From: a virus
Reading direction: 5' to 3' (one strand)
DNA length: 37,552 nucleotides
IMG/VR virus record: IMGVR_UViG_3300042861_003135
Location: 1 to 37,552 of that record
Positions 1-37,552 of the stretch are shown one piece after another. The translations under genes and the position numbers were made by a program. Below the pieces are notes generated by a model. That model had not been told where the DNA came from. It made no database searches and worked only from the letters and a program-made list of their open reading frames with translations. The first letter of the stretch is position 1. Every line of letters begins with the position of its first letter.

Positions 1-597
1 ATGTCAGACAACCAACCCATCAACCTTGGTGACGACAATTTCGTTCGCAGCGTCATTCATCGGCAGGTCGGCAAGTTAATCGCCAAGTCTGATTTCACTC
101 AGCAAGATCGAAACGATCTGGTCCAGGAAGTTTACGTCCGGGCAACAAAGAGCCTGCGACTCTACGATCCATCTGTGGGCCATCTGTATCCGTACGTCTG
201 CACCGTGGTCCAGCGCCACTTGGCCAACGTCGTTCGCGATCGTTCCGTTGTTAAGCGCTCTACAACTGGCCGCGTCAGCTTGAGCAAGACCGTTCGAGGT
301 GATGACGGTGGCCAGGTCGAAATGTCTCAGACCTTACACGACAAAGATCAAGATCGACGGCTTGGTCGTGCACGTCGACTTGGTGAAGAGGAACTCAACG
401 ATCTGCGCATGGATCTGGCGACGTTCATGTCCACCTTGCCAGAAAAATTCCAAGACGTTCTCCGTCGTCGTCAAACCCACTCAATCACCGAGATCTCTCG
501 CGACCTCGGAATCCCTCGAACCACCCTCAACGACTGGATGCTGCAGATCCGCGAACTCTTTGAAGAAGCAGGATTTGAAAGATATCTGGAATCGTAA
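1..597 (+). CDS. Small sigma-70 family RNA polymerase sigma factor
   Basis: This 198-residue protein has the two-domain layout of a small sigma-70/ECF-like factor. Residues about 14-85 resemble region 2, with a VIHRQVGKLI helix, the acidic LVQEVYVRATKSL segment and an aromatic/basic YPYVCTVVQRHLANVVRDR stretch. A charged linker follows. Residues about 140-190 resemble region 4, with LPEKFQDVL followed by a helix-turn-helix (ITEISRDLGIPRTTLNDWM). Such factors direct core RNA polymerase to specific promoters. The gene begins at the first base of the window, so its ribosome-binding site and any longer N-terminus are out of sight. A phage-encoded sigma is of interest here because two families of repeated promoter-like elements occur in the window. 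Pairing this factor with either of them is an inference. A host-type ECF factor gene next to the element is the main alternative. Confidence 0.8.
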   Translation: MSDNQPINLGDDNFVRSVIHRQVGKLIAKSDFTQQDRNDLVQEVYVRATKSLRLYDPSVGHLYPYVCTVVQRHLANVVRDRSVVKRSTTGRVSLSKTVRGDDGGQVEMSQTLHDKDQDRRLGRARRLGEEELNDLRMDLATFMSTLPEKFQDVLRRRQTHSITEISRDLGIPRTTLNDWMLQIRELFEEAGFERYLES

Positions 598-615
598 CCG
601 TCAATTCACCCCGGT

Positions 616-637
616 ACCGGGTATTCCAACAGATAGA
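616..637 (+). promoter_or_regulatory. Promoter-like direct repeat, copy A
   Basis: ACCGGGTATTCC, one variable base, then ACAGATAGA. The same 22 bases recur at 17681-17702 with a single mismatch (A/T at position 13). Both copies lie just after the stop of a large gene and 56-65 bp before the start codon of a small gene (681 and 17737). This fixed placement suggests a promoter or operator. It does not look like a consensus sigma-70 promoter. Confidence 0.5.
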
Positions 638-680
638 GAAGACCAGTTTTCAATCAACACAACTAAAGGACATCCAATCA

Positions 681-920
681 ATGAGTGCACCCGCCATGAA
701 TATCGACCAGCGAGTCACTATCTCGCTAGCTTTGCAGCGATACCTGCGAGCCGTCGAACGCTTTGAGGCCGCTTCCAACGAGTTCAACGAATCCTGCCTT
801 ACGATTCGCCAGGCACTTCCCCGTGAAAGCCGATTCGTGGCCAACATCTCGCACCAGCATTATCTGGTGACCAGCGACAGCGAAGGCAACTTCGAGGTTG
901 AGTCAGTCGACACGGTTTGA
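681..920 (+). CDS. Small hypothetical protein
   Basis: A 79-residue acidic protein. Residues about 8-45 (RVTISLALQRYLRAVERFEAA) look helical, and the C-terminus (HYLVTSDSEGNFEVESVDTV) looks like a beta hairpin. I do not recognise a family. The ATG at 681 is supported by AAGGAC about 11 bases upstream, and a repeated promoter-like element lies at 616-637. It is the first gene after the sigma factor and precedes the recombination genes, so an early accessory role is plausible but not shown. Confidence 0.6.
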   Translation: MSAPAMNIDQRVTISLALQRYLRAVERFEAASNEFNESCLTIRQALPRESRFVANISHQHYLVTSDSEGNFEVESVDTV

Positions 921-972
921 TTCGCAATCTGTCATCCCCTTTTCGCCCTCCTCGCTGAAAGATCCACAGGCG

Positions 973-1197
973 ATGTCAACAAGACCTTTACCCCATGAAC
1001 CCGGTGATCGGAAGTGCCTGAAGTGCAACGAAACGTTTCGCTCCAAGAGTGCCGCCAATCGCATTTGCAAGAAGTGCTCGCAAGTCAATGCGTCACTGAA
1101 ATTGAGTGAAGCACAAATCGCTCGCGAACGAGGCGCAAAACGCCTCAACGGCCTTCCGATCGAGGAGCAAGACACCTACGAGATGAAATTCCTCTAG
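973..1197 (+). CDS. Small zinc-ribbon-like protein
   Basis: A 74-residue protein from the ATG at 973. It carries two CxxC knuckles (KCLKC and CKKC) 16 residues apart, which is the spacing of a small treble-clef or zinc-ribbon fold. A basic helical tail follows (AQIARERGAKRLNGL). The frame is open further upstream, to a TTG at 898 that would overlap the previous gene. The ATG is preferred because conserved-looking sequence begins there, although its ribosome-binding site is weak. The likely role is binding nucleic acid or a protein partner. No specific function is recognised. Confidence 0.55.
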   Translation: MSTRPLPHEPGDRKCLKCNETFRSKSAANRICKKCSQVNASLKLSEAQIARERGAKRLNGLPIEEQDTYEMKFL

Positions 1198-1246
1198 GCA
1201 TCGATTTACGCAGAAAAGCACCCCAAGACAGTAACCCCAAGCACCC

Positions 1247-2293
1247 ATGTCCCAACTCATTACACAAACCGAATCAAGCGAAAAGACGCTGCTGACCTAT
1301 TCAGCGCTGAATACGTTTCGTAATTGTCCGCGAAAGTACAAGAACCGCTATCTCGATAATCTGCGTCCGCGTGAACGTGCGGAGGCGTTGTCGTTCGGCA
1401 GCGTGATCCATACGGCGATCGAGCTTTGGTATCGGTCATCGGACGTTGAGTCGCGGCTCCGGGATGTTCTCACCTATGTCGACGATGCCTTTGAGAATCG
1501 CGTTGTCGATTTCAACCAGATGGTTCAATGGCATTTGGCGACGGCGATGATTCGTGGTTACGCCGAACGCTATGCAATTGAAGAATTCGAAGTCGTCGAA
1601 GTTGAGAAGGAGTTTGTCGGCGAGATCCGCAATCCAGATACTGGCCGGCAGAGTCAGACGTTTCGTATCGCTGGCAAGGTCGATGGCATCGTACGTTGCC
1701 ACGATGGCTTGTATCTGCTCGAGCATAAGACCGCGTCCAATATCGACGCAAGTTATCTCGACAAGCTGTGGACCGACACACAGATCGCGTTGTACTGCTA
1801 TTACTTGCGGGAACTTGGCTATCCGATCGTTGGCGTCATCTACAACGTGCTACTCAAGAGTCGGCTTAAGCAAGGCAAAGGCGAAACGCAGGAAGAATAC
1901 GAAGTTCGCCACGCGGAACTTGCCGCCAAAAACAAGAGCGGCAAATCGACTGCGAAACGCCAGATGCCTGAGACGGATGATGAGTTTCAGTCGCGACTGA
2001 CTGAATGGTACTCACGTCCCGAAGCGTTCCATCGCGAATTCATTTACCTATCCGAAGACCGACTTGCCATGTTGCAAGACGAAGTCTGGGAAATCACGCA
2101 GCAATACCTTGACGCCCGTCGCCGTGGCAAATGGCTGCTGAATACCTCGAACTGTTTCTCGTACCAACGACCGTGCGAGTACTTGGCTTACTGCCAATCT
2201 GGATTCAATCCAAACGTCGCTGACAACCTGTACGAGATCGCTCTCCCGAACGAAGAGCTATCTCGTGTTGATTCTGAAGCACCCCCATTCTGA
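1247..2293 (+). CDS. PD-(D/E)XK nuclease, Cas4/RecB-like, with Fe-S cysteines
   Basis: A 348-residue nuclease. The N-terminal LTYSALNTFRNCPRKYKNRY is the signature start of the PDDEXK_1/RecB family. Catalytic residues visible are H55, D146 (AGKVDGI), E159-x-K161 (EHK) and the QxxxY motif Q179/Y183. C27 together with C303, C310 and C316 gives the one-plus-three cysteine pattern of the 4Fe-4S cluster found in AddB and Cas4 nucleases. It probably trims DNA ends for recombination. The next genes encode a Sak4-like ATPase, a ssDNA-binding-like protein and a RusA resolvase, so this is part of a phage recombination module, not a CRISPR locus. No strong Shine-Dalgarno sequence precedes the ATG. Confidence 0.88.
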   Translation: MSQLITQTESSEKTLLTYSALNTFRNCPRKYKNRYLDNLRPRERAEALSFGSVIHTAIELWYRSSDVESRLRDVLTYVDDAFENRVVDFNQMVQWHLATAMIRGYAERYAIEEFEVVEVEKEFVGEIRNPDTGRQSQTFRIAGKVDGIVRCHDGLYLLEHKTASNIDASYLDKLWTDTQIALYCYYLRELGYPIVGVIYNVLLKSRLKQGKGETQEEYEVRHAELAAKNKSGKSTAKRQMPETDDEFQSRLTEWYSRPEAFHREFIYLSEDRLAMLQDEVWEITQQYLDARRRGKWLLNTSNCFSYQRPCEYLAYCQSGFNPNVADNLYEIALPNEELSRVDSEAPPF

Positions 2294-2313
2294 TTTGAAA
2301 GGAAACCTTATTC

Positions 2314-3117
2314 ATGACAATGACTTTACCAACCACCAAGACCAAGCCGACCACCGACTTGGCTAAGCAATCGATCTTGCTCTATGGCGTTCCCAAGCTC
2401 GGCAAGAGTTCGTTCGCCTCGCAATTCCCTGAGGCCATGTTCTTCGAATGCGAACCAGGACTCAATCACTTGGAAGTGTTCAAGGTGCCGACCTACTCGT
2501 GGGAAGCGTTCTTGGAAGCTTGCAAGTTGCTGGCCAAGGGCGATCACAACTTCAAGACGATCGTAATCGACACGGTCGACAACGCATTCAAGATGTGTTC
2601 GGACTATGTCTGTGCCAAGCATGGCATCGAGTACGAAGGCGACATGGGCCACGGTAAAGGTTGGGCTCTGGTAAAGAACGAATGGCATCGCGTGCTGACT
2701 CGTTTGGCCAGCTTGCCATATGGCTTGATCCTCATCTCGCACGCGGTCGACAAGACGATCGAGACGCGAACGGGCGAATACACCAAGACCACTCCGAGCT
2801 TGCCTGATCGTGCTCGCAACGTCGTGTTGGGCCTAGTCGACATCATCCTCTATGGCGACTCGGTCTCTCGAAAAGACGCTGCGGGAAACCTCGTTGTCGA
2901 TCGAGTGCTCCGAACCAAGCCTCATCCGACTTACGAGGCTGGCGACCGTACGGGTCGTTTGCCCGAGATGCTGCCACTGGATTACTCCGCCTTCAATTCA
3001 GCATTCAGTGGCACCGCTTCGAATTCACCCGCACAGAGCCCTGCGCCCGGCAAAGGCACTGCTGCGTCTACTTCCAATCCGGGCAGCACCCCAGCAGGAA
3101 AGGCTGTTAAGCAATGA
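2314..3117 (+). CDS. Sak4-like RecA-fold phage recombination ATPase
   Basis: A 267-residue P-loop ATPase of the AAA_24/Sak4 type. Walker A is GVPKLGKSS (residues 25-33) and Walker B is TIVIDTVD. A short region follows with the LPYGLILISHAVDKT strand that carries sensor-type residues. The C-terminal 45 residues are low-complexity Pro/Ser/Thr/Gly, probably a flexible tail. Sak4 proteins are single-domain RecA relatives that promote annealing or strand exchange with a partner ssDNA-binding protein. The next gene overlaps by four bases (ATGA) and is such a candidate partner. The start is supported by AAAGGAAA about 10 bases upstream. Confidence 0.85.
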   Translation: MTMTLPTTKTKPTTDLAKQSILLYGVPKLGKSSFASQFPEAMFFECEPGLNHLEVFKVPTYSWEAFLEACKLLAKGDHNFKTIVIDTVDNAFKMCSDYVCAKHGIEYEGDMGHGKGWALVKNEWHRVLTRLASLPYGLILISHAVDKTIETRTGEYTKTTPSLPDRARNVVLGLVDIILYGDSVSRKDAAGNLVVDRVLRTKPHPTYEAGDRTGRLPEMLPLDYSAFNSAFSGTASNSPAQSPAPGKGTAASTSNPGSTPAGKAVKQ

Positions 3118-3578
3118 GCGATTACGAAGAATACGAAACCACCGACCAATCCGTTGATCTGTCGTCGTTCGATGATGAATTCGCAACCGCGGAAGCACCT
3201 GAGTATGACGAGGTCCCCGACGGCAAGTATCAAGCTCGCATTGAGTCGGTGAAGCTTGAGTCAAGTCAGAAGGGTGACCCGATGATCAAGTTCGATTTGG
3301 AAGTGCTGTCTGGCTCACATGCCGGCCGTCACATCTTCAAGAATTCGGTCATCACGCAAGCATCGATCCCTTACGTAAAGGGCGATCTCAAGACACTGGG
3401 CCTGGAGCTTTCCAAGTTCAGTGAGCTATCCGGGCGACTTGAAGAACTGCTCGATGTGACCTTGGAAGTCACGAAGCGGACTCGCGGTGACTACACCAAC
3501 GTCTACTTCAATCGACGCATTCGTCTCGCGGCCGCTTCGAACGGTGAGGTCCCACCATCGCCGGACATGCCGTTCTGA
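3114..3578 (+). CDS. DUF669 family ssDNA-binding-like protein
   Basis: A 154-residue protein with an acidic N-terminus (residues 1-35) and a beta-rich core typical of DUF669: PDGKYQARIESVKLE, MIKFDLEVLSGSHAGRHIFKN and LEVTKRTRGDYTNVYFNRR. DUF669 proteins sit in phage replication/recombination clusters next to Sak4-type ATPases and are thought to act as ssDNA-binding or accessory proteins. The start codon overlaps the stop of the ATPase gene (ATGA), implying coupled translation. A strong hairpin with a U tract follows the stop, so transcription may be reduced after this gene. Confidence 0.75.
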   Translation: MSDYEEYETTDQSVDLSSFDDEFATAEAPEYDEVPDGKYQARIESVKLESSQKGDPMIKFDLEVLSGSHAGRHIFKNSVITQASIPYVKGDLKTLGLELSKFSELSGRLEELLDVTLEVTKRTRGDYTNVYFNRRIRLAAASNGEVPPSPDMPF

Positions 3579-3608
3579 TCGTTTGACGCTTGAGTTCGCA
3601 CGGGTGCG

Positions 3609-3675
3609 GCTGGGACGGGCAAAGCGAGTGAGTTGGTGCAAACCAACTGTTCGTTCCGTCCCAGCTTTTCTATTT
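3609..3675 (+). terminator. Long structured hairpin with U tract (terminator or attenuator)
   Basis: The outer arms GCTGGGACGG (3609-3618) and CCGTCCCAGC (3656-3665) are perfect 10-bp complements. Inside, AGTTGGT (3631-3637) pairs with ACCAACT (3642-3648) around a GCAA tetraloop, and AGCGA/TCGTT can add an intermediate helix. TTTTCTATTT follows at once. This fits a rho-independent terminator or attenuator between the recombination genes and rusA. The internal structure is larger than a terminator needs. Confidence 0.7.
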
Positions 3676-3693
3676 CAGTGAAAGGAAGCAAGG

Positions 3694-4077
3694 ATGGTTA
3701 CCGAGTTTGATCTCCCGTATCCGCCCTCGGTCAATCATTACTTCAGCTATTACCAGGGCCGTCCCGTTCTCTCCAAAGATGCACGCACCTATCGACATCA
3801 AGTGCGACGCATTGCAATCGCCAAAGGCATCAAACCGCTGATGGGGTCAATTGCTATCCGCATTGACATCGCACCACCTGATGATCGGCGTCGCGATTGT
3901 GACAACGTACAGAAGGCTGTTCTCGATGCATTGCAGCATGCCGGCGTGTTCTGGGATGACTCTCAGGTTGTTTGGTTGCTGTCAATCAAGCACGACTCCA
4001 AACCGAAGGGCCAAATCAGAGTGCAGATTGGTGATGCAGAATCACAAACGCTTTCACCTGCAATGGAGATCGCTTAG
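3694..4077 (+). CDS. rusA: RusA-like Holliday junction resolvase
   Basis: A 127-residue protein of usual RusA length. The N-terminus has the family signature LPYPPSVNHYF, followed by the catalytic block PDDRRRDCDNVQKAVLDAL (D68, D70, K74) and a downstream acidic pair D88/D89 (FWDDSQV). RusA homodimers resolve four-way junctions, removing recombination intermediates before packaging. The start has GAAAGGAAGCAAGG just upstream. It is separated from the DUF669 gene by a terminator-like hairpin and is followed after two bases by a small gene. Confidence 0.88.
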   Translation: MVTEFDLPYPPSVNHYFSYYQGRPVLSKDARTYRHQVRRIAIAKGIKPLMGSIAIRIDIAPPDDRRRDCDNVQKAVLDALQHAGVFWDDSQVVWLLSIKHDSKPKGQIRVQIGDAESQTLSPAMEIA

Positions 4078-4079
4078 CC

Positions 4080-4349
4080 ATGTCGCAACTCACCCGTTTC
4101 AGTCGCCCAATCGTGCGGCATTTGCCAAGTCTCAATCTCGTCGTTCGCTTTGACGATTCGGGCATCTCCGTCCGCGCTTATCGCTGCCGCAAATGGAAAA
4201 GCGTCACGTGGGCTCAGCTTGCATCACTGGCGGATGATACCGAGCCAGTGGTTCGGTTTTGTGAGACGGATCATGGGTCACGAGTATTGGAGGCGATGGG
4301 AGTACGTCTTCCTAAAGATGATCAATCAGCTAGAGGTGGCCCAGCTTGA
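4080..4349 (+). CDS. Small hypothetical protein between rusA and primase
   Basis: An 89-residue protein with no recognised family. The N-terminal part looks beta-stranded (LNLVVRFDDSGISVRAYRCRKW), and the remainder (SVTWAQLASLADD) resembles small phage proteins that accompany replication genes. It starts two bases after the rusA stop, and its own stop overlaps the primase start (ATGA), so it is very likely translated as part of a rusA-primase operon. The tight packing is the main support for it being real. Confidence 0.6.
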   Translation: MSQLTRFSRPIVRHLPSLNLVVRFDDSGISVRAYRCRKWKSVTWAQLASLADDTEPVVRFCETDHGSRVLEAMGVRLPKDDQSARGGPA

Positions 4350-7015
4350 GTCATCCAGCGATTACTTTATTGACGACTCTGTTCGAGCCATCGGACCTGA
4401 TCCTTTTTCGACCTGTTGAGGCATGGACGGAAGGGGGACGGAAACGCAGTCGTGTCGATTATGGCAACGTTTGCTACCGGCCTGCCAAGATAACGACACT
4501 TGAGCAAACGTTGACTCGACTGGAAACCAGCTCCGAGTCTGAACGTACGAATCTATTCTTCGGCGTCTGCCCACGGGTTGGAAATAAAGGTCGGTACGAT
4601 CTCGCCTGGCAGATTCGCACTATTCGCTGCCTCTGGGCTGATCTCGATGGATGCGATGTTGCTCAAGCTGCAGAGCGTTGTGCTTCACAATCGATGCCCT
4701 CGCCGACAGCGATCGTCAATAGCGGCAATGGCGTGCATCTGTATTGGCTCTTGGATCGTCCTCTTCTGATCGACGATGTTGGCAATCCTCCTCCCGTCGA
4801 AACGGAATGGACCATTGGCAGCGACGGACGGAAGAAACCGCGGCGTTACATCCTTGATGGCAAAGATCGTGTCTACGTTGATCGACGTCATCATCTGACC
4901 AAGACAAGCCCTAAGGCTTTGCAAGCCCAAGATCTACTTACAGGCATAGCGGCCACGATCAATGCAGACCACACAACGGACCTCACTCGTTTACTCCGAC
5001 TTCCGGGAACATGGAATCGCAAGGAACAACGTAATGGTCGTGAACCGGTCAAAGCAGAACTAGTCGAATGCGACGGCAACCGTCGGTATCCAATCGATGC
5101 GTTTCAGAAGTTTGCGAAGTTGTGTGAAGCCACAAAGCGTCAACGGCAGATTGAGGCGATGCCCTTGCCTGCCGTCCGTAAGCTATCGGCTGGTAAGTCC
5201 GATAAGCTTTCCGAGCTTATTGCCGCATGTATGATCGCTCCTGAAGGCACTCGTTCCGAGGCTGACTTCGCGGTCTGCTGCTATGCAATTCGAAACGGAA
5301 TCGCCAAGGATGAAGCTTGGACACGTCTGCAATCCGTCGGCAAGTTCGCAGAGCAAGGTCGCCGCTACTTCGAATTGACCTGGGAAAGCGGTGAGTACGA
5401 TGTGCGGGCCACTTTGTGCGATCGCTTGCAGAAGCGTTTGCCTCAGGAAAGTCCAGCAGTGGCTGCACCGACAGGAGGCCAGCAGGCAGATGAGCCCGAA
5501 GAGCGACGAACCATTACGATCGACTCGCGCTCAACGCCCGTCGCTTCAACCATGGGGCAGATCACAGATCGATTGCTTTCCACAGGCTCTTGTTTCAATC
5601 GGATGGAGCAATTGGTTGTGGTGCGAGAGCAATCGATCTCGCCAGTGCTCTCATCTGCGGAGTTGACGGGACTGCTCAACCAGCACGTCGAGTTCTACTT
5701 TGTTAATGAAGATGGGGGCGAGTACAAACCACTGCCAACCTCTTACGCGAACACTTGGCTCAACAACGTGGGCCAGCGCGAACGGCTGCCAGCGATTCGA
5801 CTGTTTAGCCACAATCCGATCTACACAGCGGACTGGCGTCTAGTCAGCCCCGGCTTCGATCCCCAATCGGGTTTCTATTACGCAGGGCCGAACATCGAAC
5901 CCGTCGAGGGGACCAAGCATCTCGATACGTTGTTGCGAGATTTCTGCTGGAGAAAGCCAACGGATCGCACAAATTACATTGGTATCTTGTTAACGGGTCT
6001 GCTGGTCTCTCGCTTCATCGGCTCAAAGCCAGCCGTACTGTTCAACGGTAATCAACCCGAACTGGGCAAATCGGTTCTCGCACAAATTTTGGCAATCTTG
6101 CGAGATGGCCATCATGTGGAAACCGCCTCGTACAACGCCAACGACGAAGAGTTCGAAAAGCGTCTCGGAACGATTGTCCGTCATGGCGTCACCACCATCA
6201 TCATTGATAACGCCAAGGCCCGTGGCCGCAATCCAAAGATAGACTCCGCTTGCCTCGAGCGTTCGATTACCGATCCGATCCTATCCTTTCGGTTGCTTGG
6301 CTTCTCGCAAGAGATCCGCGCCGAGAACTCGCATCTTTTTTGTATCACTGCCAACTCGCCTGATGTAAGTCGAGACCTTATTACTCGCTGCGTGGCCATC
6401 AATCTACACCACGAAGGCGATCCTACGAAGCGATCCTTCTCGATGGACGATCCCGAGGGTTACGTACAAACACATCGACTTCAGTTGCTCGGCGAACTGA
6501 TAAACATGGTCGAGCGATGGAAGGCCAGCGGAATGCCATTAGCCAAGGTGCAAACGCGTTTTAACAAGAAGGGCTGGGGCAATATCATCGGTGGAATTCT
6601 GGAAGCCAATGGTGAACCAGACTTCATGATCAACGCTGACGATGCCGCCAGCGAGATGGATGAGACCCGTCGTGAGTTCGAGGAGCTGGTCACGACGCTC
6701 GCGAAGCACCCGCAGGGGATCTGGTCGTCATCTGAGTTAACAGACCTCGCAAACAAAAACTTCGTTCTGCAGTCTGAACTCGGCGACGGCACTCCGCGCT
6801 CACAGACCACGCGCATGGGCAAACTGGCGGGTCGATTTGTTGGCGAGCGATTCAAGCTCGATGATGGCACCTACGCAGTATTCAAACGGATCTTTAATGG
6901 CCAATACAACCAGTACCAGGTCTTCGTTGAGTCGGCCCAAAGTGACTGCTTAGGACTTCCGGACGTTGAAAACCAGACGTCCGGGAACGTCCGGGAATTG
7001 GAGCTGTTTTCATGA
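4346..7015 (+). CDS. Phage replicative primase-helicase (AEP-like primase plus AAA/SF3-like ATPase)
   Basis: An 889-residue two-part replication protein. The N-terminal half resembles an archaeo-eukaryotic-type primase: DLDG (D99, D101), SGNGVHLYW with H131, and LTRLLRLPGTWNRK (about 213-226), the usual order in phage/plasmid AEP primases. The C-terminal half is a P-loop helicase: Walker A GNQPELGKS (568-576), Walker B TTIIIDN (616-622) and a sensor-like CITANSPD (666-673). It would prime and unwind DNA at the phage origin. The iteron block that starts inside its 3' end (6959 onward) makes a cis-acting origin next to its initiator plausible. The start overlaps the previous stop. The protein is within the normal length range for this class. 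Confidence 0.82.
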   Translation: MSHPAITLLTTLFEPSDLILFRPVEAWTEGGRKRSRVDYGNVCYRPAKITTLEQTLTRLETSSESERTNLFFGVCPRVGNKGRYDLAWQIRTIRCLWADLDGCDVAQAAERCASQSMPSPTAIVNSGNGVHLYWLLDRPLLIDDVGNPPPVETEWTIGSDGRKKPRRYILDGKDRVYVDRRHHLTKTSPKALQAQDLLTGIAATINADHTTDLTRLLRLPGTWNRKEQRNGREPVKAELVECDGNRRYPIDAFQKFAKLCEATKRQRQIEAMPLPAVRKLSAGKSDKLSELIAACMIAPEGTRSEADFAVCCYAIRNGIAKDEAWTRLQSVGKFAEQGRRYFELTWESGEYDVRATLCDRLQKRLPQESPAVAAPTGGQQADEPEERRTITIDSRSTPVASTMGQITDRLLSTGSCFNRMEQLVVVREQSISPVLSSAELTGLLNQHVEFYFVNEDGGEYKPLPTSYANTWLNNVGQRERLPAIRLFSHNPIYTADWRLVSPGFDPQSGFYYAGPNIEPVEGTKHLDTLLRDFCWRKPTDRTNYIGILLTGLLVSRFIGSKPAVLFNGNQPELGKSVLAQILAILRDGHHVETASYNANDEEFEKRLGTIVRHGVTTIIIDNAKARGRNPKIDSACLERSITDPILSFRLLGFSQEIRAENSHLFCITANSPDVSRDLITRCVAINLHHEGDPTKRSFSMDDPEGYVQTHRLQLLGELINMVERWKASGMPLAKVQTRFNKKGWGNIIGGILEANGEPDFMINADDAASEMDETRREFEELVTTLAKHPQGIWSSSELTDLANKNFVLQSELGDGTPRSQTTRMGKLAGRFVGERFKLDDGTYAVFKRIFNGQYNQYQVFVESAQSDCLGLPDVENQTSGNVRELELFS

Positions 7016-7295
7016 TCAGTATCAAAAACGCCAATAGTGCGGTGCCGTTCAATCAATTTCGCTGCTTCCACATGCGAAGCTCGGTGTCCACTTCCGGACG
7101 TTTAGGACATTTCCCGGACGTAAAGATTTCCAAACGTCCTAACTTTTTACCCAGCATTTTCATTGGTGGCTTAGGACGTTCCGGACGTTCCGGACGTTTG
7201 TCAGGAGTTAGTTGTTGGGAGGGTAAACGAACGTGTTTTTCCCCGTATGTAGATCGTATAGGGAAACACGTCCTAAACGTCCGGACGTCCGGGAA
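6959..7295 (+). repeat. Iteron-like GGACGT repeats, candidate replication origin
   Basis: About ten copies of a GGACGT core, usually within TTCCGGACGTTT or its complement. They lie at 6959-6967, 6977-6999 (two), 7092-7100, 7113-7121, 7132-7140, 7171-7199 (three tandem copies, about 9-bp period) and 7266-7295 (several abutting, both orientations). They begin in the last codons of the primase-helicase and fill the 330-bp gap before the next gene. AT-rich stretches (ACTTTTTACC, GTGTTTTTCC) lie between clusters. Clustered short repeats beside a replication initiator gene are typical of iteron origins. A regulatory binding array is the alternative. Confidence 0.6.
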
Positions 7296-7346
7296 TGCCT
7301 CAAACCACATTTCTCAGTCACCCCAAAATCGAAAGGCAACCTCGGT

Positions 7347-7817
7347 ATGAATCACGCATTTGCGTCTCGCCCCACCGTCTACAACGGCGTCCAGTTCCGT
7401 TCCCGCTTAGAAGCACAATGGGCATGCTTCTTTGATCAAGCGAATTGGAAGTGGGACTATGAGCCTATGGACCTCGTCGGTTGGACGCCAACCTTCCGTG
7501 TGGAGTTTCCATGCGGTCACTCCGAGTGCCCTGACACCCATATGCTTTTGATCGATGTGCAGCCCTTCGATGACATCGCGTCGTTTGCTGGCCGTCGTTG
7601 CATGGACTTCGCATTCGGCGCGAGTCACAAGCCAAACGGCGAAGAGGAAACAATTCCTGCCGACGCATCAGCGGCATTCGGAATCAATCCCGATGTGACT
7701 TACTGGCAGATGTCTCATGGTGCCGGCGGTGGTGAAGAGAACATCCGCAATTGGACGCCTACGAATGCTCACCAACTTTGGAAGCAAGCGGGCAACATCA
7801 TCCGAGGTTGCTCATGA
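7347..7817 (+). CDS. PD-(D/E)XK-like phage protein with altered active site
   Basis: A 156-residue protein starting at the ATG at 7347 with GAAAGG upstream. The N-terminal TVYNGVQFRSRLEAQWACFFD is the hallmark of a widespread phage/bacterial family with a restriction-endonuclease-like fold, including the conserved E22. In that family the next motifs usually read PDF and (E/D)VK. Here they read PTF (residues 48-50) and DVQ (70-72), so the metal-binding Asp and the catalytic Lys appear replaced. It may be inactive or have a changed role. The rest (SHGAGGGEENIRNWTPTNAHQLWKQAGNI) looks like a second small module. The assignment rests on motif recognition only. Confidence 0.6.
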   Translation: MNHAFASRPTVYNGVQFRSRLEAQWACFFDQANWKWDYEPMDLVGWTPTFRVEFPCGHSECPDTHMLLIDVQPFDDIASFAGRRCMDFAFGASHKPNGEEETIPADASAAFGINPDVTYWQMSHGAGGGEENIRNWTPTNAHQLWKQAGNIIRGCS

Positions 7818-8053
7818 GTAACCAATCGAGAACGCAAGTCATCGCACACGTTAGCGCACGTCGCAACCGTTGCTCTTCGTTCGAGTGCAACGCCCAGCAC
7901 GCGACTGAACGCGTCAGTGGGCCAACAGTGGCCCCACAACGCGTCTGCCACTATGGCACTCGCAAGCCCCAAACGATGGGTCCTCCCCCAAAAACCACCG
8001 CGTTCTTGGGCCGCGGGAACAGCCGCGCTACTCGACACAGTTTGTTTTTTTAG
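7814..8053 (+). CDS. Doubtful small ORF after the nuclease-like gene
   Basis: A 79-residue frame beginning with an ATGA overlap on the previous stop. The overlap favours translation, but the sequence has no recognisable family, is rich in Arg/Pro/Thr/Ser and ends in a U-rich region. The DNA holds words seen in other non-coding parts of the window (GTGGCCCCAC at 7928, similar to 15118). The interval may be non-coding, with a GC hairpin (CGCGG 8012-8016, CCGCG 8023-8027). Confidence 0.25.
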   Translation: MSNQSRTQVIAHVSARRNRCSSFECNAQHATERVSGPTVAPQRVCHYGTRKPQTMGPPPKTTAFLGRGNSRATRHSLFF

Positions 8054-8056
8054 TCC

Positions 8057-8077
8057 GGGCGACTTTCGCCCCATTTT
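8057..8077 (+). terminator. Possible weak terminator before the gene at 8093
   Basis: GGGCG (8057-8061) pairs with CGCCC (8067-8071) around a five-base loop and is followed by CATTTTC. A T run (8045-8051) also lies just upstream. The stem is short, so termination would be partial. Confidence 0.35.
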
Positions 8078-8092
8078 CACAAGGAGATTTTC

Positions 8093-8323
8093 ATGGATTG
8101 GGATACAGCCATGCGTCGGAAATTGAAGCGATTCAACGCAGCCGCCAGGCGTGCGATTGCAAAGCGCGAAGCGGGCGAGGTGGCTTCGAAACCATCAAAG
8201 CCGCAGCCAACAACCTGGGATGACGCATTGAAACGAATGCTACGCAAAGCACGAAGAAAGGCAGCGAGAACCCACAGAGTCGACGCGCTGCAAACACAGC
8301 ATAGACCCCTCAACGCCAATTAA
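8093..8323 (+). CDS. Small highly basic protein
   Basis: A 76-residue protein rich in Lys, Arg and Ala. Two segments begin in a similar way (MDWDTAMRRKLKRF at residue 1 and TWDDALKRMLRKARRK near residue 41), suggesting two copies of a short amphipathic basic helix. It could bind nucleic acid, but no family is recognised. The start is well supported by AAGGAG seven bases upstream. It lies between the nuclease-like gene and the methyltransferase. Confidence 0.65.
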   Translation: MDWDTAMRRKLKRFNAAARRAIAKREAGEVASKPSKPQPTTWDDALKRMLRKARRKAARTHRVDALQTQHRPLNAN

Positions 8324-8382
8324 GCCCCCCAAAGATCAGAGATTGATTACCAACACGAGTCCATCAAGGAAGGAACACCAGT

Positions 8383-9780
8383 ATGTCAACCATCAATGCT
8401 TTGCAGATTGAAATGTGGACGCTCGATCGAGTTCGTCCCTATGAAAACAACCCTCGCAACAACGACAAAGCCGTCGACGCGGTCGCTGCTTCGATCAAAG
8501 AGTATGGCTTCTCGCAGCCAATCGTTGTCGACAGCGACAGCGTTATCATCGTCGGCCATACGCGACTGAAGGCAGCCCAGAAGCTTGGCCTGGAGCGTGT
8601 GCCCGTCGTGGTCGCTTCGCATTTGACGCCAGAGCAAGTTCGAGCTTATCGGATCGCCGACAACAAAACCGCTGAGATCGCGGAATGGAATTACGACCTG
8701 TTGCCGATCGAATTGTCGGCATTGCAGGAAGCCAACTACGATCTCGGACTCCTCGGATTCAACGCTCAGGAACTTGCGAAGCTGATGGATACCGGCGTCA
8801 ACGAAGGTTTGACGGACCCGGACGAGATCCCCGAGCCGCCAGACGATGCGGTCACTCAGCTAGGCGATCTTTGGATCCTCGGTAACCATCGGTTGCTCTG
8901 TGGTAACTCCTCATCGCCGGCAGACCTGGATCGTTTGCTGGCCGGCGCTGCCATCCATCTCGTCAACACAGATCCGCCTTACAACGTGAAGGTTGAACCG
9001 CGATCGAACAACGCAATCGCTGCCGGCCTTTCTTCGTTCACAAACGATGGAGCAGCTTCGAGACTCAAAGGTGGCCAAGGCAATGCTGCGTCTTTTGGTG
9101 TCGACCACGAGACTGGCAAGCCTAAGCATGCGGCGACGCACAAAAAGCTTCGTGCTAAAGATCGTCCGTTAGCGAATGACTTCGTTAGCGACGAGGCTTT
9201 TGATCAGTTGCTTGACGATTGGTTCGGCAACATTGCCCGAGTCTTGCTGCCAGGTCGCTGCTTCTACATTTGGGGCGGCTACGCCAATTGCGGTAACTAT
9301 CCGCCAGTGCTGAAGAAGCATGGGCTGTATTTCTCGCAGTCCATCATCTGGGACAAACAGCATCCTGTACTTACGCGAAAAGATTTCATGGGTGCCCACG
9401 AATGGGCGTTCTATGGCTGGAAGGAAGGAGCCGGGCATAAGTATTACGGGCCCAAGAATGCAACGGACCTATGGCAGGTGAAGAAGATCAATCCGCAGTC
9501 GATGTCGCATTTAACTCAGAAGCCTGCGGAGCTCGCCGTTCGCGCGATGCAGTACTCATCTGTGCAAGGTGAGAACGTGCTCGACCTCTTCGGTGGAAGT
9601 GGCTCGACGATGATCGGCGCGGAGCAATGTGGTCGCAATTCGTTCTTGATGGAACTCGACACACTTTATTGTGACGTAATCGTTGATAGGTACCAAAGGT
9701 TTTCTGGTAACAAGGCCATCTTGGAACGGACCGGCGAATCTCCGATTCCGATGCAGCCTCGTGAACAGAACATGCGATAG
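8383..9780 (+). CDS. ParB-domain DNA methyltransferase fusion
   Basis: A 465-residue fusion. Residues about 13-98 form a ParB/Srx-like N-terminal domain (VRPYENNPRNNDKAVDAVAASI, then PIVVD and IIVGHTRLKAAQKLG). Residues about 160-450 form a beta-class DNA methyltransferase, with motif IV DPPY (197-200) before motif I DLFGGSGST (401-409). DPPY fits N6-adenine or N4-cytosine methylation. Proteins of this build are common in phages and prophages and probably protect phage DNA from restriction or mark it. The start has AAGGAAGGA upstream. The gene ends the rightward early region, and convergent minus-strand genes begin 10 bases after its stop. An AGGAGGT sequence overlaps the stop region (9779-9785). 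Confidence 0.9.
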   Translation: MSTINALQIEMWTLDRVRPYENNPRNNDKAVDAVAASIKEYGFSQPIVVDSDSVIIVGHTRLKAAQKLGLERVPVVVASHLTPEQVRAYRIADNKTAEIAEWNYDLLPIELSALQEANYDLGLLGFNAQELAKLMDTGVNEGLTDPDEIPEPPDDAVTQLGDLWILGNHRLLCGNSSSPADLDRLLAGAAIHLVNTDPPYNVKVEPRSNNAIAAGLSSFTNDGAASRLKGGQGNAASFGVDHETGKPKHAATHKKLRAKDRPLANDFVSDEAFDQLLDDWFGNIARVLLPGRCFYIWGGYANCGNYPPVLKKHGLYFSQSIIWDKQHPVLTRKDFMGAHEWAFYGWKEGAGHKYYGPKNATDLWQVKKINPQSMSHLTQKPAELAVRAMQYSSVQGENVLDLFGGSGSTMIGAEQCGRNSFLMELDTLYCDVIVDRYQRFSGNKAILERTGESPIPMQPREQNMR

Positions 9781-9790
9781 GAGGTCGCGA

Positions 9791-10108
9791 TCAAAACTTA
9801 TGACTATGCCAAGCCTCGTCTTCAAAGACATAGATGTACTCCGCTCCGCAGTTCCTAGCGAATTCATGCAGGGCTGCGCGAGTGGGCATGACAACCGCGC
9901 GGTTGCCGTCGGTGAATCGTTCGGGCGTTCCGTCGTTAGCGAGCGATCGAATATCGCCGCCTGCGACCAGCGTTCGTGCCGACTCGATCAAAGTGTAATG
10001 TTCTTTGAGGACTCTGCCGGCATGGTCTTGGTAGCCATCGAAGTGAAGATAGATCGCTGCGTAGCGACCGTCTTCTTGCTTGCAGGCAATCGTTGCTCTT
10101 GTGGACAT
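9791..10108 (-). CDS. Small phage protein of unknown function
   Basis: A 105-residue protein starting MSTRATIACKQEDGRYAAIYLHFDGY. This resembles a small family seen in many phages (an MSTRATI opening, then a short strand with HxDGY, a helix with LxEHY, and a GD-x-SL segment). No function is known to me. The start has AAGGAAACC six bases upstream on the minus strand. It is the last gene of the leftward cluster and converges on the methyltransferase gene. The family match is from memory of the pattern, not from a search. Confidence 0.75.
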   Translation of the reverse strand: MSTRATIACKQEDGRYAAIYLHFDGYQDHAGRVLKEHYTLIESARTLVAGGDIRSLANDGTPERFTDGNRAVVMPTRAALHEFARNCGAEYIYVFEDEAWHSHKF

Positions 10109-10120
10109 AGGTTGGTTTCC

Positions 10121-10351
10121 TTACTTCGATGGTTCGTGGTGGTTGGGTTCGACGATGGCGACACAATCGTCGGGCATCGTCAACATGAGCGAGCGGCCGT
10201 TGTCCCAGTCGACATCTACCTGCGTCCAATCGCGATGCTCGTAAACTTCAACAACGGTCCCGAGCGATCCAACGGGGATCGGGTCTGGATCTTGCGGCAT
10301 CGACACCAAGCGGATGCGATCGCCTTTCTTCAAACGTGTCTGCATAGTCAT
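10121..10351 (-). CDS. DUF4314-like small protein
   Basis: A 76-residue, beta-rich protein: KKGDRIRLVSMPQDPDPIPVGSLGTVVEVY, then QVDVDWDNGRSLMLTMPDDCVAIV. The KGDRIRLV...DPxPxxxGxxGTV...VxWDxGxxL pattern is that of DUF4314, small SH3-like proteins frequent in phages and mobile elements. The first ATG (10351) follows AAGGAAC on the minus strand, and a second in-frame ATG lies two codons on. Twelve bases separate it from the gene at 9791-10108, so the two are probably co-transcribed. Confidence 0.75.
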   Translation of the reverse strand: MTMQTRLKKGDRIRLVSMPQDPDPIPVGSLGTVVEVYEHRDWTQVDVDWDNGRSLMLTMPDDCVAIVEPNHHEPSK

Positions 10352-10405
10352 GGGTTCCTTGTTTCATTTGGTGTTTGCGTTGAGTTTGTCGAGCAACTCG
10401 CCGGC

Positions 10406-10579
10406 TTAAGCGAGTCGGGCATTGACCTGGGCCATCGTGTGAACGTTCCGCCATCGCAGCTTTGGGTAATCTGGTTGTTGCAAGGCGTCAAGCGAATGAC
10501 GCAATCGATCGAGGTAATCGCGTGCAACGAGGTGAAGGTTCTCGTAGGGAGCGGCCGGCTCAAGGGTTGGTTTGGACAT
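10406..10579 (-). CDS. Small hypothetical protein
   Basis: A 57-residue protein from the ATG at 10579, preceded by AGGAACC on the minus strand. It is mostly helical (LHLVARDYLDRLRHSLDALQ). No family is recognised. About 38 bases upstream of the start lies a sequence with limited similarity to the 38-bp start-associated repeat (CAGCCA core, then CATCAAGCC), possibly a decayed seventh copy. Confidence 0.55.
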   Translation of the reverse strand: MSKPTLEPAAPYENLHLVARDYLDRLRHSLDALQQPDYPKLRWRNVHTMAQVNARLA

Positions 10580-10831
10580 GGTTGGTTCCTGGTTGGTGGA
10601 GAAACGAAAAACGATCGTCAACAGTCAGCCAGCAAGTCGCGAAAACATCAAGCCAACATGCGAGCATGTTTTGCAAAATTCCTCAAAACATGCCGACGCG
10701 CCAGAGAACCGCAGTATCGCAACGTGTCGCGTTGTGTTGCTTGTTGGACTTATGCTCGCATCAACGAGAAAACGCCCGCACGGTGTAAACGTGGGGCGAT
10801 TGGTGGGAAGCGTTCCGTGCTTCGGGCTTGT
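10580..10831. promoter_or_regulatory. Gene-free 250-bp interval with AACATGC palindromes
   Basis: No convincing gene on either strand. It contains AACATGC-GA-GCATGTT (10655-10670), and CATGTTTTG (10665-10673) paired with CAAAACATG (10684-10692). It also contains AAACGTGGGGC (10787-10797), whose complement occurs at 15121-15131. The AACATGC word recurs in the divergent region at 14986-15091. A repressor or activator binding region is plausible. Confidence 0.4.
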
Positions 10832-11065
10832 CTAAAAGTCGTGCGGTACCAGGATGGCAGCGCCGTGGCCGGAGACGGCAATCGAGTCTCCGTTGGTCGT
10901 TCGCGCGAACAGGTTTGGGCCTTGTCGGATCACGTCAACAACGCTGCCGACGTCGAGTCTGCGATTGTTGATCGTTCGCAGGTCGTAGGTGATACCTGGC
11001 TCTGGCGTTGCGATCTCGCCGTCGGCCAGGTCATCCACCGTTCGCAAATCGTAAAAGTGTTTCAC
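10832..11065 (-). CDS. Small hypothetical beta-rich protein
   Basis: A 77-residue protein starting at a GTG (11065) with AGGAGA nine bases upstream. That Shine-Dalgarno overlaps the stop of the HARE-HTH gene (11078), so the two are translationally coupled. Two short strands repeat the phrase YDLRT (residues 5-9 and 27-31), and the C-terminal half reads like an SH3 or small barrel fold (VDVIRQGPNLFARTTNGDSIAVSGHGAAILV). Function unknown. Confidence 0.65.
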   Translation of the reverse strand: MKHFYDLRTVDDLADGEIATPEPGITYDLRTINNRRLDVGSVVDVIRQGPNLFARTTNGDSIAVSGHGAAILVPHDF

Positions 11066-11077
11066 CGGCTGGGTCTC

Positions 11078-11647
11078 CTAGCCTCGCACCGTGAAGCGTC
11101 CGCGTTCGGTCTTCACGAACTTGCTATCGTCACCCTTGGCCAGGTCGCGAAGGATCGCGCTGTACAAGGTCGCGTGGGGAGTCTTGCCACCGGGGCTGGT
11201 CCAATAGCCCTTGGCTTCCATCGCCGTGATCAACTCTTGAGCGTTCATCGGTTCGCTCGATTCGCTGAGAACCTTCAAGGCCGCAGCGACGCAGCTCAAT
11301 CGCTTCTCGCCGGCGTCAGCCGTCTCGGTGGATGCTGCCTTTGCCTTGCGTGGCTTCTTGAGAACCGCAACCGCTGTGGACGACTCGCCTCCGATCGTTT
11401 CGACCGTGGCCGGTTCGTTCTCAACCACCGTTACGTTGCCTTCAGTGGTGACCTTCGCGCGTCCGCGCTTCGCACCCACTTCGCCCAGAAGGCGCTGAGC
11501 GCTCTTAATGAGAATCTTCTTGCCGGTTGCGAGGTTGGTTGCATCCCAGCCACCGCGAGGCTTCTCGGCATCGATTTGAATCTCGCATCGGTTGCCCGAA
11601 ACGTTCGCGTAGTACTTGCCACCAATCTTTACTTCTGCCTTCTTCAT
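11078..11647 (-). CDS. HARE-HTH domain protein
   Basis: A 189-residue protein. Residues 1-55 form a basic beta-rich module (KVGKYYANVSG-like), and the middle is Lys/Ala/Thr-rich and probably disordered. The last 75 residues match the HARE-HTH (HB1/ASXL) winged helix: a helix with AALKVLSESSEPMNAQELITAM, GYWTSPGGKTPHATLYSAILRD, then FVKTERGRFTVRG. HARE-HTH domains occur in the RNA polymerase delta subunit and in restriction or chromatin proteins, and are thought to bind DNA or modified bases. A transcriptional role fits the setting. The ATG at 11647 is chosen over 11686 because GGAGAGA lies directly before it. CGATCG-AACCAC-CGATCG (11695-11712) lies upstream and could be an operator. Confidence 0.75.
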   Translation of the reverse strand: MKKAEVKIGGKYYANVSGNRCEIQIDAEKPRGGWDATNLATGKKILIKSAQRLLGEVGAKRGRAKVTTEGNVTVVENEPATVETIGGESSTAVAVLKKPRKAKAASTETADAGEKRLSCVAAALKVLSESSEPMNAQELITAMEAKGYWTSPGGKTPHATLYSAILRDLAKGDDSKFVKTERGRFTVRG

Positions 11648-11740
11648 CTTCGTCTCTCCAATTCTGTGTTCGTGGTTGGCTGCCATCGTCAGGCCGATCG
11701 AACCACCGATCGACTACGCGCGTCCGTGCTGCGTTTCGGC

Positions 11741-12055
11741 TTATTGACCAAAGACCAAGTCCGACAATCCCTCGCAAAGGAAGTCGACCACCACTTGGAC
11801 TTCCGTGTTGACCGCCGGCACATCCAAACCACGGTCGAAGTTGAACATTACTTTCCGGTCGGAAAGTCGCTGAATCCAAAGCTTCGAAATTTTGCTTTGA
11901 TTCAGTTCGAAGGATTTTTGGTCGGCGTGGTCGGCGAAGACCAAGGCGTCGAAGCGGTATTCATCGTTGATCTTGCCTTGTACCCAAGATCCGCCAGCGG
12001 TGCGGTTGCGGTTGCTGATCTTGGTGATCGTGAGGTCGAGGTCGCGTTCGGTCAT
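11741..12055 (-). CDS. Small conserved-looking protein of unknown function
   Basis: A 104-residue protein from the ATG at 12055. Phrases such as GGSWVQGKINDEYRFDALVFADHAD, SKISKLWIQRLSDR and MFNFDRGLDVPAVN resemble a family of small proteins of unknown function that I have seen in phages and bacteria. I cannot name it with certainty. No Shine-Dalgarno precedes the ATG. A longer frame starts at 12106 inside the 38-bp repeat. The repeat (copy 1) lies 43 bases upstream of the chosen start, matching its spacing before the neighbouring genes, which supports 12055. Confidence 0.65.
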   Translation of the reverse strand: MTERDLDLTITKISNRNRTAGGSWVQGKINDEYRFDALVFADHADQKSFELNQSKISKLWIQRLSDRKVMFNFDRGLDVPAVNTEVQVVVDFLCEGLSDLVFGQ

Positions 12056-12098
12056 TTGTTTGTATCTGTTGCTTGGTTGGTGAATCGTTTTCGCGTTA

Positions 12099-12136
12099 AC
12101 ACACATGAGCCATGCGGTTTGAACCGCATCAAGCCG
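12099..12136 (-). promoter_or_regulatory. Start-associated repeat, copy 1
   Basis: Plus-strand core ACACACATGAGCCATGCGGT (12099-12118), 12 variable bases, then AAGCCG (12131-12136). It precedes the minus-strand gene starting at 12055 by 43 bases. In this copy the variable part forms a perfect palindrome with the core (ATGCGGTT-TG-AACCGCAT). Confidence 0.7.
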
Positions 12137-12139
12137 GAT

Positions 12140-12388
12140 TCAAAAGGAATTCGAATTCTTTTCTTCGGTGCATACCTGCGTGCGGAAATGCTGGGCGAGC
12201 TTCGCGGCTGTGGCCTGCACATCAGCCAACTCGTCGAAGAACCGTTTCATGGTGTTTGGGTCGGCAGCCGCGAGGATCGGCATTTCTTCGACCGCTGCGT
12301 ACAGGTCGCTGATTGTTTCCAGCGCTCGTCGGTGTACGCCGAGGAACTGGGCCGAGGTCAGGCGTGGTCGGTTCGTCATGGTTGGCAT
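12140..12388 (-). CDS. Small helical hypothetical protein
   Basis: An 82-residue, mostly helical protein (FLGVHRRALETISDLYAAVEEMP, FFDELADVQATAAKLAQHF). No family is recognised. The ATG at 12388 is supported by AGGAGAT eight bases upstream and by repeat copy 2 lying 45 bases upstream, so the longer frame that runs to 12532 is not used. The last codons and stop form a palindrome (AAAAGAATTCGAATTCCTTTTGA, 12140-12161 region) that could also terminate transcription. Confidence 0.65.
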   Translation of the reverse strand: MPTMTNRPRLTSAQFLGVHRRALETISDLYAAVEEMPILAAADPNTMKRFFDELADVQATAAKLAQHFRTQVCTEEKNSNSF

Positions 12389-12433
12389 CGTGTTGATCTC
12401 CTTTTGTTCGTGTTTGATATGTCGTATGCGATG

Positions 12434-12471
12434 ACACACATGAGCCATGCGGTTCAACCGACAGCAAGCCG
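12434..12471 (-). promoter_or_regulatory. Start-associated repeat, copy 2
   Basis: Core ACACACATGAGCCATGCGGT (12434-12453), 12-base spacer, AAGCCG (12466-12471). It lies 45 bases before the start at 12388 and is immediately preceded by a terminator hairpin of the upstream gene. This is the only copy out of phase with the long plus-strand frame. Confidence 0.7.
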
Positions 12472-12477
12472 AAGAAG

Positions 12478-12505
12478 AAAAGATTCTGGAGGTTTTCCAG
12501 AATCT
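12478..12505 (-). terminator. Rho-independent terminator for the gene at 12533-12805
   Basis: AGATTCTGGA and TCCAGAATCT form a perfect 10-bp stem with a five-base loop (12481-12505). On the minus strand it is followed by TTTCTTCTTC. It lies 28 bases after the stop at 12533 and just before repeat copy 2, so transcription seems to stop and restart between these genes. Confidence 0.75.
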
Positions 12506-12532
12506 TCTCCCCGGCGCATCGATGTGTCGCAA

Positions 12533-12805
12533 TCAACTATCGCGACATGTTTCCCAAGCCCGTTTGCTGCCGTAGCAGATCTGACCGCCTTCGACGATGT
12601 AGACCGTGTGGTCGTCGGCAACGTCTTGGGCGTCGTCGTCTTCATCCTCATCGTCGGACGCGTCGTTCATGTCGCGTCCGCTGGTCACGCCGCAGATGCG
12701 GTTCTCGAAGGGCCAGTTCTGCTGTGTCATAAGTCGCACTTCGGCGTCGCCTCCGAACTCTTCGCGGTAGTCGTTGAGGATTTCGATCAAGGTGTCGAGA
12801 TTCAT
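12533..12805 (-). CDS. Small acidic phage protein
   Basis: A 90-residue protein: a helical start (MNLDTLIEILNDYREEFGGDAEVRLMTQQNWPFE), an acidic linker (SDDEDEDDDAQDVADD), then VYIVEGGQICYGSKRAW. The pattern of a helix, DAEVRL-x-xQ-x-WPFE and VYIVEGxQ resembles a small protein family common in phages, function unknown to me. The start has GGAGAACC on the minus strand and repeat copy 3 lies 43 bases upstream. A strong terminator follows. Confidence 0.75.
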   Translation of the reverse strand: MNLDTLIEILNDYREEFGGDAEVRLMTQQNWPFENRICGVTSGRDMNDASDDEDEDDDAQDVADDHTVYIVEGGQICYGSKRAWETCRDS

Positions 12806-12848
12806 GTTTGGTTCTCCGTTTGGGTGAATGAAAATTGGTTATGTGATA

Positions 12849-12886
12849 ACACACATGAGCCATGCGGTGCGGACAACCTCAAGCCG
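12849..12886 (-). promoter_or_regulatory. Start-associated repeat, copy 3
   Basis: Core ACACACATGAGCCATGCGGT (12849-12868), 12-base spacer, AAGCCG (12881-12886), 43 bases before the start at 12805. On the minus strand GAAAACATT lies just upstream of the element. Confidence 0.7.
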
Positions 12887-12913
12887 TCCTTGCAATGTTT
12901 TCAGCAGGTTTTT

Positions 12914-13189
12914 TCAGCATTTTTTGGAAGGCAAACATTCATCGATCGCGTCGGGCAACATGCTGCCGGAAAGGACGTCGATTGCTTCCTCAAACATGCG
13001 GAGCTCTGCTTCGAGGGCTCGAGCGGAATCTCCGGTCGCTATTACGAATGCGCCGGCCAGGTTGTCAGCCAGTCGCCTCAACCTCGAGACCAATTCACGG
13101 TAGTCCTCACAGAGATCCATCGCTGTGGCGCGAGGCATTTGTTTGAAGGCGGCTCTAATAGCAGTGGGTCTGGCGTTGATTCGAGACAT
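12914..13189 (-). CDS. Small helical hypothetical protein
   Basis: A 91-residue protein, almost entirely helical: AMDLCEDYRELVSRLRRLADNLAGAFVIATGD and ARALEAELRMFEEAIDVLSG. It looks like a helical hairpin, perhaps coiled-coil. No family is recognised. AGGAGAA precedes the ATG and repeat copy 4 lies 49 bases upstream. Confidence 0.65.
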   Translation of the reverse strand: MSRINARPTAIRAAFKQMPRATAMDLCEDYRELVSRLRRLADNLAGAFVIATGDSARALEAELRMFEEAIDVLSGSMLPDAIDECLPSKKC

Positions 13190-13238
13190 CGGTCTGTTCT
13201 CCTATTGCGTGGTGAAAGCGGTTGGTCGCTGACCGATG

Positions 13239-13276
13239 ACACACATGAGCCATGCGGTTCAACCGACAGCAAGCCG
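13239..13276 (-). promoter_or_regulatory. Start-associated repeat, copy 4
   Basis: Core ACACACATGAGCCATGCGGT (13239-13258), spacer identical to that of copy 2 (TCAACCGACAGC), AAGCCG (13271-13276). It lies 49 bases before the start at 13189. The 200 bases upstream, to the stop at 13481, hold no gene. Confidence 0.7.
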
Positions 13277-13431
13277 AGTCCGCTAGCTTTCTCCCATGTT
13301 CTTCCATGTTTCTTAGGAGGCCTTACGGGGCCCGACGTTGGCCCGTGTTGCGATGCTTTGAATGTTGGGGACTTGGTCGAAGGTTCCGACAAGAACGCTA
13401 CTGCGGGCGAGTGTCGCGACCAAGCGGAAGA

Positions 13432-13455
13432 ACGCCGCGCTTCCGTTCGCGGCGT
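13432..13455 (-). terminator. Strong GC hairpin downstream of the gene at 13481-13738
   Basis: ACGCCGCG (13432-13439) and CGCGGCGT (13448-13455) form an 8-bp stem with an eight-base loop, 25 bases beyond the stop at 13481 on the minus strand. There is no good U tract, so it may be a stability element rather than a classical terminator. It lies in a 290-bp gap that otherwise holds only repeat copy 4. Confidence 0.5.
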
Positions 13456-13480
13456 CCGTGGCATTCCGCTGGTCTGTGGT

Positions 13481-13738
13481 TTAGAGGATCTTTCCAAGGC
13501 GGCTGTTCTTCATCGCGTCCAGGGCTTGGACCGCGTTGAAGTGTTCGGTGAGAAGCGGGCCGGCGCTGGGTGTTTGTTGTGCGTCGGCGACCTCGAGGGT
13601 TTCCGCGAGGGTCATCAAACCCTCGATTGCCTTGTAGTAGGCTTCGCGGATCTCTTGGGCTTGGTGGGCATCCATCGCCTTGAAGATCTGGCGAAGGGTT
13701 GCGTCGGTCGCTGCGTGTGGGTTGTTTGCGTTGGTCAT
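13481..13738 (-). CDS. Small helical hypothetical protein
   Basis: An 85-residue protein with helices ATLRQIFKAMDAHQAQEIREAYYKAIEGLMTLAETLEVA and LLTEHFNAVQALDAMKNS. No family is recognised. CGGAGAC precedes the ATG and repeat copy 5 lies 46 bases upstream. It resembles the neighbouring small helical proteins at 12140 and 12914 in size and general character, but not in sequence. Confidence 0.65.
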   Translation of the reverse strand: MTNANNPHAATDATLRQIFKAMDAHQAQEIREAYYKAIEGLMTLAETLEVADAQQTPSAGPLLTEHFNAVQALDAMKNSRLGKIL

Positions 13739-13784
13739 GTTTGTGTCTCCGTTTCGGAAAAAGGTTTGAATCGTTTACGCGATG

Positions 13785-13822
13785 ACACACATGAGCCATG
13801 CGGTTCGAATAACCTCAAGCCG
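13785..13822 (-). promoter_or_regulatory. Start-associated repeat, copy 5
   Basis: Core ACACACATGAGCCATGCGGT (13785-13804), 12-base spacer, AAGCCG (13817-13822), 46 bases before the start at 13738. A small hairpin, GATTCC-AAAA-GGAATC (13833-13848), lies directly upstream. Confidence 0.7.
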
Positions 13823-13988
13823 AGCCTTCGAGGATTCCAAAAGGAATCTGAATGTTTTTCTGGATCGCGTCAGTTCGCACAAAACGCGCCGCGTCGCGTT
13901 ACAGTTCGGGTTTGGCCACTATTAGTGACATACACGATTCGAGCCCAAGGTGACGTAAAATTTGCCTCACGTTGGCAAACGTGTGAAA

Positions 13989-14008
13989 GCCGAACTTCCG
14001 TGTTCGGC
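13989..14008 (-). terminator. Terminator of the amidoligase gene
   Basis: GCCGAAC (13989-13995) and GTTCGGC (14002-14008) form a 7-bp stem, flanked by AAA and TTT on the minus strand, 18 bases after the amidoligase stop. The U tract is short (TTTC). Confidence 0.6.
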
Positions 14009-14026
14009 GTTTCGTTTGATTGCGGT

Positions 14027-14884
14027 CTAGGCCGCGCGGTCGTATTTGCGGGCGAGGTCGAGGAGTTTGGTTTTGATCGTCTTCCATTCCGGTTTGGTTT
14101 CGTCGGCAATCTCTCCGTAGACCTTGTCGCGAAGGGCACCCTTGTACCAACCCTTAGTCCATCCGAGTCGGTAGAACAATCGGTTGAGCTCCGTTTCGCC
14201 AAGGCCGGCACCAGGGCGGTCCCAGCAACTCTTTGTTCCTTCCTTCTTGATGTAATCCCATTCGCTGCAGCGTTTGGTATTGAGGGCGAGTTCTACCAAA
14301 CCCAAAACCATCATCAGGTATCCGACCACCTTGGTCTTGTTGAGCGTTCCGCCGAAGGCCCGAAATTCGATTCGGTTCTTGCCGCGGGTCAGGTGGGTGA
14401 GGTTCAGCAGGTGGTAGCGATCCGATTCGCATCGGCTCTTGGCGTTGTCTTTGTTTCCGTATTGTTTGATTCGCTTGGCGTACATCATCTGTTCGCGTTT
14501 ACGGGTTCCGGTCGAAGCGTAGATCGCTCGTTCGTGGTTTCCGACCAAGGAAATCAATCTTGCCAAGGCGGCTGCGTCTCCGTTCCAGCTAACCGTTATG
14601 TGCAAACCGCAACTCGAATTTACTCGGCCTCCGCGAGCGTTGATCTGGTCGATTGCGTTCTCGATCTGGCGTACGCCTTCTGCCCCTTTGAGTATCGGGC
14701 TTACAAATTCGCATCCTTTGCGAGAGGTGTTCTCGGGTCGGATACTTCCGTCGCGTTCTGCTTTCCATCCGGTTGGCAGCCAAGGTACTTGGTATCCGCT
14801 GTGGTAGGGTCCGATCGGTGTGTTGTCGGTGCTTGGGAGGGTGGTTTCGAATTCAATTCCGAAGGCGATTTCGTTTGCGTTCAT
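14027..14884 (-). CDS. Amidoligase (Amidoligase_2-like)
   Basis: A 285-residue member of the amidoligase family, distant relatives of glutamine synthetase that form amide bonds with ATP. Signature segments in order: FGIEFE (8-13), WKAERDGSI with a later CEFVSPIL (40-64), SCGLHITVSW with H95 (91-100), and KNRIEFRAFGGTL (169-181). Members are found in phages and in peptide-modifying or cell-wall-associated clusters. The substrate here is unknown. The frame is open upstream to 15313, but the ATG at 14884 has AAAGGAAT before it and the family signature begins eight residues later. Repeat copy 6 lies 58 bases upstream. It is the largest and first gene of the leftward cluster. Confidence 0.85.
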   Translation of the reverse strand: MNANEIAFGIEFETTLPSTDNTPIGPYHSGYQVPWLPTGWKAERDGSIRPENTSRKGCEFVSPILKGAEGVRQIENAIDQINARGGRVNSSCGLHITVSWNGDAAALARLISLVGNHERAIYASTGTRKREQMMYAKRIKQYGNKDNAKSRCESDRYHLLNLTHLTRGKNRIEFRAFGGTLNKTKVVGYLMMVLGLVELALNTKRCSEWDYIKKEGTKSCWDRPGAGLGETELNRLFYRLGWTKGWYKGALRDKVYGEIADETKPEWKTIKTKLLDLARKYDRAA

Positions 14885-15158
14885 CGTTCTATTCCTTTGT
14901 GGTTCGAGGTGTGTTTTGCGTCGCGTTTTCTGCGTCGCGATGACACACATGAGCCATGCGTTTCGAGGAACATCCAGCCGATTCCTGCATGTTTTTCCGG
15001 TAATTCTGCATGTTTTCAGAGAGGCCACCGGTGCCCCAACATTACGCCACCGGCGCGTCCAAACATGCTCCGCATAACGAGGCGAACATGCGGCTAAAAC
15101 GCGACCGTGCGCAAACGGTGGCCCCACGTTTCGAGATGCCAAACCATGGAGGAATGCG
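14885..15158. promoter_or_regulatory. Divergent control region between leftward genes and the packaging operon
   Basis: No gene. Besides repeat copy 6 it holds two direct copies of TGCATGTTTT starting 21 bp apart (14986 and 15007), then two copies of the complementary AACATGC (15062 and 15085). It also holds an imperfect hairpin, AAAC-GTGG with CCAC-GTTT (15113-15131). The terminase operon starts at 15159. Paired operator-like words on one DNA face, between opposing transcripts, suggest a switch region. Confidence 0.5.
14943..14980 (-). promoter_or_regulatory. Start-associated repeat, copy 6 (diverged)
   Basis: ACACACATGAGCCATGCG followed by TT in place of GT (14943-14962), 12-base spacer, then CAGCCG in place of AAGCCG (14975-14980). 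It lies 58 bases before the amidoligase start, the longest spacing of the six. Confidence 0.65.
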
Positions 15159-15365
15159 ATGAGTGACGGAAACAACCAGGTAGATCCGACGAGGCTTTCT
15201 GTAGAGCAAGCGGCGAAACTACTTTCAGCCGCGTACCGAGAACGCATCGAGCCAGAGAAGATCCGACAAGACCTACAAGACGGTGCGCCGGTGAACGTTG
15301 ATGGAACGATCAACCTCGTGCACTACAGCGCATGGCAAGCAAAGGAGATGGGACGTGGCGAGTGA
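15159..15365 (+). CDS. Small protein upstream of terminase, possible small terminase subunit
   Basis: A 68-residue protein with a helix-turn-helix-like character: LSVEQAAKLLSAAYRERIEPEKIRQDLQDGAPVNVDGTINLVHYSAW. The position directly before the large terminase gene, with overlapping ends, suits a DNA-recognition subunit. It is shorter than most small terminases, so this is a suggestion from position and fold type. GGAGG lies before the ATG. It opens the rightward structural operon. Confidence 0.6.
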   Translation: MSDGNNQVDPTRLSVEQAAKLLSAAYRERIEPEKIRQDLQDGAPVNVDGTINLVHYSAWQAKEMGRGE

Positions 15366-17625
15366 TCCAAGGAAGCTAAAACCAAGCGAGCTATGTCGAC
15401 TACTCAACTCGACGCCACTCGGCGAGGTGATCAGCGAACGCCAACTATATCGGCATCGTCAACGCGCCGGCGCACGCATTGGTGATAACAAGACGGTCGA
15501 TCTCCTTCGCTATTGCGCGTGGATGCATATCGTACGACACACACCTCGCACGACAAACGGTGTCGATCCATACGATGCGATGAAGGAGCGAGCGCGTGCA
15601 CGCAATGCAGCGCTTGCACTTGCCGGTCGTGATATTGGAGAATTGCCGGAGGTCGATAATCCAGATCGTAAAGATCGCGCTTCGCGTGACTTCCGGTACT
15701 TTTGCGAGACCTACTTTCCGCTCACGTTTCATCTCGCCTGGTCGCCGGACCACATCAAGGTCATCAACAAGATCGAGCAAGCGGTTGTACATGGCGGTTT
15801 ATTTGCACTCGCGATGGCTCGCGGTAGCGGGAAAAGCTCGATTGCTGAAGTCGCTTGTATCTGGGCCGTTCTTTATGGGCATCGCAACTTCGTTTGTCTG
15901 ATCGGCAGCGATGAAGGGCACGCATGCGATATGCTCGATTCGATCAAAACCGAACTCGACAGCAACGAACTGCTCTTAGCCGACTTCCCGGAGGTTTGTT
16001 TTCCGATTCAAGCTCTCGATGGAATCTCGAATCGCGCAAACGGTCAACTTTACAAAGGCAAACGCACGCAGATCGGATGGACCGCCAAAGAGGTCGTTCT
16101 ACCAACGATCGAAAGTAGCAATGCCAGCGGAGCGATTATCAAGGTCGCCGGCCTAACCGGCCGCATCCGAGGTATGAAGTTCAAACGTCCCGATGGCAGA
16201 ACAGTTCGTCCGAGTCTCGTGGTACTCGATGACCCGCAAACGGATGAGAGCGCTCGGTCACTTTCGCAGTGCGCAAATCGTGAAAGCATACTCGCCGGCG
16301 CAGTCCTTGGCTTAGCTGGTCCTGGCAAGAAGATCTCCGGTATCATGCCTTGCACGGTTATTCGTCCGGGTGATATGGCCGACAATATCCTTGATCGCAA
16401 TCGCCATCCCGAATGGAATGGCGAGCGCACCAAAATGGTCTATTCGTTTCCAAAGAATGAATTGCTATGGGAACGCTATGCCGAGATCCGAGCCGAAGGG
16501 ATGCGTGGCGGTGATGGTGGTGAAGCTGCCACCGAGTTCTATCGTAAGAATCAATCTGCTATGGATGATGGGGCTGTAGTCGCTTGGCAGGAGCGATTCA
16601 ACTACGACGAACTCTCGGCGATTCAGCACGCGATGAATCTCAAATTGCAAGACGAAGCAGCGTTCTTCGCCGAATATCAAAACCAACCTCTGCCAGCGGA
16701 GACCGTTGTCGATGGGATGCTCAAACCAGAAGAGGTCGCCAGCAAGATCAACCGCATGGATCGTGGCTTGGTTTCGATTGGCGCGAATCATCTCACCGCT
16801 TTCATCGACGTCCAGCAGAAGCTGCTTTTCTATGTGGTCGCCGCATGGGAGGACGATTTCACGGGTTATGTGATCGACTATGGTTGTTACCCCGACCAGC
16901 AGCGTCCGTACTTCACGCTACGTGAGGCTCGGCAGACGTTGAGCTCCGAAGCGACTGGAACCGGACTCGAGGGATCGATCTACGCTGGCCTCGAATCGCT
17001 GACATCGAAACTGCTCGATCGCGAGTGGCAACGCGATGATGGTGCAGCGATGCGTATCGGTCGCTGCTTGATCGATGCCAACTGGGGGCAATCGACTGAT
17101 GTTGTCTACCAGTTCTGCAGGCAGTCGAAGCACGCCGCTGTGATCATCCCCAGCCACGGTCGTTTCGTTGGCGCGTCGAGTTTGCCGTTCAGCGAGTATC
17201 GTCGCCGGCCAGGTGATCGCGTAGGACTCAACTGGCGTATCCCCAACGTCCATGGCAAACGAGCCATACGACATGTGGTCTACGATACCAACTGGTGGAA
17301 GTCGTTTATCAACACTCGGCTTCGTGTTTCGATGGGTGATCGTGGTTGCCTCTCGCTCTTTGGTACGAACGCCGAAACGCATCGCATGCTCGGCGAGCAC
17401 CTAACTTCCGAGTACTTCATCAAAACCGAGGCCCGCGGCCGGAGCGTTGATGAGTGGAAGCAGCGCCCGGAGCAGCCCGACAACCACTGGTTCGACTGTT
17501 TGGTTGGTTCTGCAGTCGCGGCATCCATGCAAGGAGTGATTCTTCCAGGCATCGAAGGTAAAGCTGAAGTCCGTAAGGAACGAATGAGCTTTACTGAAAT
17601 GCAAAAGCGACGCCGGAGCAAATAG
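15355..17625 (+). CDS. terL: Terminase large subunit
   Basis: A 756-residue packaging motor. Residues 1-60 look like a helix-turn-helix (LGEVISERQLYRHRQRAGARI). The ATPase has Walker A ARGSGKSS (155-162) and Walker B LVVLDDPQ (288-295). The C-terminal RNase H-like nuclease shows FIDVQQK (D485), CLIDANWG (D574) and HWFDCLVG (D714). It cuts concatemeric DNA and pumps it into proheads through the portal encoded two genes downstream. The start is the GTG at 15355, because AAGGAG lies eight bases before it. The frame is open to 15298, which would bury it in the preceding gene. It overlaps the stop of the small upstream gene by 11 bases. Confidence 0.92.
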   Translation: MASDPRKLKPSELCRLLNSTPLGEVISERQLYRHRQRAGARIGDNKTVDLLRYCAWMHIVRHTPRTTNGVDPYDAMKERARARNAALALAGRDIGELPEVDNPDRKDRASRDFRYFCETYFPLTFHLAWSPDHIKVINKIEQAVVHGGLFALAMARGSGKSSIAEVACIWAVLYGHRNFVCLIGSDEGHACDMLDSIKTELDSNELLLADFPEVCFPIQALDGISNRANGQLYKGKRTQIGWTAKEVVLPTIESSNASGAIIKVAGLTGRIRGMKFKRPDGRTVRPSLVVLDDPQTDESARSLSQCANRESILAGAVLGLAGPGKKISGIMPCTVIRPGDMADNILDRNRHPEWNGERTKMVYSFPKNELLWERYAEIRAEGMRGGDGGEAATEFYRKNQSAMDDGAVVAWQERFNYDELSAIQHAMNLKLQDEAAFFAEYQNQPLPAETVVDGMLKPEEVASKINRMDRGLVSIGANHLTAFIDVQQKLLFYVVAAWEDDFTGYVIDYGCYPDQQRPYFTLREARQTLSSEATGTGLEGSIYAGLESLTSKLLDREWQRDDGAAMRIGRCLIDANWGQSTDVVYQFCRQSKHAAVIIPSHGRFVGASSLPFSEYRRRPGDRVGLNWRIPNVHGKRAIRHVVYDTNWWKSFINTRLRVSMGDRGCLSLFGTNAETHRMLGEHLTSEYFIKTEARGRSVDEWKQRPEQPDNHWFDCLVGSAVAASMQGVILPGIEGKAEVRKERMSFTEMQKRRRSK

Positions 17626-17680
17626 TTCTAGGGGATTGAATCAAAAAAATCTTCTCGTTCGTCCGTCAATCTACATGTGA

Positions 17681-17702
17681 ACCGGGTATTCCTACAGATA
17701 GA
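17681..17702 (+). promoter_or_regulatory. Promoter-like direct repeat, copy B
   Basis: ACCGGGTATTCC, T, ACAGATAGA: identical to 616-637 except for one base. It lies 55 bases after the terminase stop and 56 bases upstream of the start at 17737, so it may drive the head-gene segment separately from the terminase. Confidence 0.5.
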
Positions 17703-17736
17703 AGTCCACGTCTTCATTCTTAGGTAGGCCGATAGC

Positions 17737-17934
17737 ATGTCAGATAACTTGAAAGAGACGATTCGCGAGAGTGCGAAAGCACCCGCTAAGGCATCGGGAG
17801 ATGCCGGAAGCGTCGAGCAGCATAAGCTCACCGAGCAAATCGCTGCAGACAAATATCTAGCATCCAAGGCGGCCGCCTCTAAGCCGAAGCGTGGCCTTCG
17901 ATTTAACAAGCTCGTGCCACCAGGTGCCGACTAA
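17737..17934 (+). CDS. Small head protein, gpW-like position
   Basis: A 65-residue Lys/Ala-rich protein (ETIRESAKAPAKASGDAGSVEQHKLTEQIAADKYLASKAAASKPKRGLRF). It lies between the large terminase and the portal gene, the place of the 68-residue head-tail joining protein gpW in lambda. The sequence is too simple to confirm that relationship. It could equally be a small DNA- or head-associated protein. The ribosome-binding site (AGGTAGG) is distant. A promoter-like repeat lies upstream. Confidence 0.55.
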   Translation: MSDNLKETIRESAKAPAKASGDAGSVEQHKLTEQIAADKYLASKAAASKPKRGLRFNKLVPPGAD

Positions 17935-17967
17935 TCGTTCGCGCCTGATTGAGCTTGTTTCTATAGG

Positions 17968-18094
17968 CAGGGGTGTCGGGTTTAACAGAAGGGATTGATT
18001 CACGGATGTTTAAGTTGTTGTCAGGGATTCTGAGCAGGAACGGCGATCGTAAAGATCGGTCGCTCGTCCGTGGACGCTCGGCCCGACACCCCTG
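17968..18094 (+). promoter_or_regulatory. 13-bp inverted repeat enclosing the portal start
   Basis: CAGGGGTGTCGGG (17968-17980) and CCCGACACCCCTG (18082-18094) are perfect complements 101 bases apart. In mRNA they could form a long stem enclosing the portal Shine-Dalgarno sequence (17987-17995), its ATG (18006) and the first 25 codons, perhaps setting portal translation. Confidence 0.45.
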
Positions 18095-19490
18095 GTCGTT
18101 GGTGAGAATGCTTGGACGCTACGACGCTGCGACCACCACGATCGACAACGTTCGCCACTGGGCGGCCGCCGACGGACTATCGGCCAGCGCGGCCAACAGC
18201 CCTGAAGTACGCCGCACGCTACGCAACCGTTCGCGGTACGAGATCGCCAACAACTCGTATGCCCGAGGTATCTCGCTGACTCTGGCAAACGACTGTGTGG
18301 GTACTGGACCTCGATTGCAGATGCTGACTGCGGATGCATTCGCAAACCACTTTGTTGAGCAGGAGTTCTTTGCTTGGGCTGATACCGTTGGTTTGGCTGA
18401 GAAACTACGCACGATGCGGCTCGCTCGCGTCTCAGATGGTGAATCCTTTGGTTTGCTAACTAGTAACCCAAGAATCGATTCGCCAGTTCAACTTGATCTA
18501 AAGCTGGTCGAAGCCGAACAGGTTACTTCGCCACTCTTGGCACTGGATGGTTATCGCTATCTCGATGGCATTCGCTTCGATGAGCATGGCAACGCGATCT
18601 CTTATGATGTCCTCCGAGAACATCCAGGGGACGACGCTTTCTCGTTGACCGAGAACTATGACACCATCGACGCCAATTCTATTCTTCACTATTTCCGAAG
18701 CGATCGGCCAGGGCAAATCCGTGGCATTCCCGATATAACGCCAGCCCTGCCACTGTTTGCACAATTGCGACGATTCACGCTGGCAGTATTAGCGGCTGCC
18801 GAAACAGCGGCTGATTTCGCAGGGATTCTCTATACCGACGCGCCGGCCGGTGGCGAAGCCGACGCCGCTGAACCTTTCGAACCGATCGAACTGGAGAAGC
18901 GATCTCTGCTAACGATGCCAGGCGGATGGAAGATGGCTCAGATGCACGCTGAGCAACCAGCCACGACATACGCCGAGTTCAAGCGTGAGATTCTCAACGA
19001 AATCGCACGTTGTTTGAACATGCCGTTCAATGTCGCTGCTGGTAATTCGTCGGGTTACAACTACGCCTCCGGGCGACTCGATCACCAAACCTACTTCAAG
19101 TCGATCCGTGTCGAGCAGTCCCAAATGGCTCGCACCGTTCTGGATCGCATTCTGTACGCGTGGCTGCGCGAAGCGATTCTCATCGAAGGCTATCTGCCTA
19201 ACTCGCTTCGCACTCTCGACTCGTCGTTCGAGCATCAATGGTTTTGGGACGGACATGAGCATGTCGACCCAGCCAAAGAAGCCAATGCCCAGAAACTCCG
19301 CCTCGCCAATCATACGACAACTCTGGCCCATGAATACGCGAGGCAGGGGCGTGATTGGGAGGCGGAACTTAAACAACGCGCGAAAGAGATCTCGCTCATG
19401 CGTGAGCTGGGACTCTCGGCCGATTCAACTTCACTTTCTCCAGGAGATGTAACGGATGACGAAGACATTGCAGTCGAACAAGCAGAGTGA
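18006..19490 (+). CDS. Portal protein, lambda type
   Basis: A 494-residue portal of the lambda (Phage_portal_2) family. Typical segments include SYARGISLTLANDCVGTGPRLQM, ARVSDGESFGLL, DANSILHYFRSDRPGQIRGIP and a helical AAETAADFAGILYT. The C-terminal wing reads LNMPFNVAAGNSSGYNYASGRLDHQTYFKSI. Twelve copies form the ring through which DNA enters and to which the tail joins. The ATG at 18006 with AGAAGGGA upstream is preferred to a GTG at 17973. The 3' end overlaps the next gene by 35 bases. A 13-bp inverted repeat brackets the start region. Confidence 0.9.
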   Translation: MFKLLSGILSRNGDRKDRSLVRGRSARHPWSLVRMLGRYDAATTTIDNVRHWAAADGLSASAANSPEVRRTLRNRSRYEIANNSYARGISLTLANDCVGTGPRLQMLTADAFANHFVEQEFFAWADTVGLAEKLRTMRLARVSDGESFGLLTSNPRIDSPVQLDLKLVEAEQVTSPLLALDGYRYLDGIRFDEHGNAISYDVLREHPGDDAFSLTENYDTIDANSILHYFRSDRPGQIRGIPDITPALPLFAQLRRFTLAVLAAAETAADFAGILYTDAPAGGEADAAEPFEPIELEKRSLLTMPGGWKMAQMHAEQPATTYAEFKREILNEIARCLNMPFNVAAGNSSGYNYASGRLDHQTYFKSIRVEQSQMARTVLDRILYAWLREAILIEGYLPNSLRTLDSSFEHQWFWDGHEHVDPAKEANAQKLRLANHTTTLAHEYARQGRDWEAELKQRAKEISLMRELGLSADSTSLSPGDVTDDEDIAVEQAE

Positions 19491-21489
19491 GGTGGATGCC
19501 GAATCGGTACCAAGCTCGCTGCGAATCGTTTGTGACGATTCCAGTTCGATCAATTTACATGCCGCCGAGGCTGCCGAAGAAGGCAAGCCGGCGCTGCGAA
19601 AGTTCTCGATGGTTGCGTACACCGGTGGCGCGATGCGTCTTGGTGGCTGGCCTTACCCTGTCGTTGTGGACCTAGCAGGCATGCGAGTGACTCGTAAGTC
19701 GCGCCCAATCCTCAAGGACCACGATCGCGCCAGTATCGTTGGTCACACCGATGACATCATGGTCGGCGATTCGAGACTGGAAGTCGCCGGCGTAATCTCG
19801 GGTGTAGGCAACACCGCTCAAGAAGTCATCGCCACCAGTGAGAACGGTTTCCCTTGGCAAGCATCGCTCGGAGCGAACGCCGACAAGGTTGTCTTCATTC
19901 CTGAAGGAAAGACTGCGACCGCCAACAGTCGCGAGTTCAAGGGTCCAGTCTACATCGCTCGCAAGTCAACGCTCGGCGAAGTCTCTTTCGTGGCCCTTGG
20001 TGCCGACGATGACACCGAGGCTCGGATTGCAGCTGGCCAGTCTGGCGATGACGAGGAGCTCGATAGCGAACAGCCGGATGACGTCACCACCGAGTCCGAT
20101 GATTCGGAGCTCGACCCGGTGAACGCAAGCCTGGATATGGGCAGCAAGCCCAAGCGTCCTGTCACTAGTGGAGTCGTTTCCAAGATGCGCATCGAAGCCG
20201 CTGCTGAATCCAAACGTATCGCCGGCATTCGCAAAGTGTGTGCTGGCAAGCATCCAGAGATCGAAGCTCGTGCCATTGAAGAAGGCTGGAGCGTTACCAA
20301 AACGGAGTTGGCAGTGCTGCGAATCGAACGACCCAAGGCTCCTGATCAACAGGCAAGCCAACCGATGTACCGACGCGAAGTCCTCGAGGCAGCTTGCTGC
20401 TTATCGGTAGGACTCGACGAAACCAAGTTGCTCAAGGCTTATGGCGAGCGCACGCTCAACTCTGCCGATCCACTTCGTCACATCGGCTTGCGTGAGCTCG
20501 TCGCCGAGTGCGCACGGCTCGAAGGCTTCGATGTTCCTCGCGTCTTCGGCGATGGAACGGCAACGATTCGCGCCGGCTTCTCGACGATGTCACTTCCAGG
20601 CATCCTCGAGAACGTCATGAACAAGACGCTTCTGTCTGCCTATGAGTCGACACCGATCGCAGCGTTTGATTTGTGCAGCATTGGAACTGTGAGCGACTTC
20701 AAGGAAATCGCTCGCTATCGATTGCTTGGTACCGGCGGGTTTGAAAAAGTCGCGCCGGATGGTGAGCTCAAGCATGGCAAGCTTTCCGACCAAAAGTACA
20801 GCAACAAGGCTGATACTTATGGCCAGATCCTTGCGTTGACGCGCCACGACATCATCAACGATGACCTCAACGCATTCATGGACATACCGCGTCAAATGGG
20901 TCGCAGCGGAGCCGAGTCGATCGACGACCTGTTCTTTACGTTGCTCCTCAAGAACACCGGGTTCTTCTCCTCGGCTAACGCCAACTTGCTCACGGGTCCA
21001 GACACAAAGTTCGGTCCCGAATCACTCACCGTTGCCAAGACAACCTTCCGCAAACAGAAGGCTGGACCGAGCAACAAAGCCAAGGACCAAAAGCCGATTA
21101 ACATTCGGCCCGAATTCCTGGTTGTTCCTGTCGAGATTGAAACCGACGCCGAACTGCTGATGGGCTCTGCGCAATTGATGATCGATGCGCAAGGAACGCC
21201 GACCAAGATCCCGGTCGACAACCCTCACCGCAACAAGTACCGCGTCATTTCAACGCCGCACTTGTCGGACAGCTACTACCAGGGAGCCAGCGGCTCGGCT
21301 TGGTATCTGTTCGCTAATCCGAATGTGCTGCCGGCGTTTGAGATTGTGTTCCTCAATGGTCGACGCACGCCGGTCATCGAACGCGTTGAAATGCCTGCCA
21401 ACACACTTGGCATGGGCTTCCGTTCTTACATCGACTTCGGTGTGAACTCGCAAGACCCACGCGCTGCTGTGAAGGTCACCGGCGAGTGA
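19456..21489 (+). CDS. Prohead protease-major capsid protein fusion
   Basis: A 677-residue fusion. Residues about 45-200 are a prohead protease of the HK97/U35 type: PILKDHD...IVGHT with the likely catalytic His, and FPWQASLGA with the likely Ser. An acidic linker follows (about 200-230), then a helical scaffold-like part. Residues about 375-677 form a Mu gpT-like major capsid domain, with SLPGILENVMNKTLLSAYE, ALTRHDIINDDL and WYLFANPNVLPAFEIVFLNGRRTPVIE. The N-terminal part would scaffold the shell and then free the capsid domain by cleavage, as in phages with similar fusions. The start has CAGGAGAT upstream and lies inside the end of the portal gene, indicating coupled expression. Confidence 0.85.
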   Translation: MTKTLQSNKQSEVDAESVPSSLRIVCDDSSSINLHAAEAAEEGKPALRKFSMVAYTGGAMRLGGWPYPVVVDLAGMRVTRKSRPILKDHDRASIVGHTDDIMVGDSRLEVAGVISGVGNTAQEVIATSENGFPWQASLGANADKVVFIPEGKTATANSREFKGPVYIARKSTLGEVSFVALGADDDTEARIAAGQSGDDEELDSEQPDDVTTESDDSELDPVNASLDMGSKPKRPVTSGVVSKMRIEAAAESKRIAGIRKVCAGKHPEIEARAIEEGWSVTKTELAVLRIERPKAPDQQASQPMYRREVLEAACCLSVGLDETKLLKAYGERTLNSADPLRHIGLRELVAECARLEGFDVPRVFGDGTATIRAGFSTMSLPGILENVMNKTLLSAYESTPIAAFDLCSIGTVSDFKEIARYRLLGTGGFEKVAPDGELKHGKLSDQKYSNKADTYGQILALTRHDIINDDLNAFMDIPRQMGRSGAESIDDLFFTLLLKNTGFFSSANANLLTGPDTKFGPESLTVAKTTFRKQKAGPSNKAKDQKPINIRPEFLVVPVEIETDAELLMGSAQLMIDAQGTPTKIPVDNPHRNKYRVISTPHLSDSYYQGASGSAWYLFANPNVLPAFEIVFLNGRRTPVIERVEMPANTLGMGFRSYIDFGVNSQDPRAAVKVTGE

Positions 21490-21497
21490 TCTCCTTA

Positions 21498-21569
21498 GAT
21501 GGGTCGGATCTGTCGGATTCGACCCATCCGTCCTAACAAACTCAAGACTCAAGACTCAGGACTCCAGAC
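21498..21569 (+). repeat. Hairpin and heptamer repeats after the capsid gene
   Basis: GATGGGTCG (21498-21506) pairs with CGACCCATC (21520-21528). Then ACTCAAG, ACTCAAG, ACTCAGG and ACTCCAG run in tandem (21540-21567). They fill the 84-bp gap to the next gene. The hairpin may stabilise the capsid message. The heptamers look like slippage products and lie where a ribosome-binding site would be. Confidence 0.6.
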
Positions 21570-21573
21570 TGAT

Positions 21574-21903
21574 ATGCAAGCTCAATTTGTTCATGACGGT
21601 AAGGCCGTCGATTTCACTCCCACCGTTGATGTCGCGGTTGGATCAATCGTGATCCAAGGCGACTTGGTGGGGATTACCAAACGCGACATCAAGGCCGGCT
21701 CGCTCGGCTCGATCGCTGTGGAAGGTGTCTTTGACATTCCCAAAGACCCCGCTCTGGCAATCGAGTTCGAAGCGGGCACCAAGGTCTACGTCGATGAAGA
21801 CGGGGCTGTGGTCGCTGACGATGTTGGCACCAAGTATCTGGGCAAAGTCGTCACCGACGCTGCCGCCACTGATTCCTTTGTCCGCGTTCGCCTGAGCCAG
21901 TGA
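21574..21903 (+). CDS. DUF2190 capsid-associated protein, copy 1
   Basis: A 109-residue beta-rich protein with the DUF2190 pattern: VDFTPTVDVAVGSIVIQGDLVGITKRDIKAGSLGSIAVEGVFDIPKD, then AGTKVYVDEDGAVV and SFVRVRLSQ. DUF2190 proteins lie just after capsid genes in many phages and are probably decoration or cement proteins. The ATG at 21574 is used, and the frame is open to 21499 across the hairpin and repeats. A second member follows nine bases downstream, giving a tandem pair. Confidence 0.8.
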   Translation: MQAQFVHDGKAVDFTPTVDVAVGSIVIQGDLVGITKRDIKAGSLGSIAVEGVFDIPKDPALAIEFEAGTKVYVDEDGAVVADDVGTKYLGKVVTDAAATDSFVRVRLSQ

Positions 21904-21912
21904 TGAGACACC

Positions 21913-22266
21913 GTGAGCAACAACGCACAAATCATAAACATTGGAGCGATCCACGTTGCTGACGGCACGACCGTCGACTTCGTACCTGAGGTTGATGTGC
22001 CTGCAGGTTCGATCGTCGTCGTGGGAAAGCTTGTGGGCATCGCCAAGTTTGGGATTGGTGCGGGCTCACGAGGCAGCATCACGGTTCGCGGCGTCTTTGA
22101 CGTCGTAAAGGACCCAACCACCAATATTCCCGCTGGGACGATCCTTTACTGGTCGCAGATCAGTTGGCATGTGGTCAAGAACGCTTACTCCCATTCGATG
22201 ATCGGCAAAGCCATAGAGGCCGCGCCGCCAGGCACACTCACAGTCCGCTTACGTTTGAGTCAATAG
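21913..22266 (+). CDS. DUF2190 capsid-associated protein, copy 2
   Basis: A 117-residue paralogue of the upstream protein. The shared order of motifs is VDFVPEVDVPAGSIVVVGKLVGIAKFGIGAGSRGSITVRGVFDVVKD, then AGTILYWSQISW and LTVRLRLSQ. The start is a GTG without a clear Shine-Dalgarno, so it may depend on translation of copy 1. The two copies have diverged most in the C-terminal third. The pair may decorate different capsid sites or have become specialised. Confidence 0.78.
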   Translation: MSNNAQIINIGAIHVADGTTVDFVPEVDVPAGSIVVVGKLVGIAKFGIGAGSRGSITVRGVFDVVKDPTTNIPAGTILYWSQISWHVVKNAYSHSMIGKAIEAAPPGTLTVRLRLSQ

Positions 22267-22596
22267 ATGATGGCATCAATCGCAAAAGTAACAATCGATC
22301 GAGCTCGCGCAACGCAGTCCTTGCGGATGGCCAATGGTCTAGTCAGCCAATGGCTCTCGGTGGGCGAGTTCCGAAGTTGCTTTTGCGTGGCAAGCCAGTC
22401 AGTTCCATCGGCATGGATCATCGAAGGTCGTTTACCCAACGGCGATAACGTCCAACTCGCCAGTTACGAGACCGATTTGTTTGATCCGGCCAATCCACGC
22501 TACGTCACGATGAAGGCTATGTGTGGGCTGCCTATTCGATTCGTTGCGGCTACGCCTCAAACGAACGCGCGATTGTGGGTGGTATTCAAAAGTTAG
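22267..22596 (+). CDS. Hypothetical protein after the DUF2190 pair
   Basis: A 109-residue protein, mixed alpha/beta: ATQSLRMANGLVSQWLSVGEF, then SAWIIEGRLPNGDNVQLASYETDLF and PIRFVAATPQTNARLWVVF. The ATG directly follows the stop of the second DUF2190 gene. No family is recognised. The C-terminal strands have the flavour of a small beta-sandwich, so a minor head protein is possible. After its stop there are 133 bases without a gene. Confidence 0.6.
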   Translation: MMASIAKVTIDRARATQSLRMANGLVSQWLSVGEFRSCFCVASQSVPSAWIIEGRLPNGDNVQLASYETDLFDPANPRYVTMKAMCGLPIRFVAATPQTNARLWVVFKS

Positions 22597-22729
22597 CGAC
22601 GACTACCGCTGGCCCGCACCAGGGGCACGAGTTGGGCCACGGCTCTCCAAACGATCCCTGCGTTTGCGGTCCAGCGTTAGTTGTCACTTCACAATGTTTC
22701 TGTTTTCTCTGCTTAAGGATCCGTGTTCT

Positions 22730-23827
22730 ATGAGAATCGCAATTCACGTCGCCATGTTGGCGATCCTCACTTACCTTGCATCTACTGTCTCAGCACAGGA
22801 GGTGGTTTGCAAAGATGGCCAATGTTCGATTATCCAATTGGTTCCTCTCACTGAAGAGATTCAGATCGATACATCCACCATCGAAAGCTCGGCCGCTAGC
22901 GATGAGGATCGATTCACCCAAGTCATTCGAGCCACAGTTCGTGTCACCATTAGCGGCGTTTGCGGGAGCGGAACGGTTGTCGGTCGCGATGCAGATGGAA
23001 ACGCGATCGTTCTTACCAACGCTCACGTAGCGGGCACTCAACGAGGTCGCACCGTTAACCTCGAACGGTGGAACTCAGATGGTTCCGTTGAGCGAGGCCG
23101 AGGAGCTATCATCTCTTCCGGATATGGCCGAGGGATGAGCGTCGACTTTGCCTTGCTTAAATGCAACGCTGAGTTTGCAAAAGATGTCCGCCCGATCCCG
23201 CTCGCCGACCGTTATCCAACCAAGGGGGCAATGGTCAGCACTTACGGCTGCCCTCGCTGTGAATGGCCTAGCTTGCAAGTGCTTAGCTTGAATCGTAGCG
23301 AAGGACAAATTCTTACTTGGAAGCCCGAAGCGATTGGAGGTCGTAGCGGTTCTAGCGTGATCGACTATACCGATGTTGGTCCTCGTGTCGTTGGGCTCCT
23401 CACTTGGGGAGGCGGAGGCGAAGGGCTTGGTCAATCGACTCCGTTCTTGCTCCAAGCCATGAAGGGCCGTCTGCCGAAATCGCTCGAGGCTCTGCCACAA
23501 GGTGTACGCGAAGTTTCCGATGAGCAGGAAAAGTACCACGTTGCGACTTGGCCGACTCAACCTCTGGCTGTGTCGAATCAAACAAGCGATCCCGCGTCAC
23601 AAGATGTCATTGACTCCATCGTTGAGCCTGATCAAGAAACTATCCTGCGTCCACGTCCTCGGGACGAAGACGGAAAACGCAATCCTGCGGATAGACCTGT
23701 CTTGGGATTATTCGAACGCATTCAACGCTGGATTCGCGACAAGCTCCTTATCGGATTGCTTGTGATTGGAGCCTTCGCCGCAGGCGTCCTTTTCGGACGA
23801 TCGGGAAGAAAGATTCTGCCTGTGTAG
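22730..23827 (+). CDS. Exported, membrane-anchored trypsin-like serine protease
   Basis: A 365-residue protein. Residues 1-22 form a signal peptide (MRIAIHVAMLAILTYLASTVSA). The catalytic triad of a chymotrypsin/HtrA-like fold is visible: TNAHVAG (H99), SVDFALLK (D139) and GGRSGSS (S206). A proline/charged stalk (270-325) follows, then a transmembrane helix (LLIGLLVIGAFAAGVLFG, about 339-356) and a short basic tail. It would act on the outer side of the cytoplasmic membrane. There is no PDZ domain. Similar proteases occur in planctomycetes, and one inside a phage head-tail cluster may aid exit or entry or act on surface proteins. AAGGAT lies 10 bases before the ATG. Confidence 0.82.
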   Translation: MRIAIHVAMLAILTYLASTVSAQEVVCKDGQCSIIQLVPLTEEIQIDTSTIESSAASDEDRFTQVIRATVRVTISGVCGSGTVVGRDADGNAIVLTNAHVAGTQRGRTVNLERWNSDGSVERGRGAIISSGYGRGMSVDFALLKCNAEFAKDVRPIPLADRYPTKGAMVSTYGCPRCEWPSLQVLSLNRSEGQILTWKPEAIGGRSGSSVIDYTDVGPRVVGLLTWGGGGEGLGQSTPFLLQAMKGRLPKSLEALPQGVREVSDEQEKYHVATWPTQPLAVSNQTSDPASQDVIDSIVEPDQETILRPRPRDEDGKRNPADRPVLGLFERIQRWIRDKLLIGLLVIGAFAAGVLFGRSGRKILPV

Positions 23828-23887
23828 CATGCGTCCGTTCAAAGTTGTTGTCTTTCGTCTCTATGCTCTAGGACACAAGTCTGCACT

Positions 23888-24403
23888 ATGTTTCATTGGA
23901 TTGGATACTTGCTGTGTTGCTATTTGTCAGCGGATCTTTTGGCTGGCTTCTGGCATTGGTGGGAAGATCGTTACGCGGATGTGAAGTGGCCACTGATCGG
24001 CGATTGGATTGCCAAACCCAATCAGCTGCATCATGACCAACCTTTGGCATTCCTAGATCAAGGTTATTGGTCTCGCAACTCAACAACGATCATTCCCGCA
24101 GCGATCGCGTTCTTGCTAACGGTACCGCATCCAATCTGTGGAGTATTTGTGTTTGTGAGTCAAGCAAACGAGATTCACGCCTGGGCTCATAGCAAGGGAA
24201 AGGTCGCCTCATGGATCGACGCACTGCAATCGATAGGTTTGTTGCAATCTCCAAAGCATCACGCACAACATCACGTTGATCCATTTGAATCGAAGTACTG
24301 CGTGATGACTGACCTGCTCAATCCACTGCTTGATCGACTCAAGTTCTGGCGACGATTGGAGTGGATTGTTGAGCGAACGCTGGGAGTTGTTCCAAACAAA
24401 TGA
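23888..24403 (+). CDS. CarF/Kua (TMEM189/PEDS1)-type lipid desaturase
   Basis: A 171-residue histidine-rich membrane protein. The conserved motifs of the lipid desaturase (Kua/TMEM189, bacterial CarF) family are in order: DLLAGFWHWWEDRY (H23), NQLHHDQP (H48, H49), NEIHAWAH (H97, H101) and PKHHAQHHVDP (H124, H125, H128, H129). Two hydrophobic segments (about 5-20 and 68-92) fit membrane insertion. Characterised members desaturate ether lipids to plasmalogens, using a di-iron centre bound by these histidines. The protein is shorter than many relatives but has all the motifs. Its stop overlaps the next head-tail gene (ATGA), so it is built into the structural operon. The lipid substrate is unknown. 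Confidence 0.78.
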   Translation: MFHWIGYLLCCYLSADLLAGFWHWWEDRYADVKWPLIGDWIAKPNQLHHDQPLAFLDQGYWSRNSTTIIPAAIAFLLTVPHPICGVFVFVSQANEIHAWAHSKGKVASWIDALQSIGLLQSPKHHAQHHVDPFESKYCVMTDLLNPLLDRLKFWRRLEWIVERTLGVVPNK

Positions 24404-24783
24404 GCGATTTACTGAAGAACGGCCAGGAGTGGCTTGCCTCAAAACTCACCCAACACGCATCTCGTCAGGTCGTATATCGCCGAGGAGAGCTGGGGGCCAC
24501 TCTCCAAGCAACGATTGGCAAGTCGATGTACGACCAGGACGATGGCGAAGGCATTGTGACTCGCAGCCAAGTCCGTGATTTTCTGATCGATACCTATGCC
24601 CTACTTTCCTCGATTATCGGAACGTTGCCACGCCGCGGTGACACCATCGTGGAGATCGATGGCGACCACACCTTCATCTTTGAAGTGATGGCCCTTGGTG
24701 GCGACCCACCTTGGCGCTACAGCGACCCATTCCGTTTGAAACTCCGCATTCACACCAAACAGATCGAATCCCATCCGTCATGA
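24400..24783 (+). CDS. Probable head-completion or head-tail connector protein
   Basis: A 127-residue protein. A helical N-terminus (LLKNGQEWLASKLTQHASRQVVYRRGE) is followed by a beta-rich part (GDTIVEIDGDHTFIFEVMALGGDPPWRYSDPFRLKLRIHTK). Small proteins of this shape, placed between capsid and tail genes, are usually connectors or completion proteins. It overlaps by four bases with genes on both sides. The assignment rests on position and general fold, not on a specific motif. Confidence 0.6.
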   Translation: MSDLLKNGQEWLASKLTQHASRQVVYRRGELGATLQATIGKSMYDQDDGEGIVTRSQVRDFLIDTYALLSSIIGTLPRRGDTIVEIDGDHTFIFEVMALGGDPPWRYSDPFRLKLRIHTKQIESHPS

Positions 24784-25208
24784 CGACAGTTTTACAAGTT
24801 GCCGATAGTGTCACCGCCCAGCTCAATGCCGCTGAGTTCGATTTTGACTTCGTTGCCGAGCGGATGTACGTTCCCAACTTCGACCTCGAAGACATGAAAG
24901 AACTCCGCGTGACCGTTGTGCCTCGCGATGTTGAGCTATTCCCTCACGACCGCGCCCACAACAAGTACCACTGCCGGGTTGATGTCGCGGTGCAGAAGAA
25001 GTTTTCGAAGGGAACCAACGAGGAGATCGATCCGCTGGTTGATCTTGTGGAAAAAATTGCCGACGAGTTTCGCTTGAAAAGGCTCGATTCATTTCAAGCC
25101 GCTCGCTGCGTGAAGGCCGAGCATGCCGTTCTGTACTCCAGCGAACACTGGGAACAACTGCGTCAGTTTACAAGCTTGTTGACCCTAACCTTTGAACTGG
25201 CGCGATGA
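24780..25208 (+). CDS. Probable tail terminator or minor tail protein
   Basis: A 142-residue protein from the ATG at 24780, which overlaps the upstream stop (ATGA). Pattern: VADSVTAQLNAAEF, LRVTVVPRDVELFPHDR, CRVDVAVQKKFSKGTNEEIDPLVDLVEKIADEF and a C-terminal strand LLTLTFELAR. The alternation of strands and one long helix is that of tail terminator or tail completion proteins. It precedes an HK97 gp10-like gene, the usual order. No catalytic motif is visible. Confidence 0.6.
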   Translation: MTTVLQVADSVTAQLNAAEFDFDFVAERMYVPNFDLEDMKELRVTVVPRDVELFPHDRAHNKYHCRVDVAVQKKFSKGTNEEIDPLVDLVEKIADEFRLKRLDSFQAARCVKAEHAVLYSSEHWEQLRQFTSLLTLTFELAR

Positions 25209-25771
25209 TCAAGATCACGGTCCGAACTCAATTCGATAAGCGAAAGCTCAAGAAGAAGGCGGAAACAGCAACCTTCACTTCTCTGAGCGAGGCCGGCGGT
25301 GCAGTTCGAAAGACAGCCAAGCGGAGCATTCGGAAATGTAAAAAGGCATCCAAGCCCGGGAGCCCGCCGCACACGCAAACAGGCATGCTCAAGCGAGTGA
25401 TTCGGTACGACGTCACCAACAACCGAACCGTTGTCGCAATCGGTCCTGTGAACGAGATCGCTGGACGGATTTGGAACTTGCATGAATTCGGTGGCGTGGC
25501 AACCAAGCGTCGAAAGCTCAAGCCGCATCGATTCAAGGTTGGCGAGCATGGTCCCATCCGTGCCATACAACACGGAAGCAAGACCAAGTTTGCGAGGATC
25601 GAACTGCGATCTGCGGCGCAAGCCAACCGAGCAACTCGCTTGATTGTCGAGGAGAACGAACGGCGCAGTGACAACAAGCCTCGCCATTATCCCAAGCGAC
25701 CATTCATGAAGCCGGCTCTGGAAGCCAATCGGAGTCGGCTCCCCACGTTCTGGGCCAACTCAGTCAAGTAA
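25205..25771 (+). CDS. HK97 gp10-like tail/head-tail protein
   Basis: A 188-residue basic protein. The features of the gp10-like family are visible: a basic N-terminal helix region (AVRKTAKRSIRKCKKASKPGSPPHTQTGMLKRVIRYD), IWNLHEFGG (about 95-103) and near the end HYPKRPFMKPALEA. These proteins act in head-tail joining or tail assembly and precede the tail tube gene. The length is somewhat greater than usual because of a basic insert (KRRKLKPHRF). The start overlaps the upstream stop (ATGA). Confidence 0.75.
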   Translation: MIKITVRTQFDKRKLKKKAETATFTSLSEAGGAVRKTAKRSIRKCKKASKPGSPPHTQTGMLKRVIRYDVTNNRTVVAIGPVNEIAGRIWNLHEFGGVATKRRKLKPHRFKVGEHGPIRAIQHGSKTKFARIELRSAAQANRATRLIVEENERRSDNKPRHYPKRPFMKPALEANRSRLPTFWANSVK

Positions 25772-25797
25772 AAGTTCGTCAAAAGGAATCATTCACA

Positions 25798-26214
25798 ATG
25801 CCAGAAGTAAGACTTGGTCTCGAAGCCGTCCTCACCATCGACGGTGCCGAGATCACCAACGTCAAGGATTTGACCGTCAGCCTCGAGAAGGCCGAAGCGG
25901 ATGCCAGTACTCGCGCGAACAACGGTTGGCGTGCGACTGTGGGAACGCTTAAGGACGCATCCATCGAGTTCACGGTCCTCAATAAAGAGGGTGACTCTGC
26001 TTTTGGCATGCTTCAAGGCCTATGGAGTTCAGGTGATCCGTGTGATGTCGGTATTAGCGATGCCGGTGGAACGCTCACTCTGACTTGCGAAGTTATGACC
26101 TTCAATGTCAACCAGAACTTGGAGGAGGTCATTTCGGCTGATGTGACTCTCAAACCAACGCAATCGACTGGCGGTGGTGGCATGAATGTGGGACCGGGCT
26201 TGGCTGGTCCTTGA
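25798..26214 (+). CDS. Major tail tube protein
   Basis: A 138-residue beta-rich protein: VLTIDGAEITNVKDLTVSLEKAEADASTRANNGWRATVGTLKDASIEFTVL, then VGISDAGGTLTLTCEVMTFNVNQNLEEVISADVTLKPT and a Gly-rich tail. This is the pattern of siphovirus and Mu-like tail tube proteins: IxGxxxxNVxDxxVxxEKxEADxTxR. Hexameric rings of it form the tail tube. AAAGGAAT precedes the ATG. Being highly expressed, it has its own spacing before and after (26 and 51 bases). Confidence 0.8.
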   Translation: MPEVRLGLEAVLTIDGAEITNVKDLTVSLEKAEADASTRANNGWRATVGTLKDASIEFTVLNKEGDSAFGMLQGLWSSGDPCDVGISDAGGTLTLTCEVMTFNVNQNLEEVISADVTLKPTQSTGGGGMNVGPGLAGP

Positions 26215-26265
26215 TCGCTGTCGTTGTGGTTGGTTTAGAGGATTCATAATACTCAGGGAGGCATC

Positions 26266-26766
26266 ATGCAGAAGTTCGTTGACCGCGCCGGTCGCATTTG
26301 GATTGTGGATATCGACAACACGACGCTGCGCCGCGTGAAGACTCTCACCGGAGTGCATCTTCTTGAAGCAATCGATGGTGATTTGATCACGCGACTCTCG
26401 ACCGATCCATTGCTCCTGGGCGATGTGCTCTTTGCAATCTGCAAGCCGCAAGCGGACCAGCAGCAGATCACCGACGAAGCTTTCGGCGAGGGGCTCGCTG
26501 GCAATTCTATCGACGATGCCACCGGTGCACTCCTCGAAGCACTGATCAATTACTTCCCGGAGTCGCGACGCCGTCTTCTGCGGAAGGCGGCCGAGAAGCA
26601 GAAGCTGATCGAGACACGGGGGATCAGTGCGATCGAGAAGCGACTGGACGATCCGAACTTGGTCGACAAGTTCGTAGAAGATCTCGAACGCAAGCTCGCT
26701 GTGCCGACATTGAACGACTCATCGTCCGACTTGCCGGCATCGTCGGAGTCGATCCAGGTCCCTTAA
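26266..26766 (+). CDS. Tail assembly chaperone, G-like
   Basis: A 166-residue protein between tail tube and tape measure genes, the place of lambda gpG. Residues about 1-60 (RIWIVDIDNTTLRRVKTLTGVHLLEAI...LSTDPLLLGDVLFAICKPQ) and a helical middle part match the general style of tail chaperones. The C-terminal part (LNDSSSDLPASSESIQVP) is low-complexity. The stop is embedded in GGTCCCTTAA. The overlapping -1 frame continues with a good protein-like sequence into the next gene, so a longer frameshift product is likely. AGGGAGG precedes the ATG. Confidence 0.75.
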   Translation: MQKFVDRAGRIWIVDIDNTTLRRVKTLTGVHLLEAIDGDLITRLSTDPLLLGDVLFAICKPQADQQQITDEAFGEGLAGNSIDDATGALLEALINYFPESRRRLLRKAAEKQKLIETRGISAIEKRLDDPNLVDKFVEDLERKLAVPTLNDSSSDLPASSESIQVP

Positions 26767-26780
26767 CACTTCGCCAACTT

Positions 26781-27044
26781 GTGCTGATGGCTGAGGCCAA
26801 ACGCCAACACGATTGGAATGTCGCGAGCACGATCATGGCGTTGATGGCCGAGATGAACCGTGATCGTAAGAGACGTCGCAAGCCATTCAAGCCCGACGAC
26901 TTCAATCCCTACGCAGACCAAAAGCCAATCGTTGCTCGCGGAACTGTTGAACAAGCAGCTGCGATGCTCGGTGCTAACTTTCAACCAAGAACGTCAGAAT
27001 CGCCATGTCGCAAGTCAGAGCCGGAGGAGCATACGTCGAGCTGA
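26781..27044 (+). CDS. Tail assembly chaperone T domain (probable frameshift extension)
   Basis: An 87-residue frame from a GTG at 26781, with another start at the ATG at 26787. Neither has a ribosome-binding site. The same frame reads upstream as LIVRLAGIVGVDPGPLTLRQLVLMAEAKRQHDW, which resembles the T part of tail chaperones and overlaps the end of the upstream gene in the -1 frame. This suggests expression as a G-T fusion by -1 frameshifting rather than as a separate protein. The 3' end overlaps the tape measure gene by 40 bases. Confidence 0.65.
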   Translation: MLMAEAKRQHDWNVASTIMALMAEMNRDRKRRRKPFKPDDFNPYADQKPIVARGTVEQAAAMLGANFQPRTSESPCRKSEPEEHTSS

Positions 27045-30000
27045 CCGCGAGGAGTGCCCAGTTCCTCAAGGGACTCGAAGCTGCGCAAAAGCGGCTCAAA
27101 TCGTTCGGGGCGTCCACGCGACTGGTCGGCACCAAGCTCACTGGCCTTGGCGTTGCCGCCGCCGCACCTGTGGGAGCCAGCTTGGCAGTCTATACCAGTT
27201 TCGATGATGCGATTCGGGCCGCAGGCGCAGCTGCCAATGCAACCGGCGCGACATTGGAATCGCTGCGTAACAAAGCAAAGCATTTGGGAGCCACAACAAG
27301 TTTCTCGGCCAGTGAGGTCGCTTCTCTGATGACTGAACTCGGTCGAGCAGGTTTCTCACCCAAGCAGATTGAAGAGATGACCGGCGCGGTCATGAATCTA
27401 GCAAGAGCCACTGGGACGGATGCAACCGTTAGCTCTGGGATCATGTCAGCCACGATCCGTCAATTCAGCTTGGAAGCAACCGATGCTGTGCGAGTCTCGG
27501 ATCGATTGACCGCAGCAGCCAACATGTCCTTCAACTCGGTTGAGTCGCTTGGGGAAGCGTTGCAATACGCCGGTCCTGTGGCAGCCGATGCCAACATGAG
27601 CCTCGAAGAAACGCTTGCCGTTCTTGGCACGCTCGGAAACCTCGGGATTCAGGGTAGTGAAGCCGGTACAGCATTACGTCGATTACTCACTCTGAGCGCG
27701 GCAGAGTCTGAGAAGTTTCAAAAGGTATTCGGCGTTGCGACCAAGGATGCCCAAGGGAATGCACGCGACCTAGTCGACATTCTTGGCGAAGTTGCCGCTG
27801 CATCGGCCAACATGGGAAGCGGTGATCGTGCCCAAGCCTTTAACGAAGTCTTCGGTTTGATGGGCATTACCAGTGCTTCGGCCATTGGAAAGACGGTCAC
27901 CGACACCAAGAAGCTGCTTGCCGACCTGAAGAAGTCAAATGGCATCGCCGACAAGACCGCACGCGATATGGATGCAGGGATCGGTGGCGCGTTTCGAATC
28001 CTGAAAAGCTCGATCGAGGGCGTGGCCATTGCGATTGGTGAATCGCTGGACCTCTCGGTCACCAAAATGATGAACGCAATCTCTCGGGCTCTCTCCGGTC
28101 TGATTGAATGGATCGGCAAGAACCAGGAAGTTGTCAAGAAAGTCGCGCTGATCGTTGCCGGCGTCGTTGCTGTCGGCGCGGCTTTCATCGGTATTGGCAG
28201 CGCTGCTGGTGTGGCCGCGTTCGCTGTTGGTGGGCTAGCTTCGATGTTCTCACTAGTAGGAACCGCGATCGGTGTCCTGGTAACCATGATCGGCGCTCTG
28301 TTCACACCTATCGGACTTGTTGTCGCTGCAGTTGCCGCACTGGGTGCCTACTTCGTCTACTCATCCGGCATCGCTGGCGAAGCGATCGAGTATTTGAAAG
28401 GCGTCTTCGAAACGCTGAAGGCTGACACGATCAAAGCCTTTGGTGCGATCGCCAATGCACTGGCTGCCGGCGACATCACCGCAGCGGCCAACGTTCTGTG
28501 GACTTATCTCAAGCTCCAGTGGATCAAAGGCACAACCTATCTCAAAGGAGTGTGGGCCGACTTCACCAATTACCTGTCCGATGTTTGGGGCGACACCGCT
28601 TATGCGATTGGCGATGTGCTGATCAGTGCCCTATCAGGACTTGCAAGCGTATGGAATGCGACGCTCGGTTTCATGGCCGATGGTTGGACAATCCTCACGA
28701 CCTCGGTACAGAAGGGGTGGAACTCGACAATCGGATTTCTGAAAAAGGGATTCATTCGATTGCGTGAGCTGGTGGATATAGCCGGCGATGTTTCTGTGCA
28801 GATTGGTGGCGTGCTCATCAATGCGCTTGCAGGCGTAGAGACCGCCTGGGTCGAAACCATCGACTATCTCGCTGATACATGGTCGGTGTTCGTCGCCCAA
28901 GTCAAATCGATGTGGAACTCGACCGTCGGCTTTCTGCGCAAGGCCTGGATCAAGCTGAAATCGCTATTCGATGACGATGTGAATGTCGAAGTTGAAATGG
29001 CCAAGATCGACAAGGAGATTCGAACAGCCGACGAAGCTGAAGAAAATAAGAAACAGCAAGCCATCGCCGATCGCATGAAGCGACGCGACGCACGCAAGCA
29101 ACAGATCGAATCCAATCGTGTTCAGATGCAGGAAGGGATTAAGCAGCAACTTGAGGAACGTCGCAAGGCCCGCGCTGGTCGCGACATTGATGGCGAGATG
29201 GCGGTCATCGATCAGGAGACCGAAGCCAAGAACCAAACCGTTGATGCGTCCAAAGAGGAGCAGTTCAAGCAAAACGAAGCGGCGGGTCTCACGCGACAAA
29301 AGACTATCGATGACACCACCGCTGGCGTTCAAAAGACTCTTGATCAAATGCGTGAGGAAGCTCGCATTGCCCGCGAAGCCGGTCGCCAGTCGCCAGAAGA
29401 TCGTGCCAAGGAGCGTGACCAGCAAGTAGCCGCAGCTCAAGCGGAGTTCGATGCGGCTGTAGAAACAGCCAACGCAGCCAAACCCCAAGAACCAACACCC
29501 GCTAAAGAGCCTGGTCTTCCGATTCCAGAGATGCCGAATCCGCCGAAGTCCGGCGCACTGAAGGTTCCCAAGGTTGAAGTGGATGGCATCAAAGATCCAA
29601 AACTGAAGCCGCCCAAGAAAAAGGATCTTAAGCTTGGTTTGGATCGGTCTGCCAAAAATTCAATGGATCGATTCTCCGATGGCCCCGAAGAGCCGACGGA
29701 GAAAACAGAAGCGGCTGGAAACTTCGATAGTCGTGGACTCGGTCTTGGTAGTGGTGCATCGCTCATTCCCGTGATCGAGCCTCCTGATCAAAGGAACGAA
29801 GTCGATCCGGATGGCGTCGATGCTGATGTGAATGCCGGTGCGGACGCGAATGATCCAGAACTTGAAGTTCCAGAAGTTGAACCGGAACTCGGTCTGCAGC
29901 CAGTGGACGCTGAAGTATCGTCGCCCGAGGATTTCATAGAACCGACGGTTGACGATCAAGAACCTTCGCTCAATCTCGAATCGATCATGGCCTCCTTTGC

Positions 30001-30184
30001 AGCGGTTCGGGTGCGTTTGGAGGAATTCGATGCTGCACTATCGCAAAGCGTTGCGAGGCTGCAAATGCCACAAGTTGCCGGCGAAGGTCTCTCGGACGAT
30101 GTGAAGCGAGCCATCATTCAAACGGCTGAGAATACATCTCAGCTTGCCGAACGCGCACGCACAGGAGGCTTCGTATTCAGCTAA
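27005..30184 (+). CDS. Tail tape measure protein
   Basis: A 1,059-residue protein. Residues about 1-370 match TP901-type tape measure proteins: GAYVELTARSAQFLKGLEAAQKRLKSFG, ATTSFSASEVASLMTELGRAGFSPKQI and SLEETLAVLGTLGNLGIQGSEAGTALRRLL. About 375-455 is a hydrophobic helical region (VAGVVAVGAAFIGIGSAAG...GLVVAAVAALGAYFVY). Two tandem segments then share WNST-x-GFL-(K/R)K with spaced Trp residues. About 660-770 is a charged coiled coil, followed by a Pro/Lys/Asp-rich acidic region. It sets tail length and may help DNA cross the membrane. The start lies within the preceding frame. Confidence 0.9.
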   Translation: MSQVRAGGAYVELTARSAQFLKGLEAAQKRLKSFGASTRLVGTKLTGLGVAAAAPVGASLAVYTSFDDAIRAAGAAANATGATLESLRNKAKHLGATTSFSASEVASLMTELGRAGFSPKQIEEMTGAVMNLARATGTDATVSSGIMSATIRQFSLEATDAVRVSDRLTAAANMSFNSVESLGEALQYAGPVAADANMSLEETLAVLGTLGNLGIQGSEAGTALRRLLTLSAAESEKFQKVFGVATKDAQGNARDLVDILGEVAAASANMGSGDRAQAFNEVFGLMGITSASAIGKTVTDTKKLLADLKKSNGIADKTARDMDAGIGGAFRILKSSIEGVAIAIGESLDLSVTKMMNAISRALSGLIEWIGKNQEVVKKVALIVAGVVAVGAAFIGIGSAAGVAAFAVGGLASMFSLVGTAIGVLVTMIGALFTPIGLVVAAVAALGAYFVYSSGIAGEAIEYLKGVFETLKADTIKAFGAIANALAAGDITAAANVLWTYLKLQWIKGTTYLKGVWADFTNYLSDVWGDTAYAIGDVLISALSGLASVWNATLGFMADGWTILTTSVQKGWNSTIGFLKKGFIRLRELVDIAGDVSVQIGGVLINALAGVETAWVETIDYLADTWSVFVAQVKSMWNSTVGFLRKAWIKLKSLFDDDVNVEVEMAKIDKEIRTADEAEENKKQQAIADRMKRRDARKQQIESNRVQMQEGIKQQLEERRKARAGRDIDGEMAVIDQETEAKNQTVDASKEEQFKQNEAAGLTRQKTIDDTTAGVQKTLDQMREEARIAREAGRQSPEDRAKERDQQVAAAQAEFDAAVETANAAKPQEPTPAKEPGLPIPEMPNPPKSGALKVPKVEVDGIKDPKLKPPKKKDLKLGLDRSAKNSMDRFSDGPEEPTEKTEAAGNFDSRGLGLGSGASLIPVIEPPDQRNEVDPDGVDADVNAGADANDPELEVPEVEPELGLQPVDAEVSSPEDFIEPTVDDQEPSLNLESIMASFAAVRVRLEEFDAALSQSVARLQMPQVAGEGLSDDVKRAIIQTAENTSQLAERARTGGFVFS

Positions 30185-30975
30185 TGGGATTCTCAAGCGG
30201 TGGATACAACTTCGAACTGGCTGCCCTTTCCAAAAAGGCGACACGTGGCAAGACGACCTCGGACACGTTTGTCTATGTCGGCACCAACGGTGGCTCAGTC
30301 GATCCGGCTGGCGCTGCGGATGCCGTTTATGCGTACTATCGAGCGACGCAACGAGACTTGGTTCCTTATCTGCAAGTTGATGGCGAGTACATCAATGAAA
30401 AGCATGCTCTTGTCAATGTGTCAATCAACAAGACGAAGCTCGATCCAGTCTCATTTAATACGACTGGAGCATCGACTCATCTCAATCAATCCCTATTCAC
30501 ACGTGGAATCTATGCCGCGCCTGGAAAGATACCTCCGAACTATCGCGGTGCAATCGGTGTAAGTGACTCGGGCGTAGCCGGCGTCGACGTGACCGTTCCT
30601 GCCTTCGAGTTCTCGGTCCGCAAGAAGTTTGAGTTTGTCTCGACCGAATACCTTCTCGCGATGGTAGCCATGACAGGGCGAGTCAACTCGACAGGCTGGT
30701 CGATCTTCGCTCCAGGTGAAGCATTGTTCCTAGGTGGCGAAGGTGGCGAGGACGAACAGAACTGGGTTGATGTGACCTATCACTTCGCGGCTCGTCCCAA
30801 TGAGATGAACTTGCGAGTTGGAAACATCAACGGTGTCGCCAAGCGAGGTTGGGACTACCTCTGGGTTAAACATGGCGAAGAGGTTGTTGGCGATCGAGTC
30901 TTGCAAGTTCCTGAAGCGGCCTACGTCGAGCAGGTTTACCCCGAAGCGAACTTTAACGCATTGGGGATCGAGTAA
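30184..30975 (+). CDS. Tail protein downstream of the tape measure
   Basis: A 263-residue protein, largely beta: NFELAALSKKATRGKTTSDTFVYVGTNGG, then ALVNVSINKTKLDPVSFNTTGASTHLNQSL and KFEFVSTEYLLAMVAMTGRVN. It starts on the last base of the tape measure stop (TAATG) and ends the same way into the next gene. The place suggests a distal tail or baseplate protein. The sequence is not recognised as a standard Dit or Tal family. The phrase FEFVSTEYLLAMVAMTG, with its surrounding conserved aromatic residues, may mark a planctomycete-phage-specific family. Confidence 0.6.
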   Translation: MGFSSGGYNFELAALSKKATRGKTTSDTFVYVGTNGGSVDPAGAADAVYAYYRATQRDLVPYLQVDGEYINEKHALVNVSINKTKLDPVSFNTTGASTHLNQSLFTRGIYAAPGKIPPNYRGAIGVSDSGVAGVDVTVPAFEFSVRKKFEFVSTEYLLAMVAMTGRVNSTGWSIFAPGEALFLGGEGGEDEQNWVDVTYHFAARPNEMNLRVGNINGVAKRGWDYLWVKHGEEVVGDRVLQVPEAAYVEQVYPEANFNALGIE

Positions 30976-33719
30976 TGGCGAGGCGAGTTCGACCAGGAGA
31001 GAAACTCAATATCACGGCAGCGGAATACAACCGTCTGCTGGCAGCGGCCGATGCCATCGCTCGTGATCGACTCTCGGGTGGCGGAGGAAATCGCACCCAC
31101 GTTCGCGACGCTGCCACGGTTCGCGTGCACTACCAAAGTGCGACCACTGTGCCCATCGGTGGAATTGTAGGTTTCAACGCCCCACTAGGCGATCCAGACG
31201 AAGGCCCAATGGACCTCGCTCGTTTCGTTCGCGATGCCACGATCCAATCGGTCCGGCCTAACGCTGAATCCCACACGGGTCGCTTTGGCGTCGCCATTGA
31301 ACCGATTGCCGAAGATAAAGTCGGACGCGTCGTATTTGCAGGCGTGGTGGCTGCTCGGGTGAACGTTCAAGAGACCTGGCATCAATATGCTGATGTCGCC
31401 GAGTCAGGAGGAACGACTCTCCAATCGAAGCCCAATGGATCGGCTCAAATCCTGTGGCGACGCGAACCAAATCAATCGGGTGTTCAGTGGGCTGTGGTTC
31501 GAGTCGGTAAGCCAGCCGATCCAGCATTCCTGATAAAGGTACCGAGCGGTGGAATTCCAGGTCGATCTGGTTTAACGACTGGTTCTGCCAACTGTGAACT
31601 CTACCGGCTTGATGACTCTGGATTGATTGAAACCGTCCTTAAACCGAACGGTAACTCGGTTCGCATCATCGCACGCAATCCGAGTATTCAGCGTATCCGT
31701 GGCCCGGTGACGCAGTATGACGATGGCCAGTATCTCAACGTCACTTACGATGGCAACCGATCTTGGATTATCGATCCACCCAAACAAACGTTGCTCTGCA
31801 AACCACTTGGTCGTATCAAATCTAAGTCATGGGGCATGGCTCGCGAGTTACGTTACGCCGGAGGTGCTTGGTCGCCAATCGGCGTGAAGGTCGCCGTCTA
31901 CAACGTCTGCGACTACGCATTGCTCGCAAGCCAACAGATTGTTTGCCATTTCCATGAGGACACCTCCGCTTATCTAACCATCGGCTGCCGATGCTGCGAC
32001 GGGAGCAGTTCGAGTTCAAGCAGTTCCAGCGAATCGAGCTCTAGTTCAAGCTCCAGCAGTAGCTCAAGCTCGTCTAGCAGTTCGTCGTCATCGAGCATCA
32101 GCTCATCGTCCAGTAGCAGTTCTGACTCATCTTCATCGAGCAGCAGTCCGTCGAGCAGTCTTTCAAGCAGCTCGTCGGTTAGCTCTTCGTCGAGCAATTC
32201 GTCGTCGCCGAGCTCCTCCAGTAGTAGCTCGCCAAGCTCGAGCAGCTCGTCTTCACCTTCTTCGAGCAGCGGATCGGCAAGCAGTTCATCCATAAGCCTC
32301 AGCAGCAGTTCGTCATCGTCGTCGAGTAGCAGTTCGCCAAGCTCGAGTTCGTCATCATCCAGCTCCTCAAGTGACTCGTCGAGTTCATCTAGCTCTAGCG
32401 GATCGTCCAACTCGTTGTCATATTCGTCTGCATCAGATAGTGATTCATCCAGCAGCGATTCCTCGAGCAGCGAATCATCGAGTTCTGATTCGTCCAGTAG
32501 CGGTTCCTCTGGAAGCAGCGATTCAAGCCAATCGAGCCAATCCTACAGTGAGCCCGATAGCAGTTCGTCGGCGAGCAGCGGATCAAGCTCAAGTAGCGAT
32601 TCCTCCGAGAGTGGCTCAAGCAGCGATTCATCGAGTGGTTCGCCAAGTGAATCGTCATCAAGTTTTTCGGATTCCAAGCCTTCGAGCAGCCACTCGTCCG
32701 TGTCCCCATCCAGCAGTGCCGATAGCGAATCCAGCGACTCTTCCGCTTCCAGCTCTGATGACTCAAGTTCCGAAGATTCAAAGTCATCCGAATCGTACAG
32801 TCTGCCTAGTGTATCGAGCAGCCATTCTACATCGAGCGAATCCGATTCCAGTGATTCCCATTCAAGCAATTCTAAATCGAGTGAATCAGAATCAAGCGAT
32901 TCAGAATCGGCATCGAGTGAATCGACCAGCGAGAGTAGATCGACGTCGCATCCGAGCTATTCAACGCCAAGCTACTCAAGTGGATCGAGCGCAAGCCATA
33001 GCGATTCGAGCGGCAGTGATTCCAGCGATAGCGATTCCGCAAGTTCCAATAGCGAATCCCAAAGCAATTCCGAAAGCGAATCACATTCCGGCAGCGGATC
33101 GATCAGTACTAGCGTCCCTGAATCTTCGAGTGATAGCGGGAGTGAATCGCAAAGCCAATCAGAATCGGAGAGCGGCTCTGATAGCGAATCGCATTCGGGT
33201 AGCGATTCCTACAGTACTAGCCGACCCAGCTACTCCGGCAGCGGTTCAGCGAGTACGAGCGAATCAGGTAGCACAAGTACTTCTGAAAGCACTTCGGAGA
33301 GTACTAGCGAATCGACCAGCCGTAGCGAATCGGAGAGCCAAAGCGAAGATCCAAGTAGCGATCGGCCATCGTATAGCACCAGCGATGATCCGAGTTATAG
33401 CTACTCAACAAGTCATCACCCGTCAGGCAGTGCATCCTACAGCAACTCAGATAGCGCATCCGACAGCAATTCCGATTCACAGCCATCGGACTCCAATCCA
33501 TCCGATTCGCACAACCCATCAGAATCCGACGGTAGCAGGCCAAGCACCTCCGGATCGGAGCCACCAAGCGAACCACCGCCAGGAAGTTCCAGCAGCGGTT
33601 GCAACAGCACTTGGATCTGGTCATGCGGCTGGGAACTGTTGGATTCCGACTGTGAAAGCCCAGAACCACCCGAGGGCTCCGGCCGCTACGACGGCGCAGT
33701 GATGGAGGTGGCTGCATGA
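30975..33719 (+). CDS. Tail-associated protein with giant serine-rich region
   Basis: A 914-residue protein in three parts. Residues 1-340 are an ordinary folded domain, starting with a helical MARRVRPGEKLNITAAEYNRLLAAADAI and continuing beta-rich, ending in a cysteine cluster (GCRCCDG). Residues about 343-875 are extremely serine-rich: first near-pure serine with scattered Pro/Asp/Gly/Ile, later (S/D/E/N/T)S dipeptides with Tyr, His and Pro. The C-terminus closes with CNSTWIWSCGWELLDSDCESPEPPEGSGRYDG, a compact Cys/Trp motif. The middle is expected to be extended and heavily modifiable. Directly downstream are glycosyl- and sulfotransferase genes, as with serine-rich adhesins of bacteria. 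It starts by overlapping the upstream stop. Confidence 0.75.
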   Translation: MARRVRPGEKLNITAAEYNRLLAAADAIARDRLSGGGGNRTHVRDAATVRVHYQSATTVPIGGIVGFNAPLGDPDEGPMDLARFVRDATIQSVRPNAESHTGRFGVAIEPIAEDKVGRVVFAGVVAARVNVQETWHQYADVAESGGTTLQSKPNGSAQILWRREPNQSGVQWAVVRVGKPADPAFLIKVPSGGIPGRSGLTTGSANCELYRLDDSGLIETVLKPNGNSVRIIARNPSIQRIRGPVTQYDDGQYLNVTYDGNRSWIIDPPKQTLLCKPLGRIKSKSWGMARELRYAGGAWSPIGVKVAVYNVCDYALLASQQIVCHFHEDTSAYLTIGCRCCDGSSSSSSSSSESSSSSSSSSSSSSSSSSSSSSISSSSSSSSDSSSSSSSPSSSLSSSSSVSSSSSNSSSPSSSSSSSPSSSSSSSPSSSSGSASSSSISLSSSSSSSSSSSSPSSSSSSSSSSSDSSSSSSSSGSSNSLSYSSASDSDSSSSDSSSSESSSSDSSSSGSSGSSDSSQSSQSYSEPDSSSSASSGSSSSSDSSESGSSSDSSSGSPSESSSSFSDSKPSSSHSSVSPSSSADSESSDSSASSSDDSSSEDSKSSESYSLPSVSSSHSTSSESDSSDSHSSNSKSSESESSDSESASSESTSESRSTSHPSYSTPSYSSGSSASHSDSSGSDSSDSDSASSNSESQSNSESESHSGSGSISTSVPESSSDSGSESQSQSESESGSDSESHSGSDSYSTSRPSYSGSGSASTSESGSTSTSESTSESTSESTSRSESESQSEDPSSDRPSYSTSDDPSYSYSTSHHPSGSASYSNSDSASDSNSDSQPSDSNPSDSHNPSESDGSRPSTSGSEPPSEPPPGSSSSGCNSTWIWSCGWELLDSDCESPEPPEGSGRYDGAVMEVAA
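32002..33600 (+). repeat. Serine-codon low-complexity DNA tract
   Basis: About 1.6 kb of irregular repeats made of AGC, AGT, TCG, TCA, TCC and TCT triplets. Both unrelated serine codon families (AGY and TCN) are used throughout and interleaved. The mixture argues against simple expansion of one triplet and suggests that serine content itself is kept. Other frames stay open here as a by-product. Confidence 0.85.
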
Positions 33720-34285
33720 TCCATTGCCCGCGCCTCACTCCGGACAACAAGTGCCGAGTTGCATCCCAGGTCGCCGAATGCAAGGTGCTCGCTTCGGCGA
33801 AGGCCTGCGAAGCTTGCCAGCAAGATCCCAATCCGCAAGCAGTCAATGTTGTGACGCTCGGAATGGCCATCGTTCATCGCAAGCGACTCGGCAAGCCCAT
33901 CGCTGAGCTTCGCCAATTGATGAACGAGTACAAGCCGACGGGTGAAGAGCCCGTCAGCTTTCGAATCAATGACTTTCGCCCCGGGCCTGGGAACGAGCTC
34001 AAAAAGATGCTCGCTTGGTTCGCTCGACCAAGTGATTCGTGCAAGTGCGAAACACGCGCCGACACGATGAACGATTGGGGGCCCGAAGGTTGCCGACAGA
34101 ATCTCGACACGATCGTGGAATGGTTACTAGAAGAAGCCGAATTGAGAGGATTACCAAGTGGGAAGTTTACTCGCATCATCGCAAAGTCGCTGGTCATCAC
34201 AGCCATCCGTCGCTTCGAACGCAAGTTCCCAGACGGAGCACCCGAGCCAAACGACAACGACACTGACGACACCGACGACGAATAA
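33716..34285 (+). CDS. Cysteine-containing protein next to the glycosylation genes
   Basis: A 189-residue protein. The N-terminus (HCPRLTPDNKCRVASQVAECKVLASAKACEACQQDP) has six cysteines and looks metal-binding. The C-terminal part contains GNELKKMLAWFARPSDSCKCETRADTMNDWGPEGCRQNLDTIVEWLLEEAE, a Cys-rich helical module that I associate with planctomycete phage or surface-polysaccharide clusters. No function is known. The start overlaps the stop of the serine-rich gene (ATGA). The acidic C-terminal tail (NDNDTDDTDDE) overlaps a possible start of the next gene. Confidence 0.65.
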   Translation: MIHCPRLTPDNKCRVASQVAECKVLASAKACEACQQDPNPQAVNVVTLGMAIVHRKRLGKPIAELRQLMNEYKPTGEEPVSFRINDFRPGPGNELKKMLAWFARPSDSCKCETRADTMNDWGPEGCRQNLDTIVEWLLEEAELRGLPSGKFTRIIAKSLVITAIRRFERKFPDGAPEPNDNDTDDTDDE

Positions 34286-35642
34286 GATCGTTGAACGATG
34301 TTTCCTGATGAACCTAGATCGACGCGACGATCGGCTGCGTGAGTGGCTGGATCAATTGCCAAATCCGTGGCCATTTCCTGAGCCCGAACGTTTCGCTGCC
34401 ATCGACGGCCGGCGATTGGCAACGCCCCCGCAGTGGCGAGCTGGAAACGGTGCCTGGGGATGCTATCGGTCGCATTTGCTCATCCTTGAGAAGTGTTTGC
34501 TCGAAGGGATCGATTCGTATGTTGTCTTTGAAGACGACGCTGGTTTCGGTTCTGAATTCACCAAGCAGCTACAGCAGTATGTCGCCGAGCTTCCGGACGA
34601 CTGGGGATTGGCATATCTCGGAGGTCAGCATCTCTACGCTGGCAAACATCCGCCACAGAAAGTCAGCGAGCGAGTTTACAGACCGTTCAATGTCAACCGC
34701 ACACATGCATTCATGGTGCGAGGTCGATTGGCAATGAAAACCCTATATCGTCATTTGAACTGGAACGAGTGGCATGTAAAGCATCACATCGATCATCACC
34801 TTGGTCGCCTCACGCAACGCAGGTACGAGATGATGGTCCAGTCGAAAACGGTCGATAAAGAATCGCTCGCCGTTTACACACCCGATCGTTGGCTCGTGGG
34901 ACAGCTACCAACCAAGTCCAACATCTGCGGACGGAAGTGGGAGCAAACCCGATTCTTCAATGACGCACGCAACGCAGACCATTCAGACGCTCCATTTTTC
35001 GCTGTACTCGGTCCACACCGATCCGGTACATCCTGCGTCGCGATGGTCATGCATCACCTTGGCGTTCACATGGGTAACGAACTCGGTGGCTATGAAGCGA
35101 CCGGAGGTGGCGAAGCGATCGGGCTCGCCAAACTCTGTGAGAGTGTCATGCGATTCCCAGCGATCGATCCCAAGGTCGGCGATGGGCAGCTTACGAAACA
35201 ACTCAAAAGCTGGATCGTTGGTCGCAAGACCGAAGCCAATCGTGACAGGACGGTCGCAGGGGCCAAGTATCCGCACCTTTGCAGATTCACAGAACACTTG
35301 TACGCCGGCCTGGGCGACTCTCTTCGAATCATCGCAGTTGATCGACCCATCGAAGCCTCCATCCGTTCGCTTCAGGATCGCAGCAACAAACATCGTGGTC
35401 AATGGTTCGCTGCCGACGATGCGGCTTGCGAACGACTGCAACGATCGCTCTTGGAACATCGAGAGCGGTTCATCAAGGCGAATCCGAAAGTCCCTGTGCT
35501 TCGGGTTGACTTCGCAGAGCTAACAAAAGATCCGGCTGCTGGCATCGCAAGACTAATTGAATTCCTTGGCATTCACCCCACAGAGGAAGAACTCGAGTCG
35601 GCCATCGCTCACGTGAATCCAGAATTGAGGAAGTTCGGCTAA
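34158..35642 (+). CDS. GT25-like glycosyltransferase fused to a sulfotransferase domain
   Basis: A frame of 494 residues. Numbered from the GTG at 34158, residues about 44-270 resemble family-25 (LPS/collagen type) glycosyltransferases: ERCFLMNLDRRDDRL (46-60), AIDGRRL, GCYRSHLLILEKCL and the EDD motif of VVFEDDAGF (122-130). Residues about 280-494 are a sulfotransferase-like P-loop domain: FFAVLGPHRSGTSCVAMVMHHLG (PAPS-binding loop 285-293), ending ELTKDPAAGIARLIEFLGI. It could add a sugar and a sulfate, or use the second domain as another transferase. The start is uncertain: the GTG has GAGAGGA eight bases upstream but adds 43 Ser/Thr residues and overlaps the upstream gene by 128 bases. 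The ATG at 34308 would cut into the first strand. Confidence 0.75.
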   Translation: MGSLLASSQSRWSSQPSVASNASSQTEHPSQTTTTLTTPTTNKIVERCFLMNLDRRDDRLREWLDQLPNPWPFPEPERFAAIDGRRLATPPQWRAGNGAWGCYRSHLLILEKCLLEGIDSYVVFEDDAGFGSEFTKQLQQYVAELPDDWGLAYLGGQHLYAGKHPPQKVSERVYRPFNVNRTHAFMVRGRLAMKTLYRHLNWNEWHVKHHIDHHLGRLTQRRYEMMVQSKTVDKESLAVYTPDRWLVGQLPTKSNICGRKWEQTRFFNDARNADHSDAPFFAVLGPHRSGTSCVAMVMHHLGVHMGNELGGYEATGGGEAIGLAKLCESVMRFPAIDPKVGDGQLTKQLKSWIVGRKTEANRDRTVAGAKYPHLCRFTEHLYAGLGDSLRIIAVDRPIEASIRSLQDRSNKHRGQWFAADDAACERLQRSLLEHRERFIKANPKVPVLRVDFAELTKDPAAGIARLIEFLGIHPTEEELESAIAHVNPELRKFG

Positions 35643-36082
35643 TGAGTGCGATCGCGATTCTCGGAGAACTAAACCACCGCTACTTGATTGTCGGTTCCAC
35701 GGCGATCCAGCTTCACGGATTCAACTGGGGGCAGCGCGACATTGATGCGTGGCTCGATCCAACCATCCCCGTTGATGAATGGGACGCTCTCGTGAATCAC
35801 GTCTGTCGCAACCATCAAAAGGTATGGACTCGAGGTGAAGACAACGGACGTGGTGGCATCCAGCACTCGACCCGAATCGCCTGCAAGCCGAAGCTCGATT
35901 TCATACATCAGCTCGGAGAATTTTTACCGAGCGATTTCGACGCAGTATTTGATCGCTCCTTGATCTCCGAACTCGGAAACGTCGCACCGCTGGATGTTGT
36001 TCTGCGAATGAAGCTCCAAGCCAATCGCGGTAAAGACTTTCGACATTTCATGAAGCTAATCCAAATGATCACCAATCCGTGA
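35642..36082 (+). CDS. Minimal nucleotidyltransferase-like protein
   Basis: A 146-residue protein of the polymerase-beta-like nucleotidyltransferase fold: YLIVGSTAIQLHGF (GS at 18-19) then RDIDAWL (D33, D35), and a possible third carboxylate at D86 (KLDFIH). This is the pattern of small stand-alone NTases such as those related to MNT/AbiEii proteins. It starts on the upstream stop (TAATG). Among glycosyltransferase genes it could modify a sugar carrier or protein. A partner-less antitoxin- or toxin-type role is the alternative. No HEPN partner is seen. Confidence 0.65.
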   Translation: MSAIAILGELNHRYLIVGSTAIQLHGFNWGQRDIDAWLDPTIPVDEWDALVNHVCRNHQKVWTRGEDNGRGGIQHSTRIACKPKLDFIHQLGEFLPSDFDAVFDRSLISELGNVAPLDVVLRMKLQANRGKDFRHFMKLIQMITNP

Positions 36083-36846
36083 GTTCGCCCATGACAAGCA
36101 ATCTACCAATCGACCAAATCACTTTCTGCATCAAGACGATCCATCGCCCCTGGGCATGCCATCGGCTTGTCGAATCGTTGCGTAAAGAGTTCGACTCGCC
36201 AACGATAGTCGTCGTGGACGACGGGCGACCAGAATTGCGATTCTCGGCCAAATATCCCGAGACCGCCAAGCATTGCCGTGTGATTGATCTCGATAAGCAC
36301 GATGTGGGAGTGGGAGTTGGACGCAACACGGCGATCGATGCCGCCGAGACCGAACTGGTTTTCTTACTCGACGATGACCAGATCGTGACTCCCGATCTAC
36401 ATCTTGATCGCGTCTATCAGCGATTCAACGAACACAATCTCGACATCCTCGCCGTTCGCCAAGGCGGAGGTGGCCAGCCAATGATGCTCAGCCCGCTCAT
36501 GAACGGGAAACGAATCTGGATGCATCGTGGTGAATACAAACGCATTGGACCGGTTTGCTGGTGCGACATGGTCAGCAATGCGTTTCTCGCCAGACGCGAC
36601 ACCATTGCACGTATCCGCTGGGACGACGCGATCAAAACTTACGAACACTGGGAGTTTTTCTACAGAGCCAGTCGAATCGAGAAACTGGCGATCGCTGTGG
36701 CTGTCGATTGCTCAGTGGTTCATGCCCATGTGGGAGCCAAGCCCTATGGTGATCTTCGAGGTCGACCGAAGTTTCGAGCGATGGGACTTCGCAAACACGG
36801 CTTTCATTCAATGCGATATCCAGGAGGAGGGATCGTCAATGCGTGA
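36079..36846 (+). CDS. Family-2-like glycosyltransferase, copy 1
   Basis: A 255-residue GT-A glycosyltransferase: ITFCIKTIHRP (14-24), VVVDDGRP (44-51), VGVGRNTAID (79-87), a metal-binding LLDDDQ (96-101), and the late acceptor motif TYEHWEFFYR (187-196). These segments resemble GT2/GT12-like GalNAc- or Gal-transferases. There is no transmembrane segment, so it should act in the cytoplasm, where phage proteins are made. The start is either the GTG at 36079 (GTGA overlap with the upstream stop) or the ATG at 36091. A close relative follows directly. Confidence 0.78.
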   Translation: MSSPMTSNLPIDQITFCIKTIHRPWACHRLVESLRKEFDSPTIVVVDDGRPELRFSAKYPETAKHCRVIDLDKHDVGVGVGRNTAIDAAETELVFLLDDDQIVTPDLHLDRVYQRFNEHNLDILAVRQGGGGQPMMLSPLMNGKRIWMHRGEYKRIGPVCWCDMVSNAFLARRDTIARIRWDDAIKTYEHWEFFYRASRIEKLAIAVAVDCSVVHAHVGAKPYGDLRGRPKFRAMGLRKHGFHSMRYPGGGIVNA

Positions 36847-37552
36847 CCGAGTAACATTCTGTATCAAGACGATCCATCGTCCACATTGCTGTGCCACGCT
36901 CGTCCGCTCGATCTATGAGCAGTGCGGTGAGAACAGGCCGTTGATCCATGTGATCGATGACGGGCGACCGGACTTGCGATTTTCAAAGTGCTGTCCAGAC
37001 GAAGCCGCAAAGGTCGATCGACTCGTTGAGACCGAGTACGACATTGGGCTATCGGCAGGTCGCAATCGATTGCTGGATATGGGCGATTCTCCCGTGGTTG
37101 TCTTTACGGATGACGATCACATCATCACGAAACAAACCCGACTTGCTGAGCTCGTTGAGAAGCTCGATCGATACCCAGACCTAGATTTACTTTCTGGCAT
37201 GAGCAATACGGAAGAAGGCCCCCGAATGCTCGCCTCGCGAGATCGTGTGATGCGAATCTACTCTGGAGCATATCGTTGGCATGACAAGATCGCTCGCTGT
37301 GATTATGTCGGTAACTGCTTCGTTGCTTATCGCGACATCTTACAAGCGATTCGCTGGGATGAAGAGCTCAAGGTCGAGGAGCATTGGGACTTCTTTTGGC
37401 GAGCTAAGCTTGCAGGCATGAAGGTCGCCGTCGCAACCGACCATGTCTTCAAACACGTTCACGTTGATCCACCGGGTTATGTGCGCCATCGCCCGGAGTA
37501 CTTGAGGCTTGGCACTAAGAAACACGGACTTCGCAAAGTCATGTGGCGTTGA
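36839..37552 (+). CDS. Family-2-like glycosyltransferase, copy 2
   Basis: A 237-residue paralogue of the upstream protein: VTFCIKTIHRP (5-15), VIDDGRP (38-44), LSAGRNRLLD (71-80), a DDDH metal motif (91-94) in place of DDDQ, and VEEHWDFFWR (179-188). The ATG at 36839 is supported by AGGAGGAGGG nine bases upstream and lies inside the end of copy 1. The pair probably arose by duplication and may add successive sugars. Its TGA is the last codon of the window, so following genes are unseen. Confidence 0.8.
   Translation: MRDRVTFCIKTIHRPHCCATLVRSIYEQCGENRPLIHVIDDGRPDLRFSKCCPDEAAKVDRLVETEYDIGLSAGRNRLLDMGDSPVVVFTDDDHIITKQTRLAELVEKLDRYPDLDLLSGMSNTEEGPRMLASRDRVMRIYSGAYRWHDKIARCDYVGNCFVAYRDILQAIRWDEELKVEEHWDFFWRAKLAGMKVAVATDHVFKHVHVDPPGYVRHRPEYLRLGTKKHGLRKVMWR

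Follow-up and report, generated by a model that had tools for sequence, protein, structure and literature searches.

Among the members of the PF10520 (Lipid_desat) family are PEDS1, which makes human plasmalogens, and FAD4, which makes a photosynthetic lipid of plants; bacterial members of the family are reported to be rare. In murine PEDS1, eight histidines are essential, at residues 96, 121, 122, 187, 191, 215, 218 and 219, with spacings of 25, 1, 65, 4, 24, 3 and 1 (PMC8960569). A ninth histidine (H131 in mouse, H113 in CarF) is present in the animal, myxobacterial and Leptospira enzymes and absent from the plant and alphaproteobacterial ones (PMC9131029, PMC8960569). The H131 and F118 positions are both needed for full PEDS1 activity (PMC8960569, PMC9131029). 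Changing F118 to Ala leaves 6% of the activity, and this Phe is common to FAD4 (PMC8960569), whereas plant and alphaproteobacterial homologues without the ninth histidine fail to complement carF (PMC9131029). Peroxiredoxin Q stimulates FAD4, the plastid phosphatidylglycerol 3-trans desaturase (PMC12456178). Lipid desaturases encoded by phages have been described before, from cyanophages (Roitman et al. 2018, as cited in PMC7300359) and from cryopeg-brine phages (PMC7300359). Those are auxiliary membrane diiron desaturases proposed to change host membranes; they are stearoyl-CoA-desaturase-like, have three His boxes and belong to another family (PF00487).

We have analyzed a partial IMG/VR virus record of 37,552 bases, hereafter the window, in which a plus-strand gene at positions 23888-24403 (DES) encodes a predicted PF10520-type membrane lipid desaturase of 171 amino acids, from ATG to TGA. 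The operon around it is an ordinary siphophage head-to-tail module, with all genes on the plus strand. It starts with a head module (15298-22596) that encodes the large subunit of a lambda-type terminase, the portal, a protease-capsid fusion, two decoration proteins and a small ORF. TRYP follows (22730-23827; Trypsin_2, E 2e-8), encoding an exported trypsin-like serine protease with a signal peptide and a C-terminal membrane anchor; its frame is open from 22523 and its likely start is 22730 (or 22694). Next come DES, the gene of a head-tail joining protein (24400-24783; PF25138 Phage_H_T_join_3, E 8e-53) and a neck/tail module extending through the tube to the tape-measure protein (24711-30184). 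The DES stop and the ATG of the head-tail gene share four bases (ATGA). Two claims of the original prediction were thereby confirmed, namely that a gene of the lipid desaturase superfamily sits in a phage structural operon, given the full-length PF10520 match and the flanking portal, capsid, decoration and tape-measure genes, and that it overlaps the next head-tail gene by four bases. The suggested link to planctomycetes also held, with contigs of Pirellula MAGs carrying the same genes. A planctomycete host for the window phage is well supported, because contigs assigned to the genome bins of Pirellula and further planctomycetes have near-identical genes.

Several other features of the window were recorded. 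Its left end (1-597) encodes a small protein with sigma-70 region 2, which might be a sigma factor of the phage. Between 12081 and 14980, an element around ACACACATGAGCCATGCGGTT...CAAGCCG occurs six times, with zero expected by chance; each copy lies upstream of a small minus-strand ORF, and the element looks like a repeated promoter or leader for an array of small genes. An open frame of 1804 aa on the plus strand (9683-15097) looks like a shadow, the real genes being seemingly on the minus strand, where an amidoligase-like ORF (14027-15313) was noted by eye only. After the tail module (34158-37552), a glycosyltransferase-25/sulfotransferase fusion and two family-2 glycosyltransferases might serve the phage in modifying surface sugars.

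The DES product matched PF10520 with 142.2 bits (gathering cut-off 26.4; E 2.2e-41), its residues 12-170 spanning positions 1-173 of the 175 in the Pfam profile. The gene has a G+C content of 48.5%, versus 53-57% in the adjoining genes. No fewer than nine metagenome contigs of independent origin carry the gene with its junctions, the proteins being 98-100% identical, so that an assembly error is ruled out; together with the Pirellula MAGs, the identical junctions ruled out an artefact or chimera.

Residues were mapped onto PEDS1 and CarF via published residue numbers. The first metal-site motif, H23-W-W-E-D27 (codons 23-27, 23954-23968), aligns with PEDS1 H96 and D100, Asp27 being the equivalent of the essential Asp100 (His+4). 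The HH pair (codons 48-49, 24029-24034) corresponds to murine H121/H122, the H-x3-H motif (codons 97-101, 24176-24190) to H187/H191, and the H-x2-HH motif (codons 125-129, 24260-24274) to H215/H218/H219. The resulting eight histidines (H23, H48, H49, H97, H101, H125, H128 and H129) are spaced by 25, 1, 48, 4, 24, 3 and 1 residues, which is identical to murine PEDS1 bar one shorter internal loop (48 vs 65). The eight histidines and the aspartate were invariant in 30 of the 30 viral and prophage sequences compared, and these metal-ligand residues remained unchanged down to ~42% identity while other positions varied freely.

The likeness to CarF/TMEM189/PEDS1 thus covers the PF10520 domain and the eight essential histidines and essential aspartate with similar spacing; the differences lie elsewhere. 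The ninth, family-specific histidine (mouse H131, CarF H113) is Gln58 in DES (codon 58, 24059-24061), and across the phage clade this site holds G, Q, N, S, K or L, with His only in a divergent huge-phage protein (L031). The activity-critical Phe of PEDS1 and FAD4 (mouse F118) is Asn45 (codon 45, 24020-24022), and Asn is found there in every HWxED-type phage sequence; activity of the DES subfamily would hence rest on compensation. About 70 N-terminal residues, including the first transmembrane helix, are missing (the first motif histidine is residue 23 vs 96), and in DES the first motif carries Glu-Asp (HWxED) and the HH pair is preceded by PN. FAD4 resembles DES in belonging to PF10520, in its eight histidines and in the absence of the ninth. 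It differs in keeping the Phe118 equivalent, and as a plastid enzyme it needs peroxiredoxin Q, with no such partner beside the window DES. The HWxED-type PF10520 proteins of Alphaproteobacteria, Verrucomicrobiota and flavobacteria mostly have the N45-type motif too, but they are chromosomal, with non-phage neighbourhoods, and the one alphaproteobacterial homologue that the literature describes as tested failed to complement carF.

An AlphaFold2 model, built on 38 aligned sequences from the window and the loci, had a mean pLDDT of 93.7. The best viral fold match in BFVD was a Lipid_desat protein of the giant virus Harvfovirus (probability 1.00), and the best PDB fold match was the Scs7p hydroxylase, a weak one (probability 0.23); PDB sequence and fold searches returned no close relative among solved structures. 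PHROGs held no family for DES, the plasmid collection gave zero matches, and Pfam gave zero match to PF00487.

Relatives were numerous in viral metagenomes, with 28 loci in IMG/VR by a single-protein scan and 109 by a profile scan; clustered at 85% identity, the sequences gathered made up 25 groups. Of the 50,697 phage records in the deposited set, only two matched: a huge phage known from metagenomes, and vB_EliS-L02, a cultured lytic phage of Erythrobacter. The homologue of the latter (UIS25202.1) is 42% identical over 96% of DES and is annotated as hypothetical, and the paper describing this phage has no mention of a desaturase or lipids (PMC9127768). The statement that no such enzyme was known as a phage gene did not survive these searches, since more than 100 viral contigs have relatives and a cultured phage carries one unannotated.

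The homologues occupied at least four structural backgrounds across phages and prophages. The window has a lambda-like terminase and a PF25209 capsid, and loci L020-L025 are prophages with an HK97-type terminase. Mu-like prophages of Sphingomonadales have the gene at two sites, either with a virion morphogenesis gene on one side and a tail sheath gene on the other (L091, L098) or close to the terminase, between it and the Mu portal (L094) or just before it (L095). The fourth background is the 150-kb lytic Erythrobacter phage, in which the gene is just upstream of the portal, among structural genes unrelated to those of the window and with no adjoining protease gene.

We have then placed DES in a maximum-likelihood tree of PF10520 that was built without CarF or animal PEDS1 and in which planctomycetes were represented by 18 chromosomal genes. 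The phage sequences formed one group (31 rows, support 89/77), in which the planctomycete-phage part (26 rows) was supported at 97/97, and the Mu-like prophage copies grouped with the Erythrobacter phage copy at 99/95. The nearest non-phage relatives were chromosomal genes of Alphaproteobacteria, Verrucomicrobiota and Flavobacteriales, whereas the 18 planctomycete chromosomal genes fell apart from the phage group. There was one exception, a short Pirellulaceae MAG contig (L090/L109) that looks chromosomal, with non-phage neighbours, and falls inside the phage clade. A PF10520 match of any kind was present in 23/398 planctomycete, 6/385 alphaproteobacterial and 2/289 Roseibacillus-phylum genomes. 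The ratio dN/dS was 0.05-0.08 in most informative pairs, from three sub-lineages, and at most 0.3 in the most divergent or the least informative pairs; DES is under strong purifying selection in phages. Because the phage clade stands apart from host genes and dN/dS is low, DES is an old phage gene that selection has kept. That a phage recently took up its host's own gene was ruled out, as the PF10520 genes on planctomycete chromosomes, 18 of them included in the tree, are of another type; the original prediction had itself raised a recent host-derived insertion absent from relatives, and instead the phage copies group apart from planctomycete genes. DES belongs to a distinct, old and phage-dominated PF10520 subfamily, as judged from its sequences, with the signature HW-x-ED-R ... 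PN-x2-HH.

Within the phage group of the window, DES is optional. A TRYP profile scan revealed 59 relatives with the same operon (decoration-TRYP-head-tail joining) and no DES; in 12 that were inspected, the TRYP stop lies 8-13 nt before the next ATG. The difference is therefore a precise presence or absence of one gene between TRYP and the head-tail gene. The DES-less loci form one clade of the TRYP tree (support 98/99), so that one loss or one gain suffices, the tree being blind to which. Being optional, mobile in position and under selection, DES is a phage cargo (auxiliary) gene. TRYP itself is near-constant in the head-neck region of more than 70 related phage contigs (window 22523-23827; L166-L237).

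Taken together, we consider it probable that DES is a phage cargo diiron PF10520 membrane enzyme, co-expressed late, which would introduce a double bond into an acyl chain of a membrane lipid of the host, to the phage's advantage. With its metal site intact, the protein very probably acts as an enzyme on a membrane lipid; catalysis itself, and desaturation over hydroxylation, we infer from the family motifs. DES would be expressed late, probably co-transcribed with the structural genes. No sigma-70-like site was found on the coding strand, in a scan that does not cover planctomycete promoters, and the late timing is thus read from gene order and overlap only. The protein would then insert in the inner membrane and load two irons, as its intact motif suggests. 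With O2 and electrons from the host (no electron donor gene adjoins DES in the window), it would, as a member of this family, oxidize a host lipid, most likely by desaturation. Its action would be timed to particle making, or to lysogeny in the integrating relatives. The benefit is a guess: altered membrane fluidity during assembly or lysis, or superinfection exclusion, which is more plausible in the prophage relatives.

This last possibility leads to an alternative in which TRYP and DES together would be a lysogenic-conversion or superinfection-exclusion module, altering the host envelope against further phage entry. TRYP-DES pairs are also found in L020-L023 and L034, phages whose head genes are unrelated, indicating that the pair travels together. 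A closed planctomycete genome (G348:C1) has two related prophages in opposite orientation (L147, L148), both with TRYP-DES, besides a separate chromosomal PF10520 gene. The catalytic H, D and S triad of TRYP was invariant in the DES-linked copies. A tyrosine recombinase was present in half of the 16 DES-bearing records examined, the L038 group has DES adjoining an integrase, and the glycosyltransferase and sulfotransferase genes at the end of the window would fit an envelope role. Against such a module, the window DES belongs to a late operon of structural genes, a search of this partial record for an integrase came up empty, and DES occurs in a lytic phage too, that of Erythrobacter. Moreover, TRYP occurs mostly without DES in the phage group of the window, so the two need not work together, and an obligate protease-desaturase pair was weakened by the 59 syntenic loci with TRYP only. 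We regard the exclusion module as possible, although unlikely.

The chemistry might also differ from acyl-chain desaturation, DES being instead a lipid hydroxylase, another diiron oxygenase or a redox-dependent phosphatidylglycerol desaturase like FAD4. The fold match to Scs7p and a PF04116 FA_hydroxylase match of 22.9 bits, below the cut-off of 31, point in the first direction, but the PF10520 score is far higher. As for the redox-dependent enzyme, other phages (L032-L043, L027/L028) encode a membrane-anchored CxxC thioredoxin-like protein directly upstream of DES, which recalls the stimulation of FAD4 by peroxiredoxin Q (PMC12456178). These genes (L032 7497-7982, L036 3109-3615, L028 6918-7847) could encode redox partners; the model of such a neighbour had a moderate pLDDT of 66, and its C-terminal domain matched thioredoxins. 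The thioredoxin-like neighbours are, however, absent from the window lineage, and FAD4 keeps the F118 residue that the phage family is without. An activity of this kind is rather improbable for DES. Other neighbours include CAP-domain genes adjoining or near DES (L080 6827-9391, L081 2335-3212); in L080 the CAP-domain gene is just upstream of DES, and a patatin-like phospholipase gene directly follows DES. A membrane or exported partner beside DES is a recurring theme, suggestive, by analogy, of FAD4-like redox coupling.

Originally, DES was labelled a CarF/Kua plasmalogen desaturase with all the histidine motifs of that family, and as such it would be a true plasmanyl desaturase of the CarF/PEDS1 type making vinyl-ether lipids in its planctomycete host. 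Membership of the same superfamily and the eight histidines and aspartate at PEDS1 spacing speak for this, and planctomycetes do turn up in the ether-lipid literature. The claim about the motifs stood for these eight histidines and not for the ninth, PEDS1-specific one, and the label itself was not supported. With Gln58 at the ninth position, variable in all phage clades, Asn45 in place of F118, a later N-terminus lacking ~70 PEDS1 residues, and homologues without the ninth histidine failing to complement carF (PMC9131029), plasmalogen synthesis is very unlikely. The tree position away from the planctomycete PF10520 genes, in a tree without CarF, also argues against it. Judged by its residues, a stronger candidate for a phage enzyme of plasmalogen synthesis would be the divergent PF10520-like protein L031 (5983-6441) of a 595-kb uncultured phage (LR756511.1), the only phage copy in which the ninth His and the F118 Phe are both present. 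Finally, a catalytically dead membrane protein reused for assembly or lysis, as the location in a structural operon might suggest, is extremely improbable given metal-ligand residues that are invariant to ~42% identity amid free change elsewhere and the lack of DES in syntenic relatives that keep the remaining operon.

The preferred reading, a lipid-desaturating cargo enzyme, could be extended to a general phage membrane-lipid tool. HWxED/PNxxHH diiron lipid oxidases of phages of Planctomycetota and Alphaproteobacteria, repeatedly teamed with an exported protein that has a membrane anchor (protease, thioredoxin-like or CAP), would then act on a lipid that no characterised PF10520 enzyme handles and would make infected cells or lysogens resistant to competitor phages. 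We offer this extension tentatively and consider it doubtful.

In the open-access literature we found nothing on PF10520/Kua proteins in phages, which is weak evidence of absence as most subscription journals were not covered. What appears to be new, provisionally, is the PF10520 phage subfamily and its optional place in structural operons. The phage branch is without two PEDS1 determinants yet has an intact metal site, which makes it a natural experiment on substrate specificity in this family. With it, membrane-lipid editing by phages would also reach beyond desaturases of the cyanophage type, to the phages of planctomycetes and of sphingomonads. Since a cultured lytic phage, vB_EliS-L02 of Erythrobacter litoralis DSM 8509, carries a member, the question is directly testable.
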